Shown in pieces: positions 1 through 64,000 of a stretch of 64,000 nt of DNA; the first letter of the stretch is position 1; each line of letters opens with the position of its first letter. The stretch is from the NCBI RefSeq assembly GCF_022655595.1, contig NZ_CP093379.1, positions 3,010,734-3,074,733 on the forward strand. Reading direction: 5' to 3'. The notes below the pieces were generated by a model. The model was not told where the DNA came from. It saw only the letters and a list, made by a program, of their open reading frames with translations, and ran no database searches. Origin of the DNA: Ignatzschineria rhizosphaerae. Lineage in GTDB: Bacteria > Pseudomonadota > Gammaproteobacteria > Cardiobacteriales > Wohlfahrtiimonadaceae. A program made the position numbers and the translations under genes.

Positions 1-2762
1 GTGGCACAATGAAAGATGTTTTCTTTGAGAATGTCACAATAGAAATAGATCCAACAACCTATCAAAATGTGGGGAAATCTTTTTCGAAAAATTTTACTGA
101 TCTTTTTACACAAGTAAATTTAATGGTGAGCTTAGAAAATGATTTTGCCAAACAATATTTTGCAAATGGTCTAGTCAATGGTGAGCCGGTTCTGGATTTT
201 GAATTGCCCGAAGGCGGGATATTCGGCGCTTATGATAGTGCTTATCAAGATCAAGTTAATAATGGTGGTAGACCTAATGGGCATGGTAATGCACGTCCCG
301 TACAAGTTTCACCAGAGAGTATTATTACCTTTGATGGGACGGATTTTTTTGGAAATAATGCATCATCTCAAGGGGATGCTATCTCTACAATTGAAAATAG
401 CCCAGCTTATCCGAGTGGGCATTCGGCCTTTGGGTTTGCCTCAACTCAGCTATTTGCATTGATGGTGCCAGAACGTTATCAAGAGTTTATGTTAAGAGGT
501 GCTGAATATGGCAATAGTAGAGTTGTTTTAGGCGTGCATTATGGTTTAGATGTTATCGCTGCTCGTATCATGACAACCCATGCTGTTGCGCAAATGATGA
601 ATAATAATCCTGATTATCTCAATCAAGAGATTGGAATGTTAGGCAGTAATATTACAACAACTGATGATTTCCAAAAGCTATTTTTAGCGGCGCAAACTGA
701 TTTGCGAGAGATGTTAGAATTGGGTTGTAATAGTACGATTGCGGAATGTAATCAAGCTTCAGGTCCTAAAAAAAGCCAAGAAGAGCGAGATCGTGAGCGT
801 GAAGCTTATCGCTTAAGCTTAACTTATGGCTTAGATCCTGTGGGGGATACGACGTTAGAGGCTGTTGTGCCAGAAGGTGCTGAGATACTCATTGCCACAA
901 GATATCCTTATCTCTCTAAAGAGCAGCGTCGAGAAGTTCTTCGAACAACCATGATTGAGTCGGGTCATGCTTTAGATGATGGCTCTGGGTGGGCTCGGTT
1001 AAATCTTTATGACGCCGCAGGTGGTTATGGGGATCTTGCCGGAGAAACAATTGTGAATATGGATACAAGTCGCGGTGGGCTTAATGCGTATGATGAGTGG
1101 AATAATCATATTACCGGCGTGGGATCATTAGAAAAGCAAGGAACGGGCGTTTTAGAGTTATCCGGCAATAGCACTTTTACGGGGCCAACGACGATCTCTG
1201 GCGGCGCATTGATTATCTCTGGTTCTTTAGTATCGGATGTTACGGTTAAAAAAGATGCGTTATTACAAGGTAATGGGGCCATTGGTGCATTAAGGGTAGA
1301 AGCCGGTGCAACGGTAGCGGCTTCTAAAGATGGTGTTTTAAAGGTTAATGGCGATGTTGAATTCAATCAGGCAACTTATCTATTAGCTTTAGACCCAGCT
1401 ATACTACAAAGCTCAGAAGCTTCTTCCTCGATGATTACAGGTATCGAAAGCAAGGGAGCGATTCGATTAAATGATTCTGAGATCTCTCTTTCTTTAACCA
1501 ATCCTACGGGTAATCTCTTACAAGAGAGTGCTGGGACGATGATTGGTAAGGAGATCACGGTATTAAAAGCTGAAGAAGGGATTGAAGGTTCATTAGCCAT
1601 TAAAGAGAATAATTATCTGTTTATCTCACCGACCTTTAGTGTGAATGAGGATGTTGCAACATTTAAAGTGGATCGTAATAATATCGCTTTTTCAACTTAT
1701 GCCGGTAATCAAAATCAACGTAATGTTGCTAATGCGATTGAGTTTTTAGGTGTTGGTAATGGCATTTATGAGAGTATCGCTTTTGCGGAAGACGCACGAT
1801 ATTTGGGATCAGCTTATCAGCAATTATCTGGGAAAATTTATGCTGATCTTAAATCTGCGACAATTAATGAAAGCCATCATGTAAAAGATGCGCTTCTTCA
1901 GAGGTTGCTTATCTCAAGTCAAGAGAAAAACTCTAAAACAGTTTGGGGTAATCTTTATGGTAGTTGGGGGAAGACAAAAGATCGCGATAATATGCTTGGA
2001 TTTTCGAGTAATACCCAAGGGATGATTTTAGGGGTTGATTCAGGCTGGCAAAATGCGATGCTTTTTGGGGCTGCTTTAGGATATAGCAAGATGCGTTTTG
2101 ATAGTGATGAGGTTAGTAAAAAGTATGATCAGCACAATTATCACCTTTCTATTTTTGGTGGAATGCTCATTGATCAATGGCAACTAAATGGGGGGATTAG
2201 CCACTCTTGGCATAAAGCTAATGTTGATAGATCAGTGAGTTATGCTCAAAATTATGGGCAATATCATACCGATTATAAAATGCAGATCACTCAAGTTTTT
2301 GCAGATATTGGTTATAAGGTACAACTTAGTGAAAGTAGTATCATCTCTCCTTTTGTGAATATGGCTTTCATTTCTGCAAAAAATAGTGGGTTTAGCGAGG
2401 ATGGTTATGGCAGGCTTGCAGCACTAACTGCAAATTCTCAGCGAAGTAATCACTTCATCTCCACTGTCGGGCTACGTTTACACTCAAATTTTGGTGAAGA
2501 ATCTCCATTTTCCTTTAATGGGGAGATTGGATTACAAAACCAATGGGGGAGCTTAGATCGAGATTTAAAATTGCGCTTTAGTAGTGGTATAAGTGAATTT
2601 GAGGTTCAGAGTATTTCTGCTGCAAGAAGCGCGGCCGTTTTAAAAGCAAATTTACAATATAATGCAAGCGATAATAGCGTTCTAACCTTCGGTTATAATG
2701 GGACCTGGTCTAATAAGCAACACGATAATAGTGTGAATCTAGGCTTAAAAATTTACTTTTAA
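1..2762 (+). CDS. PAP2-type acid phosphatase / autotransporter fusion, 5'-partial
   Basis: The reading frame is open to the left edge, so the true start and signal peptide lie outside; the first Met in the window is at position 9. Counting from that Met, the PAP2 phosphatase signature is visible as PSGH (residues 135-138) followed by SR-x5-H-x3-D (Ser170, Arg171, His177, Asp181). Around residues 370-440 a Gly/Ser/Thr-rich stretch (SGNSTFTGPTTISGG) matches autotransporter-associated beta-strand repeats. From about residue 645 to the terminal Phe there is a barrel-like autotransporter domain (alternating aromatic residues, C-terminal IYF). Inference: a surface-displayed or released phosphohydrolase secreted by type Va secretion. 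The substrate is unknown. A terminator follows directly, so it looks like the last gene of its transcript. Confidence 0.85.
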   Translation, partial: GTMKDVFFENVTIEIDPTTYQNVGKSFSKNFTDLFTQVNLMVSLENDFAKQYFANGLVNGEPVLDFELPEGGIFGAYDSAYQDQVNNGGRPNGHGNARPVQVSPESIITFDGTDFFGNNASSQGDAISTIENSPAYPSGHSAFGFASTQLFALMVPERYQEFMLRGAEYGNSRVVLGVHYGLDVIAARIMTTHAVAQMMNNNPDYLNQEIGMLGSNITTTDDFQKLFLAAQTDLREMLELGCNSTIAECNQASGPKKSQEERDREREAYRLSLTYGLDPVGDTTLEAVVPEGAEILIATRYPYLSKEQRREVLRTTMIESGHALDDGSGWARLNLYDAAGGYGDLAGETIVNMDTSRGGLNAYDEWNNHITGVGSLEKQGTGVLELSGNSTFTGPTTISGGALIISGSLVSDVTVKKDALLQGNGAIGALRVEAGATVAASKDGVLKVNGDVEFNQATYLLALDPAILQSSEASSSMITGIESKGAIRLNDSEISLSLTNPTGNLLQESAGTMIGKEITVLKAEEGIEGSLAIKENNYLFISPTFSVNEDVATFKVDRNNIAFSTYAGNQNQRNVANAIEFLGVGNGIYESIAFAEDARYLGSAYQQLSGKIYADLKSATINESHHVKDALLQRLLISSQEKNSKTVWGNLYGSWGKTKDRDNMLGFSSNTQGMILGVDSGWQNAMLFGAALGYSKMRFDSDEVSKKYDQHNYHLSIFGGMLIDQWQLNGGISHSWHKANVDRSVSYAQNYGQYHTDYKMQITQVFADIGYKVQLSESSIISPFVNMAFISAKNSGFSEDGYGRLAALTANSQRSNHFISTVGLRLHSNFGEESPFSFNGEIGLQNQWGSLDRDLKLRFSSGISEFEVQSISAARSAAVLKANLQYNASDNSVLTFGYNGTWSNKQHDNSVNLGLKIYF

Positions 2763-2805
2763 AAAATAGGTCTAATACAGAAGTCCTTATTAAGGCTAAT
2801 ACTGG

Positions 2806-2834
2806 AAAAGATGGGGGTAATCCCCATCTTTTTA
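2806..2834 (+). terminator. Rho-independent terminator after the autotransporter gene
   Basis: An 11-bp stem (AAAAGATGGGG / CCCCATCTTTT) with a 5-nt loop runs into a T tract, 44 bases after the stop codon. Confidence 0.85.
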
Positions 2835-2994
2835 TAAGTAGAGCAAAGAGTTGAGCAACTTTAAGCGATGTAGGGGATGGTGGTTTGCTATCTATTGCTA
2901 ATAATACATATTGTAAATTTATGTAATGTTTTGTAGGATATCTCTATCAGTTAGTAACTTTTATAAAACAGTGGCCAGATAAGGATATCGAAGC

Positions 2995-3537
2995 ATGGTA
3001 AATTTTAAATTAGTAACTCCAGAAACGGCAGATACGATTGCACAACCTATTTTAACAAAGCTCCAAGAGAAATTTGGAAGATTACCCAACTTCTTTGGGG
3101 CATTGGGCATTGATGGCGTGAGCTTAACTTCATTTTTAGCGTTACAGGAAACATTGAATGCCCAAACTAAGTTTACGGCGCGTGAGCAGGAGTTATTAGC
3201 CTTAGCTGTTGCAAATGTTAATGGATGTCACTATTGCGTGAGTGCCCATACTTTTACGGCAAAGAGAATGGCGGGATTAACAGAGGATGAGTGCACAAAA
3301 GCTCAAAAGGGGGAGGGGAATGATCCTCGTGAAAAGATGCTAATGACGTTAGCAATTAATATTGTCAAAAATCATGGAAAGCTAGAAGAAGACTTATTAG
3401 AAGAAGCAAAATTGTTAGGATTTACTGAGAGTGATATCGTACAAATTACGCTATTGACAGCCTTAAATAGCTTTACGAATTGGTTAAATAATATTGTCGA
3501 TCCTGAAATTGATTTTCCAAAAGTCTCGCTGATTTAA
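2995..3537 (+). CDS. AhpD-like / carboxymuconolactone decarboxylase-family protein
   Basis: A 180-residue all-helical protein with the AhpD-type redox motif C-x2-C-x3-H (Cys78, Cys81, His85 in NGCHYCVSAHT), preceded by the family sequence REQELLALAVA. Family knowledge: such proteins act as alkylhydroperoxidase-like disulfide reductases or detoxify peroxides; many are uncharacterised. The ATG has an AAGGA-type ribosome binding site. It stands alone between terminators. The family is well supported; a specific substrate cannot be given. Confidence 0.8.
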   Translation: MVNFKLVTPETADTIAQPILTKLQEKFGRLPNFFGALGIDGVSLTSFLALQETLNAQTKFTAREQELLALAVANVNGCHYCVSAHTFTAKRMAGLTEDECTKAQKGEGNDPREKMLMTLAINIVKNHGKLEEDLLEEAKLLGFTESDIVQITLLTALNSFTNWLNNIVDPEIDFPKVSLI

Positions 3538-3580
3538 GCATCTATTTAGAGATGATTAATAATTGTATGATATAGAAAAA

Positions 3581-3616
3581 GAGCCGCTTATTGATTTAGA
3601 TAAGCGGCCCTCTCTT
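3581..3616. terminator. Hairpin between convergent genes
   Basis: GCCGCTTAT / ATAAGCGGC with an 8-nt loop is flanked by A-rich and pyrimidine-rich sequence. It lies between the AhpD-like gene and the small secreted protein on the opposite strand, and may serve both. Confidence 0.55.
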
Positions 3617-3702
3617 ACTCCTAGTATGGGATTTTTAGGAATTTTTTTAAAGCTTATATCATTTAGTTACTTACATCGCCCTAAAATGTTGACTACAATT
3701 CT

Positions 3703-4026
3703 TTAGAGAAATTCTGATTTAAAAAAGACATAGTTTTTTTGTTCAGTTGTATCAACTTGGGGAGTTAAAGGGGTAACTTTAACATTAGATAGATGTCCTG
3801 TTTGGGAGTTATTATATTGATAACAGTCTTGATATTGCGCTGATATTAACTGTGTAGATAGTGATGCTTTTTGTACTGAATAGGTGTCTGGAGCACAAGT
3901 CTCTGCAACAACTTCTCCAAAGAAGGTAACTTTTCCTTCGAGTGAAAGAGAAGATTTTTCCTGATCTTGTGCCGCTTGTGCAAAAGCATTAATAAGAATC
4001 ATAGAAAGTAATAAAACCTTTTTCAT
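3703..4026 (-). CDS. Small secreted protein, possibly pilin-like
   Basis: 107 residues with a clear Sec signal peptide (MKKVLLLSMILINAFAQAAQ, cleavage near AQA). The mature part begins with LEGKVTFFGEVVAETC, which resembles the first strand of type 1 fimbrial subunits, and has a second Cys 24 residues later that could form the family's disulfide. It is far shorter than a complete pilin (about 150-180 residues) and lacks a recognisable C-terminal strand. It could be a truncated pilin or an unrelated periplasmic protein. It has no fimbrial neighbours; the fimbrial operon is 47 kb away. Confidence 0.5.
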   Translation of the reverse strand: MKKVLLLSMILINAFAQAAQDQEKSSLSLEGKVTFFGEVVAETCAPDTYSVQKASLSTQLISAQYQDCYQYNNSQTGHLSNVKVTPLTPQVDTTEQKNYVFFKSEFL

Positions 4027-4338
4027 GAATGAAACCTTATACTGAGTGTTGATTGAAAATGTAGGTTAATTATATCCATATTGTTATTTAATGTAAATTA
4101 ATGTTGTTAAAGGTTTTATTACTTTTATTTTTATGATTCGTGCGAGATCTAATGATTTCCGCTATATAACCCTTATAATATCGGACTTATTTGTGATTAT
4201 AGATTTGTTAATAGTGGTTTCTTTGAAATTAATTATTTACAATAATTTACTTAAAAGTCTGTTTTTCAAGAATTTTTTATGAAAAAAAACGGCTAAAAGC
4301 CGCTTTAACTATTTATTGATTTGTAAGGATTATGAGTT
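4027..4338. other. AT-rich intergenic region
   Basis: It contains the upstream region of the small secreted protein and, near its other end, the hairpin that probably ends the symporter transcript. No additional gene is apparent. Confidence 0.6.
4282..4306 (-). terminator. Terminator of the symporter gene
   Basis: Read on the minus strand, the sequence is AAAGCGGCTTTTAGCCG followed by eight T residues. It lies 33 bases past the stop of the dicarboxylate/amino acid symporter. Confidence 0.75.
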
Positions 4339-5616
4339 TTAATTAGAGTGAGAGGCGAGCTCTTTAGTGACTTTGGTCGCTGATTGCTTTAATAGCAGTC
4401 TCTTTTCTGATTGATCCACAATTTTAGCTGCCACAAGATCTCCAGTGACATTTCCCATAGTAAAGATCATATCTACAAGCGCATTAATACCGGCTGTAAG
4501 CGCAACAATCTCAATGGGTAACCCGGCTTGGGTAAAGACAATCGACATCCCGATTAATCCTGCGCCAGGAACGCCTGCTGTTCCAACTGCAGCTAAGGTC
4601 CCGATGATTACAATCGATAAGATCTCAGGAATACCTAAGTGAATTCCCATAATCTCTGCTGCAAATATCACCCCAACGCCAAAGCGTAGTGCGGTGCCAT
4701 TCATATTAATGGTTGCACCAATGGGTAATGTTAAATTGGCAATACGCTCATCAATTCCTGCTTTTTTAGCCGCATTAATGCTAATAGGTAATGTTCCAAG
4801 GCTACTAGAGGTTACAAAAGAGGTCATTACAGCCTCTTTGATATTGTTATAAAATTTAAGTATAGGAACCCCATAAAGACGTAGAGCTAAGGGGTAAACA
4901 ATAACTATTAATAAAATAACACCGATATAAGAGGTTAATACAAATTTTCCAAGGGCAATTAAGGTATCAATACCTTGGCTTCCGATTGTTGAAGCGGTAA
5001 TTCCTAAGACGCCGATAGGAGCATATTGTAAAATGCCGTTGAGTATTTTTAATACAACTTCATTGGCAGCTTCTACAAATTTCATCAGTGTATTACCCAT
5101 CTCTTGTTGCTTTTGATCTTGTGAATGACGCATATAAAGGACAGGTAATCCGACAATAATCGCTAAAAATACCACAGATAAAACATTTCCATCAGCCATC
5201 GCTTGTACGATATTGGTGGGAATCATATTGATAATGGTTGAGATGAAACTCGGGCTTTCAGGAACGGTAATAGATACATCGCTTGGTAATGTCAAACCGA
5301 CACTAGGGTTTGTCATTTTGGCAATAGCAACACCAAGGAAAATGGCAATAGCGGTAAAAAAGAGATACACCGGTAATATTTTCATGCCAATTCTGCCAAG
5401 CTCTTGCGGTGCTGAGTGATTGACGGCAACCATTAAGGATAAGAAGATCAGGGGAATGACGATCATCTTTAATAAATTCATAAATATTTGACCAAGCGGT
5501 GCTAGGAATTGACTGCTAGGACCAAAGATTAATCCAATAATTAACCCTAAAATAAATCCAGCCGTAATTTTTAGCATAAAAGATTGGTGTTTATACCAAT
5601 ACCATATTTTTCTCAT
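4339..5616 (-). CDS. Dicarboxylate/amino acid:cation symporter (DAACS family)
   Basis: A 425-residue polytopic membrane protein of the GltP/GltT/DctA family. Visible hallmarks are the serine-rich re-entrant loop (TSSSLGTLPISINAAKKAG), the cation/substrate motif NMNGTALRFG in TM7, the GVPGAG hairpin HP2 and a TM8 with NALVDMIFTMGNVTGD. Family knowledge: couples Na+ or H+ entry to uptake of glutamate, aspartate, serine/threonine or C4-dicarboxylates. The exact substrate cannot be read from sequence. It is monocistronic. A second family member, more DctA-like, lies at 57400. Confidence 0.85.
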   Translation of the reverse strand: MRKIWYWYKHQSFMLKITAGFILGLIIGLIFGPSSQFLAPLGQIFMNLLKMIVIPLIFLSLMVAVNHSAPQELGRIGMKILPVYLFFTAIAIFLGVAIAKMTNPSVGLTLPSDVSITVPESPSFISTIINMIPTNIVQAMADGNVLSVVFLAIIVGLPVLYMRHSQDQKQQEMGNTLMKFVEAANEVVLKILNGILQYAPIGVLGITASTIGSQGIDTLIALGKFVLTSYIGVILLIVIVYPLALRLYGVPILKFYNNIKEAVMTSFVTSSSLGTLPISINAAKKAGIDERIANLTLPIGATINMNGTALRFGVGVIFAAEIMGIHLGIPEILSIVIIGTLAAVGTAGVPGAGLIGMSIVFTQAGLPIEIVALTAGINALVDMIFTMGNVTGDLVAAKIVDQSEKRLLLKQSATKVTKELASHSN

Positions 5617-6198
5617 AAAAATTCCCTATCCTTAGTGGTATGTCGTTATTATTGTGTTGTGTGACCTGTTTTATTAATCCACTTGAGAGCTCAATCTACA
5701 ATCTATTATTGTCTGTTATTTTTTTAAGATTACCGAGGATGATTGATAGGTACTTTAAGTTATAAAGTCGTGAATTTTTGATAAAAAGATCGAGAAACAG
5801 AGTAGTCTAAAGTTGTAAATCACTGCAAAGGAGTTTTGGTTATAACATCATTCCTTTTTGGAATGACTTGTATCTTCAAGATTTTCTCTTAATATGATTG
5901 ATCTATGCCTAATTTTCTTCATTTTAAAACAATTTTACAATAGTGATTTTGTAAGAAAAAAAGGAATAACATCCTAAATATATTTCCATTGTTTAATACC
6001 GGCGCTTTTGGTTTGATGAGAGTAATCGTCATGAGTGTGAGAGAAGTATAAAAGATAAATTTCGCTCATGAATTATGATCAAATTCACCAATAAGATCTA
6101 AAAGTCAATTGAGTAGAGGAAACCATTCTAAGAGATGAATAATTTCAGGGATGAGTTGTAATTGACAGGATCAGTTTTACGCACTTTAGGAAAGAACG
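5617..6198. other. Intergenic region with one dyad
   Basis: 580 AT-rich bases between divergent genes, no ORF of note. A perfect 7-bp dyad (TCATTCC-5 nt-GGAATGA, 5848-5866) could be an operator; otherwise nothing recognisable. Confidence 0.4.
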
Positions 6199-7590
6199 AT
6201 GGCAAAAGATAGCTTTATCTCTCCGGATTTAATTCGGGCAAAATTTTCAGCAGCAATGTCGGCAATGTATCAAACAGAAGTCCCTTTGTATGGGGATTTA
6301 ATGCGATTAGTGGCTGAAGTGAATGAAGAGACATTAAGAGAAAATCCTGCTTTAAAAGCGCAATTAGTGCAAACAGATGAGCTCGCTCGTCTAGATGAGG
6401 AGCGTCACGGTGCGATTCGTTTAGGAACAGCCGATGAGCTTCATACAATGCGCCGTCTATTTGCGGTAATGGGGATGGTTCCTGTGGGATATTATGATCT
6501 AACGCCAGCAGGGGTTCCCGTTCATTCAACGGCCTTTAGAGCGATTCATGAAGACTCTCTTAGGGTCAGTCCATTTAGGGTATTTACCTCGCTCCTTCGT
6601 TTGGAATTAATTGAAGATCCGGTGCTTCGTGAGGAGATCGTAGAGATTTTAGAAGCGCGTCAAATTTTTAGTGATGAAGCGCTTCGTTTAATCGAGAAGT
6701 GTGAAGCAAATGGTGGCTTAAATGCAGATGATGCCGATAATTTTGTGACAGAGGTGTTAAAAACCTTTAGCTGGCATCAAGAATCGACGGTGACAAAAGC
6801 CCAATATCAATTGCTTCATGATCAGCATCGCTTAATTGCTGATGTGGTGGCATTTAAAGGCCCACATATTAATCACTTAACACCAAGAACATTAGATATT
6901 GATCGTGTCCAAAATTTAATGCCACAAAAGGGTATTACGCCAAAAGCCGTGATTGAAGGACCGCCCACACGAAAATGTCCAATACTGCTTCGTCAAACAA
7001 GCTTTAAAGCGTTATCCGAAAAGGTACGTTTTATTGATCAAGCTTTAGGAGAAGATGCCGGTAGCCACACTGCGCGTTTTGGGGAGATTGAGCAACGAGG
7101 AGTGGCTTTAACACCCAAGGGTAGAATGCTTTATGATGAGCTCTTGAATAAAACTCGTCAAGAGATGAATGGTGCACCAAATGAATCTAATAGCGATCGT
7201 TATTATGAACTACTTGCCAAAAACTTTATGGCATTTCCAGATAGTTATGAAGAGCTTCACGATCAAGCGCTTGCATATTTTGCTTATTACCCAACAACTG
7301 CCGGCAAAGAAAAAGCAGGTTCATTTAATACCAATGAGATTAATGTATTAGTTGCTGAAGGCGCACTGCTCTATGAACCCATCGTTTATGAAGACTTTTT
7401 GCCAGTAAGCGCCGCTGGAATTTTTCAATCAAATCTTGGAGAAGGTGGGCAAGCAGAATATGAGGTAGATTCAAATCAAGCACAATTTGAAGAAGCATTA
7501 GGCGCAAAGGTCTTTAATGAGTTAAAACTCTATGCCGAAACTTCTACTAGAACTTTAATGCAAGCTAAAGAGGCATTAAAAATTGTTTAG
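6199..7590 (+). CDS. 2-oxoadipate dioxygenase/decarboxylase-like protein (HglS/YdcJ, DUF1338)
   Basis: 463 residues, the usual length of the YdcJ/HglS family (VOC-related fold). The metal ligands expected for the family are present: His in RHGAIRLG (about residue 70), His in HINHLTPR (about 225) and Glu in GEIEQRG (about 296). Family knowledge: HglS converts 2-oxoadipate to 2-hydroxyglutarate in D-lysine catabolism, using Fe(II) and O2. Whether this host runs that pathway cannot be told from the window. The start ATG follows AGGAAAG. A strong terminator follows. A decayed second copy of its 3' end lies at 10633-10903. Confidence 0.85.
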   Translation: MAKDSFISPDLIRAKFSAAMSAMYQTEVPLYGDLMRLVAEVNEETLRENPALKAQLVQTDELARLDEERHGAIRLGTADELHTMRRLFAVMGMVPVGYYDLTPAGVPVHSTAFRAIHEDSLRVSPFRVFTSLLRLELIEDPVLREEIVEILEARQIFSDEALRLIEKCEANGGLNADDADNFVTEVLKTFSWHQESTVTKAQYQLLHDQHRLIADVVAFKGPHINHLTPRTLDIDRVQNLMPQKGITPKAVIEGPPTRKCPILLRQTSFKALSEKVRFIDQALGEDAGSHTARFGEIEQRGVALTPKGRMLYDELLNKTRQEMNGAPNESNSDRYYELLAKNFMAFPDSYEELHDQALAYFAYYPTTAGKEKAGSFNTNEINVLVAEGALLYEPIVYEDFLPVSAAGIFQSNLGEGGQAEYEVDSNQAQFEEALGAKVFNELKLYAETSTRTLMQAKEALKIV

Positions 7591-7620
7591 ATTCCAAATC
7601 TGACAATAATGGGGATAGGC

Positions 7621-7660
7621 AAAAACTCAGTCACTTTTTTGTGTGTACTGAGTTTTTTTA
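7621..7660 (+). terminator. Terminator of the HglS-like gene
   Basis: The 11-bp stem AAAAACTCAGT / ACTGAGTTTTT is followed by further T residues, 30 bases after the stop. Confidence 0.85.
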
Positions 7661-7708
7661 TGGATCTATTCTTGTAAAGATGGCGTTATAGTAGAGATGA
7701 GAGAATCA

Positions 7709-8857
7709 TTATCTGTTGAAATGCATAATTCCCATTTGATAGGTTGCGGCGATGTTTCGTGCCATTTTCTGTAAGTTGTGAGGTGTTTGTTGATAAGCCT
7801 CTTCTAGAGACATAGGGCAATCTGTAATGCTAAAAACAGCATCAATACCATATTGATGAGTTTGTTCAGCTCCTTTTCCTAAGCTGCCGGCAATTGCAAT
7901 GACGGGTTTTTGATATTTCTTGGCAACTTGTGCTACGCCCATTGGTGTTTTACCAAAACAGGTTTGCTGATCAATTCGACCTTCACCTGTAATAACGAGG
8001 TCTGCATCTTTAATCACCTCTTCAAGCTGAGTCGTTTCTATAACGATCTCAATGCCGGGGCGTAGAGATCCTTTTAAAAAAGCAAGCCCCGCAGCGCCCA
8101 TTCCACCTGCAGCTCCGGCGCCTTTAATGTGATCCACTTCTAACCCCATTAAGCTCTCTATTTTATTAGCATAATGAGCAAGTGCATGATCTAACACCAT
8201 CACCATTTCTGGGGTTGCCCCTTTTTGCGGGCCAAATATTGCAGAAGCCCCTTTTGAACCTGTTAGTGGGTTATCAACATCACAAGCAATATCAAATTGA
8301 CAAGCGTGGATGCGGGGATCTAAGTTAGAAACATCTATCGTTTCTAAGTGACTTAGGGCTTTACCCCCGAAAGGGAGTTCTCTGTTATTTTGATCTAAAA
8401 ATCGTACGCCTAAAGCCTGCATCATTCCAGCACCGCCATCATTTGTTGCACTACCACCAATGCCGAGGATAATATGCTGAACTTGATGATTTAAAGCATC
8501 GAGGATTAACTCACCTGTTCCAAAACTCGTAGTAACGTAAGGATTGCGCTGATTTTGAGGAACAAGTGCTAATCCGCTCGCTTCAGCCATTTCAATAATA
8601 GCGGATTTACCATCGCCTGTAATACCGTAAGTTGCTTCCACTTGTTGTCCTAAAGGACCCACAACAGATTTAGTAATATATTGCCCTTTTGTGGCGTCAA
8701 TGAGGGATGTCACCGTTCCTTCACCACCATCAGCAACGGGAATAAGGGTGTAAATGGCATCAGGGAATATCTCTTGAAAACCCGCTTGAATAAGTTTTGC
8801 AACTTCTAATGCCGTTAAGCTCTCTTTATAAGAATCAGGGGCAATGACAACTTTCAT
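7709..8857 (-). CDS. Glycerate kinase
   Basis: 382 residues of the GarK/GlxK glycerate kinase family, recognised by the N-terminal MKVVIAPDSYKESLTA, the ADGGEGT motif, the GIGGSATNDGGAGMMQALG glycine-rich segment and GEGRIDQQT. It phosphorylates D-glycerate, feeding glycolysis. The start at 8857 is chosen because MKVV is the conserved N-terminus and GGAG lies 5 bases upstream; an in-frame start at 8881 would add eight non-conserved residues. It is downstream of the GntP-type permease on the same strand, suggesting a glycerate (or related sugar acid) uptake and use operon. Confidence 0.9.
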   Translation of the reverse strand: MKVVIAPDSYKESLTALEVAKLIQAGFQEIFPDAIYTLIPVADGGEGTVTSLIDATKGQYITKSVVGPLGQQVEATYGITGDGKSAIIEMAEASGLALVPQNQRNPYVTTSFGTGELILDALNHQVQHIILGIGGSATNDGGAGMMQALGVRFLDQNNRELPFGGKALSHLETIDVSNLDPRIHACQFDIACDVDNPLTGSKGASAIFGPQKGATPEMVMVLDHALAHYANKIESLMGLEVDHIKGAGAAGGMGAAGLAFLKGSLRPGIEIVIETTQLEEVIKDADLVITGEGRIDQQTCFGKTPMGVAQVAKKYQKPVIAIAGSLGKGAEQTHQYGIDAVFSITDCPMSLEEAYQQTPHNLQKMARNIAATYQMGIMHFNR

Positions 8858-8926
8858 GAAAACTCCAAGGAATAATCCCAAGATAATCGCTATTAGAATC
8901 TTGGGATAAATGATTAAAAATAAACG

Positions 8927-8955
8927 GTAACTCTCATGATGGAAATGAGAGTTAC
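8927..8955 (-). promoter_or_regulatory. Hairpin with T-rich tail between permease and glycerate kinase
   Basis: A perfect 11-bp stem (GTAACTCTCAT / ATGAGAGTTAC, 7-nt loop) lies 22 bases after the permease stop. On the minus strand it is followed by a T-rich run, so it can act as a terminator or attenuator that lowers glycerate kinase expression relative to the permease. Confidence 0.6.
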
Positions 8956-8976
8956 GTTGGTGAAGCTTTGGTTATC

Positions 8977-10314
8977 TTATAAAATAAATAAGCTAGTAAC
9001 CCAGATACAAATAAACATTACTACGCCCATTACAAAGGTTGATGTTGTAAATACTCTTAATGATTGATCTACTTCGATATCTGAGAATTTAGTGACAACC
9101 CAAAAGTAGGAATCATTAGCATGAGAGACAACAGCAGAGCCGGCACCAAGAGCTAATACTGTAAATACTCGTCCCATTTCTGAATCAAGGCCAAGATGCG
9201 TTAAGATTGGTGTGACAATTCCGGCAGTAGTTAAGGCAGCTACCGTGGATGAGCCTTGTGCAGTTTTTAAAAGAGCTGCAAGAATAAAAGGGACAAGAAG
9301 ACTGACAGAGGCGCCGCTTAATAGCTCTCCAAGAGCGCCGCCAACGCCGGTCTCACGAATGATAGAGCCAAACATTCCACCACTCGCTGTGATAATTAAT
9401 ATTGGGCCTGCTTTTCCAATAGCTTCTTCAATCACCTCAGATAAGCTTTCTTTTCCCTTTTTCTTAAAGAGAGTCAGTCCAATAATAGCACCGATTAAAA
9501 GGGCAATCACGGGATTACCTAGGAAATGAATAATCTCGGCAACACTGCCAGTTTTAAGGCCTAAAGCGCTAAATAAGGTAGAGATGGAGATGAGAAGTAA
9601 CGGCAATAAAATGGGAAGTAGCGATGCTTTAAAGGAGGGGAGTTTTGTAAGATCTTCAGAGACTATTGTGGTTTCTTCCTTGGCTGGTTCGAAGTTTTGA
9701 CCTTTGCTCATTAAAGTTGCCCAGAAGTAGGCAGCAATTGCTCCAGGAATAGCAAACAAAATGCCAAAAACGACAAGATAGCCAATATTCGCATCTAATT
9801 CGACAGCAGCCCCTAATGCGCCGGGATGCGTTGGGATTAAACAGTGCGCCGCATAAAGAGAACAACCTAGAATTGCAGCCATTAAGGGCATTGCTGTTTT
9901 AGATTGCGCACTAAAGTTCTTTGCAATCCCACTTAAGATAATAAATCCCGTATCACAAAAAATAGTCAATCCTGGGATAAATCCCGTTAAAGCAGTTGCC
10001 TGTTTTGCTCTACGCTTGCCGGTGAAATTTAAGATATGGGAAGCGATACTTCGAACGGCACCACTTTTTTCCATGCAAATCGCAATGACGGTTCCAAAAA
10101 TAATCACAAAGGCAATGCCGCCCATGGTATTACCGAAGCTGACTTTTAATAAGTCAATTACTTTGGGCATAGGGATGGTTAAAAGCGCTAGGACAAAACT
10201 AACGCTAAATAAGGAAGCAAAAACGTTAAATTTCCAGCGTGAGGTTAATAAGATAATCGCTAAAATACTTGCGATAACGAAAAATGCATTTAGTAACATT
10301 GAGCTATCATCCAT
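8977..10314 (-). CDS. GntP-family sugar-acid:H+ symporter
   Basis: 445 residues with about 12 membrane segments. It matches the gluconate permease family (GntP/GntT), including the sequence FCDTGFIILSGIAKNFS and the conserved CLIPTHPGALGAA in the first half. Family members take up gluconate, glycerate, fructuronate or similar acids with protons. The adjacent glycerate kinase makes glycerate the best guess. The start ATG at 10314 has GAAAGGA upstream. Confidence 0.85.
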   Translation of the reverse strand: MDDSSMLLNAFFVIASILAIILLTSRWKFNVFASLFSVSFVLALLTIPMPKVIDLLKVSFGNTMGGIAFVIIFGTVIAICMEKSGAVRSIASHILNFTGKRRAKQATALTGFIPGLTIFCDTGFIILSGIAKNFSAQSKTAMPLMAAILGCSLYAAHCLIPTHPGALGAAVELDANIGYLVVFGILFAIPGAIAAYFWATLMSKGQNFEPAKEETTIVSEDLTKLPSFKASLLPILLPLLLISISTLFSALGLKTGSVAEIIHFLGNPVIALLIGAIIGLTLFKKKGKESLSEVIEEAIGKAGPILIITASGGMFGSIIRETGVGGALGELLSGASVSLLVPFILAALLKTAQGSSTVAALTTAGIVTPILTHLGLDSEMGRVFTVLALGAGSAVVSHANDSYFWVVTKFSDIEVDQSLRVFTTSTFVMGVVMFICIWVTSLFIL

Positions 10315-10632
10315 ACAATATTCCTTTCGATATTCTCTTAGTTAGAGAAGCGTTAATAGCATAAAGATAAGTTTTTGAGTCAATCTGGTAAAGATTGTGA
10401 GCTATTTTAGAATACTGTGAAAGTGATAATATAGCGATGTTTCTTAAGAGATTAAATTGATTTCTTATCCCTAATTTTAGTCGTATCAAAGTATTTTGAA
10501 TATACCTTAATGTTATTAAAGGGAGATCTATATCGGATGATTTGTTGTTTAAGAAACAAGAGATAAGATTAGATGTGAAAACCTCTAAATAGTTTCAAAT
10601 TTTAAGTTCAATTATCTTTGAGATTATTTGTA
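10315..10632. other. Intergenic region upstream of the permease operon
   Basis: AT-rich, no convincing gene. It presumably carries the promoter for the permease/glycerate kinase pair on the minus strand. No clear sites could be assigned. Confidence 0.4.
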
Positions 10633-10903
10633 CGTGAATGCCGGTGATATTAATGCATTAGTTGGCGAAGGTGCGCTTCTCTATGAGCCAATCGTGTATG
10701 AAAGCTTCTTACCAACAAGTGCCGCCGGAATCTTTCAGTCAAATCTTAGATAAGGTGGGCAAGCAGAATACGAAGTAGATCCAAATCAAACACAAATTTG
10801 AAGAAGAGCTATGTGTAAAAGTCTTAAATGAATTAAAACTCTACGGTGTGAAAGATCAGCAAGAACGTTAGCACAAGTAAAAGAAGCTTTGAAGATTGGG
10901 TAA
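10633..10903 (+). pseudogene. Decayed C-terminal remnant of a second HglS/YdcJ-like gene
   Basis: Translating this stretch gives a close match to the last ~88 codons of the intact gene at 6199-7590 (for example DINALVGEGALLYEPIVYE against EINVLVAEGALLYEPIVYE). It has an in-frame TAA where the intact gene reads GAA (near 10751), and a one-base insertion (near 10797) that shifts the frame. No upstream coding part is present. It is a truncated, inactivated paralogue. It lies just outside an ATPase gene and 1.8 kb from the mobile element, so insertion or deletion at this locus may have removed the rest. Confidence 0.85.
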
Positions 10904-10998
10904 AATAATCTAAAAGAAGCATCGCTTTTATATGATCATAAGAGCGATAAGGATATATTAATAATGGAATCCTAGTTCAGTTTATGGACTAGAATTTT

Positions 10999-12345
10999 TT
11001 ATGAATTTGATGTTAGATTTTCTAAGAGCTCAATAGAAGTTCTTAAATCTTGTTCTGTAAATGTATTTCCTGAGTCAGGATGATGTATTGCATTTCTAAT
11101 ATAAGTAGTGAGAGAGTGATAATGAGTAGTATTGTGTCTTGAGGGTCTTTGATGAACAGCAGAAACATACATACTATGACTCTCTACATACTCATCACAA
11201 GCTTTTATAGTATTTATTTGATTATCAGCTTGGAGTTTTCCAAAAAGTTCTATGTGGTAGTCAATTGTAGGTAAATCAAATGTTTTGTAGTTAATCTCCG
11301 CGGCAGTAGCTACTGGTGAAATCGATGAGTTGTTTATAAAGGATGTTAAAAGCCCTTGAGATCTTTTCAATGTAATTATTGCTGTTTCATTATCTTGTAA
11401 TGCTGCTTGGACAACATGATCAGAGTGTGTTGCAAAAAATAGCTGGGCTATTTGTTGTTCATCTGATGTAAATAGTTCTTTATAATAAGTTAAAATTTTC
11501 TTTTGCCATTTTGGATGCATACTTAATTCCGGCTCATCTATTAAGATCGTAGCGCCATGTAGAATTTGACTGTTTTTTAATAAGTAACTACCTCGAAATA
11601 CGACTTGTTTTTCTCCTGTGCTCAAGTTGTCAATAGAAATTTGATTGCTGTGTTTTTTGAAAAGAATAACTTTTTCATTATCTCTATTTATAACTTTACT
11701 AAATTGAAGTTCTTCAAAAAAATTGTTAAATGCATTTTTAAAACGATAAAGCTTAGAAGTCGTTTGAAAATCATTTATGGAGACAGGCGTTTCTCCTTTT
11801 TCAGCACATTCCTCATGTATGGTCTTAAATTCTTCAGCATCTTGGGAGGATATATCTACGATTAATTGTTTTAAAGAAGTGAAGTTATCATCGCTATCAA
11901 TAGCGTATTTATTTACATCTAACAGACTGGTAGACGTTGAAGTGATACGCTCAGTTTTGTAGTCAGCTCTTGCTTTTGAGTAGATACACCCATAGTGACG
12001 GGGGTCTTGATCAATCGTTTCCTCACGAATGAATATTGGATAACTATTGAGTATTTCTTCATTTTTCTTTATGTCAAAATAATTATTGTTATATTCTGGG
12101 TTTTCTTGATTTTCTGGGGCGACAACTCTTAGTATTTGAGAGTCCACAATGTATTCTATATATTCAAAATGGCTAAATTCTTGTGAGTTTAGAAAAGAGC
12201 TTAAATGTTCTAATATTGTAGATTTTCCTGTGCCATTTTCACCAGCCAGAATTATTGTTTTATATGCGGAGTCACCATTTGATAGATCTAAAAGTAAATC
12301 TCCTAGAATCGGGTGATTATTCCATTTTATTTTTCTTAGTAACAT
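10999..12345 (-). CDS. ABC/SMC-type AAA ATPase with HEPN-like C-terminal motif, putative defence protein
   Basis: 448 residues. Walker A is GENGTGKST (about 35-43), the ABC signature is LSTGEKQ (about 236), and Walker B with its catalytic Glu is TILIDEPELSMHPKWQ, followed by an H-loop in FFATHSDHV. This is the AAA_15/AAA_21 layout used by OLD, PtuA, RloC and retron-associated ATPases. The C-terminus ends in YIRNAIHHPDSGNTFT, where Arg417 and His422 form an R-x4-H pattern like HEPN ribonucleases. Inference: a stand-alone nuclease-ATPase active in phage or plasmid defence. It lies outside the candidate left end of the neighbouring element and its base composition resembles the host. Confidence 0.7.
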   Translation of the reverse strand: MLLRKIKWNNHPILGDLLLDLSNGDSAYKTIILAGENGTGKSTILEHLSSFLNSQEFSHFEYIEYIVDSQILRVVAPENQENPEYNNNYFDIKKNEEILNSYPIFIREETIDQDPRHYGCIYSKARADYKTERITSTSTSLLDVNKYAIDSDDNFTSLKQLIVDISSQDAEEFKTIHEECAEKGETPVSINDFQTTSKLYRFKNAFNNFFEELQFSKVINRDNEKVILFKKHSNQISIDNLSTGEKQVVFRGSYLLKNSQILHGATILIDEPELSMHPKWQKKILTYYKELFTSDEQQIAQLFFATHSDHVVQAALQDNETAIITLKRSQGLLTSFINNSSISPVATAAEINYKTFDLPTIDYHIELFGKLQADNQINTIKACDEYVESHSMYVSAVHQRPSRHNTTHYHSLTTYIRNAIHHPDSGNTFTEQDLRTSIELLENLTSNS

Positions 12346-12407
12346 ATTAACATTTCACTTATAAATTTTTTATTAAAAATAATATCTTATTTGTATTAAT
12401 AATGGAA

Positions 12408-12437
12408 TTAAAAAGCCCGCTTAGCTTATATATAGTA
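12408..12437 (+). repeat. Candidate left terminal inverted repeat
   Basis: TTAAAAAGCCC, then 11 bases, then ATATAGTA. The reverse complement of 25632-25660 has the same two blocks separated by 10 bases. It would place the element's left end outside gmtY and exclude the ATPase gene. Both blocks are AT-rich, so chance similarity is possible. Confidence 0.4.
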
Positions 12438-12464
12438 CCTTGAACTATGTATATTGTGTATTAA

Positions 12465-12486
12465 GGCAGAGAAATCTGCCTTTTTA
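12465..12486 (+). terminator. Terminator upstream of gmtY
   Basis: GGCAGA-GAAA-TCTGCC followed by six T residues. Nothing is transcribed rightward before it except possible read-through, so it may insulate the element from outside transcription. Confidence 0.7.
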
Positions 12487-12550
12487 TTTGACAACAAAAA
12501 CTTTAGCATTGTAGTGTATTGTATGTTTAATGTGTATAAAGGAATGAACC

Positions 12551-14008
12551 TTGTCATCGGTTAAAGTCAAAGCAACTATCGTAGAAGATAATACTGGCAT
12601 TAAAAGTCAGCTCCCCATCTTGATCACCGAACAAGGTGAAGTTGGTTCAGTTACCGATTACTTGCTAAAGATGGAAGCTGATGGTGCTAGTAATGCTTTA
12701 ATGAATGGTTTTATACAAGCCACTTCTTTGCTCTTGGATTACATGGAAGCCAACAAAGGATTATTTGAAGATCCTAAAATGCTATTCCAAACCTTTGCTA
12801 AGCGTCTTTACACAGGCACCATCGGTGAAGATGGTTTAGATCCCTCTGGCTTGTACTGGGTGCCAAGCTCAACTGATAACGTCAATAAACATATTCATCG
12901 ATTAACGGCATTTACTGATTGGCTGGCTAACAAGCATGGCGCAGAGCCAATGAACCCTTTGCGAGATGCCACACCTCATGAGCAACGCCTTAATTACGCT
13001 GCTTGGTATCGAAAAAACCAAAATGACTTCCTTGGACATATTGAAGATAAAACTGTTAACAAAACCATCCGTAAAGCTCGCACAATGAAAGGACGCACTC
13101 CATTGACGAAAGCCGAAGACGATGCTTTAGCATTCCCAGATAAGCATTGGGAATCATTCTATAAAGATGGTATTGGCGGAGCAAAAGATCCACGAGTTGC
13201 GCTGAGAGATAAGCTTATGCTGCTCTTGATGCACGGTGGCGGTTTGCGTGAAAGTGAAGCTATTATGCTGTGGGTGACTGATGTACTTGAAGATCCGTAT
13301 GACCCTGAAAAAGCGATAGTTCGAATTTACAACGAAGTCGATGGTAAAGCACCCGAAGGTTGGCGTAGTCGCTCAGGCACAAAAACCAGAGAAGCCTATT
13401 TACAAGAAAAATACGCTCGTATACCACGCAAACGAATGAAAGGCACGGCATACGTTGGCTGGAAAACAAGAGTTGTAGACCATCGAGATAACTACATACA
13501 AGTTCAGTGGTTTCCAGCGGATTATGGCAAGGTTTTTATGTCACTGTGGAAGAGCTACCTAAAATATCGAGCCAGTATTGACTGCCATCACCCCTATGCG
13601 TTCATTTCATTCCATCACAGCGCCCTTGGAAACCCATACACTTTGAATGCGTTTCACCAAAGCTATGCGGCGGGATTAAGGCGCATTGGCTTAGAGCCAA
13701 ACAAATCGGAAGGGTTAGGCCCGCACGGTCATCGTCATAGCTATGGCAGACGTTTAGAGCGTTCAGGACTTAACCCGTTGGTGATACGACGATGTATGCA
13801 CCATAAATCACTGGAGTCTCAAGTTCCCTACACAGGTAAAGGGCAGCAGGAAATCTCCGATGAACTCAACAAGGCCACGCTACAACTGGCAAATCCTGAG
13901 TCCAAAGTCAAAGCGCTCGACTGGAAAGAGTTGGTCGAGCATGGTTTTGACGACATTGACCCGCAAGGGTATTTCACAGGTAAGCACCCCAAATTGCGAG
14001 GTAAATAA
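12551..14008 (+). CDS. gmtY: Tyrosine recombinase, GmtY-like (Gamma-Mobile-Trio)
   Basis: 485 residues. The tyrosine recombinase residues are visible: Arg in HGGGLRESEA (about residue 233), His-x-x-Arg-type box in GPHGHRHSYG (about 390), His in CMHHKSLES and the nucleophile Tyr in VPYTGKG (about 428). It begins with TTG, 8 bases after AAAGGA; no in-frame ATG fits. Its stop overlaps the next ATG (TAATG). Length, order and neighbours match the recombinase/integrase/X trio reported as Gamma-Mobile-Trio, known from Vibrio and other gammaproteobacteria. Base composition is visibly higher in GC than host genes, which supports transfer. Confidence 0.8.
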   Translation: MSSVKVKATIVEDNTGIKSQLPILITEQGEVGSVTDYLLKMEADGASNALMNGFIQATSLLLDYMEANKGLFEDPKMLFQTFAKRLYTGTIGEDGLDPSGLYWVPSSTDNVNKHIHRLTAFTDWLANKHGAEPMNPLRDATPHEQRLNYAAWYRKNQNDFLGHIEDKTVNKTIRKARTMKGRTPLTKAEDDALAFPDKHWESFYKDGIGGAKDPRVALRDKLMLLLMHGGGLRESEAIMLWVTDVLEDPYDPEKAIVRIYNEVDGKAPEGWRSRSGTKTREAYLQEKYARIPRKRMKGTAYVGWKTRVVDHRDNYIQVQWFPADYGKVFMSLWKSYLKYRASIDCHHPYAFISFHHSALGNPYTLNAFHQSYAAGLRRIGLEPNKSEGLGPHGHRHSYGRRLERSGLNPLVIRRCMHHKSLESQVPYTGKGQQEISDELNKATLQLANPESKVKALDWKELVEHGFDDIDPQGYFTGKHPKLRGK

Positions 14009-16677
14009 TGGCTAGAACTAAAGGCAGAAAAAATGACGGACGTGCATCGGACTTAACGTTTAAATGGATGCTCACCACCCTTGGCCCTGAGTGGCAGCAA
14101 TGGCAGGAATTAGCCGCTGAGTGGATGGCGATTCAACATGCGGCAATTGACCACAAGCGTAAAGCGTTGGGCCGTTTTTTTGAGTCCTACCTGGTAGAGT
14201 ACGCTCCCTATGTAACTGATATTGGTCTGTTTTTCAAGGGTTACAATGGCCATATCTGCTCCACTGAAGAGCTAGAAGCTACTGTGAGAAAAACTGTTAA
14301 CGACCCCGCGGAAGTATCAAAATCTATCAACTACTCCTGTGACTTCATTAATTACGTCATTGAACATCATCTATCTGAAGAAGATGATAGCGGCAACTTA
14401 ATACCACTGGTTCGCAATCCGCTGAGCAAAATTAAGAGGCAAGACTCACACACTGAAACCGTACGTAACCCACTTCCGTATCGTTACATCCAAGACCTGC
14501 GCCAAATTCTGTGTCCATTGCCAGATAAAGCGGAACTGACGGTGATTGAGCAAAACCTACCACAAGGCGAGTCGTTACTGCCTAGCTATCACTACCGCCA
14601 TTTCAAGCATTGGGCATGGGCACAAGAGCAGTCAGGGCAAGGCAAAGCAGGTCAAAGTGGCGACTGGTTCGAGGTCGAGCCTGACTTGATTGATAAAACC
14701 GACCCCGATTGCGTGTGGCGCACCAAAGAAGTGACTAGAAATGGTAAAAGAATCACCCTCCACCAAATCTGGTCACCTGTCAGAGCGATGGTCATTTTCA
14801 TGAAATTGCATCTGCCGCTGCGCACCTATCAGGTGTCCATGTTAGACAGCGGTGAAGCGGATACGTGGCGCTATGAGCAAGGTCAGTGGAAGCTCAATGA
14901 CAAGCATGACTTTGCGCTCGGTAGCGAAAAGCGTCCTTTTGGCAAAGGCATCTTTCGCCGTATCCATGACACCATGACAGGGCAATATTCCACAGGCTTG
15001 TATATCAACACCAACAAAACCGCCGACCAGAATAAAGATGAACTAGAACGCGGCTACATCATCCCTTGGCAGAATGAGGAAGTATTATATTGGCTGGAAA
15101 AACTGCGTAACTGGCAAGAGAAATACAACCCAATAGCTAACCCTACCGACTGTGCTGCATTGCTTTACAAGCACATTGGGACGAGAAAATCAGACAAGCA
15201 GTTAGAGAGCATGGGTGAAATCGCCTTTCTCTTTCGGGATGCGTCAGCGAAAGGAGATGACAAATACAAACCATCTTATGGGGGAGTGGCTCTGGCACCT
15301 CTTTGGTATCAACTCTTGCTAACACTGGAAAACGAGCTTGCTGAGCAAGGTAATACGCTTGATAATGGAGAGCGACTTAAACTGGTTGTGGATTACCCAG
15401 AAGACACTCCAGAAAATGCTAAGGTTGCCACAAATTTCCCCCTGCACAGCTTGCGTGTATCGCTGATAACTGCCTACACGATGGATACCCAATTGCCACT
15501 ACCTGCCATATCCAAACTACTGGCAGGGCACTCACGTATCCTAATGACCATCTACTACAACAAAATCACCCCGTCCGTGATGGCGGAAAAAATGAGTGAA
15601 GCCGAATGGGAGCTTGAGGGTAAAGCCAAGCAGTCAGTGCGCAACTTCCTCAAAGATGCCTCACTAGCGCAAATTCAATGCAAAATGGTCTACCACAAAG
15701 AAGACAGTATTCAGGCAGCACTGGTTAACCGTAATCCCATCGGCTGGGAGGAGCGTTCAGCTGGCTTATGTTTGGTCGGAGGCAACACCGTCAAATCGGA
15801 TGAAGTCAGTACGCTGGGCGGGTGCTGGAACGGTGGTGAGTTGATTAGAGATTCAAGTATTCCCGTTAATCGCATCTATGACAGCGTACCGCATGGCCCT
15901 GAAAACTGCATTCGTTGCCGTTGGTTTATTACTGAGGCGCGATACCTGCCAGCGCTTAATGCTCAGTTTAATCAACTCAGTTACAAGGCGCACCAAGCGG
16001 CTAACCTATCGGTTGAAATCGAAGGTGAGCTAGAAGTACTCAAAGACGAGCAGTTCTTCTGTGAAGAGCAAGGTGCGCCTTTTACCAAACATAATGACAT
16101 GCAGGTTCTACAGCGCCGCTATGAAAGGCAACAAGTAGAGGCCGATGAATACACCAAAGACTGGATAGCGTGCTTCGAGCTAATCAGCAAAATCATTCGT
16201 GTCGAAGAAGCCAGAAATGAGGACGACACCAAAGATAAACTGATTGCGGTTGGCTCTGAGCAAGATGTCAGCCATGCCTTGAAGTTTATCGAAACCGACT
16301 CAGAGTTGCTGCACTTATCGCTGCTTTGTGATGACGCGGAGTTTTACCCTGATTTACAGGACGAACTGCGTAAAACCCCTGTTATTCAAAAGCGCTCGAT
16401 GCAACTCAGTCGAGTACTGATGAAAAAAGGCTTTGAGCCAATTTTCATGGAAATGGACGACAAACAACAACTCATTGCCGCCAATGCCATGCTGCGCCAA
16501 ATGGCAAAAATCGCCGACCCTGACGACAAACTTGAAGGCTACCGCAAAGTGGCGAGCTACATCGAAGCGGGTGAATACCTGTCTAATCACAAGCTATTTA
16601 ACGCTGGCATGAATGCACTGTCGGATAAGTCCTTGCGCTTAGAAAATCTCACCCAACCTGCGCTCTTGGAGGGTTAA
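14008..16677 (+). CDS. gmtZ: Large tyrosine recombinase-like protein, GmtZ (VPA1269 family)
   Basis: 889 residues. A recombinase core is visible in the middle: HSLRVS (His-x-Leu-Arg box, about residue 480), LAGHSRILM and the Tyr pair in TIYYNK (about 514). About 370 residues follow it, including a Cys cluster (GPENCIRCRW) and helical segments. Together with GmtY and GmtX it forms the conserved trio thought to mobilise the element. The start codon overlaps the gmtY stop and the stop overlaps the gmtX start, so the three are translationally coupled. Confidence 0.75.
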   Translation: MARTKGRKNDGRASDLTFKWMLTTLGPEWQQWQELAAEWMAIQHAAIDHKRKALGRFFESYLVEYAPYVTDIGLFFKGYNGHICSTEELEATVRKTVNDPAEVSKSINYSCDFINYVIEHHLSEEDDSGNLIPLVRNPLSKIKRQDSHTETVRNPLPYRYIQDLRQILCPLPDKAELTVIEQNLPQGESLLPSYHYRHFKHWAWAQEQSGQGKAGQSGDWFEVEPDLIDKTDPDCVWRTKEVTRNGKRITLHQIWSPVRAMVIFMKLHLPLRTYQVSMLDSGEADTWRYEQGQWKLNDKHDFALGSEKRPFGKGIFRRIHDTMTGQYSTGLYINTNKTADQNKDELERGYIIPWQNEEVLYWLEKLRNWQEKYNPIANPTDCAALLYKHIGTRKSDKQLESMGEIAFLFRDASAKGDDKYKPSYGGVALAPLWYQLLLTLENELAEQGNTLDNGERLKLVVDYPEDTPENAKVATNFPLHSLRVSLITAYTMDTQLPLPAISKLLAGHSRILMTIYYNKITPSVMAEKMSEAEWELEGKAKQSVRNFLKDASLAQIQCKMVYHKEDSIQAALVNRNPIGWEERSAGLCLVGGNTVKSDEVSTLGGCWNGGELIRDSSIPVNRIYDSVPHGPENCIRCRWFITEARYLPALNAQFNQLSYKAHQAANLSVEIEGELEVLKDEQFFCEEQGAPFTKHNDMQVLQRRYERQQVEADEYTKDWIACFELISKIIRVEEARNEDDTKDKLIAVGSEQDVSHALKFIETDSELLHLSLLCDDAEFYPDLQDELRKTPVIQKRSMQLSRVLMKKGFEPIFMEMDDKQQLIAANAMLRQMAKIADPDDKLEGYRKVASYIEAGEYLSNHKLFNAGMNALSDKSLRLENLTQPALLEG

Positions 16678-17354
16678 TGGACATTAATATTGATATCATC
16701 TTGGCTGACTTGAAAGACGACAAAGTGCCAAGAACCCAAAAAAACCTAGATAAGCTTAACGACATCCTGAAAGCCTATGTAGAATCGGGGCAGCGTGATT
16801 TCTCCATTACACAAATGGGGCGAGTATCAGCAGCAGAGGGTGGCCCAGGTTACGAAGCGTTACGAGCAACCAAAAACAAGCACTACCGCACCTTGATTGA
16901 AGCATGGGCAGCAAAGTGCAAAACAACCACCAAAAAGCCGTTATCGCCAACCTCACGCTCTAAGTCTGTTCCACAGGATAATAAACTGCTTGAGCGTATT
17001 CCAGACACTGCGGTACGGGCTTTGTTTGGTCAGATTATTGCCGAGCGCAACCGTTATCGCAAAGAGGTTAATCTGCTAAAACAGCACGCGAATATTACCA
17101 TTGATAAGCGTCCTGTACGTCAGTTTGATGCAAGCGCAGAGCCGAGTGTTGAAGTCTTGCCTTCACTATCTGGCATCTTGACCGAATCCGAGAAGAAAGC
17201 CTTAGCCTACGCTATCTCTGACGAATGTATGGAAAAACATAACTGGCAAACCACACAAGCTGGCCAAGTAAAAGACATGGAATACAACATAGAAATATTC
17301 CCTAGAGGCTTTGCGACAGGTCTACGCAAGTTGTTAGGTGAGGTAGATGATTAA
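16677..17354 (+). CDS. gmtX: GmtX-like third member of the trio
   Basis: 225 residues, no enzymatic motif seen. It begins with a helical region, QMGRVSAAEGGPGYEALRATKNKHYRTLIEAW, which may be a helix-turn-helix-like DNA-binding part. A basic linker and a helical segment (IIAERNRYRKEVNLLKQH) follow. Its start overlaps the gmtZ stop by one base and its stop overlaps the next gene. The assignment rests on position and size; the biochemical role is not known to me. Confidence 0.65.
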   Translation: MDINIDIILADLKDDKVPRTQKNLDKLNDILKAYVESGQRDFSITQMGRVSAAEGGPGYEALRATKNKHYRTLIEAWAAKCKTTTKKPLSPTSRSKSVPQDNKLLERIPDTAVRALFGQIIAERNRYRKEVNLLKQHANITIDKRPVRQFDASAEPSVEVLPSLSGILTESEKKALAYAISDECMEKHNWQTTQAGQVKDMEYNIEIFPRGFATGLRKLLGEVDD

Positions 17355-17791
17355 TGGCGAACGGTCCGCAAAGAGCGCAGCAGAACCTCGAAGCATTTGA
17401 AGTATGGCAAGCCACTCAAACTGATGATGACTTTAAGCAGATCGCCTTTAAAGGCAAGCTCAACCGCATCGAAGTAGCAAAAGGGGTCGGTTGCGGCAAG
17501 TCTGCCCTTAACCAAAATCCAGCGCTTAGAAAAGCGCTCAAGGCATTAGAAGACAAACTGCGTGATAAAGGTATACTCCCGCCACTGACCGAATCTGCAA
17601 AGAGCAATGCTGACAAACCAAAGCAATACGACAACACGGCTAATCGCAAGCTGCTCGACTCAAAACGAGTATCGACCTTAGAGGCTGAAAACATTGAGCT
17701 AAAAGCCAAAGTTAAAGAGCTGGAAGGTAAACTAGAGCGGTTTGGCGAACTGAATGAAACCTTGTCAGAAATGGGGTTCATGCCACGATGA
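17354..17791 (+). CDS. Small coiled-coil protein, TnpC-like accessory
   Basis: 145 residues. The first half holds a helix-turn-helix-like stretch (NRIEVAKGVGCGKSALNQNP) and the C-terminus is a coiled coil (STLEAENIELKAKVKELEGK). This layout resembles the small TnpC accessory protein of Tn554-type elements, which also follows two tyrosine recombinases. That comparison is by architecture only. It is coupled by overlap to both neighbours (TAATG upstream, ATGA downstream). Confidence 0.55.
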   Translation: MANGPQRAQQNLEAFEVWQATQTDDDFKQIAFKGKLNRIEVAKGVGCGKSALNQNPALRKALKALEDKLRDKGILPPLTESAKSNADKPKQYDNTANRKLLDSKRVSTLEAENIELKAKVKELEGKLERFGELNETLSEMGFMPR

Positions 17792-19947
17792 ATGTTGCAC
17801 TCCATCAAGACCAAATGCGTGTCACGAGTATTCCTTACAGCTCTACCAAAATGGTGATATTCAGTGGCGTGCCACTGAAAAAAAACTCATACAAAACTAA
17901 CAGTGGCAAGTATTACGTCACCATCAAAGCTGATCCAGATGCCATCCCCGTTCAACCAGCCCTCGGCCAACACTGGTCGGTTAAAGGCCATCGTTTAATA
18001 GAAGAAATGGAAACGGGTGATTACGTGATGCAGCAGCATACCTATGAATCACCAGAACACATCGAATGCAGCCTGCCAGAAACGGGTGAACAGCTTATTC
18101 GCTTTATTGCCAGAGAAAGTGATTTCAAAGGTATCGGTGAAAGTAAAGCTAGAGCACTCTGGGAACTGTTAGGAAAGGATTTTCACCCAACGGTTGGAAA
18201 AGACACTCGTGAATCAAGAGAGCGCCTTAGAAGTGTCCTGAGTGAAGATTCTATCAATGCGTTATTTGAAGGTTACGCCAAATATAAAAATCTGGCCTAC
18301 TGCAACTGGATGACCGAACACAAGATACCAGCAAGTATTCAGCAGCGCTTATTGAAGCATCATGGAGAAGAGTCCATTGAGGCTATTAAACAAAATCCGT
18401 ATGTCCTTATTGGGTTTGGGATGTCGTTTACGGATGTCGATAAACTGGTTAATTTTGACCAGTTTAAGATCACAGCTTGTGATCACCGCAGACTAAGTGC
18501 CGCACTTGAAACCGCGATTCGCAAAGAGATTGAGAAAGGCCACACCTATACAACTCAAGCGTGCTTACGCCCATACCTAACCAAATTGCTCAAAGATAAG
18601 GAACTGGTGACGGAAGCGTTTAAAGCAGGTCACAACAAAGCGCAATACATCCTAAACCCCGACACTGGCTCTTATCATCCAACTGCCCAGTTGTTGATGG
18701 AAAATGTCGTTGCCAAACGACTTAAAGCACTAGCTAATCAAAACAACCTTTATGACGAAGTTGCAAATTCTGCATATTGCTCTTCGGTTGGTGAATTACC
18801 ATACGAGCTAACCAAGAAGCAGATTGAAGCAGTGACAACGTGTTTGGATAACGCCGTGAGCTGTATTACGGGCGGAGCTGGCACAGGTAAAACAACGGTA
18901 CTTAGAACCGCACTTCGAGCCTACCATCAAATGGGATTTGAAATACATGCGGTCGCGCTGAGTGGCAGAGCCGCTATGCGCTTGCATGAGTCAATTGGCT
19001 TTATCACCTCAACTATCGCTAAGTTATTACGTAGAGAGCCTATTGAGCCAAGTTCAGACCAGCCAAAGCATTTACTGGTAATAGATGAAGCCAGTATGAT
19101 TGACTTACCGATCATGTATCGCCTTGTTAATCACACTCATCCCTCTGTACGATTGATATTTACTGGCGACCCTGACCAACTTCCACCCATCGGCTGCGGC
19201 AAGGTGTTGGCAGACATCGTTGAAGCGAAAACGGTGGCTAATACCATGCTAGATATCGTCAAGAGACAGGAAGGTTCAACGGGTATCCCCGAATACTCAA
19301 AACTCATCAATCAAGGTGTGATGCCTGACCAATTAAGCACAGGTGCAATACACTTTCACGAAACCAGTAAAACAGACATTGCCAAAGTCTGTTGCGAACT
19401 TTACCAAGAATCTCCTGAAAGCAGTCGTGTCATGGCTCCAACCAAGGCGCTCGTAACAGAAATCAATAAACTCATCCAGCAAGCGGTCAACCCAAACAGT
19501 GACAGCCTTGAGTTTGAAATTAATGGTGACAAGTTCTTTTTGCCACTTCGCATGAATGATGAGGTGTTATTTACGCAGAATCATTACGACAAAGGCATTC
19601 AGAACGGCTCACTTGGTATGCTAACCAACGCCAAACCTTCTGGTGATAGTTACGGTGAAGTGACGCTAGATACAGGTGAAAAGGTCGAGATAACACAATC
19701 CGTTCTCGACTGCATGGAGTTGGGTTACGCAATCACCCTACATAAAGCTCAAGGGTCACAGTTTCCACGCATCATCATCGCTCTGCAAAATGGAAGAATA
19801 GTAGATAGAGCATGGCTCTATACGGCAATCACGAGAGCTGAAAGTGAAATCCATATCGTTGGTAGTAGCGATGATATGAAGCAGATCACCGAGGCACCTA
19901 GTCACTCTCACAAGCGGAATAGCTATCTGAAAGAGCTGCTGGGTTAG
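17788..19947 (+). CDS. RecD2-like superfamily 1 DNA helicase
   Basis: 719 residues. Helicase motifs in order: Walker A GGAGTGKTT (about residue 362), ALSGRAAMRL (Ia), VIDEASMID (II), FTGDPDQLPP (III), TLHKAQGSQF (V) and LYTAITRAE (VI). The N-terminal region has helix-hairpin-helix-like segments (GIGESKARALWELLG), as in RecD2. Family knowledge: 5'-3' DNA unwinding. It is in the same overlapping operon as the trio, so it probably acts during excision, integration or repair of the element. The start overlaps the preceding stop by four bases; a downstream Met in the first residues is also possible. Confidence 0.85.
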   Translation: MNVALHQDQMRVTSIPYSSTKMVIFSGVPLKKNSYKTNSGKYYVTIKADPDAIPVQPALGQHWSVKGHRLIEEMETGDYVMQQHTYESPEHIECSLPETGEQLIRFIARESDFKGIGESKARALWELLGKDFHPTVGKDTRESRERLRSVLSEDSINALFEGYAKYKNLAYCNWMTEHKIPASIQQRLLKHHGEESIEAIKQNPYVLIGFGMSFTDVDKLVNFDQFKITACDHRRLSAALETAIRKEIEKGHTYTTQACLRPYLTKLLKDKELVTEAFKAGHNKAQYILNPDTGSYHPTAQLLMENVVAKRLKALANQNNLYDEVANSAYCSSVGELPYELTKKQIEAVTTCLDNAVSCITGGAGTGKTTVLRTALRAYHQMGFEIHAVALSGRAAMRLHESIGFITSTIAKLLRREPIEPSSDQPKHLLVIDEASMIDLPIMYRLVNHTHPSVRLIFTGDPDQLPPIGCGKVLADIVEAKTVANTMLDIVKRQEGSTGIPEYSKLINQGVMPDQLSTGAIHFHETSKTDIAKVCCELYQESPESSRVMAPTKALVTEINKLIQQAVNPNSDSLEFEINGDKFFLPLRMNDEVLFTQNHYDKGIQNGSLGMLTNAKPSGDSYGEVTLDTGEKVEITQSVLDCMELGYAITLHKAQGSQFPRIIIALQNGRIVDRAWLYTAITRAESEIHIVGSSDDMKQITEAPSHSHKRNSYLKELLG

Positions 19948-20116
19948 CAGTTTCAAACTCGTTTTTGCCCCATTATTAGTTTCACCAAAGCCCTACCAGT
20001 GAAGTAGTAAGTTTCCCTACTTTGCATAAATACTTATTTGTCGAAATCTGATACAACACTACAGTTTTGCTACGATATTTGATATTGTGGCAAAAACGAT
20101 TATTGAGTGAGTCAGA

Positions 20117-20401
20117 ATGATTTCAGGGTTAAATGGTGGAAACTGCATTCTTAGCTCTATGGCGAAAGAAAGAGTTAAGAGTGGCATTCTAGATCATGCG
20201 CAAGTCGTGGGTTGCAAAGGTGAATACAAGGTCGTATTTAACGGTATGGAGTGGAAAGGTGAGCCGCTTGTGCTGAGTAGCTCAAGGCAGCCTTATGAGG
20301 CTCGTATCTTCAAGAGCTTAGACGGTGCTATCGCTGAGTTATTGCGTATTGGGCTTACAGAAGCATCTATTAAAATTACAGCTAAATCAGACAACGATTA
20401 A
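20117..20401 (+). CDS. Small conserved-looking protein of unknown function
   Basis: 94 residues, no signal peptide and no known motif. The C-terminal half (SRQPYEARIFKSLDGAIAELL) resembles segments seen in small proteins of mobile elements, but I cannot name a family. It stands 27 bases before the type III methyltransferase, so it probably belongs to that transcript and could be a regulator or anti-restriction partner; this is a guess. The 170 bases upstream are free of genes and likely carry a promoter. Confidence 0.5.
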   Translation: MISGLNGGNCILSSMAKERVKSGILDHAQVVGCKGEYKVVFNGMEWKGEPLVLSSSRQPYEARIFKSLDGAIAELLRIGLTEASIKITAKSDND

Positions 20402-20428
20402 TCACAAATCATTGAATTTGGAACAAAG

Positions 20429-22321
20429 ATGAACATTAAAGAAGAGACAGTATATTCCAACGTTGAGACAGCCAATAGCAAACAGCTTGCTATTCTCAAG
20501 AAACACTTCCCAAATTGCTTTGATCGTGATGGTAATTTCATTCAAGAGCGAATGCTTGAAGTTATTAACGCGAATGAAGTCGAATTATCAAAAGAGAGCT
20601 ATTCTTTAAACTGGTTAGGTAAATCATACTCGCGCTTATTGGCGAACCTACCACCTAAAACTCTGATTCATGCAGATGTAGAGCACAACGCTCAAGAGCA
20701 ACATAAAGATAGTAAAAACTTGCTTATCAAAGGCGATAACCTTGAGGTGTTAAAGCATTTGGTTAATGCCTATAGCGAGAAGGTTAAGATGATCTACATT
20801 GACCCACCTTACAACACCGGTTCAGATGGTTTTGTTTACAATGATGACCGTAAATTTACCAAAGAACAACTATCTGAATTAGCAGGTATTGACATTACCG
20901 AAGCACAAAGGATTCTTGAATATAATGATAAAGGCTCTAGTAGCCACAGTGCTTGGCTTTCCTTTATGTTTCCACGCTTGTATGTAGCTAAAGGACTTCT
21001 TCAAGACGATGGTGTGATATGCATTTCTATAGATGAGAATGAGCATTCACAACTAAAGTTGTTATGTGATGAGATTTTTGGTGAACAAAATTTTATAACT
21101 GATTTTGTGTGGAAAAACAAAAAGGGTGGAGGAAATGATTCCGTTCATGTAGCTGTAGAGCACGAATATATTGTTATGTATTCAAAAGAGAAAGATAAGT
21201 TAGAGCGCCTCTTTGAAAGTTATAAACCAGAGTACTTGAAGCGATATAGTGAAGAGGATACAGAATCCAAGTTTTACTGGGATACGTTTAAAAGAAAGTC
21301 AGGAAAGCAGTACTATCCTATAACGTGTCCTGATGGAACAGTCCTTGAGTATGATGAAAATGGAAATAAAATAAGCTGGTTACGTTCTGAGGCTCGCTTT
21401 CAATCTGATTTGGAAAAAGGTGATATACGAATTTTTCAAAAAAATGATGGTAATTGGTCAGTTCAGTTTAAGCAGCGTTTACCAAAAGGTAAGAAACCAC
21501 GCTCGATACTTATTAACGAATCATTGCTAGATAAATCTGGAACAACTAGTGATGGTAGCGATGATTTACTGGATCTTTTTGGATTTCATCCATTTAGTAA
21601 CCCTAAGCCGATCAAGCTTGTTTCTGAGCTTATTAATATCATTGTCTCAGAGCAAGATCTTGTACTTGATTTCTTTGCAGGTTCAGGCTCAACAGCTCAC
21701 GCTGTTTTTGAACTAAACAAAACTGATTCTGCTAATAGACAGTTTATTTTAGTGCAGATTGCTGAAAACCTTAAGCCTGAAGATGCTGCTTATGAAAAAG
21801 GTTATAGAACGGTTTTTGATATAACTAAAGAGAGAATCTTAAAGGCTGGAAGTAAAATTTCAGAGTCCCAGCCAAGCTTTAATGGGGATTTGGGCTTTAA
21901 AATATTTGAAACAGTCGAAGATTTTCGTATTGAAGAAGATGACAAGGAGCTAGCTTTATCCAATATTACAATGTTTGACGATGTTCTACTGACGGAGGAG
22001 CAGTATCAAACCTTGCTTACCACTTGGGCTTTGTATGATGGTAGCGAGTTAACGACTCCTATTGTCGATATTGATCTCGATGGATATACGGCACACCTAT
22101 GTGATAGACGCTTGTATATGATTGCTCCAGATTTTAGCAGCAATGCGCTTAAAGCTTTACTTCACAAACTTGATGATACAGATGACAAAGATTTTGATCC
22201 AAACAAAATCGTTTATTATGCCAACAACTTTGACAGCGTTAAGCAGTTGGAGTTGAACGAAGCACTGAAGAGCTATGCAAATAAGAAATCTATCGAGATT
22301 GATGTGGTGGTACGTAACTAA
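20429..22321 (+). CDS. mod: Type III restriction-modification methyltransferase (Mod)
   Basis: 630 residues. The order of motifs is IV first (YIDPPYNTGSDG, DPPY at about residue 125), then the SAM-binding motif I (DFFAGSGSTAHAV, about 415): a beta-class N6-adenine methyltransferase. The variable region between them holds the target recognition domain. Its stop codon overlaps the ATG of the restriction subunit. It methylates one strand of an asymmetric site and is required for site recognition by the Mod-Res complex. No simple-sequence repeats that would make it phase-variable are visible. Codon use is closer to AT-rich than in the trio genes, suggesting cargo of another origin. Confidence 0.92.
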   Translation: MNIKEETVYSNVETANSKQLAILKKHFPNCFDRDGNFIQERMLEVINANEVELSKESYSLNWLGKSYSRLLANLPPKTLIHADVEHNAQEQHKDSKNLLIKGDNLEVLKHLVNAYSEKVKMIYIDPPYNTGSDGFVYNDDRKFTKEQLSELAGIDITEAQRILEYNDKGSSSHSAWLSFMFPRLYVAKGLLQDDGVICISIDENEHSQLKLLCDEIFGEQNFITDFVWKNKKGGGNDSVHVAVEHEYIVMYSKEKDKLERLFESYKPEYLKRYSEEDTESKFYWDTFKRKSGKQYYPITCPDGTVLEYDENGNKISWLRSEARFQSDLEKGDIRIFQKNDGNWSVQFKQRLPKGKKPRSILINESLLDKSGTTSDGSDDLLDLFGFHPFSNPKPIKLVSELINIIVSEQDLVLDFFAGSGSTAHAVFELNKTDSANRQFILVQIAENLKPEDAAYEKGYRTVFDITKERILKAGSKISESQPSFNGDLGFKIFETVEDFRIEEDDKELALSNITMFDDVLLTEEQYQTLLTTWALYDGSELTTPIVDIDLDGYTAHLCDRRLYMIAPDFSSNALKALLHKLDDTDDKDFDPNKIVYYANNFDSVKQLELNEALKSYANKKSIEIDVVVRN

Positions 22322-25230
22322 TGAGTAAAGGATTCACTTTTGAAAAGAATCTGCCACACCAAAAAGCAGGTGTTGATGCAGTTCTAAATATGTTTATCGG
22401 TGCAGAGCCACAATTCGATGACGATCAAAGTGTTCGGCTTTTAGCGAATCCAGAACTCGTTATTACTAAGCCGCAACAGCGTTCAAACATAAAGGCTATT
22501 CACGAATTTAATGGTATCGAGCACAGCAAAGAGCATTACAACGAGAATAGTAATGTGATTGATGTCTCGATGGAAACGGGTACAGGTAAGACCTACACCT
22601 ATACCAAAACGATGTTCGAGCTAAACAAAGCTTTTGGTATCAATAAATTTATCATCATCGTACCAACGCTTTCGATTAAAGCAGGTACGGTGAACTTTCT
22701 TAAAAGTGATGCGCTTAAAGAACACTTTAGAGAGACAGAGCGTGAACTTAAAACGTATATTGTTGAAAGTAAAAAATCGTCTAAGAAAAACACCAAATCG
22801 TTTATGCCTCAAGCGATTCACGATTTTGTAGAAGCCAATAATTACAACAAAAAATACATTCACGTAATGGTGATTAACTCAGGGATGGTTAACTCCCCAT
22901 CTTTGACGGAAGTATATGATCGTGGCTTACTAGACAACAGGTACAACACACCAATTGAAGCAATTAGTGCCGTAAAGCCATTCGTTATAATTGATGAGCC
23001 TCATAAGTTTCCTAAAGCAAAGACAACGTGGAATAACATTGAAAAATTCAATGCTCAAAGCATTATCCGCTACGGTGCTACATTCAATGAAGAGTATGAA
23101 AATCTTGTCTATCGCCTAACTGCTGTTGACGCATTCAATGATGATCTCGTTAAAGGTATCAATACTTTCATTGAAGAAATGGTTGGCGATGATGTTGCTA
23201 GCTTGACGCTGAAAAAATCTACGACCACGGAAGCAACTTTCGAGCTTAATGAAAATGGTTCAAAAACCATAATCAAAGTGGGTAAAGGTGAATCTTTAGC
23301 GAAAACGCATCCTGAAATTCACGACCTATACATTGAGTCGATGAACACAAAAATGGTCGTTCTCAGTAACGGTGTTGAGCTTAAAGTAAATGAATCAATC
23401 AACCCATATTCATACTCTGATACGCTTGAAGACAACATGATGCGTAGGGCGATTAAAGAGCATTTCAAAGTTGAGAGAGAAATGCTCACACAACGTCCAA
23501 GAATCAAGCCTCTGACTCTGTTTTTCATAGATGACATCGAGGGCTATCGTGACGGAAATAACATCTCTGGAAGCTTGAAAACTAAGTTTGAAGAGTGGAC
23601 TTTAGCTGAAGCTAAGGCACTACTAAAAACTGAAACAGATGAGTTCTACAAGCGGTATTTGGAAAGAACTATTGCTGATATAAGTAGTGTTCACGGTGGT
23701 TATTTCTCGAAGGATAACAGTGATAAGGACGAAAAAATCGAGCAAGAGATTAATGAAATTTTGCACGATAAAGAGCTGCTTTTGTCTTTAGATAACCCTA
23801 GACGATTCATTTTTTCGAAGTGGACGCTTAGAGAGGGCTGGGACAACCCAAACATCTTTACCCTTTGTAAGTTACGTTCAAGTGGTAGTACAACATCAAA
23901 GCTTCAAGAAGTGGGACGAGGCTTACGTTTGCCAGTTAATGAATATATGGCTCGTGTAAATGGTGAGTTTAGGCTGAACTACTTCGTAGATTTTACTGAG
24001 AAAGATTTTGTTGCCTCTCTAGTTCAAGAAGTGAATGAGACATCTTTCAAAGAGACTGTCCCATCTAAGTTGACTCAAGATCTTGAGGATAAAATATTAT
24101 CTAAATACCCTGACCTTGAGGCTTTGGATTTGATGATGGACTTACTTGGAAAAGGGATCATCGACAAAAGTAAAAACTTACTCGGGGCAACGGCTTATAC
24201 GCAGTTAAAAGAGTCGTATCCTAACGCTTTCCCTAGCGGTGTTAAAAGCGGAAAAATCAAAGTTGCCACAGAGGGAAAAACTCGTTCTAAAATGCGAGTT
24301 GGTAAGTTTGATGAGCTAAAGCAACTGTGGGAAATGATCAATCAAAAGGCAGTATTAGAGTATAAAATCGCTAGCGAGAATGATTTCCTAAAACTCTTCA
24401 CTACCTATTTGCTCTCAGAGTCTGAGAAGTTCAAAAAGACTGGCGTTCAAACACGTATTGAAAAAGTGTATGTGAGCAATGATACGGCAATGTCAAAAAC
24501 AGTATTTGGTGATGATGATGACTTCACTAAATTCTGTACTATGACGTACAAAGAGTTTGTTACTCGCCTATCACAAACCGCGTTTATTAAACCATCAACA
24601 CTACACAAAGCATTTGTTGCAGTGCAAAGTACGATTAATATCACTGACTATTTGAATATTCAGACCATTAGAAAGATCAAATCAGGATTTAGTAAGTTCT
24701 TGTTACACAACTCATTTAGTAAGTTTGGGCTTGGATATAACATTATTTCCAGCAGCGTACACCCAACTAAATTTACAGATGAAACAGGCCAAGCTTTGAA
24801 AGATGTTGCGGCAAGTGATCTCGGTGTTCACGCGGATCATTCCGTACCGCCGCTGGACAGCTATCTATTTGAAGATGTGTTTTATGATTCTGAGCTGGAA
24901 AAGCTCAACATTACTGATGGTGAAATTGAGTCTGTATCGGTTTTTACTAAGATCCCTAAAAACTCAATAAAAATCCCTGTAGCGGGTGGCTATAGCTACT
25001 CTCCTGACTTTGCTTATGTAGTTAAGACCAGTAAAGGGGATTACCTGAACTTCATCATTGAAACTAAAAATGTTGAAGGAAAAGATACACTTAGAAAAGA
25101 GGAAGAGCGTAAAATCAAGCACGCTAAAGAACTGTTCAACCAGATCAGTAAAGAAGTGAAGGTTGAGTTTAAAACTCAGTTTGCTGACGATGTAATTTAT
25201 GATCTAATCAAGCAATCTGTTAGTGCTTAG
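22321..25230 (+). CDS. res: Type III restriction endonuclease subunit (Res)
   Basis: 969 residues. SF2 translocase motifs: Walker A METGTGKTYT (about residue 85), IIDEPHKF (DEPH box, about 224), SKWTLREGWDNPN (motif V region) and QEVGRGLRLP (motif VI, about 530). The C-terminal nuclease has PD at about 894 and E-x-K in IIETKN (about 914), the PD-(D/E)xK layout of type III Res. All key residues appear intact, so the system is predicted to be active. It cleaves about 25-27 bp from unmethylated sites after ATP-driven communication between two sites (family knowledge). Confidence 0.92.
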   Translation: MSKGFTFEKNLPHQKAGVDAVLNMFIGAEPQFDDDQSVRLLANPELVITKPQQRSNIKAIHEFNGIEHSKEHYNENSNVIDVSMETGTGKTYTYTKTMFELNKAFGINKFIIIVPTLSIKAGTVNFLKSDALKEHFRETERELKTYIVESKKSSKKNTKSFMPQAIHDFVEANNYNKKYIHVMVINSGMVNSPSLTEVYDRGLLDNRYNTPIEAISAVKPFVIIDEPHKFPKAKTTWNNIEKFNAQSIIRYGATFNEEYENLVYRLTAVDAFNDDLVKGINTFIEEMVGDDVASLTLKKSTTTEATFELNENGSKTIIKVGKGESLAKTHPEIHDLYIESMNTKMVVLSNGVELKVNESINPYSYSDTLEDNMMRRAIKEHFKVEREMLTQRPRIKPLTLFFIDDIEGYRDGNNISGSLKTKFEEWTLAEAKALLKTETDEFYKRYLERTIADISSVHGGYFSKDNSDKDEKIEQEINEILHDKELLLSLDNPRRFIFSKWTLREGWDNPNIFTLCKLRSSGSTTSKLQEVGRGLRLPVNEYMARVNGEFRLNYFVDFTEKDFVASLVQEVNETSFKETVPSKLTQDLEDKILSKYPDLEALDLMMDLLGKGIIDKSKNLLGATAYTQLKESYPNAFPSGVKSGKIKVATEGKTRSKMRVGKFDELKQLWEMINQKAVLEYKIASENDFLKLFTTYLLSESEKFKKTGVQTRIEKVYVSNDTAMSKTVFGDDDDFTKFCTMTYKEFVTRLSQTAFIKPSTLHKAFVAVQSTINITDYLNIQTIRKIKSGFSKFLLHNSFSKFGLGYNIISSSVHPTKFTDETGQALKDVAASDLGVHADHSVPPLDSYLFEDVFYDSELEKLNITDGEIESVSVFTKIPKNSIKIPVAGGYSYSPDFAYVVKTSKGDYLNFIIETKNVEGKDTLRKEEERKIKHAKELFNQISKEVKVEFKTQFADDVIYDLIKQSVSA

Positions 25231-25441
25231 AGTTTGCTGTTTAAAGGGGAGGTGGAGCCTCCCTATTCATAATGGTTAAATTTATATTCAAATTTATCAC
25301 TCACCCTCTTCAATATTGGAGTGATTGTTCTAAATTGTTTTTGTCCAGAAACGTGTTTCAGCGGATGGTCAAGAAAAATCATAAATGCCTAGCGAGTAGT
25401 GAGCTGTGCGAGCGTCAGGAGTGGCTTTAATATTTTACTTT

Positions 25442-25481
25442 ACCATCATTCCCTTAAATACCCTTTTGGCAGGGTGATGGT
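25442..25481. repeat. Inverted repeat near the element's right end
   Basis: ACCATCA and TGATGGT, with inner CCC/GGG pairs, form a long dyad. A further ATACCATCG lies just after it. It may be a recombinase-binding site or a transcript end. Confidence 0.45.
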
Positions 25482-25527
25482 CTTCACGCAGTGATACCAT
25501 CGCCTTGCTAAGCCTTCAGGGATAAAA

Positions 25528-25564
25528 AAAGCGTACACACCATTATACATAGTATGTACGCTTT
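25528..25564. terminator. Bidirectional terminator-like hairpin
   Basis: AAAGCGTACA / TGTACGCTTT, a perfect 10-bp stem with a 17-nt loop, with A run on one side and T-rich sequence on the other. The loop carries TATACATAGT, the inverse of ACTATGTATA near the left end. Confidence 0.55.
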
Positions 25565-25631
25565 ATATACCCCAAAGAAGCATTTCCAGTAAAGGGCTGC
25601 CACTCACTCACACGCGAATAGACACTGTTTT

Positions 25632-25660
25632 TACTATATACTCCAAAAGGGGCTTTTTAA
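25632..25660 (-). repeat. Candidate right terminal inverted repeat
   Basis: TACTATAT, 10 bases, GGGCTTTTTAA: the reverse complement of the two blocks at 12408-12437. It ends 28 bases short of the guaA stop codon. It could instead be the normal guaA terminator (AAAAG-CCC-CTTTT on the minus strand). Confidence 0.4.
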
Positions 25661-25687
25661 CATCAGTAGAAATCTACTTCAATAATC

Positions 25688-26932
25688 CTATTCCCACTCA
25701 ATTGTTGCTGGTGGTTTGTTAGAGATATCGTACGTTACACGTGAAACACCGTTTACTTCTTTGATGATTCGTGTTGATATGTGTTCGATAAATTCCCATG
25801 GAAGGTGCGCCGCTCTTGCGGTCATGAAGTCTACTGTTTCAATGGCTCGTAGGGCAATGACGTAATCGTAAACACGTTTATCATCTTGAACACCGACAGA
25901 TTTTACAGGAACAAATACGGCAAAGGCTTGAGAGGTTTTATCGTAGAGGTCTGCCTTGATAAGCTCTTCGATGAAAATATCATCAGCATAACGAAGGATA
26001 TCGGCGTACTCTTTTTTAATTTCGCCTAAGATACGAACGCCAAGACCAGGCCCTGGGAATGGGTGACGATAAACCATCGCACGTGGTAAACCTAACGCAA
26101 CGCCAAGTTCACGAACTTCATGTTTAAAGAGTGAGCTGATAGGTTCAAGGAGCTTAAGATCCATATCTTCAGGTAAGCCACCCACGTTGTGATGTGATTT
26201 AACTGCAACGCCATCTTTTGTATTAAGTGATTCTAAGATATCAGGGTAGATGGTGCCTTGAGCTAACCATTTTGCGCTTGGAAGTTTACGGGATTCTTCT
26301 TCAAAGATACGAACGAAAAGCTCGCCAATGATTTTGCGTTTTTTCTCAGGATCGCTTTCGCCTTTGAGTGCTTCTAGGAAGCGAGCTTCAGAATCAACAC
26401 GAATGATGTTGATTCCCATGTTCTCCGCAAAAGTTTGCATCACTTTATCGCCTTCATTTAAGCGAAGTAAGCCTGTATCGACAAATACGCACGTCAATTG
26501 ATTACCAATCGCTTTATGAATAAGAGCAGCTACAACTGATGAATCCACACCACCAGATAGGCCAAGGATTACCTCATCATTTTGGACGGTATTTTGAATT
26601 GCTTTTGTATGATGTTCGATAAATGCCGTAACGTTCCAAACAGGCTCAATATTTTGTGCTGAGGCAAAGTTAATGATGGCATCAGACTCGCTTGTTTCAT
26701 CAAGATTAAAAATAGGAATATTTTCCCCAACTTTTGTTAAAATTGCTTCAATTTCTGTAGGAGTATTAGATAAGATTCCTTTTGGCGGGAATTGATCTAA
26801 AGCAGATGCTAAGTCGTTGATTGTGGTAATCTCAGAGTAGTATTCTGCATCGCGAAGTAGGCGGGCAATTTTTTGCGCATCCTGCTGATTTGCGTGTACA
26901 ATTAAAATTTTATTGTCTAAATGTTGTGCCAT
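25688..26932 (-). CDS. guaA: GMP synthetase with a truncated glutaminase domain
   Basis: 414 residues, against about 525 in ordinary bacterial GuaA. The ATP pyrophosphatase domain is complete ([11 protein letters not shown] at about 124-134, then the dimerisation domain to the conserved end KPPATIEWE). The N-terminal class I amidotransferase is reduced to about 80 residues that still align with its start ([30 protein letters not shown]), but the segment with the nucleophile Cys (GICYGMQ), the His-Glu pair and some 110 residues is missing. It can amidate XMP with ammonia but should not hydrolyse glutamine. The start has AAGGA 7 bases upstream. The gene reads smoothly, with no frameshift. Confidence 0.9.
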
Positions 26933-27064
26933 AGGTAATATCCTTGATGAATAGGTGATATTTATCGAGGGCTAAATTATAGCAAAATTGTCTATTAAAG
27001 CCTGAATTTATGTATGGAATCAGATTTGTTTTACAAATTAGAAGAGTCGATAAGGATGGGATTT

Positions 27065-27514
27065 ATGATTAACTGGAAGCGTTCGTTATTAATTGCGATT
27101 GCGTTAATGACCTCATTTTCCTTTGCTGATGTGCGAAGAGAGAGCCTTTTAGGGGCTAAAAATGCGGCGATATCTAATGCAAAAGAGCAGTTAGGAGTTC
27201 GTTATCTTTTTGGCGGAACAGATCCTAAAAGAGGGTTTGATTGTAGTGGTTTAATTCAGTATGTCTATAAAAATGCCGGCATAGAAACACCACGAAATAC
27301 GGCAGGAATGTATGAACACTTTAAAAAGACAACGACGCCAGAACCCGGTGATATCGTTTTTTTCATTATTAATGGTAGTAGTGTTTCCCATGCAGGAATC
27401 TATCTCGGCGGTAATAAGATGATTCACGCACCCCGTACAGGAAAGACGGTTGAGATTACTCGAATTGATACTCCTTACTGGCAAAAAAGATTTTATGGCT
27501 TTGGGAAGATATAA
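27065..27514 (+). CDS. NlpC/P60-family peptidoglycan peptidase
   Basis: 149 residues from the ATG at 27065, preceded by AAGGA at 8 bases; longer in-frame starts (27014, 27056) would bury the signal peptide. Signal peptide MINWKRSLLIAIALMTSFSF, then a single NlpC/P60 domain with Cys60 in FDCSGL, His109 in SHAGIYLG and His121 in MIHAP: the Cys-His-His catalytic triad. Predicted periplasmic D,L-endopeptidase acting on cell-wall peptides, comparable in size to MepS-type enzymes but without a lipobox. Divergent from guaA. Confidence 0.88.
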   Translation: MINWKRSLLIAIALMTSFSFADVRRESLLGAKNAAISNAKEQLGVRYLFGGTDPKRGFDCSGLIQYVYKNAGIETPRNTAGMYEHFKKTTTPEPGDIVFFIINGSSVSHAGIYLGGNKMIHAPRTGKTVEITRIDTPYWQKRFYGFGKI

Positions 27515-27643
27515 AATGATGACAACATTGTTGTCGATTGGTACAATGCTGAATTAAATTTAGTAATAAGAATGTCTATCAATTAGACGTTGCACATTCA
27601 TATTAGCCCTGTAGCAAACTCTTTAGAGGTTGATCGTTAAATT

Positions 27644-29236
27644 ATGAAAAAAACATTGTTATTCATCGGTGCACCATTTGTGCTTGCGGCATGTTCTATG
27701 GCGCCAAATTATGAACGTCCTGGATTGCCAGTGATTGACTCGTTCCCTGCATCTTCTTCGGCAAAGGCAGGTTCGTTAGCTGAGCAGAGTTTTGCTTATG
27801 AGATTACTTGGGAGCAATATTTTAAAGATCCTCGTTTGAAAAGGCTCATTACCTTAGCATTGGAGAATAACAAAGACCTTCAGCTTGCAACCTTAAATAT
27901 GGAAGCGGCTAGAATAGCTTATGGTATCTCGGTATCTGAGCGTCTACCAGGAGTGAATGTGGGCGGTGGTTACTCAAGAAATAAAACAGGTAGCGCAAAT
28001 ACTGGTATTAATCAGCTAACAGGTCAGCCAAATGGTCGTGTAATCTCTGAATCATCATCCATTAACTTTGGGGTGAGTAGCTACGAAATTGACTTCTTTG
28101 GTAAAGCAGCATCAATGAGTGATGCGGCGTTTGCAAAATATTTAGCGTCTGAAGAAGGACAAAAAGCGGCACATATCAGTTTAATTTCTGGTGTTGCGCG
28201 TGGTTACCTCACAGAAGTATTAGCAGAAGAGCAACTTCGTGTTGCAAAAGAGACATTAAACTCTAACCGCGCATCTTATAATCTTGTTCAACAACAAGTA
28301 ACGGCTGGTATTGCAAATGACTTAGACCTTGCTCAAGCAAGAGGACAAGTCTTCTCAGCCCAAGCGCAAGTTGCGAACTTTGAAGGTCAATTAGGTAAAG
28401 CACGTAATGCGCTTTATACATTAGTTGGGGTTGTGGCTTCAGATTTACCAAAAGGTTTACCGCTTAGAACTAGCCATTTTACCGAAGATTTGCCAGTAGG
28501 ATTACCATCACAAGTATTATTGGTTCGTCCTGATGTGATGGAAGCGGAATATAATCTTCTTGCCGCAAACGCAGATATTGGTGCAGCAAGAGCCGCATTC
28601 TTCCCAAGTATTAGCTTAACGGCAACAGTAGGTAGAGCATCAAGCGATCTTTCAGATCTTTTTGATGGTGGTCGTGGTGGTTGGTCATTTAGTCCAACGC
28701 TCTCATTACCAATCTTTAACTGGGGAGAATTGCAGAAGAATTTAGAGCTATCACATGTTCGTAAGAATATGTCGATCGTGACATATGAGAAAGCGATTCA
28801 AACAGCATTCCAAGAAGTTTCTGATGGTTTAGTAGCAAAACAGCCTTTAGCAAACCAATTACGAGCGCAACAAAACTTAGTTGCTACAACTTCTGAGCAG
28901 CTTCGTTTAGCAAATCTACTTTATACCAATGGGATTGCGAGCTACTTAGATGTATTAGATGCACAGCGTACGCTCTTTAGTTCACGCCAAAGTCTCTTAT
29001 CAACGTATTTTGAGAAACATATTAACGACATCATGCTCTATGCGGCATTAGGTGGTGGTGTAGATGCTTATACCGGTGATCCAAAACGGACCAACTATAT
29101 GGAGATTGCAGCATCACAGACAGGTGTTGCAAAAGCATCACAAACTGGCGTTGTAAAGGGGAAGGGCGCAACTGAAGTGATCTTCTCTACGTTAGATGAT
29201 GGCAAAATTAAAGTATCTACGACTATTGCGGAGTAA
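27644..29236 (+). CDS. Outer-membrane efflux lipoprotein (NodT/OprM family)
   Basis: 530 residues with a lipobox (VLAAC, Cys at residue 16) and the characteristic start APNYERP. Two TolC-like repeats with long alpha-helical segments are visible; the family motifs LLVRPDVMEAEYNLLAANADIGAARAAFFP and SYLDVLDAQRTLFSSRQ are present in the second repeat. It forms a trimeric outer-membrane channel for an RND-type pump. No membrane-fusion or RND partner is encoded next to it here. The C-terminal 60 residues (SQTGVAKASQTGV repeats) are an unusual extension. Confidence 0.9.
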   Translation: MKKTLLFIGAPFVLAACSMAPNYERPGLPVIDSFPASSSAKAGSLAEQSFAYEITWEQYFKDPRLKRLITLALENNKDLQLATLNMEAARIAYGISVSERLPGVNVGGGYSRNKTGSANTGINQLTGQPNGRVISESSSINFGVSSYEIDFFGKAASMSDAAFAKYLASEEGQKAAHISLISGVARGYLTEVLAEEQLRVAKETLNSNRASYNLVQQQVTAGIANDLDLAQARGQVFSAQAQVANFEGQLGKARNALYTLVGVVASDLPKGLPLRTSHFTEDLPVGLPSQVLLVRPDVMEAEYNLLAANADIGAARAAFFPSISLTATVGRASSDLSDLFDGGRGGWSFSPTLSLPIFNWGELQKNLELSHVRKNMSIVTYEKAIQTAFQEVSDGLVAKQPLANQLRAQQNLVATTSEQLRLANLLYTNGIASYLDVLDAQRTLFSSRQSLLSTYFEKHINDIMLYAALGGGVDAYTGDPKRTNYMEIAASQTGVAKASQTGVVKGKGATEVIFSTLDDGKIKVSTTIAE

Positions 29237-29338
29237 TCCTTAAAAAGATTAACGAGAATAAATAGTTAAAATGGCGAGGGATAGTGATGTTCCTTGTCAT
29301 TTTTGTTTTTATTTGCTAATATTTAAACCTCATTTTGT

Positions 29339-29415
29339 CGGGGCATGGCGCAGCCTGGTAGCGCACTTGCATGGGGTGCAAGGGGTCGCAGGTTCAAATC
29401 CTGCTGTCCCGACCA
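29339..29415 (+). tRNA. tRNA-Pro (GGG)
   Basis: 77 nt, cloverleaf complete: acceptor CGGGGCA / TGTCCCG, D-loop with GGTAGCGC, anticodon stem CTTGC/GCAAG with loop ATGGGGT (anticodon GGG), T-loop GGTTCAAATCC and encoded CCA. Confidence 0.95.
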
Positions 29416-29444
29416 ATAAATTAATTCACTATTTGAAGAGTTCT

Positions 29445-29663
29445 ATGTCAAAAGAAGATCATATCGAAATGGAAGGAACGGTCACCGAGACACTTCCTTA
29501 CACACAATTTAGAGTTGAGTTAGATAACGGTCATGTTATCACTGCACATATTTCCGGTAAAATGCGTAAGAACTATATCCGTATTTTAATGGGAGATAGA
29601 GTTAAAGTAGAATTAACGCCTTACGACTTAACAAAAGGTCGTATCGTTTATCGTGGTAAATAA
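29445..29663 (+). CDS. infA: Translation initiation factor IF-1
   Basis: 72 residues with the canonical start [13 protein letters not shown] and end KGRIVYRGK, an OB-fold S1-type domain. It binds the 30S A site during initiation. An upstream in-frame extension through the tRNA is not real: the ATG at 29445 follows GAAGAG and gives the usual length. It lies 29 bases after tRNA-Pro, so both may share a transcript. Confidence 0.97.
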
Positions 29664-29680
29664 TTACGATTGTTAAGGCG

Positions 29681-29748
29681 TAGATCATAGGTTTAAAGTG
29701 CAACTAACGGTATTGTTAGTCAGCCCTTTAAATCTTGAAAATGATCTA
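29681..29748 (+). ncRNA. Candidate structured RNA between infA and rph
   Basis: Three nested stems: TAGATCAT/ATGATCTA (29681-29688 with 29741-29748), TTTAAAG/CTTTAAA (29692-29698 with 29726-29732) and ACTAAC/GTTAGT (29703-29708 with 29715-29720). They give a long interrupted hairpin. It starts 18 bases after the infA stop, and a strong terminator ends the region at 29880. It could be an infA 3'UTR element, a leader for rph or an independent small RNA. No known family recognised. Confidence 0.45.
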
Positions 29749-29856
29749 TGTATAAAGGCAATAGATGTAAGTCTGGAAGTGACGATATGATATATATAAA
29801 TCATGTTGCACCAAGCCACGCTCGTATGAAGAATTATCGAGACCAGAATATGCAAG

Positions 29857-29880
29857 ACGCCCGTACATACGGGCGTTTTT
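29857..29880 (+). terminator. Terminator between infA and rph
   Basis: ACGCCCGT-ACAT-ACGGGCGT followed by four further T residues. The 8-bp GC-rich stem makes it strong. Confidence 0.9.
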
Positions 29881-29927
29881 GTGCTTGAAAAATTTAAGTT
29901 TTCTAAAATTATTAAGAGAGAAAGATC

Positions 29928-30653
29928 ATGAGACCGTCAAAAAGAGCTGCTAATGAGATGCGTGAGCTACAATTTATTCCAAACTTTACCATGCATGCTG
30001 CTGGTTCTGTGTTAGCGGTATTTGGAAATACAAAAGTGCTCTGTACGGCATCGGTAGAAGAGCGAGTTCCTTCATTTTTACGAGGTGAGGGAAAAGGTTG
30101 GGTAACGGCAGAATATGGCATGTTACCAGGATCAACGCATACACGTTCAAATCGTGAAGCGGCAAGAGGTAAGCAAAGTGGGCGTACATTAGAGATTCAA
30201 CGTTTAATAGGTCGCTCACTTCGAGCTGCTGTAAACCTTGAGTTGTTAGGGGAAAGAACGATCACAATTGATTGTGATGTATTACAAGCGGATGGAGGCA
30301 CGAGAACGGCTTCAATCTCAGGTGCTTATATTGCACTTGTGATAGCGCTTCATAAATTAGTGGAAGAAGGGCTTTTAGCAAAATCACCATTAACTTGCCA
30401 AATTGGGGCGATTTCTGTGGGGATTTATCAAGGTGTGCCAGTGCTTGATCTTGATTACGCGGAAGATAGTAATGCAGATACTGATATGAATGTGATCATG
30501 ACGAGTGATGGAAAGATCATTGAGGTGCAAGCAACAGCGGAGCAGGCGGCATTTGATAAGGCTGAGCTTCTTTCAATGCTTGATCTTGCTGAAATTGGTA
30601 TTAAACAGATCGCAGAAGAGCAGCTTAAAGTATTAGCAGAGGTTATTGCTTAA
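29928..30653 (+). CDS. rph: Ribonuclease PH
   Basis: 241 residues, full length for the family. Conserved features: [13 protein letters not shown] start, phosphate-binding [15 protein letters not shown] region, and [20 protein letters not shown]. It trims tRNA 3' ends by phosphorolysis. Good start with AGAGAGAAAG upstream. Monocistronic between two terminators. Confidence 0.96.
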
Positions 30654-30851
30654 TTGATAGTCGATTCGGTTGAAGATGCGTTACATTAAAAGTAAAGCAG
30701 TATGATGTATCAAAATCAGCTTGCGTGATGCAGATAGAACTATTTTTGTGCTTTTCATAACCGATGCTCCGGCAATCTGATTTAGGGGATTTTAAAGCGA
30801 TTTCACTATAATATTCCATCTATTAATCATCTGAAGAAATTGAAAGTAGTA

Positions 30852-30888
30852 AAAAGCCTTTACGTATGATGCGTAAAGGCTTTTCTTA
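30852..30888. terminator. Bidirectional terminator between rph and dxs
   Basis: Perfect 13-bp stem AAAAGCCTTTACG / CGTAAAGGCTTTT with a 7-nt loop. It separates the convergent rph and dxs transcripts. About 200 bases between rph and this hairpin hold nothing recognisable. Confidence 0.85.
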
Positions 30889-30908
30889 AATCTATTTTGC
30901 TATATCTG

Positions 30909-32846
30909 TTAGTGGATCGCTTTTTTGAGGAATTGCTCTGTTTCTTGAATGAGATTGTCGGCAGTTAAGCCATATTCGGCAAGAATCTCTTCACGTTCAC
31001 CATGTTCTGGGTAGTAATCTTTAATTCCAAAATGTTTAATTGGAAGGTAAAAACCCTCTTCATTAAGGAGCTCAGAAACTGCAGATCCGGCTCCCCCCAT
31101 AATTGCGCCATCTTCAATGGTGATAATAGCTTTATGAGATGATGCTAAAGTCGTTAAGGTTGCTTGATCTAAGGGTTTTACAAAACGAAGATCGAGTAAG
31201 GTTGCATTAAAATGATTGGCAACGGCTTCGCTTGATTCAATCATTGCGCCAACGTTAATAACAAGCAACGCTTTACCTTCTTGTATAATTTGGCTTTTAC
31301 CAAAAGGAATGGAGGGCATTGCATCTTTATTAATAGTTGTACTGATTTCTTTACCAATCCCTTTGCCACGAGGGTAGCGAACAGCTGCGGGTCCTTTGTA
31401 TTGATAAGCGGTGGTAAGCATCTGGTAACACTCTTCTTCATTAGAAGGCGCCATAATCACCATGTTAGGAATGGTGCGTAAAAATGCTAAATCAAAAGTT
31501 CCTGCATGAGTTGCCCCATCAGGTCCCACAATACCGGCGCGATCAATGGCAAAAGTCACATCTAAATTTTGAATTGCAATATCGTGTACGAGCTGATCGT
31601 AAGCACGTTGTAAGAAGGTGGAGTAGATAGCAACAACAGGTTTTAAATTGCCAAGCGCCATTCCTGCGCCGAGAGTAACAGCGTGTTGCTCTGCAATTGC
31701 CGTGTCGAAGAATCTGTTGGGAAATTGCTGACTAAATTCAACTAACCCAGATCCTTCGCACATTGCCGGCGTAATAGCCATTAAGTTCGGATCAGCTTGT
31801 CCCATATCGCATAACCATTGTGAAAAAACTTGGGTATAAGTTAAATTGGATTTTTGCGTCGTTGATGTCGATGCCGGTTGTTCTTTTATTTCCACCTCAA
31901 CTTCTGCTTTAACCGAGGCTGGTTTTTTAGCCGCTGAAACTGCATGAAATTTTACAGGCTCGGCTTCTGCTTTAGCGTAACCTTTTCCTTTTTTAGTCGT
32001 GATATGAAGGAATTTTGGTCCCGCTTTTTGTTTGAGGTTTTTCAGTGTTGTAATCAGTGTCGGTAAGTCATGCCCATCAATGGGGCCGAAATATTGGAAG
32101 CCAAATTCTTCAAAAATGACGCTCTTTTCCGCAACTGCACTTTTAACACGAGTTTCAGCACGCTTTGCTAAATCTAATGCGTGGGGAAACGGGAGGTTTT
32201 CTAAAATCTTAGCACCACTTTCACGAATGGATTGAAGAGTTGGTTTGGAAAGGGTGCGAGTGAGCATTGTGCTCAGTGCGCCAACATTTGGTGAGATCGA
32301 CATGTTGTTATCATTGAGGATAACAAGCATGTTTGCTTTAAGATCTCCGGCATGATTGAGTGCTTCGAATGCTTGCCCTGCAGTTAATGCCCCATCACCA
32401 ATGACGGCAATGAGTTGTTGCTCGGGATCTGCGTGATGTTTTGCACCAATTGCCATCCCAAGTGCCGCACTAATTGAGGTAGATGAGTGCCCAACACCAA
32501 AGGCATCATGAATATTTTCATTGATTGCCGGAAAAGGACCTAATCCGCCTTTTTGGCGAATGGTATGAATTTTATCTTTACGACCGGTTAAGATTTTGTG
32601 CGGATACGCTTGGTGACCGACATCCCAGACAATTTTATCATGCGGCGTATTAAAGACGTGATGAAGCGCAACCGTTAGCTCGACAACGCCAAGGCCAGAT
32701 GCAAAGTGTCCTCCTGAATCTAAGACGCTATCGATCAGAAATTGTCTCAGTTCCGTAGAAACAGTCTCAAGATCATTGAGTGAAAGGTTTTTAAGATCAA
32801 GAGGGGATTGGATTTGATCAAGTAATGGCGTTGGATTCATAGTCAA
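30909..32846 (-). CDS. dxs: 1-deoxy-D-xylulose-5-phosphate synthase
   Basis: 645 residues, slightly longer than usual (~620) because of a low-complexity linker (about residues 305-340, rich in Ala, Lys, Glu and Thr) between the two thiamine-diphosphate domains. Motifs: GDGALTAGQAFEALN...NDNNMSIS (ThDP/Mg binding) and DRAGIVGPDGATHAG in the pyrimidine domain. First step of the MEP isoprenoid pathway. Starts three bases after the ispA stop, in an xseB-ispA-dxs operon. Confidence 0.96.
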   Translation of the reverse strand: MTMNPTPLLDQIQSPLDLKNLSLNDLETVSTELRQFLIDSVLDSGGHFASGLGVVELTVALHHVFNTPHDKIVWDVGHQAYPHKILTGRKDKIHTIRQKGGLGPFPAINENIHDAFGVGHSSTSISAALGMAIGAKHHADPEQQLIAVIGDGALTAGQAFEALNHAGDLKANMLVILNDNNMSISPNVGALSTMLTRTLSKPTLQSIRESGAKILENLPFPHALDLAKRAETRVKSAVAEKSVIFEEFGFQYFGPIDGHDLPTLITTLKNLKQKAGPKFLHITTKKGKGYAKAEAEPVKFHAVSAAKKPASVKAEVEVEIKEQPASTSTTQKSNLTYTQVFSQWLCDMGQADPNLMAITPAMCEGSGLVEFSQQFPNRFFDTAIAEQHAVTLGAGMALGNLKPVVAIYSTFLQRAYDQLVHDIAIQNLDVTFAIDRAGIVGPDGATHAGTFDLAFLRTIPNMVIMAPSNEEECYQMLTTAYQYKGPAAVRYPRGKGIGKEISTTINKDAMPSIPFGKSQIIQEGKALLVINVGAMIESSEAVANHFNATLLDLRFVKPLDQATLTTLASSHKAIITIEDGAIMGGAGSAVSELLNEEGFYLPIKHFGIKDYYPEHGEREEILAEYGLTADNLIQETEQFLKKAIH

Positions 32847-32849
32847 ACC

Positions 32850-33725
32850 TTAGTGATTGCGCTTTTGAATATAATTAGCAAGATCAATAAGCGGTTCTGC
32901 TTTTTTACCAAACGATGCTAAAAGCTCGATGGCGTTTGTTGTAAGGCCGTTGAGTTTCTCAACTGAAGAGTCCATGCCTAGTAGGGAAATATAGGTGGAT
33001 TTATCCTGTAATAGATCGCTTCCTGGCATTTTTCCAAGCTCTTCCTTTGTTCCAGTGACATCTAAGATGTCATCTTTTATCTGGAAAGCAAGGCCAATAT
33101 TGTCTGCATAGATAGATAGTTTATCATAAGTATCTTGATCCGTATTGCCCGCAATTGCACCAGCTAAGATTGCCGCTTTTATAAGGGCGCCGGTTTTTTT
33201 GCGGTGTATAGTTTCAAGCTCTTGTAGTGTAATTGTTTTATCTTCTGATTCAAGATCGATAAATTGTCCGCCAACCATTCCGGTTGTGCCACTTGCGGTG
33301 CTGTAGAGCTGAATAAGCTGTAATTTTTTCTCTGCGCTGAGTGTCGGGATTTGGCTCAGTAGCTCAAAACTATAGGTAAGGAGTGCATCGCCTGCAAGAA
33401 TTGCGGTTGCTTCATCAAAGGCTTTATGACAGGTCGGTTTACCACGTCTAAAATCATCATCATCCATTGCCGGAAGGTCATCATGAATTAGAGAATAGGC
33501 GTGTATGCACTCAATGGCTGTAGCGATCGTATAAAGCGTTGACTTATCGGCACCAGAAAGCTCGCCACTAGCGAGTGTTAAAAGCGCTCGAAGGCGTTTA
33601 CCTCCATTAAGAGTACTGTAGAGAATCGCTTCTCGTAAGCGCAAAGGTGCCTTAATTTGTGAAATTTGAGCATTGAAGGCGGCTTCAAAATCATGAAATT
33701 GATCATTAAACCAAGCTGTCGGCAT
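32850..33725 (-). CDS. ispA: Farnesyl diphosphate synthase
   Basis: 291 residues. First aspartate-rich motif LIHDDLPAMDDDDFRRG (DDxxxxD), second FQIKDDILD, and GGKRLRALL near the N-terminus. It condenses IPP and DMAPP/GPP to FPP. Sits between xseB and dxs, the usual gammaproteobacterial order, linking precursor supply and chain elongation. Confidence 0.95.
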   Translation of the reverse strand: MPTAWFNDQFHDFEAAFNAQISQIKAPLRLREAILYSTLNGGKRLRALLTLASGELSGADKSTLYTIATAIECIHAYSLIHDDLPAMDDDDFRRGKPTCHKAFDEATAILAGDALLTYSFELLSQIPTLSAEKKLQLIQLYSTASGTTGMVGGQFIDLESEDKTITLQELETIHRKKTGALIKAAILAGAIAGNTDQDTYDKLSIYADNIGLAFQIKDDILDVTGTKEELGKMPGSDLLQDKSTYISLLGMDSSVEKLNGLTTNAIELLASFGKKAEPLIDLANYIQKRNH

Positions 33726-33739
33726 GAAAGGTGGTTCCT

Positions 33740-33943
33740 TTAATCTTTTTTGAGTAATTGTGTAATGCGTTTTTCAGAAGCTTCAAGGCTCTCTTGGCAT
33801 GCTTTTGTCAGTGCAATCCCTTCTTCAAACTTTGTTAAAGAATCCTCAAGAGAAAGTTCATCGCTTTCGAGCGCTTCAACAATTTTTGTTAATGCTTGGA
33901 GTTGGGATTCAATGCTTTGATTTTGGGTTATTTTATCGGACAC
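33740..33943 (-). CDS. xseB: Exodeoxyribonuclease VII small subunit
   Basis: 67 residues, typical size, with the family core LTKIVEALESDELSLEDSLTKFEEGI. Partner of XseA in degrading single-stranded DNA. First gene of the operon with ispA and dxs, 14 bases ahead of ispA. Confidence 0.93.
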   Translation of the reverse strand: MSDKITQNQSIESQLQALTKIVEALESDELSLEDSLTKFEEGIALTKACQESLEASEKRITQLLKKD

Positions 33944-34087
33944 AAATATTTCCTTAAAATAATTAATAATTCGGTCTCATATTCTAGATTGAGTGCGCGC
34001 TATATGCAATAATAATACCCTTAACACAGACAAAATCGAGATTAATGATTTTTGTTCTCTAATACCAAAATAATTGAAGGGGTGCCC

Positions 34088-36385
34088 GTGAGCTATATGA
34101 AGCGAATTACTACACTAATTTTACTGCTATTTGTGGGTGTTAGTATCGCTTTCTCTCAAGTACATCCTATTGGTTCAATTTTACAAAATGGCTTGGGAAC
34201 GACTGAAAAAACTGAAGAAGTAGAGCTTTCGTTGCCTGATCCGATGAATATGACCACATCGTGGTGGGCATATTTTGAAACAAAAAAGGTCGGAGAGCTT
34301 CGTCAATCAGTGATTGATTTCTTAGAAAGAATCGAATCAGATCTTTCGCTTTTGCCAGATGAGATACAAAAACGGGAGATCCCAAGAATCTCCCATATTA
34401 GTGCCAATCTTTTTGCATATGTTGCATTAAAAGAGAAGCAAGTTACTAAAAAAGCGCCCAAACTTGCGTTACAAGATGAATATAATATTACTGAGCTATT
34501 AGCAATTATTCATCGTGAACGAGATTTAAGTACTGAATTAACCAGTATTCGAGAAGATATTCGGGATCAAGATGTACAGTATCGGGATTTAACAAGGCAG
34601 ATTAATAATCAGTTTGTCTCTTATTTAGAGACGCAAGAGCAGAGCCTTGAGCGCTTTCAATCTGCTTTGAGAATTATTACTTTACAGACTGAGCAGGCAC
34701 TTATTAATGAAAGATTGCGTCTTTTAAAAGCTAATTTGACGATATTAGAAGCTGAGTTTAACGAAATTCAAGAAGCCAAAAATGTAGCGATTAAAAGGTT
34801 AACATTTACCGAAGAAGAGCAGATTGAACTTGATGAGCGAATTAGTAATACAACCATTCGTTTGCAAGAAGCAAATACAAAGTTGTTGCGAGAGCAATCC
34901 CAGTTGCTATTATTGCCAGATGAAACGGTAGAAGATCAAGCTGTTGCGCGTTTGAGAAATCAGCGTGTTGCGAAAGAGAAGATCAATGTCGCAATTTTAG
35001 AAGCGCGACTAGATATGTATGAAAATGAGCAAGATACATTATTGATTTTATCGCAAGAAGAGGGGCTTGATGTTGAGCGTATTCAGAAGAACTATGCTGA
35101 GCGTCAGAGGATGCTACAAGATATTTTGGTTAAAGCAAAAGATTGGTTTAACCAAAATGAAGTAGAGCGAAGCAGTACCAATGCGTTGTTAGCAGATATT
35201 GAAATGCGAGGCGGCGTTAATGAGAATAACTTTCTTGCCGGCATTGCAAATGACCGTTTAACGCTGATTCAAGAGACTTCTGTTTTATTACAAAAATTAC
35301 AAACAGAGATTGCAGATAGCCAGTTTATGGGGCGGATTCTGGAGAATCAATTATTACAATATCAAGGTGTTTTGCTAAACACGATTAATCGTACAAAAAG
35401 TAGCTTAAGTTATGCTTGGCGCAATGTAAAACAGCTCATTCGTATGCCGCTTTTTACCGTGGGTGAAACGCCAATTACGGCATTAAGTTTTGCGCAATTT
35501 CTCTTGATCGTTTTAGTTTGCTGGTGGATTGCATTTTGGCTTAATCGTATTTTTAATCGAATGGGCAATAAGCGTGGTGATGATAAATTGCCGGCCTATT
35601 ATCTTGCGGGGCGTTTAACTTATTATGCGATTATTTTGTTTGGATTCCTTTATGGGTTAACGGCTGTTGGAATTGACTTTACCAACTTCGCATTAGTTGC
35701 GGGGGCATTGGCTATTGGACTAGGATTTGGTTTACAGTCAATTGTAAACAACTTTGTTTCAGGGTTAATTCTTCTATTTGAGCGCTCCATTAAAGTAGGC
35801 GACTTTATCGAGCTTTATGATCAAAAAAGTGGTAAACCGCTTTGGGGAGAAGTTAAAGAGATTAACGTTCGAGCGACCATTATCTCGGATAATGACAACG
35901 TTGATATCGTCATACCAAACTCAGAATTTATTAATACAAAGATGCTCAACTGGACGCTTAAAGAGCCTCAGCGCCGAATGCGTTATCCTTTTAGGGTTGC
36001 TTATGGCACAGATAAAGAGTTAGTTCGTGAAGCCGTATTAGAGCAAGCCGAAGCATTGCCACATACCTTAAAAGGAATTCCAGGGCGAAATCCTGCTGTT
36101 TGGTTGGTTGATTTTAAAGATCACTATTATGAGTTTGAATTAGTGGTCTGGTTAACAGCGCGAGCCGTTAAAAGACCTAATGGGATCAGAGCAGCCTATA
36201 TGTGGGCAATTGATACGGCGCTTCGGGAGAATAATATCGAGATTCCGGTGCCACAAAGAGAGCATCGTTTTAGAGATGGTGCGGTATTACCGGTGGAGAA
36301 GGTTCGCCGAGAGATATTAGAAGATGAAGAGATGCTTGAAGATTTCGAAAATGAATTTAATGATGGTAAGCGCAGTTCGGTATAG
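34088..36385 (+). CDS. MscS-family mechanosensitive channel with large periplasmic domain
   Basis: 765 residues from the GTG at 34088, chosen because AAGGGG lies 5 bases upstream; longer (34052) and shorter (ATG 34097) frames are possible. Signal peptide, then about 370 residues of coiled-coil-rich periplasmic sequence, a membrane region from about residue 450, and the MscS pore signature ALVAGALAIGLGFGLQSIVNNF followed by FERSIKVGDFIEL. Opens under membrane tension during hypo-osmotic shock. Large size is closer to MscK/YbdG-like than MscS itself. Divergent from xseB. Confidence 0.88.
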   Translation: MSYMKRITTLILLLFVGVSIAFSQVHPIGSILQNGLGTTEKTEEVELSLPDPMNMTTSWWAYFETKKVGELRQSVIDFLERIESDLSLLPDEIQKREIPRISHISANLFAYVALKEKQVTKKAPKLALQDEYNITELLAIIHRERDLSTELTSIREDIRDQDVQYRDLTRQINNQFVSYLETQEQSLERFQSALRIITLQTEQALINERLRLLKANLTILEAEFNEIQEAKNVAIKRLTFTEEEQIELDERISNTTIRLQEANTKLLREQSQLLLLPDETVEDQAVARLRNQRVAKEKINVAILEARLDMYENEQDTLLILSQEEGLDVERIQKNYAERQRMLQDILVKAKDWFNQNEVERSSTNALLADIEMRGGVNENNFLAGIANDRLTLIQETSVLLQKLQTEIADSQFMGRILENQLLQYQGVLLNTINRTKSSLSYAWRNVKQLIRMPLFTVGETPITALSFAQFLLIVLVCWWIAFWLNRIFNRMGNKRGDDKLPAYYLAGRLTYYAIILFGFLYGLTAVGIDFTNFALVAGALAIGLGFGLQSIVNNFVSGLILLFERSIKVGDFIELYDQKSGKPLWGEVKEINVRATIISDNDNVDIVIPNSEFINTKMLNWTLKEPQRRMRYPFRVAYGTDKELVREAVLEQAEALPHTLKGIPGRNPAVWLVDFKDHYYEFELVVWLTARAVKRPNGIRAAYMWAIDTALRENNIEIPVPQREHRFRDGAVLPVEKVRREILEDEEMLEDFENEFNDGKRSSV

Positions 36386-36526
36386 ATCGGTTATAATACT
36401 TGCCAAAATGATTTTGAAATAGAACAGAGGCAATGGAGAATTAAGAGTATTAAATAGTATATTCTCCTTGCGTGAGTTTAAAGAATTGAAGAATTAGTCG
36501 ATAAAGAAACGAGATAAAGAAACGAC

Positions 36527-37423
36527 ATGAAAAAGATGACTTTCCAAGAGATGATTTTTACGTTGCAAACTTATTGGGCTGAGCAAGGTTGCGCCGTATT
36601 ACAGCCTTATGATATCGAAGTAGGTGCGGGAACATTCCATACGGCAACCTTCCTTCGAGCGCTTGGACCTGAGCCATGGGCAGCGGCTTATGTTCAACCA
36701 TCAAGACGTCCAACAGATGGTCGTTATGGTGAAAACCCTAACCGTTTACAACATTACTATCAGTTTCAAGTGGCGATTAAGCCATCTCCTGAGAATATGC
36801 AAGAGCTCTATTTAGGCTCACTTGAAGCACTTGGTATCGATACTTCAAAGCATGATATTCGTTTTGTTGAAGATGACTGGGAATCCCCAACACTCGGTGC
36901 TTGGGGCTTAGGTTGGGAAGTTTGGTTAAATGGGATGGAAGTGACGCAGTTTACCTATTTCCAACAAGCAGGTGGTCTTGAGTGTAAGCCTGTGTTAGGG
37001 GAAATCACTTATGGTTTAGAGCGTTTTGCGATGTATGTGCAAGATGTAGAGAGTGTTTATGATCTTGTATGGTCAGATGGGCCATTTGGGACGATTACTT
37101 ATGGGGATGTTTTCCATCAAAATGAGGTGGAGCAATCACACTACAACTTCTCTCATGCGGATGTTGAGTTCTTACTAAATTCTTTCAACTTCTATGAGAA
37201 AGAGGTTGCAAGATTATTAGAAGCGAATCTTGCATTACCGGCATATGAGATGGTTCTCAAAGCCTCCCACGCATTTAACTTACTTGATGCGCGTAAAGCA
37301 ATCTCAGTAACGGAGCGTCAAGGCTATATTTTACGTGTTCGTAAAATGGCAGGAATGGTTGCACAGAGCTACTATGAATCAAGAGAGAAGTTAGGCTTCC
37401 CAATGCTCAATAAAGCAAAATAA
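36527..37423 (+). CDS. glyQ: Glycyl-tRNA synthetase alpha subunit
   Basis: 298 residues, class II aminoacyl-tRNA synthetase with [19 protein letters not shown] at the start, [19 protein letters not shown] (motif 2) and [10 protein letters not shown] (motif 3). It needs the beta subunit GlyS to function. In most gammaproteobacteria glyS follows glyQ directly; here the next gene, 110 bases on, is an IMPase, so glyS must be elsewhere. Start has a weak Shine-Dalgarno (AAGAAACGAC). Confidence 0.96.
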
Positions 37424-37533
37424 TAAAAAAGAGACAGATGATATGGGCAACCGATCATCTGTTTTTTTCATATAGAGTATTTAAATTAATTGAATCAGAT
37501 TGTCCAATGACAAAAGAGAATGGTAGAAAAGAT

Positions 37534-38313
37534 ATGGATATGCAGAAATATTTAGATTGTGCTTTAGAGGCTTCAGAGATCGCTAGAAAGCTCATTGCAA
37601 CAGCCTATGATGAAAATGCGTTTAAAATTGAGATTAAAGCAGATGCAACGCCAGTAACAGAAGTGGATATCGCGGTTGAGAAAGCAATCTATGACCATAT
37701 TTCTAAAGCGTTTCCTGACCATGGTTTTTATGGAGAAGAGAGCGGTCAAAAGAATATGACCTCAGACTTCATTTGGTTAATTGATCCCATTGATGGTACT
37801 AAAGCATTTGTTAGAAGACGCCCGATGTTTTCATGCCAAATTGCGCTGATGTATAAAGGGGAGATTATCTTAGGTGTTTCAACAGCCCCTTGCTTTAATG
37901 GTGGTGAGCGTATTTACGCATTAAAAGGTAAAGGCGCGTTCTTAGAAGATAAGAAAATCTCTATAAGCGATATTACAGAATTATCACAAGCGGTATTCTC
38001 TTCAGGAAATTTAAAACGCTTAACACAAGATACTGAGAAGTGGGCAAATTACGGAAAATTAGTAGGGCAAGTAAATTCGACTCGTGGTTTTGGAGATTTC
38101 TTGCAATATCATTTCTTAGCAACAGGGAAGCTTGATCTGATTGTTGAATCTGATGTCAATATTTTAGATATCGCAGCGCTCTCAATTATTGTGAATGAAG
38201 CAGGCGGTAAGATGACAGCATTAGATGGTAAAGCGATCGACCTTGAAGTCACAACGATTTTAGCGGCAACACCAAGCCTTCATGCAAAAGCTTTAGAGAT
38301 TTTACAATATTAA
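37534..38313 (+). CDS. Inositol monophosphatase-family phosphatase (HisN/CysQ-like)
   Basis: 259 residues from the ATG at 37534; starts at 37438 or 37507 would add a non-conserved N-terminus without a clear binding site. Metal-binding motifs: GEESG (Glu pair), WLIDPIDGTKAF (DPIDGT) and ILDIAALSIIVNEAGG (the WD-like Asp). The FGDFLQYHFLATGKLDLIVE segment is closer to histidinol-phosphatase (HisN-type) and other general IMPases than to CysQ. Mg-dependent phosphomonoesterase; substrate uncertain. Confidence 0.85.
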   Translation: MDMQKYLDCALEASEIARKLIATAYDENAFKIEIKADATPVTEVDIAVEKAIYDHISKAFPDHGFYGEESGQKNMTSDFIWLIDPIDGTKAFVRRRPMFSCQIALMYKGEIILGVSTAPCFNGGERIYALKGKGAFLEDKKISISDITELSQAVFSSGNLKRLTQDTEKWANYGKLVGQVNSTRGFGDFLQYHFLATGKLDLIVESDVNILDIAALSIIVNEAGGKMTALDGKAIDLEVTTILAATPSLHAKALEILQY

Positions 38314-38469
38314 GTATGATGAATCACTAAAATTGTGCTATAAAAACAGTATAATAAAGACAATTAAGGTTATCGTGATGATGATCTATAAATAGATATT
38401 AGATGCCGTCAATAAACAGTGATTTATTGGCGGTATTTCTTATGAGTAGAAGAATGAGGGGATTGAAAC

Positions 38470-39183
38470 GTGAAGCTTTGGGGATTAAAACTAGGGGCAG
38501 TAAGCCTATTTTGTTTTCTGTTAATGGCATGTGCGCCGCAGCAGCCAACAAAATTATCACCTTCTTATATTTCAGGCGGTCCTTTAACAGAGCGTTTAAA
38601 AAATTATGGGTTAGAGAAGGGGGATGAGGTTTTAATTCGGATTTTTAAAGAGGAGTCTATGTTAGAACTCTGGATGAAGCCTGCAGGAAAAGAGCAGTAT
38701 ATTCATTTTTCTAATTATCCTATCTGTAATTTTTCAGGTACTTTAGGACCAAAGGTTTACGAAGGGGATCGTCAAGCGCCTGAAGGCTTCTATCGGGTGA
38801 ATAAGCATGCTCTCAATCCTTATAGTCGCTTTTATAAATCCTTTAATCTTGGTTACCCCAATAGATTTGATCGCTCTTTAGGGCGTACTGGAAATTATCT
38901 GATGGTTCATGGGAAATGTGATTCTGTCGGCTGTTATGCGATGACTGATGAGCAGATTGAAGAGATCTATAGTTTAGTGGAGATGGCACTCAAAAATGGG
39001 CAAGAGTATGTGGAAGTGCAAGCGTATCCTTTTAGAATGGATGCCGCGCGTTTAGAGCAAGAAAAAGGCTCAAAGCATTATGCTTTTTGGGGAAATTTAC
39101 AAGAAGGCTATGAGCAATTTGAGAAAGCGCAGAGCCCACTTAATTATGGTGTTCAGAAAGGGCGATATCTATTTAACAAGTAG
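38470..39183 (+). CDS. YafK-like L,D-transpeptidase-fold lipoprotein
   Basis: 237 residues. Lipobox LLMAC (Cys at residue 17), then a YkuD-type domain with the catalytic pattern HGKCDSVGCYAMTD (His and Cys). Later segments VEVQAYPFRMD and IEEIYSLVEMAL match the YafK (DpaA/LdtF) branch. In E. coli that branch releases Braun lipoprotein from peptidoglycan rather than forming crosslinks; the same role is inferred here. GTG start preceded by GAGGGG. tRNA-Ser follows. Confidence 0.85.
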   Translation: MKLWGLKLGAVSLFCFLLMACAPQQPTKLSPSYISGGPLTERLKNYGLEKGDEVLIRIFKEESMLELWMKPAGKEQYIHFSNYPICNFSGTLGPKVYEGDRQAPEGFYRVNKHALNPYSRFYKSFNLGYPNRFDRSLGRTGNYLMVHGKCDSVGCYAMTDEQIEEIYSLVEMALKNGQEYVEVQAYPFRMDAARLEQEKGSKHYAFWGNLQEGYEQFEKAQSPLNYGVQKGRYLFNK

Positions 39184-39185
39184 GC

Positions 39186-39214
39186 TTGTCAATTGGGGGG
39201 ATATCTAGTATCTT
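39186..39214 (+). promoter_or_regulatory. Probable sigma-70 promoter of tRNA-Ser
   Basis: TTGTCA, 17-base spacer, TATCTT; the tRNA begins 22 bases after the -10 box. Confidence 0.5.
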
Positions 39215-39235
39215 ATGCTCCTTAACCAATATAAA

Positions 39236-39326
39236 GGAAAAGTGGCCGAGTGGTTGAAGGCGCTCGCCTGGAAAGCGGGTATACGTTAGTAGCGTATCGA
39301 GGGTTCGAATCCCTCCTTTTCCGCCA
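39236..39326 (+). tRNA. tRNA-Ser (GGA), attachment site of the integrated element
   Basis: 91 nt with the long variable arm of class II tRNAs. Acceptor GGAAAAG / CTTTTCC, anticodon loop CTGGAAA (anticodon GGA), T-arm GGTTCGAATCC, encoded CCA. Its last 23 bases are repeated at 50217-50239, so the element recreates the tRNA end. Confidence 0.95.
39304..39326 (+). repeat. attL: direct repeat at the tRNA-Ser 3' end
   Basis: 23 bases starting TTCGAATCC and ending TTCCGCCA, identical to 50217-50239 except for one base (C versus T at position 9). It defines the left end of a 10.9-kb element. Confidence 0.92.
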
Positions 39327-39336
39327 GACACATAAG

Positions 39337-39362
39337 ACCCTAACATTTGTTAGGGTTTTTTA
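39337..39362 (+). terminator. Element-borne terminator for tRNA-Ser
   Basis: ACCCTAAC / GTTAGGGT and a T run, 11 bases after attL. It lies inside the element, which thus supplies a new terminator for the tRNA it entered; another, different terminator follows attR. Confidence 0.8.
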
Positions 39363-39470
39363 TTGCCTGAAATAAACAAAAATAAGGGGTATATCAGCGT
39401 TTTTGGAGATTTTGAGATTTGGATAAGATCTTATAGCATTTGTTGAAATGCGTTTACTTCACTGAAAATA

Positions 39471-39518
39471 GTTGGTAACTTTGTTGGTAAACCTGAAAAG
39501 GAATATATATTTACCAAC
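39471..39518. repeat. Integrase arm-type sites, left end
   Basis: GTTGGTAA at 39471-39478 and 39483-39490 (12 bases apart, same orientation) and inverted as TTACCAAC at 39511-39518, just before the integrase start. The same octamer occurs twice with the same 12-base spacing near attR. Confidence 0.65.
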
Positions 39519-39537
39519 AAAATAGCGGAAATAGGCA

Positions 39538-40707
39538 ATGAAACTTAACTTTTCCAAGATCAAGGCAATTAAACCACAAGAAAAACTTACTAAGCATTCG
39601 GATGGTGGTGGGCTAGCTCTTTGGGTTTACCCTACGGGGAAAATGCGCTGGGCATTGGCATATAGGGAAGATGGGAAGCAAAAGACGGCTTATTTAGGAG
39701 ATTATCCTGCTTATTCATTGGCTGAAGCTAGGTCATGGCGCGATGAGATTAAAAATAGACTAGCTAGATCCTTGCCAGCAATCGATTCAACACTTAAAGA
39801 TGAGGCTTATCTTTACAAGAATGTATTTGAGGAATGGTATGCGCGTTGGGCTGGAGAAAAAAAGAGTCAGAAATATTCGCAACAAGTAAAAAATGCCATT
39901 TATGCCAATGTAATGGATGATTTGGGGAAAATGGATGTTAGGGAAATAAGGCCTTTTACCATTGTTCAGGCGTTGCGGGGTATGGAAGAGCGGGGAGTGT
40001 TAGAGTATTTAAGGCGCGTTAAATCCTCGTTAAAGATGAGTTTTGATTATGCTGTTAGTTGTGGGTTAATAGACTTTAATCCAGTTGTAGCTGTGGGTAC
40101 CCAATCATTCAAGAAAGCTGAGAAAAAGCACTTTGATGCACTTAATCCTGAAGAGTTGCCGTTGCTCATTGAAAAATTAGAGAATAGGGAAATATCAGGA
40201 GTAACACGCTTAGCTATATATTGGCAGTTCCTCACAATGACGCGACCAATTGAGGCTGTCAGCGCTCGATGGGAGGATATTAACCTTGAAAAGAAGCATT
40301 GGGAGATCCCAGCGGAAGTAATGAAGAAAAGCCGGCCACATATTATCCCGTTAAATGACTTTCTTATTTCGCTGCTACCGGAAATTAAAAGCATGAATAC
40401 GCGTGATACTTATCTTTTTGAGGGGATGGATTACGGTACGCACTTAAACAGGGAAACGCCTAGAATTACGTTGAGAAGATCTGGTCTAAATAGTACCGCT
40501 CATGGATTGCGTGCTTTAGCTGCTACAATACTTGAGGAAGCGGGATATCCAGAGGCTGTTATTAAAGCTGGGCTTTCCCACGCCAAAGGCGGTGGGGATC
40601 AAACTACCCCAGCTTATTTAAGATCCACATTTTATGATGAGCGAGTTGGCATGATGGATTATCTAGGGGGAGTTGTAGAGCGTGCGCGTAAAGACTTCCT
40701 TGATTAA
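39538..40707 (+). CDS. int: Tyrosine integrase of the satellite (DUF4102/P4-type)
   Basis: 389 residues. N-terminal DUF4102 arm-binding domain (LTKHSDGGGLALWVYPTGKM), central core-binding domain and catalytic domain with Arg in TMTRPIEAVSARW, His-x-Leu-Arg in AHGLRALAAT, His in GLSHAKGG and Tyr in TPAYLRSTFYDERV. It is oriented away from the tRNA, beside attL and next to repeated GTTGGTAA sites. It catalyses insertion into and excision from the tRNA-Ser 3' end. Same type as integrases of P4, PICIs and many tRNA-targeting islands. Confidence 0.93.
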   Translation: MKLNFSKIKAIKPQEKLTKHSDGGGLALWVYPTGKMRWALAYREDGKQKTAYLGDYPAYSLAEARSWRDEIKNRLARSLPAIDSTLKDEAYLYKNVFEEWYARWAGEKKSQKYSQQVKNAIYANVMDDLGKMDVREIRPFTIVQALRGMEERGVLEYLRRVKSSLKMSFDYAVSCGLIDFNPVVAVGTQSFKKAEKKHFDALNPEELPLLIEKLENREISGVTRLAIYWQFLTMTRPIEAVSARWEDINLEKKHWEIPAEVMKKSRPHIIPLNDFLISLLPEIKSMNTRDTYLFEGMDYGTHLNRETPRITLRRSGLNSTAHGLRALAATILEEAGYPEAVIKAGLSHAKGGGDQTTPAYLRSTFYDERVGMMDYLGGVVERARKDFLD

Positions 40708-40852
40708 GTCTCCCAACTTTTCGGGAGATCGGTCCAAACTTGGACTGATTGAATTAGATCAACGCATTTTTGCGTAGGTTAGTCGGAATTCCGACTGACC
40801 ATTGGTGGGCGTGATATCCCGGCAACGTCTATCGTTATTCCGATAGACCTAT
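40708..40852. repeat. Cluster of five consecutive hairpins
   Basis: In the 157 bases between int and the convergent 201-residue gene: TCTCCC/GGGAGA (40709-40728), GTCCAA-AC-TTGGAC (40732-40745), ACGCA-TTTT-TGCGT (40762-40775), the perfect 16-bp palindrome AGTCGGAATTCCGACT (40781-40796, extended by GGT/ACC) and GTCTATCG/CGATAGAC (40827-40848). The sequences differ from each other and lack T tracts, so they are not a simple repeat array or a set of ordinary terminators. Confidence 0.8.
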
Positions 40853-40863
40853 TTTAGGTGTAT

Positions 40864-41469
40864 TTATTTTTCAATATTGAATAGATCAGCAATAAAATTA
40901 TTTAGTTCTTTTATTTGTCTATCATAATCTTCTTTAGTTACTGGTGTTTTTAATGTGTCCATAAATTCTTTGAGCTTTTGGTCAGTTTGTTGTTTTTCTA
41001 AATCCTGGTCATAAATCATTGCATCATGATGATCGGATAGTTCCCTTGATGCTTCTGTATCGCCATTAATTGCGAGATTAAGTAGCTCCCAATCATTTTC
41101 AATTTGCTTATAGTTTATATTTTCATCCGTCCATGCCCCAGGGCATTTTTTTAAATATAAGTATGGGTACTTAATTATTAATTCCCACAGTTTTTGTTCT
41201 TCAAAAGATAATAAATCTTTTCTTGTAATAGCTAGAATTACAAATCTTCTAGACTCTTCAATTTGCCATAGCTTATCGGCATAATCTGCTACAGATTGTT
41301 GCGAATCCTCAAATAAATCTACACTTTTGAGGCTTTCTTCTAAAGCCCATTCTATATAGTTAGTTACACTTCTACGCTGAATCCTAGCCGCTACTTCAAC
41401 CAAGTATTTTACTTTTGGTTCTAGCCTTACTGATGTGGCCTCTTTTCTGGGTTGGGGGGTTCTAGCCAT
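40864..41469 (-). CDS. Ribbon-helix-helix-type protein, possible satellite regulator
   Basis: 201 residues. The N-terminus (KEATSVRLEPKVKYLVEVAARIQRRSVTNYIEWALEESL) looks like an Arc/MetJ-type ribbon-helix-helix DNA-binding domain: a basic strand with SVRL followed by two helices. The remaining ~150 residues are helical and charged and not recognised. It is the only leftward gene of the element, divergent from alpA, the position of a master repressor in satellites. Function is inferred from position and fold only. Confidence 0.6.
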   Translation of the reverse strand: MARTPQPRKEATSVRLEPKVKYLVEVAARIQRRSVTNYIEWALEESLKSVDLFEDSQQSVADYADKLWQIEESRRFVILAITRKDLLSFEEQKLWELIIKYPYLYLKKCPGAWTDENINYKQIENDWELLNLAINGDTEASRELSDHHDAMIYDQDLEKQQTDQKLKEFMDTLKTPVTKEDYDRQIKELNNFIADLFNIEK

Positions 41470-41689
41470 AATTTTTATCCTGCTTGCGAGATAATGAATT
41501 GTTTAGTTTTCGCTTGTATAGCGATTGATATGAAGAGATTATTACTTTTTTGGTTTGAATAGTAAAGTTTTAAACCTTTATGTGTCTTTTAAGCTTTATT
41601 TGGTTTTTTAATATTTGATTGCTTTTTAAATACAGCTTAGCTATTATCAATTTTAGGACTTGGTGTTGTTTATATTTAAGGGAAATGAG

Positions 41690-41914
41690 ATGGAAGAAAA
41701 TAAAATTAAAGATTTGGGCTTAAGTGATGAGCATATCCTTTGGGATCGTGACACTGTCAGTAGTGTGATTGGCTTAAAAGCTAACGGGGTCTATTCAGCA
41801 ATAAAGAATGATGGCTTTCCCGCCCCACTGAGAATTGGGGGGAGAAAAAGTTTATGGAAAAAGTCAGATGTATTAGCGTGGATTGATTCACGTCCACAAG
41901 AGTTAAGTTATTAA
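41690..41914 (+). CDS. alpA: AlpA-family transcriptional regulator
   Basis: 74 residues from the ATG at 41690 (AAGGGA upstream). Winged-helix pattern of AlpA/MerR-like excisionases: HILWDRDTVSSVIGLKANGVYSAIKNDGFPAPLRIGGRKSLWKKSDVLAWI. AlpA is the signature activator of Gram-negative PICIs, where it drives the island's lytic-type operon and often int. Starts the rightward operon. Confidence 0.85.
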   Translation: MEENKIKDLGLSDEHILWDRDTVSSVIGLKANGVYSAIKNDGFPAPLRIGGRKSLWKKSDVLAWIDSRPQELSY

Positions 41915-41928
41915 TAGGAGTATTAGAA

Positions 41929-42111
41929 GTGAGTAAAAAACCATTAACAAGAGCGCAGATTTTAGATCAGTTTGCGCGGAGACATGACAAGATTCTTGCA
42001 GCTTTGGATACGCTTGATTTTAAGGGTATTTTTGAAATGAAAAGCGATATTAGATATGAGTTAAGTCTAATGGAGAAGTTGATAGAGGATCTAGCCAATG
42101 AAGAAAAATAA
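41929..42111 (+). CDS. Small helical protein of the satellite
   Basis: 60 residues, GTG start after GGAGTATTAGAA. Charged, fully helical (LTRAQILDQFARRHDKILAAL). No family recognised. It overlaps the next gene by 14 bases, so the two are probably translated together. Confidence 0.55.
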   Translation: MSKKPLTRAQILDQFARRHDKILAALDTLDFKGIFEMKSDIRYELSLMEKLIEDLANEEK

Positions 42112-42307
42112 CTTAAGTGCTGAATTGCTTTTGATTGTGTTTATCCAAAGTTTTAATGATTTGATTCATCAATACACCAATATTCTCATTAATCATTTAG
42201 CTAAAGGAGAAACGGCTCAAGGGTTAGAATTGGCATATCAAATTGATGATGATCTAAAACAGTTGTTTGAAGATATTGAAGCAATACAAACGAAACTTAA
42301 TTTTTAA
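42098..42307 (+). CDS. Small helical protein of the satellite
   Basis: 69 residues, helical, no family recognised (FIQSFNDLIHQYTNILINHL). Same operon as its neighbours; no signal peptide or membrane segment. Confidence 0.5.
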   Translation: MKKNNLSAELLLIVFIQSFNDLIHQYTNILINHLAKGETAQGLELAYQIDDDLKQLFEDIEAIQTKLNF

Positions 42308-42321
42308 TAAAGGCAATAAAA

Positions 42322-42606
42322 ATGGTTGTAGAAGATGAACAATTAGCAATAGCAAAGGGCTCAATATGGGATGCTAGATCTCTTAATGGAGAATATTTGC
42401 GCGTTGCATTAAACCAAGTGGAGTTGCTTACTATGAGTATGCATAAAGGTAATACTAGTTTCATTGAGGATGGGTTAGAAATGCTACGGAATTATTTACA
42501 GGATAATCTTACTCATGTTGAGATCTTAGCGGGTGACGCTAAAAAGGATTATTTAGACTTTAGAGAGGCAATAAAAAAGCGCGAATCCGACAAGAAACAC
42601 GCTTAA
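42322..42606 (+). CDS. Small helical protein of the satellite
   Basis: 94 residues starting after AAAGGCAATAAAA. Helical, acidic in the middle and basic at the C-terminus. No family recognised. It ends the run of three small proteins, followed by a GC-rich hairpin AGGAGG/CCTCCT with T residues (42627-42647), which may end or attenuate this transcript. Confidence 0.5.
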   Translation: MVVEDEQLAIAKGSIWDARSLNGEYLRVALNQVELLTMSMHKGNTSFIEDGLEMLRNYLQDNLTHVEILAGDAKKDYLDFREAIKKRESDKKHA

Positions 42607-42740
42607 TACTATCCAAATAAGATTAGAGGAGGTTGCACCCTCCTTTAATCCTTTAAATGATAAGGATAATCATCATGTTATATCAGAAAGATCTATCTTT
42701 CAAGCGCTATCACGCGCCTAAAGTCCTGTAAGGGGGCATT

Positions 42741-43199
42741 ATGGTGAGTTATACCGCAAGGAGCAGAGAAAGAGAGAAAGACAAGAAAAAGAGGCTTAAG
42801 TTTTCTGAGCGTATTAATAACAGTGGTTTTTTCCCATCTCGTAGGGATGTTATTTTCAGCGAAGAATATCAACGTTTGGGCGCTTCTGCCGTTAAGCTAT
42901 ATCATGATGTAAGCGCTCATTGGGATGGTAAGAATAATGGGGATCTATGCGTTACTTATAGCGTTATGAATAAGCTTCATGGGTGGGCATCAAATGGAAC
43001 GCTTAGAAGAGCACTAAAAGAGTTATTAGATGCGCGTTTTTTAGTATTAACTAGGGAGGGCGATAGAAATAGGCCAGCTTTATATGCTTTAACGACTGTT
43101 CCAATTGATAAATGCTTAGATGAGAATGGTTTTAGTAAGATCCATATCGAACCGACATCACGAGCCCCAGATTGGTGGCGAGATCCTCCGAAACATTAG
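42741..43199 (+). CDS. Winged-helix protein, putative replication initiator of the satellite
   Basis: 152 residues. A basic N-terminus (RSREREKDKKKRLKF) is followed by a winged-helix-like domain: SAVKLYHDVSAHWDGKNNGDLCVTYSVMNKLHGWASNGTLRRALKELLDARFLVLT, which resembles the DNA-binding part of Rep/phage O-like initiators. No primase or helicase is encoded anywhere in the element, so replication would rely on host or helper enzymes. The iteron cluster starts 56 bases after its stop, the usual initiator-origin pairing. Function is inferred. Confidence 0.6.
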   Translation: MVSYTARSREREKDKKKRLKFSERINNSGFFPSRRDVIFSEEYQRLGASAVKLYHDVSAHWDGKNNGDLCVTYSVMNKLHGWASNGTLRRALKELLDARFLVLTREGDRNRPALYALTTVPIDKCLDENGFSKIHIEPTSRAPDWWRDPPKH

Positions 43200-43255
43200 A
43201 GCGCCAATTTAGGCGCTTTTTTTACGTCCTAATATTTATTTATATTAACTCTTGG

Positions 43256-43394
43256 GGTCTCAAAATAGGACTACGTTATCCGCTCACTGGGCTCAAAATA
43301 GGACTACAACACACCAATAAATGGCTTTCGTGGTCTCAAAATGAGCCCAGTTAAGTGTTATTTACTCGTTTGCGTGGTCTCAAAACAGGACACC
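43256..43394 (+). repeat. Four iterons
   Basis: Degenerate direct repeats with the core CTCAAAA: GGTCTCAAAATAGGACTAC at 43256, GGCTCAAAATAGGACTAC at 43290, GGTCTCAAAATGAGCCCAG at 43332 and GGTCTCAAAACAGGACACC at 43376. Spacing 34, 42 and 44 bases. They look like initiator binding sites. Confidence 0.75.
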
Positions 43395-43590
43395 TTTATA
43401 TATAAAGCCATATACCTGCATATTCATATGCGCCAATGTAAGAAAGAAACACAGAAAGAGATCGGGCAGAATAATTGTCCGCCCACCAATTGTGATTAAG
43501 CTTACGAAACTTTCGTATGGTGATGGAGCGAGCGAAACTTCCGCCCGCTTAAAGTTGAGCAGTGAGATTTTACTTATCCTAGATGACAAG

Positions 43591-43719
43591 CCAAAATTGG
43601 ACAGTCCCCAAATTTGGGGTTAGTGAGTCGATGTGCAAAAATGCGTTACGGGAAATCCCGCATCGGGTGAGCGCGTAAAAGTTTTACTCGCTACCGATAA
43701 CGACTACCCAATTTTGGGG
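43591..43719. repeat. Three related palindromic boxes
   Basis: CCAAAATTGG (43591-43600), the perfect CCCCAAATTTGGGG (43606-43619) and CCCAATTTTGGGG (43707-43719). They share CC(C)-A/T-GG(G) symmetry and look like operator sites for one dimeric protein. Confidence 0.55.
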
Positions 43720-43890
43720 AGCCACTTTATTTAATTGATGATGGATAAACATTGATTAATTGTTAGGCAATAGTAAGTCTTTAAAGTCCTTGTTTATTTG
43801 TTACTGTGCTTTAGCAAATAGCCCTATTTACCTGTGTTTTTAACATGCTAATAATGAAATTCTACATTATTGTAATTTAAGGGTTAGTTT

Positions 43891-45099
43891 ATGAAAGTTC
43901 ATGAGATTAGAGAGAAGAAAGCTAAAGTCGTTTACGACATGCGCCAATTGGTTACTAAGGCAGAAGAAGAAAAACGAGAGCTTACCAGTGATGAGGTTGA
44001 GCAATTTACCAAAATGAAAGGCGAGATTGAGAGCTTGGAAGCCAAAGAAGATCGCGCGTTATTTTTGGATCAGCAAGAGAGAAGTCAGCCCGCAGACAAA
44101 TCATTTCAAACACTTGAGAAGAAAGTAACGGTATTGGATGCCTTACAAGCTCAATTAGATGGCGGTGTTAGTGGGGCTTTGAGAGAGTTTAACCAAGAAA
44201 CAGAAATGCGAACCGGTAAAAAGGCGCAGGGGATCTATGTTCCTCTATCTGCTTTTGAAAAGCGGGATGCTCAAACGACTCAAACAGCTGCCGGTATTGT
44301 GCCAAGTGACTTTTACGCGAGCGAATATATCGGGCCATTAAGAAATAGCCTATTAATGCGAACATTGGGCATTAGAACGATGACAGGCTTGCGCGGTGAT
44401 GTAGTTATTCCAAAGTATAAAACAGGAATGACAGCCGGTTGGGTCTCAGAGAATGAAGCATTAACTAAAAGTGGTGGTAGTTTCCAAAATGTTGAGATGA
44501 AGCCTAAACACGTTGGGGCATTGACCGAGTTAAGCCGCCAATTAATCCAACAATCAAGCCCTGATATTAATAGCTTGGTAACAGATGATATTTCTTTTGT
44601 GATGGCCGATGCTTTAGATCAAGCGATTTTATCGGGTGATGGAGTGAAAGAGCCTTTAGGGATTTTAAAAACGACCGGCATTCAAAAAGGATCATTAACA
44701 GATCCTACATGGGAGTCTATTCTCAAGTTAAGTGAGCTTTTAGACGTTAGAAATGTAGAAAATGCAAAATATATCACTAATCCAACAGTGATGCGTGTAT
44801 TACGATCTATCGAAAAATCACAAGGTACTGCTCAATATCTTGCTACCAGTAACACTATTGGAGATGTTGGAGCATCAATTACGAATCAAATGGCAGGAAA
44901 AGGGTTGCTACTGGGTGATTTTAGCCAATATGTATTGGGTATTTGGTCGGAAGTGGATTTATTAGTGAATCCTTATGCTGAATCCGCTTATAACAAGGGG
45001 AATGTGCTTGTTAGAGCATTAATGACAGCGGGAACGGCTTGCCGAAATGCTGAGGCATTTGTTCATGTGGATGATCTTCCAACGGGTGAGGCAGGTTAA
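43891..45099 (+). CDS. HK97-family major capsid protein
   Basis: 402 residues. An N-terminal coiled-coil delta domain (residues 1-75, EEEKRELTSDEVEQFTKMKGEIESLEAKED) that serves as internal scaffold is followed by the HK97 fold (GIVPSDFYASEYIGPLRNSLLM, ALDQAILSGDGVKEPLGIL). The delta domain is expected to be removed by the protease encoded next. It forms the satellite's own procapsid. Length is normal; intact. Confidence 0.92.
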   Translation: MKVHEIREKKAKVVYDMRQLVTKAEEEKRELTSDEVEQFTKMKGEIESLEAKEDRALFLDQQERSQPADKSFQTLEKKVTVLDALQAQLDGGVSGALREFNQETEMRTGKKAQGIYVPLSAFEKRDAQTTQTAAGIVPSDFYASEYIGPLRNSLLMRTLGIRTMTGLRGDVVIPKYKTGMTAGWVSENEALTKSGGSFQNVEMKPKHVGALTELSRQLIQQSSPDINSLVTDDISFVMADALDQAILSGDGVKEPLGILKTTGIQKGSLTDPTWESILKLSELLDVRNVENAKYITNPTVMRVLRSIEKSQGTAQYLATSNTIGDVGASITNQMAGKGLLLGDFSQYVLGIWSEVDLLVNPYAESAYNKGNVLVRALMTAGTACRNAEAFVHVDDLPTGEAG

Positions 45100-45101
45100 T
45101 C

Positions 45102-45605
45102 ATGGAATTAAGAGCGGCTGAGGGATTAAAAGTAAAAGATCAGCGCGTAACTGGATATGCTGCCGTATTTGATTCGGTGGCAGATCTTGGGGCTTTTAAG
45201 GAAGTTATTAGAAAAGGCGCGTTTTCAAATGCCTTAAAAAGTGGTGTAAATATCAGGGCATTAGGCTTTCATGCTGATAATGCTTTGTTAGGAACGACTA
45301 AGGCGGGAACCTTAACCCTGAGAGAAGATGAAAAAGGCTTATTTTTCGATCTTTTATTGCCTGATACGACACATGGGCGAGATATTGCGGAATTGGTTGC
45401 GCGTGGGGATATTTCTGGCTGCTCTTTTGGCTTTTTTCCAGTGGATGAGATTTGGAATGGGGAGTTACGGGAATTATTGGATCTTGAGTTAGTCGAGATT
45501 ACTTTAACCCCTAACCCAGCTTATACGGATACGAGTGTAGCTTTAAGAAGTAAAATAAACCGCCGGAAGAGCGTTCAGCGGTTATGGTTGGATACGGTGC
45601 TATGA
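45102..45605 (+). CDS. HK97-family prohead protease
   Basis: 167 residues, herpesvirus-type assemblin fold. Conserved VTGYAAVFDSVADLGAF...IRKGAF start, His in GFHADN and Ser in DISGCSFGF form the expected His-Ser catalytic pair. It cleaves the capsid delta domain during maturation. ATG two bases after the capsid stop; its own stop overlaps the portal start (ATGA). Confidence 0.92.
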   Translation: MELRAAEGLKVKDQRVTGYAAVFDSVADLGAFKEVIRKGAFSNALKSGVNIRALGFHADNALLGTTKAGTLTLREDEKGLFFDLLLPDTTHGRDIAELVARGDISGCSFGFFPVDEIWNGELRELLDLELVEITLTPNPAYTDTSVALRSKINRRKSVQRLWLDTVL

Positions 45606-46792
45606 TTAAACGACTAAAAAGCCTATTTAAGGCTGAAACTAGATCCGATGGGGATAATTACTGGGAACATTGGCAAATGTTGCGCGGTGGCGGGATAAAT
45701 CCTGAAATCGCTGAATCTGTTAGTTCAGTTTATGCTTGTGTGAGCGTTATAAGCGAAACTATTGGAAGTTTGCCACTTCATCTATATAAAAATGATGATA
45801 AGCGCAGCAAAGCCACCAATAATAGCTTGTATGAAGTGCTTCATAGTATTTCTAATGAGTACCAGACAGCGGTTGAGTTCAGGGAATGGATGACAGCTTG
45901 CTATTTATTGCGGGGAAATGCTTATGCTTTGGTTGAGCGAGGGCGTGATGGGCAGGTTATAAGCCTTAATCCACTTCATCCTGATTCGGTAAGTATTGTT
46001 AAGGTTGGAGATTCTTATCAGTATCAAACGGTTAAAAATGGCAAGCCTATCCGACTGTTACCGCATGAAATATTCCATATTAAGCATAGAGCGGGAAATA
46101 ATCCTTTATTAGGAGTCAGCCCTATTCAGGCTTCGAGTGGTGCTATTGATTTGGCATTAGCTGAGCAACAGCATGGAAATGCTACTTTTACTAATGGGGC
46201 TAAGCTTCAAGGAATCTTAAACTTTCCGGGAGCGTTAAAGCCTGATCAACTAACACGCCTTAGAGAGGGGTGGAGTAATCAGCATAGTGGCGCTAAAAAC
46301 AGTGGTAAAACTCCTATTCTTGAGGAGGGAATTACTTATCAGCCTATTAGCATGACTTTACAGGATAGCGAGTGGATCGCTTCAAGGCAGTTCAGCGTTG
46401 AGGAAGTGGCTCGTATTTTTAGGGTGCCGCCTACCATGATCGGGGATCTAAGGCATGGTAACTATTCCAACAGTGTAGAGTTAGCTAGGCAGTTTGTAAC
46501 CATTACATTACGCCGTCATTTAGTCGCATGGGAGCAGGCGATTAATAAACAACTCTTAACATCAGCGGGTAGAAAGGCTTACTTTTCTGAGCATAGTGTG
46601 GAGGGTCTATTAAGGGGTGATTCCAATAATAGAGCAGAGTTCTATAAGTCAGGCATAGAAGCAGGGTGGTTATTACCTAGTGAAGCACGGCAGTTGGAAA
46701 ACCTGCCAACCGTTGAAGCTGGGTCATTAGATGAGCGCTACGAAAAAGTTGTAGCGTCAAAAGATGAGGAAAAGATAGATGAAGAAGCATAA
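45602..46792 (+). CDS. HK97-family portal protein
   Basis: 396 residues from the ATG at 45602, which overlaps the protease stop. Family segments: SSVYACVSVISETIGSLPLHLY, HIKHRAGNNPLLGVSPI, FSVEEVARIFRVPPTMIGDL. Forms the dodecameric DNA entry ring of the head and binds terminase and connector. The order capsid-protease-portal is reversed relative to phage HK97 (portal-protease-capsid). Confidence 0.92.
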   Translation: MIKRLKSLFKAETRSDGDNYWEHWQMLRGGGINPEIAESVSSVYACVSVISETIGSLPLHLYKNDDKRSKATNNSLYEVLHSISNEYQTAVEFREWMTACYLLRGNAYALVERGRDGQVISLNPLHPDSVSIVKVGDSYQYQTVKNGKPIRLLPHEIFHIKHRAGNNPLLGVSPIQASSGAIDLALAEQQHGNATFTNGAKLQGILNFPGALKPDQLTRLREGWSNQHSGAKNSGKTPILEEGITYQPISMTLQDSEWIASRQFSVEEVARIFRVPPTMIGDLRHGNYSNSVELARQFVTITLRRHLVAWEQAINKQLLTSAGRKAYFSEHSVEGLLRGDSNNRAEFYKSGIEAGWLLPSEARQLENLPTVEAGSLDERYEKVVASKDEEKIDEEA

Positions 46793-47153
46793 GCCTAATG
46801 TGATTGCGGGTACTATCAGACAACCTAAAAGCGGGAGTAAAACAGTAAAAGAGAAGCAGGAAGCCAATGGGCGAGCCTTATCTCTTAACTCGGTCGCATG
46901 GAAGCGCTTAAGAGCCTATCAGTTAAGCTTATTTCCGTTGTGTGAGCATTGTTCTCGTATTGGGTTGACTAATCCGGCCACTGATGTGGATCACATGGAC
47001 AATAACCCCTCTAATAACAGCATGGAGAACCTACAAAGCCTTTGTAAGCCATGCCACAGCCGAAAAACAAACCAAGATATGGGGAATAGGGTGGCTTTTG
47101 GTTGTGATGAGTATGGCAATCCACTAGATCCAACTCATGAATGGAACGATTAA
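46779..47153 (+). CDS. HNH endonuclease of the packaging module
   Basis: 124 residues. HNH motif DVDHMDNNPSNNSMENLQSLC with zinc-binding Cys pairs (LCEHCSR, CKPCHSRKT). In cos-packaging phages of the HK97 type such a protein lies beside terminase and is needed for cos cleavage. Overlaps the portal stop by 14 bases. A candidate cos region follows. Confidence 0.9.
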   Translation: MKKHKPNVIAGTIRQPKSGSKTVKEKQEANGRALSLNSVAWKRLRAYQLSLFPLCEHCSRIGLTNPATDVDHMDNNPSNNSMENLQSLCKPCHSRKTNQDMGNRVAFGCDEYGNPLDPTHEWND

Positions 47154-47304
47154 CAGCTCATCCACCAATGGTGGTTGGGTAAAAAAAATCGCAAAAAAGC
47201 TTTTGAAAAAGACCGCCCCCTCCCCTACACACACGTCTCCGCAGTTCAGGAGTTTTAGGAAAAATTAGGACAGCACAATTTTGTGCAGTCAGAAAGGAGG
47301 ATTT
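47154..47304. other. Candidate cos / packaging recognition region
   Basis: 150 bases between HNH and terS. They hold CCACCA-A-TGGTGG (47162-47174), a C-rich block (47211-47241, CCGCCCCCTCCCC) unusual for this AT-rich element, and GCACAA-TT-TTGTGC (47273-47286) next to the terS ribosome binding site. Location between HNH and TerS is where cos lies in HK97-like phages. Confidence 0.5.
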
Positions 47305-47700
47305 ATGGCGAATCCAAGAACGCCAACACAGCTAAGAATATTGGCAGGTAATCCATCTAAGAGACCATTGCCGGAAGGTGAGCCGGATTACCCAGAGGCA
47401 ACGGTAGAGCCACCATATTGGTTAGGGCATGAAGCCCGAAAGGTTTGGGAAAAATTATCCGGCGCTTTGGAAGTTAATGGAATGCTGAATGATGCTAACT
47501 ATGACATTTTGGCTACTTATTGCGATTTGGTTGGAGATTATATTGATAAACGAAACGCGGGAGAGCCACCGCATTTAGGAATGGCTCAGCAGATTAGATT
47601 ATTGGCTAGGGAATTTGGATTTACTCCGAGCAGTCAGGCAGGAGTATCCGCACCAAATAACAAAAAAGATGACAATAAAAAATCAAGATTCTTTAAATAA
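47305..47700 (+). CDS. terS: Terminase small subunit (P27 family)
   Basis: 131 residues from the ATG at 47305, which has a perfect AAAGGAGG four bases upstream; an in-frame start at 47281 has none. Family start MANPRTPTQLRILAGNPSKRPLPEGEP, then a helical DNA-binding core. It recognises the packaging site. A satellite-specific TerS is what directs packaging of satellite over helper DNA. Overlaps terL by 32 bases. Confidence 0.9.
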   Translation: MANPRTPTQLRILAGNPSKRPLPEGEPDYPEATVEPPYWLGHEARKVWEKLSGALEVNGMLNDANYDILATYCDLVGDYIDKRNAGEPPHLGMAQQIRLLAREFGFTPSSQAGVSAPNNKKDDNKKSRFFK

Positions 47701-49237
47701 AGATTTTTATTTTGATAATGAAACAGCTGAAAATGCGGTGGCATTCTTTGAGGAGTGTCTAACTCATACCACAGGAGAGTGGGCAGGAAAGCCATTTATT
47801 CTAGAAGAGTGGCAGGCGGATATAGTATCTAATATCTTTGGTTGGAAGCGAGTTAAGGATGACACTAGGAAATATAGAACCGTCTTTATTGCTTTGCCTA
47901 GAAAGAATGGAAAGACAACATTCGCAGCAGGATTAGCCCTCTATGCTTCTTTTTGTGATGATGAGTTGGGAGGTCAGGCGATTAATGCTGCCTCAGATAG
48001 AGAGCAAGCCCGGCTATGCTTTGATGTGGCAAAGGGGATGATTAGCAATGAACCAGAGTTAGAAAGCCGTTGTAAGGTTTATAAAAACTCTATTGTGATC
48101 CCTAATACTGGAAGCAGTTATAAGGTTGTGAGTTCAGAGGCTTTTTCTAAGCATGGATTAAATCTTAGCTATTTTGGTGCCGATGAATTACACGCTTGGC
48201 CAGATCCTGAATTATGGGATGTAATGACTACTTCTATGGGGGCGCGCCGTCAGCCTTTGACTGTGGTAACGACTACGGCAGGCTATAACCGGCAAAGCAT
48301 TTGTTATGAGCAATGGGATTATGCTCGAAAGGTCAGGGATGGGGTCATTAAAGATGATACTTACCTACCGGTATTATTTGAGGCGGAAGATGGTGACGAT
48401 TGGGAAGATCCTGCAGTTTGGGCAAGGGTTAATCCTAATTATGGGAAATCAATTAAGGAAGAGTTCCTGCAGGGCGAATATAAGAAAGCCAAAGAAATGC
48501 CGCGCCTTGAGAATACCTTTAAAAATCTTTATCTAAATATATGGACAGAACAGGAAACGAGATGGTTATCCCTTGATGTTTGGAATGATAATGGCGGTGA
48601 TCTTCCTGATTTAACTGAAATGGCTTGTTATGGTGCGTTAGACTTGTCTACGACTACGGATATATCTGCATTTGTAATGGTATTTAGGCAAGGACAAAAG
48701 GTTTATGTTAAACCCATGTTTTTTGTGCCGGCAGATAATGTTGATAAGAGATCTAAGCGGGATCGTGTTCCTTATGATTTATGGATTAAGCAGGGTTATA
48801 TCACCGCAACACCAGGCAACGTAATCGATTACGAAATCATACGCCGATATATCAATGATATGGGCGAGCAGCATGAGATTAGAGATATAGCCGTAGATAG
48901 GTGGAATGCGACACAAATAGCGACACAGTTACAGGGTGATGGCTTTGATACGTTTGCTTTTGGTCAGGGGTTCGCCAGTATGAGCGGTCCATCTAAAGAG
49001 CTTGAAAAGTTGCTATTAGGTCGTGAGATCTGTCATGGAGATAACCCAGTATTGCGTTGGATGGCTTCTAATGTGGCAATAGAAATGGATGCTGCCGGAA
49101 ATATTAAGCCGAGTAAGAAGAAGTCTACTGAAAGAATTGACGGTATTGTTGCTTTGATTATGGCTATTGGCCGTCTTATTTCAAATGATGATGAAGCGGG
49201 AAGGATGCGCGGCAGTGGTGAAATTTTATTTATATAA
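47669..49237 (+). CDS. terL: Terminase large subunit
   Basis: 522 residues from the ATG at 47669 (an in-frame start at 47615 lies deeper within terS). ATPase: Walker A-like LPRKNGKTTF and Walker B GADELHAW. C-terminal RNase H-type nuclease: Asp in YGALDLSTTTDIS, then Asp in IAVDRWNATQIA. Drives DNA translocation into the head and cuts concatemers. Complete and intact. Confidence 0.93.
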   Translation: MTIKNQDSLNKDFYFDNETAENAVAFFEECLTHTTGEWAGKPFILEEWQADIVSNIFGWKRVKDDTRKYRTVFIALPRKNGKTTFAAGLALYASFCDDELGGQAINAASDREQARLCFDVAKGMISNEPELESRCKVYKNSIVIPNTGSSYKVVSSEAFSKHGLNLSYFGADELHAWPDPELWDVMTTSMGARRQPLTVVTTTAGYNRQSICYEQWDYARKVRDGVIKDDTYLPVLFEAEDGDDWEDPAVWARVNPNYGKSIKEEFLQGEYKKAKEMPRLENTFKNLYLNIWTEQETRWLSLDVWNDNGGDLPDLTEMACYGALDLSTTTDISAFVMVFRQGQKVYVKPMFFVPADNVDKRSKRDRVPYDLWIKQGYITATPGNVIDYEIIRRYINDMGEQHEIRDIAVDRWNATQIATQLQGDGFDTFAFGQGFASMSGPSKELEKLLLGREICHGDNPVLRWMASNVAIEMDAAGNIKPSKKKSTERIDGIVALIMAIGRLISNDDEAGRMRGSGEILFI

Positions 49238-49246
49238 AGGGATGGT

Positions 49247-49570
49247 ATGGATTTTGGGAGATTAAAGCATAGAGTGACTCTTCAAAAAAGTGAGGTTACT
49301 AATGGTCCTTATGGTCGTGAAGAAAAATGGATAGATGTGGGAAAGTTATGGGCTGAAATTGGAAGTGTTTCGGGAAAAGAGCTTATTGCTTCAGGGGCTG
49401 AGTTGTCGAGTGTTAGCTATAAAATCATTATCCGTTATAGGAAAGATATAACAGCAAAACACCGCCTTAAATATGATGACAAGATCTATAATATTGAGGC
49501 GGTACTACCAAATAATAATAGAACAATGCTTACATTATTATGTGAGGAGGGATTAGAGCATGATTATTGA
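49247..49570 (+). CDS. Phage head closure / head-tail adaptor protein
   Basis: 107 residues of the SPP1 gp16 / HK97 gp7-like head closure family: begins MDFGRLKHRVTLQK, with VGKLWAEIGSVSGKE and KYDDKIYNIEAV. Closes the filled head and presents the tail docking surface. AAAGGGATGGT before the ATG. Confidence 0.85.
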   Translation: MDFGRLKHRVTLQKSEVTNGPYGREEKWIDVGKLWAEIGSVSGKELIASGAELSSVSYKIIIRYRKDITAKHRLKYDDKIYNIEAVLPNNNRTMLTLLCEEGLEHDY

Positions 49571-49838
49571 TTTAGATAAGGCTAAAGAGTTTTTACGAGT
49601 AGATCATGATGATGAGGATTCTTTGATTCAAGATATGATCGATAGTGCTGCAGCTTATACTCTCGAATATTTAAACTGGGAAGAAGAAAGGGAAGAATAC
49701 CCGGCGCCTGTTATTAGTGCTACATTATTAATGCTTGGGGATCTTTATGAAAATAGGACAGCACAAGCGCCTGTTCAGTTATTTAATAATAAAAGCTACA
49801 ATAGATTATTGAGCCCTTATAGGATGATGGTAATTTAA
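49560..49838 (+). CDS. Head-tail connector protein (gp6-like)
   Basis: 92 residues: IDLDKAKEFLRVDHDDEDSLIQDMIDSAAAYTLEYLN matches the HK97 gp6 connector family. Binds under the portal. Overlaps the head closure gene by 11 bases. It is the last recognisable structural gene: where phage genomes go on to tail genes, this element ends. Confidence 0.88.
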   Translation: MIIDLDKAKEFLRVDHDDEDSLIQDMIDSAAAYTLEYLNWEEEREEYPAPVISATLLMLGDLYENRTAQAPVQLFNNKSYNRLLSPYRMMVI

Positions 49839-49855
49839 ATTTAAAGGAAAAATTT

Positions 49856-50134
49856 ATGTCTTTAATAGATGATAATAATGTAAAAATAGGTGTTGATGAG
49901 ATTAAAAAATATGTGAAAAATAATAATATGCAAATTGATGAGCAATTTTTCACTCCTCACGCTTCGCAAATTAAAGCTAATATGGTTAGGAGTGGTGCGG
50001 TTGGCGAAGGGGATGCGTTTGTAAGGGCTCTAGAGTATCTAGTTTCTCAAGAATTTTTTGGTGCTGTCGCCTTACATAGCGGTGGGGGGAAGTTATTTTT
50101 AACGGAGAAAGGGTTTAAAGAGGTTAATGGTTAG
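49856..50134 (+). CDS. Terminal gene of the satellite, unknown function
   Basis: 92 residues, strong AAAGGA upstream, no family recognised. It has acidic N-terminal helices and a more hydrophobic C-terminus (ALHSGGGKLFLTEKGFKEVNG). Placed after the connector and before attR, the slot where satellites often carry accessory genes (anti-phage, tail-redirecting or immunity). Role unknown. Confidence 0.55.
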   Translation: MSLIDDNNVKIGVDEIKKYVKNNNMQIDEQFFTPHASQIKANMVRSGAVGEGDAFVRALEYLVSQEFFGAVALHSGGGKLFLTEKGFKEVNG

Positions 50135-50144
50135 ATGTTCTTTT

Positions 50145-50164
50145 GTTGGTAATGTTGTTGGTAA
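50145..50164. repeat. Integrase arm-type sites, right end
   Basis: GTTGGTAA at 50145-50152 and 50157-50164, the same 12-base spacing as at 39471/39483, 53 bases left of attR. Confidence 0.65.
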
Positions 50165-50216
50165 ATATATTTTTTATATTTAAAGATCTATTATTAACAA
50201 GCAAATATGGCGTTTG

Positions 50217-50239
50217 TTCGAATCTCTCCTTTTCCGCCA
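50217..50239 (+). repeat. attR: direct repeat of the tRNA-Ser 3' end
   Basis: 22 of 23 bases identical to 39304-39326, not part of a tRNA here. It marks the element's right end. Confidence 0.92.
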
Positions 50240-50936
50240 AACAGGGAAACCCTTAGCTTTTCGCTAGGGGTTTTTTCTTGTCAAAAATAAGCCTAAAAGC
50301 ACTATATATCGTCTTTTTCATAAAATGAGGATTTTCTCTCCTTTTTTTTTAGGTTTTTTTAATTCGTTCACTCATCAATAAAATATTGATAAATTTGTTG
50401 GTAAGGAACGTTTTTAGAAAGTCTAGGTGCCTGTTTGAGATGAGATAATCTTTTTAAAAAGTGATATCGCTGTAAAATAGAGAGTTTAATGGTGTGATTT
50501 ATTATCTGTTTATTTATCTGATGAAGAGTTTGTAAAGGTAGTCTTAATGGGGAATTCTGTCGATGGATAAAGAAGATTATTAGAGATAATAGGGGGGGAG
50601 GATTATTTTTTGGGGTATTTTTATCAAAGAAATTGTTAAAGTTTGTAATTTTTTCATTATTTTAAATTCCCTATAGTAAAAATAAGATCTAAAAAAGTAT
50701 AAAAAACAATATTTTAGTATTTTTTTGTGTTTAAATGGCGTTTAATGTTTAAAAAAGTTTTTTAAATATAAATAAATTTACATTTCAGGTGTTAAAATTC
50801 TTTCAACGGTAAAGATTGAAGATTAAAAACAAATGTTTACCTAACTTAACATTGATGAGTAGAGTGATTACATTTCTTACAGTTATTCGTTGGTGGTAAT
50901 GGAATTAAAATTTTATCAAAAGGACTCGATTAAATT
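50240..50936. other. Region between attR and the fimbrial operon, with an element relic
   Basis: Starts with a terminator (50249-50278), then at 50370-50404 a stretch similar to the sequence before int (ending in GTTGGTAA at 50397-50404, 158 bases from attR, as the left copy is 157 bases from attL). The rest is strongly AT-rich, has a G7 run (50592-50598), and should contain the promoter of the pilin gene. Confidence 0.6.
50249..50278 (+). terminator. Terminator after attR
   Basis: ACCCTTAGC / GCTAGGGGT stem, loop TTTTC, then six T residues. Probably the tRNA-Ser terminator of the site before integration. Confidence 0.8.
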
Positions 50937-51458
50937 ATGAAAAAAATGACATTAACCTTAGCACTTATCGCAGCAACAACTTCAGCAGTATTTGCACAAG
51001 CGATGAATACTATTAACTTTAAAGGTACTGTGACAGATTCAGCATGTACTTTAAATTCTGTAGAAGATGTTGATCTCGGCTCTATTGCAGTTAATACTCT
51101 TAAAAACGGTAAAACAGGTGGTTGGGGATCAAGTGAAATTATCTTTACTGATTGTAATCTTGATGCAGAAGAGGGCGCGGCGAAAGATAAAATTGTTCTT
51201 TCGGTTCTCCCTGGCACTGCAGCGGATTCTGGTAATAAGTATTGGTTTAATGAAGGCGACGCTTCAAACGTTGGTGTTGAGATCCAAATTAGTAATACAG
51301 CAATTACTCCTGATGGTAAATCTGAGATTCCACAGTTAGCGATTTCGGGTAATACTGTGAAAACAACAGTTCGTGGACGTACTGTAAAATCAGGTTCTGG
51401 CGATCCTTCAGTGGGCTCAGTTTCTGCAAGAATTAACTTTGTGGCAGACTATAGATAA
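50937..51458 (+). CDS. Type 1 fimbrial major subunit
   Basis: 173 residues with signal peptide (cleavage after AVFAQA) and the pilin pattern INFKGTVTDSACTLNSVEDVDLGS (first strand with Cys), second Cys in IIFTDCNL, and C-terminal beta-zipper strand SVSARINFVADYR. Assembled by the usher and chaperone encoded next. A terminator-like hairpin separates it from the usher, as usual when the major subunit is made in excess. Confidence 0.92.
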   Translation: MKKMTLTLALIAATTSAVFAQAMNTINFKGTVTDSACTLNSVEDVDLGSIAVNTLKNGKTGGWGSSEIIFTDCNLDAEEGAAKDKIVLSVLPGTAADSGNKYWFNEGDASNVGVEIQISNTAITPDGKSEIPQLAISGNTVKTTVRGRTVKSGSGDPSVGSVSARINFVADYR

Positions 51459-51495
51459 ATGATAGAATTATCCTAAGTAAATAGGATACCGCATA

Positions 51496-51535
51496 AAAAA
51501 GAGCTATTCCTTGGAAACGAGGGAATAGCTTTTTC
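51496..51535 (+). terminator. Partial terminator between pilin and usher
   Basis: AAAGAGCTATTCC / GGAATAGCTTTTT stem with an 11-nt loop and T run. Read-through is needed for the usher, so it probably tunes expression downward. Confidence 0.75.
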
Positions 51536-51552
51536 TGATTTGAGAAAATCGA

Positions 51553-54099
51553 ATGATACGAAGATGTAAGAAAATAAATGTGAATATTTGGTCGCAAGAT
51601 TGTCGATTAATGATGTCTTTTATTTTCTTATTTTTTTCACTTAAAGTGGCCTATAGTTTTGAGTTTGATCCTAGAGCTTTAGCTGGCATTGATCCTAGTG
51701 AGTTAGATAACGTTGATTTAAGCGCCTTTTCTGGAGAGAGTGGGCAGTTAACAGGGGAATACTCCTTAGAAGTTACCGTGAATGATCAGCGAGTTATCAG
51801 TGGCCAAAAAGCCTCCTTTTATTTAGATCATGAGGAGAATAGAGTCTGTTTTACATCAGATTTTATTGAACAATTACCAATTCGGGATCGTTATTATAGG
51901 ACTCTAAAAAGAGATGTTATTCATGAGATGAATGGTAAGGCTTGTTTAGGGTTGGAAAATCTAGATGAGGCTATTGCGGTTGACTATTATCGAGAAAACC
52001 AGCATTTAAATATTCAAATGCCACAAAAATTCTTGCATGACATCGATGAATATTGGGTTGCACCAAGAAATAGAGATGACGGTATTTCTGGGCTAGTTTT
52101 AGATTATAGTTTGTTATGGAATTATAATAATTATAAGTATGGTGGGCAGCGAGAAAGTTCAACGACGATTAGTAGCTATGGCTCAGTAGGCGCTAATATC
52201 GGGCGATTTAGAATACGAAGTAATTATCAATACTCAAGATTTAATAACGGCTATTCACAATTTGACTGGACGCAAACCTATATATTTACGGATATCGCAA
52301 GGTTAAACGCTAAGCTTTATGCCGGAGAGCTCTATTCTCGAAATAATCTCTTTGATTCTGTCAGGTTTAAAGGAATCAGTCTTTATACGGATGAAGAGAT
52401 GATGCCGGCGTATCTACGAGGCTATGCACCACAAATTATTGGGACAGCTTCTACGAATGCTATTGTCAATATTAAGCAAAATGGGGCAATTATTAAAACT
52501 GTGCAAGTGCCGCCAGGACCATTTGTGATTTCTGATTTGCCATCATATGTATCGGGGACCGTCGAAGTAGAGGTGGATGAGGATGGCGTAATTCGTAGTT
52601 ATCAGGTAGATGTGGCCAGTGTTCCTTTTTTAACACGAAAAGGGAGCATGAGATACTCGATCAATATTGGTCGTCTTGAACCTCTTTATCGAGTAGATAG
52701 AGTGGATACTGGGCTTATTTCTGCAGATGCCTCTTATGGCTTAACGAGTAATATTTCATTAATTGGTGGTGTTCAACATACGACAAATGGCGAGTATCGC
52801 GCATTCAATCTCGGTCTTGGTATTAATATGATGCAGTTTGGTGCATTGTCTATTGATATTACGCAATCTAGTAGCCGGATGAATCGATCTGATGAGTGGC
52901 AAAAGGGATACCGTTATAGTTTTAACTATGCAAAACTCTTTACAACTTCCACATCATTAAATATCACGGGATTTAAAAATTCCAATATTCATTTTAGAAC
53001 TTTACAAAATTATATTGATATGAAATCTAATAGCGCTCATTTGAGTTTAGAAAAAGAGCGTATTTCAATTAGCCTTATGCAATATATAAAACCGTGGGAT
53101 TTGAGTATCTCTGCCTCGATGGTCCGTGGGCGTTATTGGAATCGTGAGAAGCTGACGAACTATAATATCTCTTTTAATAAGACCATTCGCCAAGGGTTAT
53201 TATCGGGTAGTAGTATTAACTTATCATTTGCTAAAAATCGAACCGAATATGGTATGAAAGAAGAGAGCGTTTCTCTTTACATGACGATTCCTTTAGATGG
53301 TTCTAAAGATGAAAGAATTCAATACAATAGCCGTTATAGCCGTGGTCAAAAAATGTGGGACAATCAGTTGACCTATCGTAGTAATGCGGCTTTTGGCGGT
53401 AATTATTCTATTGCGACAAGAATGTTGCATCATCATGATTATAGCCGAAATACAGAATATAGCCTCAATGGTAGTTATGATCGAAATACTCGTTATGGGC
53501 GTTTAATGACTTCTGCAAGTTATGCGGAAGATAAGCATTCAGTCACAGCAGGATTTGATGGTTCAATTACGGTTACCCAACATGGTATTGCTACTCATAG
53601 TAAGGTTATGGATGATGATGCGCGTCTAATTATTGATGCAGGTGCCTCTGGTGTAACGATTAAAGGTACGCATAATAAAACCAATATTTTTGGGCTTGCC
53701 GGCTTAGGAATTCCTAGTTATCAGCAGATGACTTACCGAGTTGATAATGATGATATCCCGGAAAATGTTGAACTTCTAGATAGTGTGATAAAAACAGCGG
53801 CGTCAGATGGGGCTATTGTCTACCACTCTTTGGGAGCGGTAAAGGGTGAAAAGGCAGTTACAAGCATTCAGCTTGTTGATGGCGCTTATCCGCCTTTTGG
53901 CGCAGTTGTCTATCGACATGATGGCGTTAAAAATGAGGTGGCGATTGTTGCTGAACAGGGATTAACTTACTTGTCAGGAATTGATCGGCATGCGAAGTTT
54001 ACGGTGGAGTGGGGAGCTCAACTTTGCCAGTTAAAAATTACATCTTTAGAGCCTTCGGCTTTACAGAATTTAACTTGTTATTTTAATGAGGAATTATGA
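51553..54099 (+). CDS. Fimbrial outer-membrane usher
   Basis: 848 residues, normal size for FimD/PapC. N-terminal domain starts at FDPRALAGIDPSELDNVDLSAF; plug region includes SGTVEVEVDEDGVIRSYQV; C-terminal domain ends ITSLEPSALQNLTCYF with the paired Cys. A 24-strand barrel is expected. Start at 51553 has a weak ribosome site; Met at 51610 is an alternative giving a clean signal peptide MMSFIFLFFSLKVAYS. Overlaps the chaperone gene by four bases. Confidence 0.93.
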   Translation: MIRRCKKINVNIWSQDCRLMMSFIFLFFSLKVAYSFEFDPRALAGIDPSELDNVDLSAFSGESGQLTGEYSLEVTVNDQRVISGQKASFYLDHEENRVCFTSDFIEQLPIRDRYYRTLKRDVIHEMNGKACLGLENLDEAIAVDYYRENQHLNIQMPQKFLHDIDEYWVAPRNRDDGISGLVLDYSLLWNYNNYKYGGQRESSTTISSYGSVGANIGRFRIRSNYQYSRFNNGYSQFDWTQTYIFTDIARLNAKLYAGELYSRNNLFDSVRFKGISLYTDEEMMPAYLRGYAPQIIGTASTNAIVNIKQNGAIIKTVQVPPGPFVISDLPSYVSGTVEVEVDEDGVIRSYQVDVASVPFLTRKGSMRYSINIGRLEPLYRVDRVDTGLISADASYGLTSNISLIGGVQHTTNGEYRAFNLGLGINMMQFGALSIDITQSSSRMNRSDEWQKGYRYSFNYAKLFTTSTSLNITGFKNSNIHFRTLQNYIDMKSNSAHLSLEKERISISLMQYIKPWDLSISASMVRGRYWNREKLTNYNISFNKTIRQGLLSGSSINLSFAKNRTEYGMKEESVSLYMTIPLDGSKDERIQYNSRYSRGQKMWDNQLTYRSNAAFGGNYSIATRMLHHHDYSRNTEYSLNGSYDRNTRYGRLMTSASYAEDKHSVTAGFDGSITVTQHGIATHSKVMDDDARLIIDAGASGVTIKGTHNKTNIFGLAGLGIPSYQQMTYRVDNDDIPENVELLDSVIKTAASDGAIVYHSLGAVKGEKAVTSIQLVDGAYPPFGAVVYRHDGVKNEVAIVAEQGLTYLSGIDRHAKFTVEWGAQLCQLKITSLEPSALQNLTCYFNEEL

Positions 54100-54791
54100 T
54101 GAAAAAACTTTTGGTGCTATTGCCCTTATTATTTAATTTATCATTTGCGCAGCTTTCATTTGATAGAACGCGTGTTATTTTTGATCATTCTATTTCAAGA
54201 TCCCAATCAATAGTTGTTTCTAATACAAGTAAGAGTGCCCCTTATTTAGCGCAATCTTGGATTGAGAATGAGCAAGGGCAAAAGTTAACAGGACCTTTAA
54301 CCGCCTTGCCAATTTTACAACGTGTAAACCCTGGGGAAGAGCAACAGATTCGTATTGATTTTAGTGGCGCCTCAGCTTTGCCAAAAGATCGTGAGAGCTT
54401 ATTATATTTACAAGTTCGGGGGGGTCCACCAAAAGGGGAAGAAAATAAAGTCAGTATCACGATTCAATCTCGGTTAAAAATCTTTTATCGCCCCCAAGGG
54501 TTGACAAAATATGACGATAAGAAGCTATATGAAGAGCTTAAAGTGACGAAAAATGGGAATTCATTAACGCTTGAAAACCCAACGCCCTATCACATGGTAA
54601 TTTATGGCTTTAAAAGCCAACGTAGCAGTAAGCTTATTGATAAAGATATTATTTTAAAACCTTTTTCGACACAAAATGTGAGTGTAAAAGTTGGGAATAC
54701 CCCATTGATTTACTTTATTAATGATCAAGGTGGCACAAACGCAGTTAGCTATCAATGCAGTTCAACCTGCTCAGGGCAACTTTCAAGATAG
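54096..54791 (+). CDS. Periplasmic fimbrial chaperone (PapD-like)
   Basis: 231 residues with a signal peptide (ending SFAQ) and two Ig-like domains: FDRTRVIFDHSISRSQSIVVSN at the start of the first, LLYLQVRGGPPK and SRLKIFYRPQGL in the conserved G1 region and linker. Donates its strand to subunits in the periplasm and hands them to the usher. Coupled to the usher gene (overlap ATGA). Confidence 0.93.
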   Translation: MMKKLLVLLPLLFNLSFAQLSFDRTRVIFDHSISRSQSIVVSNTSKSAPYLAQSWIENEQGQKLTGPLTALPILQRVNPGEEQQIRIDFSGASALPKDRESLLYLQVRGGPPKGEENKVSITIQSRLKIFYRPQGLTKYDDKKLYEELKVTKNGNSLTLENPTPYHMVIYGFKSQRSSKLIDKDIILKPFSTQNVSVKVGNTPLIYFINDQGGTNAVSYQCSSTCSGQLSR

Positions 54792-54796
54792 AAAAA

Positions 54797-55810
54797 ATGA
54801 GAATTATTAATCTTCTGGTATCTGTAGTAAGTATTGTGAGATATCTTATTTTGATGCCGCTTTTAGTAGGCTTACTATTTTTAGGACAAGCATTTGCCCA
54901 GTGCACAATTGTAGGAGATAGCTCACAAACGAGGTATGACTATACTTGGGAGCAAAATGCTATGCCTACTGCAGATATGATGATGATAAATGTCGATTGT
55001 GTGGGGCATACAGTAATTCAAGTGATGCCGCGAGTAAATTTCTATGTTACTAGCGGTATTAATACGCTTGTGAGGGATATGAAGCCTAGTTACTACTTTT
55101 TAAATATGACTGTTAAGATCGTGCAGGTGAATGGTAATGAATACCCAGGCGGTCACTTTAAATGGGATTTTGTAGACTACAATTATCAAACATTATCAGG
55201 GCAAACACTTTTTGATTCATATGGTGGGCGTTATAGAATCCTTATTGAAAATCATAATGCTGAGTTTAGAAGTGATAAGGATCCTAGGTGGCCTTGGCCA
55301 AGTGTTGTGCAAGAGTTTGTGACCTTTTCTAATACCCGAGGGTCTTTGACATTTGATACTAGGCTTTCATTTTCAGGAGATATTAATCCTTGTAAAATAG
55401 ATGCTTTTCAAATTAAAACGCTGCCTAGTGATACGATCTCTTTTGGGTCCTTAAGCTTAAAATCTTTAAATGAAGGAATGAGTTTTTTAGAGCCTTTTTC
55501 GATAGAGGTTTCTAGGCTCCCAGAGAGTGAATGCAAAGATCTTATAAAACCTTATATTACCTTTTTTTCAGATCATGCAAGACGTTCAGCGACAGAATTG
55601 ATATTAGATGATAGTGGTTTACTGCTGATGATTAGGGATGGGAACAATCAGGCAATTGCTTATGATGAGAAAAAAATCCTAGGAACTTTAGAATTAAACG
55701 CTCAAAAATTTACCACTAATTATCAAGCTCAAGTTCGCAAAGACCCCAGTAAAACGCTCTCTATCGGTAATTTTAATGGAATTGTACGGTATATTGTGAC
55801 GTTAAGATAG
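54797..55810 (+). CDS. Fimbrial tip adhesin (two-domain)
   Basis: 337 residues from the ATG at 54797, six bases after the chaperone stop; an overlapping upstream start at 54755 is unlikely. Signal peptide ends at FAQC. N-terminal domain of ~170 residues (probable lectin domain, e.g. WPWPSVVQEFVTFSN) followed by a pilin domain (SGDINPCKIDAFQIKTLPSDTISFGSL, Cys in SECKDL). This is the FimH/PapG layout for tip adhesins. Receptor unknown. Last gene of the operon. Confidence 0.82.
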   Translation: MRIINLLVSVVSIVRYLILMPLLVGLLFLGQAFAQCTIVGDSSQTRYDYTWEQNAMPTADMMMINVDCVGHTVIQVMPRVNFYVTSGINTLVRDMKPSYYFLNMTVKIVQVNGNEYPGGHFKWDFVDYNYQTLSGQTLFDSYGGRYRILIENHNAEFRSDKDPRWPWPSVVQEFVTFSNTRGSLTFDTRLSFSGDINPCKIDAFQIKTLPSDTISFGSLSLKSLNEGMSFLEPFSIEVSRLPESECKDLIKPYITFFSDHARRSATELILDDSGLLLMIRDGNNQAIAYDEKKILGTLELNAQKFTTNYQAQVRKDPSKTLSIGNFNGIVRYIVTLR

Positions 55811-55991
55811 CGCTCACAATGGGGGTTAAAATCCTCAAATGTTTAATTGAGCTTTAGGGGGGGGATTTCCCTGTTTTTGTAAATATTTATAAATAATTTA
55901 AGATTAATAAGTGTAACATGGATGTTCAAGCATACTTCATATAGGAATCATTCATTAGAGTGATTTTCTATTTAAATAAGGAAATTTGATA

Positions 55992-56642
55992 GTGATTGAA
56001 TTAATAAAGTCTGTGATGTTGGGTGTAGTATTATTACTACCATTAGCTAACCCCTTAACGGCTGTTGCGATGTTTTTAGGGTTAGCAGGGGGGATGTCTA
56101 CAGAGGAGCGTAATAAGACTGCAATTCAAAGTGCTTTTTATACTTTAGTCATTATTCTAACAACTTGGTATGCCGGTAATTACATTATGAATGCCTTTGG
56201 GATCTCTATAGCAGGACTGCGTATTGCTGGTGGCATGATTGTGGCTTTTATTGGTTTTACAATGCTATTTCCCCCTCAGAAAAGTAGCGTGAATAATCAG
56301 CTTGAAACAGTGAAGACGGCATCTAGTATTAGCTTTGTACCGCTTGCAATGCCGGCAACAGCCGGGCCTGGGACGATTGCGCTGATTATGAGTACGGCTT
56401 CAACATTATATACAGATCACCATGTATCAGAATTTGTGATCTTAATTGCGCCGCCGTTAATTGGATTAGTGATAGCTATTTTACTCTGGTTGAGTTTACG
56501 ATTCTCCAATAGCATTATGCGTTTATTAGGTCAGAAAGGTATTGAAGCAATATCTCGTTTAATGGGATTCTTATTAGTCTGTATCGGCGTTCAGTTTGTG
56601 ATTAATGGTATTTTAGAAATTGTCCATCAACATATAGGGTAA
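55992..56642 (+). CDS. MarC-family integral membrane protein
   Basis: 216 residues from GTG 55992, with AAGGAA eight bases upstream; TTG at 55986 is too close. Six membrane segments. Typical MarC/YchE/YhgN pieces: LLPLANPLTAVAMFLGL and MPATAGPGTIALIMSTAS. Function of the family is uncertain (sometimes annotated as amino acid transporters). A G8 tract (55857-55864) lies upstream. Confidence 0.85.
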   Translation: MIELIKSVMLGVVLLLPLANPLTAVAMFLGLAGGMSTEERNKTAIQSAFYTLVIILTTWYAGNYIMNAFGISIAGLRIAGGMIVAFIGFTMLFPPQKSSVNNQLETVKTASSISFVPLAMPATAGPGTIALIMSTASTLYTDHHVSEFVILIAPPLIGLVIAILLWLSLRFSNSIMRLLGQKGIEAISRLMGFLLVCIGVQFVINGILEIVHQHIG

Positions 56643-56644
56643 GG

Positions 56645-57118
56645 CTATTTTTTATCATCATCTTTAGATTTATAAAACCAAAAATAACGGCTATTAGAGT
56701 CTGAAAACTGATTAATTTGCTTTGCTAGTAATGAGGAGAGTCGTTTACTATTTTTAAGTTCTTTAACGGGCTGAGGTTCGCTATCTTTTTGCGATGAAAG
56801 TATCTCAAGATCACTCTCTTCACTACGAGAAACAGCCATTATTGCCGCTTTCTTAGCATTGTTGGCTTTTCTGAATTCTGTAAGCAGGAGCCGTTCAATA
56901 TCTGACATATTTTCTTGGTGAAACTCACCTGTTAAAATATAGACAATATCAAAACCGCTATTTGCAAGATTTTGCAAATAGTTCAAGTCAGGAAAACTTT
57001 CCCCTTTTTCATAATTAAATTGAGCTCTAGGGCTAACTTTAGCCATTTTTGCAAATTCTGCTTGTGTTAAAGCGGCTTGCTGTCTCAAAAATTTAATTCT
57101 TGTCCCATAATCGATCAT
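56645..57118 (-). CDS. XRE-family transcriptional regulator
   Basis: 157 residues from the ATG at 57118; a GTG at 57142 would add eight residues. N-terminal Xre-type helix-turn-helix: MIDYGTRIKFLRQQAALTQAEFAKMAKVSPRAQFNYEKGESFPDL, then a helical C-terminal region with a hydrophilic tail. Divergent from the DctA-like symporter, so it may control it; this is only inferred from position. Confidence 0.8.
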   Translation of the reverse strand: MIDYGTRIKFLRQQAALTQAEFAKMAKVSPRAQFNYEKGESFPDLNYLQNLANSGFDIVYILTGEFHQENMSDIERLLLTEFRKANNAKKAAIMAVSRSEESDLEILSSQKDSEPQPVKELKNSKRLSSLLAKQINQFSDSNSRYFWFYKSKDDDKK

Positions 57119-57399
57119 ATATTTTAAGCACTTAAGAAACACTTGAAAAGAAAGAATACCTCAATATTAGGAGTTATCCAAGACTTTCAAATATTGATAA
57201 AAATCGTTATTTGCATAAATATACAAAATTACTTTTGACTTAGCACTAATCTGCGAATATTATTTTCGCTTAATACTTAAGGTTGAAATTAAGTAAGTGA
57301 TCTATGACGTTTTTTTGTTAGCCATTATTTTTGATAGAAAATTGCATCAAATCTAACAAAAGCGACAATAATTTATTAAATAAAGTGGATGAGGAGAGT

Positions 57400-58734
57400 A
57401 TGAGTTCTATTGCTATAGAGCTTCCTAAGGAAGTTTCTCAAAAGAAAAAACCTAAGATTTATCAAGTGCTGTATGTGCAAGTGATTTTTGCCATTATTGT
57501 GGGGATATTACTAGGACATTTTTATCCTGAAGTGGGAGAAAGCCTAAGACCGTTAGGGGAGGCTTTTATTAAGCTCGTCAAAATGATTATCGCACCCGTT
57601 ATCTTTATCACGGTATCGACAGGTATCGGTGGTATGAATAATATAAAGACTGTGGGCCGTGTAACGGGAAAAGCCATGATCTATTTTATGACATTTTCGA
57701 CGATTGCACTGATTATTGGAATGATTGTTGCCAATGTGATTCAGCCAGGCGCGGGTATGAATATTGATCCGGCAACGTTAGGAAGTACAGAAATTGTTGC
57801 AGATTATGTGGAGAAGGCGAAGGATAGTTCTATTACACAATTTTTAATGAATATTCTGCCAACGACACTGGTAAGCCCATTGGTGGGTGATAATATTTTG
57901 CAGGTTCTATTTGTTGCAGTCTTATTCGGTATTGCTCTAGCGAGTACCGGCAGTAAGGGAGAGCCTATTCTCACAATATTAAACCAATTATCAGAGCCGA
58001 TCTTTAAAATTGTTTCTATTTTAATGAAATTTGCGCCGATAGGGGCTTTTGGTGCCATGGCCTTTACGATTGGGAAATATGGTATTGGTTCTATCATTAA
58101 CCTTGCCTTTTTAGTAGCGACATTTTATCTAACTTCTCTACTTTTTGTTGTGGTTGTGTTAGGAGCTGTTGCTAAATATAATGGTTTTTCAATCCTTAAA
58201 TTAATGCGTTATATCAAAGAGGAACTGTTTTTAGTATTAGGAACAAGTTCTTCTGAGGCCGCGCTTCCGACTTTAATGCAAAAGATGGAGCGGGCGGGAT
58301 GTGACAAGTCAGTTGTAGGTTTAGTTATTCCAACGGGATATTCATTCAATCTTGATGGTACGAATATCTATATGACCATGGCGGCCCTTTTTATTGCGCA
58401 AGCCTGTGGGGTTGATCTCTCTATTGGGCAACAAATTTTATTACTTTTGGTTGCAATGTTAAGCTCAAAAGGCGCAGCAGGGGTTACGGGGGCTGGATTT
58501 ATTACCTTAGCAGCAACACTGTCTGTTGTTCCTGCAGTTCCTATTGAGGGAATGGCGCTGATTTTAGGAATAGATCGGTTTATGTCAGAGTGTAGAGCGC
58601 TCACAAATCTTGCCGGTAATGCTTGTGCAACCATAGTTGTTGCTCGTTGGGATAATGCATTAGATAAAGATCAGCTTCATAATGCGCTTGATGGCAAAGT
58701 TACAGAAAGCGAAGTGTTAGAAACTGTCTTATAA
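57400..58734 (+). CDS. dctA: C4-dicarboxylate:cation symporter, DctA-like
   Basis: 444 residues from ATG 57400 (GAGGAGAG upstream; earlier start 57331 adds a hydrophilic stretch). DAACS family with [59 protein letters not shown] and [11 protein letters not shown]: the DctA type rather than GltP type. Takes up succinate, fumarate, malate and aspartate. The neighbouring XRE regulator is divergent. Confidence 0.88.
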
Positions 58735-59110
58735 CTTCGTAATTTATTAGATAATACTATTTATAGTTAAATTGGTTTAAAAGTTACTGAATCAGATTGC
58801 TAGCGCATCTGTTAGAAGATGCGAAAGAGTCGTTCTATTCGGCATCGTGAATGCTAGTTTGATGTGCGTACGGTATTTTTTACTTTTAAAACTGCTTTTC
58901 TTAAATTGAATTGACAATACCTATTTTTATTGTTTTTTCTAAAAGGCTTTAGATACCGCTTAATATCTAAAGCCTTTTTTGCCTTAAATAAGGTTATTAG
59001 CAATAGATTTTTTAGGAGAATAAATAGCCTATTAAAAAATTGCATTTATCTAAAAAAATAGGGTAGGCTATGGAATCGAGTTTATAGAATGTTATGCGAA
59101 AGGTGAAAAT
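58735..59110. other. Intergenic region between dctA and dapB
   Basis: Contains one strong hairpin (58941-58980) and AT-rich sequence that presumably holds the dapB promoter. Nothing else seen. Confidence 0.5.
58941..58980 (+). terminator. Terminator upstream of dapB
   Basis: A perfect 15-bp stem, AAAAGGCTTTAGATA / TATCTAAAGCCTTTT, 8-nt loop, ending in TT. Very stable; ends transcripts from dctA. Confidence 0.85.
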
Positions 59111-59866
59111 GTGGTGACGAAAATTGGGATTGTTGGTGTTAGCGGGCGTATGGGGCAAGTACTTAGCCAAGAAATTTCAAAAAATAGCTCATTAACGTTA
59201 GGCGCTTCTTATAGTAAAGAGTCTGCTCATAGTGTTTCATTAACAGATCTTTTTATTGATAACGATATTATTGTAGATTTTTCAAATGCGCTATTGGTGG
59301 AACCTGTTTTAGATGCGGCACTGCAAAATCCTAAACCTTTAGTAATCTGTACAACTGGTTGGGATCGTGAGGCGCTTGATGCAAAAATTACGGCATTAGC
59401 AAAGAAAGTGCCAGTTATTTTAGCAACAAATACTAGTATCGGCGCCGCTGTTCAGCGTTATATTGTGAAAGTAGTTGCAAAGGCGCTTGGCGATGATTTT
59501 GATGTTGATCTCCATGAGTCTCACCATCGTTTTAAAGTCGATAGTCCTTCAGGCACCGCGATGACATTATTAGAAGACATTAAAGAGGCTAAAAAGCTCG
59601 CCTTTGATAAGGATTTTAAAGCCTATAGTGTGGGTGATGGGGCAAGAGAAAATAATTTGATAGGCGTTTCGGTGACGCGAAGCGGTTCGATAGTTGGTGA
59701 GCATGAGGTAAGTTTTACCAGTCTTGATGAGCAGATTACCATTAAGCACCGCGCGTTTGATCGGGCATTATTTGCAAAAGGCGCTTTAAAAGCAGCGCTC
59801 TGGTGTAAAAGTATTGAGAAGCCAGGACTCTATACGATCTTTGATGTACTATCATTACAAGATTAA
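59111..59866 (+). CDS. dapB: 4-hydroxy-tetrahydrodipicolinate reductase
   Basis: 251 residues, GTG start after AAAGGTG (a second GTG follows directly). Nucleotide-binding GVSGRMGQVL at the N-terminus, TTGWD, and the catalytic/substrate motif SHHRFKVDSPSGTA. Lysine and meso-diaminopimelate synthesis. Slightly shorter than the E. coli enzyme (273). Confidence 0.95.
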   Translation: MVTKIGIVGVSGRMGQVLSQEISKNSSLTLGASYSKESAHSVSLTDLFIDNDIIVDFSNALLVEPVLDAALQNPKPLVICTTGWDREALDAKITALAKKVPVILATNTSIGAAVQRYIVKVVAKALGDDFDVDLHESHHRFKVDSPSGTAMTLLEDIKEAKKLAFDKDFKAYSVGDGARENNLIGVSVTRSGSIVGEHEVSFTSLDEQITIKHRAFDRALFAKGALKAALWCKSIEKPGLYTIFDVLSLQD

Positions 59867-60001
59867 AAACAATTCATGGAGAATGAATTGTGTACTTTTA
59901 AGCAAGTCTTAAGAAATATTTAAGATAATGCAATATGGGAAGTTATCACAGGATAGGTTTTAAATTCCCATTCTTAAAGTGCAAAAGAACAGGAGAGATA
60001 G

Positions 60002-60319
60002 ATGAGTAATCAACTCTATATAAATGGAAAGCCCGCATCTTTATTTCAACGTATAGTTGCCGCTATTATTGGTATTGGTGCATTAATATTTTTTGCTTTT
60101 TTTGGTGTTGCAATTTTTATTATCGGCTTAGGGATAACTGTCGTATTAGGGCTCTATTTTTGGTGGAAAACACGTAAGATCAGACGGCAAATTAATGAAG
60201 AGATGGAGCGTGTGAAAAAGCAGGCTGAATCTGGATTTACAGAAGCTAGGAGTTCTCAAAAAACACAAAATAGTGGTAAAAACGGTAATTTATATGAAGG
60301 TGAATATAAAGAACTTTAG
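60002..60319 (+). CDS. Small membrane protein of unknown function
   Basis: 105 residues, ATG after GGAGAGATAG. Two adjacent hydrophobic segments (IVAAIIGIGALIFFAFFGVA and IFIIGLGITVVLGLYFWW) then a basic, hydrophilic tail. Inner membrane protein; no family recognised with confidence. Confidence 0.7.
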   Translation: MSNQLYINGKPASLFQRIVAAIIGIGALIFFAFFGVAIFIIGLGITVVLGLYFWWKTRKIRRQINEEMERVKKQAESGFTEARSSQKTQNSGKNGNLYEGEYKEL

Positions 60320-60700
60320 ATGTAGCGCATTATAGTGATAAATAAAATTTTTATAAGTATCTTTTTATAAAAGATTAATGTAGTATTTTGACCGAATTAT
60401 GAATTAACTGCTAAACATTTTAGATAACTTACTGAGGTTTTAGTGGTTTTTAAGATAGACGCAAAAGCGGGTATCTATAGAGTTGTAATTTACAAAGGTA
60501 ACGGGTAAATTATGTGTTTATGTCGATTTTATGACATTTATATTGATTAACTTAATAATATAAAAAATATTATAAAAAGTATTAGGTAATAGAATCAAAG
60601 AACCCATATTTATTAAGGGACGTTTGATTCAATATATGTTTGTATTAGTATCACATCCAACCCCTGAGAGGTATTTGTAAGGGGTAGAGAGGGAACTTTA
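60320..60700. other. Intergenic region upstream of dksA
   Basis: 380 bases, AT-rich, no gene. Probably contains the dksA promoter; no site is convincing enough to name. Confidence 0.4.
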
Positions 60701-61126
60701 ATGATGAAGAATCAACAGTTTAGTGGTTTTAAGCCTTATGAGATAAAAGAAGGTGAAGAGTATATGAATGAAGCTCAGCGTGAGCACTTTAAGTTTATAC
60801 TTGAAGGCTGGCGTGAAGCACTAGTTCAAGAAGGTGAAAAAACCGTGAACAATATGCAAGATGAAGCTTTCAACCTCCCAGATCCTAATGATAGGGCGAC
60901 TCAAGAAGAGGGCTTCTCTTTAGAGTTGAGAACGCGTGATCGTGAGAGAAAGCTGCTTGCGAAAATTGAGAAAACACTTCGCCGTCTTGGGCTTGATGAT
61001 TACGGTTTTTGCGATACTTGCGGTGTTGAGATTGGGGTTCGTCGTTTAGAAGCAAGGCCTACAGCTGAACTTTGCATTGATTGTAAAGAAATCGAAGAGC
61101 AAAAAGAGAAAGCGAGAGTTAATTAG
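60701..61126 (+). CDS. dksA: RNA polymerase-binding transcription factor DksA
   Basis: 141 residues with the coiled-coil tip DPNDRATQEEGF (the DxxDxA motif, here DPNDRA) and a four-Cys zinc finger (CDTC ... CIDC). Works with ppGpp at rRNA and amino acid promoters. Complete. Confidence 0.95.
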   Translation: MMKNQQFSGFKPYEIKEGEEYMNEAQREHFKFILEGWREALVQEGEKTVNNMQDEAFNLPDPNDRATQEEGFSLELRTRDRERKLLAKIEKTLRRLGLDDYGFCDTCGVEIGVRRLEARPTAELCIDCKEIEEQKEKARVN

Positions 61127-61420
61127 TTTGACGACTGAACTTATATAACTAAGATGTTATAACTAGTAGGTCCATTAAAGAGCTGCTAGTTTTTTATGGC
61201 TCTAGTAGATTAGATGGTCATAAAAAAGAGTGTTAATAGGGAAGGAGGGCTTGAAAAGCTGCCTATTTGAGAAGAAGCAATGAAGGCGCTGCGTATTATG
61301 AGAGGGCATCTTGAGAAGATGTTATCGATGATCTTTAATTGCGCAGAATTTTCGTTGACATTAAAATAGAATTTTTCTATTATACAACTCCTCAGACAAC
61401 ATCAGTAAAACGAAATGTCT
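61127..61420. other. Spacer between dksA and the tRNA pair
   Basis: 294 bases. Only the tRNA promoter (61355-61383) is recognisable. Confidence 0.5.
61355..61383 (+). promoter_or_regulatory. Sigma-70 promoter for the tRNA pair
   Basis: Consensus TTGACA, 17-base spacer, TATTAT, 37 bases before tRNA-Ala. Confidence 0.8.
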
Positions 61421-61496
<76 letters not shown>

Positions 61497-61500
61497 ATAA

Positions 61501-61576
61501 GTCCCTATCGTCTAGAGGCCTAGGACACTGCCCTTTCACGGCGGCAACCGGGGTTCGAATCCCCGTAGGGACGCCA
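61501..61576 (+). tRNA. tRNA-Glu (TTC)
   Basis: 76 nt, 4 bases after tRNA-Ala. Acceptor GTCCCTA / TAGGGAC, anticodon loop CTTTCAC (anticodon TTC), T-arm GGTTCGAATCC, CCA encoded. Same transcript as tRNA-Ala. Confidence 0.95.
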
Positions 61577-61582
61577 TATTTT

Positions 61583-61617
61583 AAAACCTGCATAAGCTAT
61601 GCAGGTTTTTTTTATTA
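61583..61617 (+). terminator. Terminator of the tRNA pair
   Basis: AAAACCTGCATA / TATGCAGGTTTT stem with a tight loop and T run, 6 bases after tRNA-Glu. Confidence 0.9.
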
Positions 61618-61825
61618 ATGGTTTTTTTAATAAGATTATTGAAGATTGTGGAGAAATTTATTTAAAATATATTTCTCCTTCAATCAAAAGCCATGTAGAG
61701 CCTTACTTTTACAGAGGTTTGAGGCTTTTTTGTGAGTTTTGATAGAAGTGATTTATCTAAAGAAGTTATCCACAAAACATGATAATATGTTTAATCCTTA
61801 TAGTCTTAAGAAGGGTACCCGAACC

Positions 61826-62344
61826 ATGTCTCCCCGTCGCATATTTTTTATATTAGGGCTAGTGCCGTTGGCATCGCTTGCTTTTGCAAAATTTTATCTT
61901 GAAGATATTCAGTTATTAGAGCCGTGCCCATATTGTATGCTTCAGCGCGGAATAATGGTGTTGTTTACAATGGTATTTTGGTTAAGTGCTATCTTTGTAG
62001 GGCAAGGTTCCCGATTCTTCTCTTTCATTTCAATGATATTGACACTAGTTGTTGGTGTTTTAGGCGTGTTTATCTCCGGAAAGCATATCTTGTTGCAGCT
62101 CAACCCTAGTGATGAGAGCTTTGGATGTACACAAACAACATTAGCGATAACGGAAGTATTTGATTATCAGATCGTCAAGGATATTTTATCAACGGGTGGG
62201 GATTGTAGCGTCGTTGACTGGACCTTCTTAAGCTTGAGTATCCCCATGTGGACAGCTATCTTAACAGTACTTTTAACCTTTTTGGGAATTGTCGTAAATC
62301 TCATTGCTCGTAAACGAGTCTCAAGAGATCGTTGGTTGAGATAA
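61826..62344 (+). CDS. dsbB: Disulfide bond formation protein B
   Basis: 172 residues from ATG 61826 (starts at 61739 and 61787 would add hydrophilic residues; ribosome site is weak for all). Four membrane segments; first redox pair in LEPCPYCMLQRG (CPYC), second pair in FGCTQTT and GDCSVVDW. Reoxidises DsbA and passes electrons to quinones. Its stop lies 45 bases before the ATG of mlaF. Confidence 0.92.
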   Translation: MSPRRIFFILGLVPLASLAFAKFYLEDIQLLEPCPYCMLQRGIMVLFTMVFWLSAIFVGQGSRFFSFISMILTLVVGVLGVFISGKHILLQLNPSDESFGCTQTTLAITEVFDYQIVKDILSTGGDCSVVDWTFLSLSIPMWTAILTVLLTFLGIVVNLIARKRVSRDRWLR

Positions 62345-62388
62345 GCAAGGTTGTTCAGGATATTGTTAGTGATAAAGGGTTAAAAGAG

Positions 62389-63180
62389 ATGTCGGATCAC
62401 ATTATAAAACTGCAGGATATTCATCTAAGTTTTGGAGAGAGGGTTATCTTCAAGGATCTCTCTATTGAGATTCCTACTGGCAAAATAACTGCGATTTTGG
62501 GACCTTCAGGTTCTGGAAAAACGACCTTATTGAGATTGCTTAGTGGGCAAATTATTCCACAGGCAGGTAATGTTGAGTTGATGGGTGAAAATGTTGGCGA
62601 GATTTCAATTAAGAACCTCTATAAGATTAGAACAAAGATGGGAGTTCTTTTCCAGTCAGGTGCACTTTTCACTGATATGACGGTTTACGATAATGTCGCT
62701 TTTGCCTTAAGGGAGCATACCGCTCTTGATGAATCAATGATAAATACTCTTGTATTATTAAAGTTACAATCTGTTGGGCTAAGAGCTTTAAAAGATTATT
62801 ATCCCGCACAGTTATCAGGGGGACAGGCAAGGCGCGCAGCATTAGCAAGAGCAATAGCATTAGATCCATCTTTACTACTTTATGATGAGCCTTTTACAGG
62901 GCAAGACCCCATTTCTATGGGAGTTTTAATTCGGTTAATCAAAAATTTAAATGAGGCACTGAAAATTACAAGTGTTGTGATATCTCATGATGTTGAAGAG
63001 GTATTGTCGATTGCTGATAATGCACTGATTTTAGGTGAGGGGCGTATTATTACTCAAGGTTCACCTGATGAAATTAGAAATCATCAAGATCCTTGGGTTA
63101 AGCAGTTTATTAATGGGGATTCAGATGGTCCTGTACCATTTCATATTCCGATAAAACCATTAGAGGAGGTGCTATTTTGA
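62389..63180 (+). CDS. mlaF: Phospholipid ABC transporter ATP-binding protein
   Basis: 263 residues from the ATG at 62389; an in-frame start at 62332 is possible. Walker A GPSGSGKTT, Q-loop LFQSGALFTDMTVYDNVAFAL (typical for MlaF), signature LSGGQARR, Walker B LLLYDEPF. Powers phospholipid transport between the two membranes with MlaE and MlaD. Stop overlaps the mlaE start. Confidence 0.93.
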   Translation: MSDHIIKLQDIHLSFGERVIFKDLSIEIPTGKITAILGPSGSGKTTLLRLLSGQIIPQAGNVELMGENVGEISIKNLYKIRTKMGVLFQSGALFTDMTVYDNVAFALREHTALDESMINTLVLLKLQSVGLRALKDYYPAQLSGGQARRAALARAIALDPSLLLYDEPFTGQDPISMGVLIRLIKNLNEALKITSVVISHDVEEVLSIADNALILGEGRIITQGSPDEIRNHQDPWVKQFINGDSDGPVPFHIPIKPLEEVLF

Positions 63181-63962
63181 GTAGTAATATCATCGTAGTG
63201 ACCGGCGAGAAAACGCGAGGATTTTTAACGCATGTGGGAGAAGCGACAAGGCTTTTGGTCAACATTTTGTTAAATTCTTGGTATGTTTTTAAAAAGCCAT
63301 TTCTATTTATTCGCCAGATCTATCAGCTAGGGGTTTTATCATTACCCATTATTTTACTATCTGGATTATTTGTCGGGATGGTGCTCTGTTTCCAAGCTTT
63401 TGTGAATTTGATTAACTTTGGCGCTGAAGCATCTGTTGGTACCATTGTCGCATTAGCGCTTTTTAGGGAGTTAAGCTCAGTTTTAACGGCGCTTCTTTAT
63501 ACCGGAAGAGCAAGTTCTTCATTAACCGCAGAGATAGGTTTAATGCGTGCTACTGAGCAGTGGGCAAGCTATGAATTGATGGCAATTAACCCTGTGCAAT
63601 ATATATTAACGCCTCGTTTTTGGGCAGGCGTTCTTACGGTGCCTATTTTAGCACTTCTTTTTAGTGCGGTTGGCATTATTGGGGGATATGGCGTTGCAAC
63701 AATCTCTTTAGGTGTTGATGGCGGTGCTTATTGGTCACAAATGAAGTCTGGGGTTGATTTTGGTGTAGATATTGGCCTTGGAGTGGTTTTAAAAAGTTTT
63801 GTTTTCGGTATAATATCGAACCTTGTTGCGCTTTATATCGGATTAAAGGGAAGAGCAACCGCAAGCGGAATTGCTCGTTCGACGACCGATACTGTTGTGA
63901 TCTCATCGCTATTAATTTTAGTAGCAGACTTCCTCTTAACCGCGATGATCTTTGGAGTATAA
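63177..63962 (+). CDS. mlaE: Phospholipid ABC transporter permease
   Basis: 261 residues, TTG start with GGAGG seven bases upstream, overlapping the mlaF stop. Family segments: SLPIILLSGLFVGMVLCFQAF, FRELSSVLTALLYTGRASSSLTAEIG and MKSGVDFGVDIGLGVVLKSFVFG. Membrane part of the Mla complex. Confidence 0.93.
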   Translation: MSSNIIVVTGEKTRGFLTHVGEATRLLVNILLNSWYVFKKPFLFIRQIYQLGVLSLPIILLSGLFVGMVLCFQAFVNLINFGAEASVGTIVALALFRELSSVLTALLYTGRASSSLTAEIGLMRATEQWASYELMAINPVQYILTPRFWAGVLTVPILALLFSAVGIIGGYGVATISLGVDGGAYWSQMKSGVDFGVDIGLGVVLKSFVFGIISNLVALYIGLKGRATASGIARSTTDTVVISSLLILVADFLLTAMIFGV

Positions 63963-63975
63963 GGATCAGAGCGTT

Positions 63976-64000
63976 GTGAAGAAACTGGGAGTTCAGATCT
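63976..64000 (+). CDS. Start of a gene, probably mlaD (3'-partial)
   Basis: A GTG at 63976 with AAGGA upstream opens a frame (MKKLGVQI) running off the window. Position after mlaE fits mlaD, the substrate-binding MCE subunit. Only eight codons are visible. Confidence 0.5.

What the first reader, a model, noticed from the sequence alone, without database searches (positions are those of the whole stretch)
39327..50239. Capsid-forming satellite island (cf-PICI-like) in tRNA-Ser: complete head and packaging set, no tails
Seen: 23-bp att repeats around a compact element with int, alpA, a putative initiator, capsid, protease, portal, HNH, TerS, TerL, head closure and connector, all intact, and no tail, lysis or large replication genes. 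Established: capsid-forming PICIs encode exactly this and use helper-phage tails. Inference: this is a member in a lineage where I know of none described, smaller than most (10.9 kb) and without a primase. A helper prophage should exist elsewhere in the genome or population.
Basis: partly seen in the sequence, partly recalled or inferred. Interest (0 to 1): 0.93.

Follow-up and report, generated by a model that had tools for sequence, protein, structure and literature searches.

The report
Tail-less phage satellite builds own heads
A 10.9-kb island in a bacterial chromosome (likely an Ignatzschineria) carries a full set of virus-head and DNA-packaging genes but no recognisable tail genes, so it would likely spread by borrowing the tail of another phage; it belongs to a set of about 11-kb elements found in many bacterial genera, in which a predicted small replication starter often stands where the known islands of this kind have a primase.

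Summary
Between two copies of the tRNA-Ser 3' end (23 of 24 bases) lies an intact 10.9-kb element with integrase, AlpA, capsid, protease, portal, HNH, TerS, TerL, head closure and connector, and no recognisable tail or lysis gene; a same-genus relative has the empty site. It likely works as a capsid-forming PICI does, but two tested features differ from that family: no Pri-Rep (a RepA_N-like protein with four iterons fills the slot) and a capsid outside the clade of the E. coli reference (AU p 0.00013). I call it a new variant. 'Smaller than most' fails within its lineage: 40 elements measure 9.8-11.9 kb, median 10.9. 'None described' is doubtful: related capsids sit in 49 loci of named Pseudomonadota. 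The genome holds a siphovirus prophage, a candidate helper; its neck proteins match in type, not in sequence. Some relatives are apparently circular contigs with plasmid replication genes. Not shown: excision, replication, particles, helper. The founding cf-PICI papers were not held, so whether this lineage is in print stays open.

The parts
39236..39326 (+). tRNA-Ser(GGA), attachment gene; its 3' end is attL
39303..39326 (+). attL (24 bp)
39538..40707 (+). tyrosine integrase
   Evidence: PF13356, PF22022, PF00589
40864..41469 (-). divergent ribbon-helix-helix-like protein, possible repressor (inferred); found in 12 sources, the window included
   Evidence: TacA1 E 0.0049, under the cut-off
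41690..41914 (+). AlpA-type activator (listed ORF starts at TTG 41660; ATG at 41690 is the likelier start)
   Evidence: PF05930 over the cut-off
41929..42111 (+). small ORF, no family
42098..42307 (+). small ORF, no convincing family
42322..42606 (+). small ORF, no family
42741..43199 (+). RepA_N-like winged-helix protein, predicted replication initiator
43256..43394 (+). four iterons at 43256, 43289, 43332 (2 mismatches), 43376, spaced 33/43/44 bp, with AT-rich stretches on both sides: predicted origin
   Evidence: 5 matches in the window against 0.28 expected; the fifth lies at 42357
43891..45099 (+). HK97-fold major capsid protein
   Evidence: PF05065, TIGR01554, phrog_617
45102..45605 (+). 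prohead protease S78
45584..46792 (+). portal protein
46779..47153 (+). HNH endonuclease
   Evidence: 37% over 65 aa to ECs_1595 of E. coli Sp7
47281..47700 (+). terminase small subunit
   Evidence: PF05119, TIGR01558 just under its cut-off
47669..49237 (+). terminase large subunit
   Evidence: PF20441, PF03354
49247..49570 (+). head closure Hc1
   Evidence: phrog_25, TIGR01563
49560..49838 (+). head-tail connector Ad1
   Evidence: phrog_40, TIGR01560
49856..50134 (+). last ORF, no family
50216..50239 (+). attR (23 of 24 identical to attL), followed by the original tRNA terminator

Best explanation
This is an intact 10.9-kb island in tRNA-Ser that encodes its own phage-type head and packaging machine and no recognisable tail, and it most likely moves as a phage satellite whose filled heads would be completed with the tail of a helper phage. 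Predicted cycle: a helper raises AlpA (inferred from PICIs); Int excises the island as a circle; the RepA_N-like protein binds the iterons and recruits host or helper replication proteins, since no primase or helicase is encoded; capsid and protease build a small head; HNH-TerS-TerL cut at a cos-like site and fill it; connector and head closure finish the neck; a helper tail docks and the helper lyses the cell. Shown: gene content, order, att pair, empty site, iterons, the fold match, the narrow size range of the kin, and kin contigs with terminal overlaps. Inferred: every step of the cycle.
For: Families. Att pair and empty site. All eight head and packaging genes have a counterpart in E. coli O157 Sakai Sp7, though TerS (E 0.012) and the capsid (N-terminal 73 aa only) are weak by BLAST. 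Both elements put capsid-protease-portal before HNH-TerS-TerL, while the six phage head modules fetched have terminase first. Size: 40 elements, 9,815-11,888 bp, median 10,900 (19 of them rest on repeats of 40 bp or more). In these 40 no unassigned ORF of 600 aa or more lies inside, apart from three before the capsid (L007 748, L025 624, L029 791). Initiator: RepA_N structures lead in three comparisons. Iterons: a 9-mer present three or more times in 30 of 48 distinct regions behind the initiator gene, mean 0.02 of 48 in 50 shuffles, 3 of 137 control regions behind other genes; 49 of 68 spacings fall at 21-23, 31-34 or 42-45 bp. Four of 74 whole kin contigs end in terminal overlaps, so are likely circles.
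Confidence: 0.85

Rival explanations
1. It is a plain member of a cf-PICI clade already in print (one of the 'three radiations'), and nothing in it is new beyond the host.
For: Published sets are large: 900 cf-PICI capsids in PMC13230959 (passage). Three separate capsid radiations are reported (PMC11389934, passages). cfPICIs are said to be abundant in diverse taxa (PMC11773190, passage).
Against: [quoted passage not shown] The host list, the size and the missing Pri-Rep do not fit. The founding papers were not held.
Confidence: 0.35
2. It is a remnant of a full prophage that lost its tail and lysis genes.
For: The head genes are ordinary HK97 type; in the portal tree five phage rows fall among the satellites.
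Against: The head and packaging genes are open and the att pair is present. The same tail-less layout and size recur in many hosts. Gene order is the reverse of the six phage modules fetched. Among the 25 best-listed phage records of 237 the capsid identity is at most 33%; all 237 are under 60%.
Confidence: 0.04
3. The resident siphovirus prophage at about 2.66-2.70 Mb is the helper of this very island.
For: It has Ad1, Hc1, Neck1, tail terminator, major tail, tape measure and J, the tail parts that the island lacks; its J is the only PF13550 match in the genome.
Against: Its own Hc1 and Ad1 are of other families and unlike the satellite's. Published cf-PICI EcCIEDL933 was not mobilised detectably by any of its strain's 17 prophages (PMC11389934, passage). 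Three prophages with P2-like features and one Mu-like are alternatives.
Confidence: 0.3
4. It is a domesticated head maker akin to a gene transfer agent that packages host DNA.
For: The capsid profile also matches the R. capsulatus GTA capsid (6tb9/6tba, E 2e-12); PMC12846349 groups a cf-PICI capsid with that GTA (passage).
Against: It has its own integrase, att pair, AlpA, predicted initiator and iterons, is absent from this site in the seven same-genus genomes compared, and its kin share a narrow length range.
Confidence: 0.03

Closest known systems
Capsid-forming PICI of E. coli O157 (Sakai prophage Sp7, NC_002695 1594711-1610171; its identity with EcCIEDL933 is my inference)
   Same: Capsid, protease, portal, HNH, TerS, TerL, head closure and connector have counterparts (the HNH partner ECs_1595 is annotated 'holin'); capsid-protease-portal lie before HNH-TerS-TerL; no tail gene annotated in the part fetched, from 1597000 on
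   Different: 15.5 kb, with primase and SSB; connector genes lie between portal and HNH instead of after TerL; capsid in another clade
Vibrio satellite plasmid cf-PISP TG54 (PMC13230959, passages)
   Same: Capsid-forming, tail-less; carries parA and repA
   Different: Extrachromosomal, no integrase. The paper found it only in Vibrio; plasmid-type kin of the present capsid family were found here
PLE of Vibrio cholerae (PMC7145576, passages)
   Same: RepA_N-family initiator acting on iterons, without primase or helicase of its own
   Different: Large serine recombinase; takes its virion from phage ICP1 (recalled)
EcCICFT073-type Gram-negative PICI (PMC6092414, passages)
   Same: int at the left end, AlpA, iteron origin
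   Different: Particles made of phage proteins; Pri-Rep
HK97-type phages (NC_002167 and five others)
   Same: Same head, packaging and neck families
   Different: Terminase-first gene order and tail genes

Membership tests
cf-PICI | own full head and packaging gene set | tested here: met
cf-PICI | no tail or lysis genes | tested here: met
   small ORFs without family remain
cf-PICI | integrase plus AlpA, att-flanked single insertion | tested here: met
cf-PICI | capsid-protease-portal placed before HNH-TerS-TerL, as in the E. coli reference | tested here: met
   opposite in six phages
cf-PICI | Pri-Rep replication protein (named among the signature genes in PMC10448857) | tested here: not met
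   no ORF over 152 aa between AlpA and capsid; RepA_N-like protein instead
cf-PICI | capsid in the clade of the E. coli reference | tested here: not met
   (AU p 0.000133; long branches are a caveat)
cf-PICI | induced by a helper phage and released in particles with helper tails | not testable with these tools
   needs induction, EM and transfer
RepA_N initiators | RepA_N N-terminal winged-helix domain | tested here: inconclusive
   best structural and profile matches are RepA_N, but E-values are weak and the window protein reaches no Pfam model
RepA_N initiators | iterons next to the gene | tested here: met

The most novel reading that the evidence does not exclude
A mobile 'head cassette': one capsid-and-packaging block of about 6 kb, captured from phages separately from the E. 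coli cf-PICIs, has been joined again and again to different replication units (RepA_N with helically phased iterons, Prim-Pol or AAA primase-helicases, Rep_3 or ParA plasmids), giving a size-locked class of about 11-kb tail-less viruses across Pseudomonadota, both integrated and as plasmids.
Probability: 0.5. Interest if true: 0.75.

Novelty: new variant of a known kind. Interest (0 to 1): 0.6.

Why it matters
If right, satellites that make their own heads are not one primase-driven family but a body plan reached from more than one capsid source and run on several kinds of replicon, including plasmids. PLE's RepA_N was called surprising for Gram-negatives, and its authors guessed that other chromosomal RepA_N genes might sit in cryptic satellites (PMC7145576, passages); this lineage would be a direct case. 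The narrow 11-kb size range and the resident siphovirus make head size, packaging and tail borrowing testable in one strain.

Tried and rejected
Scans that led nowhere: TerL in genome contigs (0 of 74 stretches confirmed) and the capsid as a single sequence in viral contigs (0 of 3); alignment A1 then worked. Folding of the iteron region is not special (z -1.16). PADLOC gave no defence gene but one weak DUF4297 match, E 0.0012. The capsid model hits 2 of 369 class-wide genomes at E 1e-60 and 2 of 32 in the order at E 1e-40, the window's own genome included in both, so the lineage is patchy. The portal tree is no help: five phage rows fall among the satellites and Sp7 sits near the base on a long branch. 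Paper searches bearing on print. Of the papers listed I saw passages of PMC11389934, PMC10448857, PMC11773190, PMC13230959, PMC12846349, PMC13345588, PMC10803314, PMC6092414, PMC13362518 and PMC7145576; the others I saw as listings only. I make no claim that the lineage is unpublished.

Considered and dropped: 'smaller than most'; tails hidden in the flanks. For the flanks I scanned 74 of 88 listed ORFs, right-hand flanks only, against PHROGs: 72 families matched at 1e-5, 25 shown; none of the shown ones is a tape measure or major tail protein, but two members match 'lytic tail protein/endolysin' models and L007's 932-aa flank ORF matches tail-spike models (2e-27).

Rows dropped: alignment A2 held a junk row of one residue and was replaced by A3 (30 chosen sequences). 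Of 42 repeat-bearing rows, one search kept 40 (L020 with a 14-base repeat and L135 fell out). The capsid clade test left out L056 (Bacillota, long branch). Six of the 102 capsid loci with a TerL have it before the capsid: three are the likely circles with permuted starts, three are alphaproteobacterial relatives with another layout.
Full report
What is there. The window is the last 64 kb of a 3.07-Mb single-contig genome. The host is likely Ignatzschineria: the same-genus genome G006 has a contig of 403,612 bases, the same length as the longest contig of a protein cluster named from Ignatzschineria ureiclastica; the name is an inference. At 39303-39326 and 50216-50239 lie two copies of the tRNA-Ser(GGA) 3' end, 23 of 24 bases equal. 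Between them are an integrase, a divergent small DNA-binding-like protein, AlpA, three small ORFs, a winged-helix protein, iterons, capsid, protease, portal, HNH, TerS, TerL, head closure, connector and one last small ORF, all open.

Integration. In the same-genus genome G008 the tRNA is followed at once by the terminator that in the window sits right of attR; the window flanks, joined at the att site, align through the junction (84.9% over 667 columns, of which 40 lie past the junction). Six other same-genus genomes match the left flank up to the tRNA end and then stop matching. So the island is a discrete insertion. Its left end brings another terminator-like sequence behind the tRNA (sequence printed).

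The lineage. A capsid alignment found 50 loci in named genomes. 49 are in Pseudomonadota; the one Bacillota hit (L056) is very weak and has phage order. It also found 242 IMG/VR contigs, of which 80 were kept. In 123 of 129 loci capsid, protease and portal follow one another; TerL was found in 102, downstream in 96. Forty elements with att-like repeats, the window included, run from 9,815 to 11,888 bp, mean 10,949, median 10,900. Nineteen of the 40 rest on repeats of at least 40 bp; the shorter ones may include chance. The other loci examined gave no repeat, many because the contig ends too soon. The lineage is patchy: 2 of 32 genomes of the order and 2 of 369 of the class, own included; none of the eight other same-genus genomes has it.

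Relation to the E. coli prototype. The fetched part of Sakai Sp7 (from 1597000 on) has primase, SSB, capsid, protease, portal, two neck proteins, an ORF annotated holin that matches our HNH protein, TerS and TerL. That Sp7 is the Sakai counterpart of EcCIEDL933 is my inference; it fits the PerC-like gene noted for EcCIEDL933 in PMC11773190 (passage), since Sp7 carries pchE. All eight morphogenesis genes of the window find a partner there: protease 45%, head closure 42%, HNH 37%, TerL 36%, portal 33%, connector 30%, TerS 35% over 37 residues (E 0.012), capsid 33% over its N-terminal 73 residues only. Both elements place capsid-protease-portal before HNH-TerS-TerL; the six phage modules fetched have the reverse. 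But the neck genes come after TerL here and before HNH there, and the capsids do not group: the window and 35 kin form one clade (98; 96.7), and holding Sp7 with them is rejected (AU p 0.000133; long branches are a caveat). The portal tree gives no such separation: five phage rows fall among the satellites. Within the lineage TerL comes in two types, one with HK97 (22 rows) and one near Firmicutes phages (12 rows, the window among them; support for that neighbourhood only 89, and the tool warns of long branches), so packaging genes seem to be exchanged.

Helper. At E 0.01 the genome holds no other PF05065 capsid and no other phrog_40 connector. It holds three prophages with P2-like features (label recalled): two were read by ORFs, the third is known from tape measure and portal hits only, and one was checked by family (terminase, head, tape measure). 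It also holds one Mu-like prophage with a transposase, and one siphovirus prophage at about 2.66-2.70 Mb with CI-like repressor, Ad1, Hc1, Neck1, tail terminator, major tail, tape measure and J. The last is the best resident candidate because its tail module begins where the island's genes stop. Against it, its Ad1 and Hc1 are of other families and show no similarity to the island's. Published work reports that a cf-PICI was not mobilised detectably by any of 17 prophages of its own strain (PMC11389934, passage), so co-residence proves little. The search for prophages was by a few families and not exhaustive.

Plasmid kin. Four of 74 whole IMG/VR contigs of the family (L077, L114, L123, L140; 9.9-10.9 kb) end in terminal overlaps of 77-141 bp, hence are likely closed circles; three of them have permuted gene starts; no integrase was recognised in them. 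Three carry Rep_3 initiators (PF01051 at 2.1e-35 or better), one a ParA-like ATPase and a resolvase. A named case is an Acinetobacter schindleri plasmid with RepM followed by the same head cassette in the same order. A 2026 paper described capsid-forming satellite plasmids in Vibrio and found none outside that genus (PMC13230959, passages).

Verdict. By mechanism a capsid-forming satellite (0.85). By membership I do not file it as a standard cf-PICI, because Pri-Rep and capsid-clade membership were tested and not met; it is a new variant of that kind. Whether the published catalogues already hold it could not be checked, since the founding papers are not in the library.

Noticed in passing
L077, L114, L123, L140; NZ_CP044475.1 41307-51228 (L194): Likely capsid-forming satellite plasmids outside Vibrio: apparently circular 10-kb contigs with Rep_3 or ParA genes and no recognised integrase, and the same cassette beside repM in an Acinetobacter schindleri plasmid.
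   Followed up: partly
G000:C1 about 2660001-2700000 (L189, L190): Siphovirus prophage with Bet/RecT nearby, CI-like repressor, full neck and J-bearing tail; candidate helper.
   Followed up: partly
G000:C1 about 530-550 kb, 2.20-2.23 Mb, 2.80-2.82 Mb; 2.367-2.400 Mb: Three prophages with P2-like features and one Mu-like prophage in one 3-Mb genome; the one at 2.80 Mb was seen only through two family hits.
   Followed up: partly
L050, L051, L052: Distant alphaproteobacterial relatives (33-34% capsid) with another layout: HNH-TerL first, then capsid-protease-portal, with the integrase behind the portal.
   Followed up: no
loci in the TerL tree: Two TerL types within one capsid lineage, one with HK97, one near Firmicutes phages: packaging genes seem to be swapped while the capsid is kept.
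   Followed up: partly
window 50937-54099: A 173-aa ORF and an 848-aa fimbrial usher (PF00577) lie right of attR; the same-genus genome G008 has no match to window 50280-56018 in the stretch compared.
   Followed up: no
L012 and L013 (Brachymonas chironomi, NZ_KB894774.1, both contig ends): Two elements of the family at the two ends of one contig, one with the small initiator and one with a Prim-Pol primase in the same slot.
   Followed up: no
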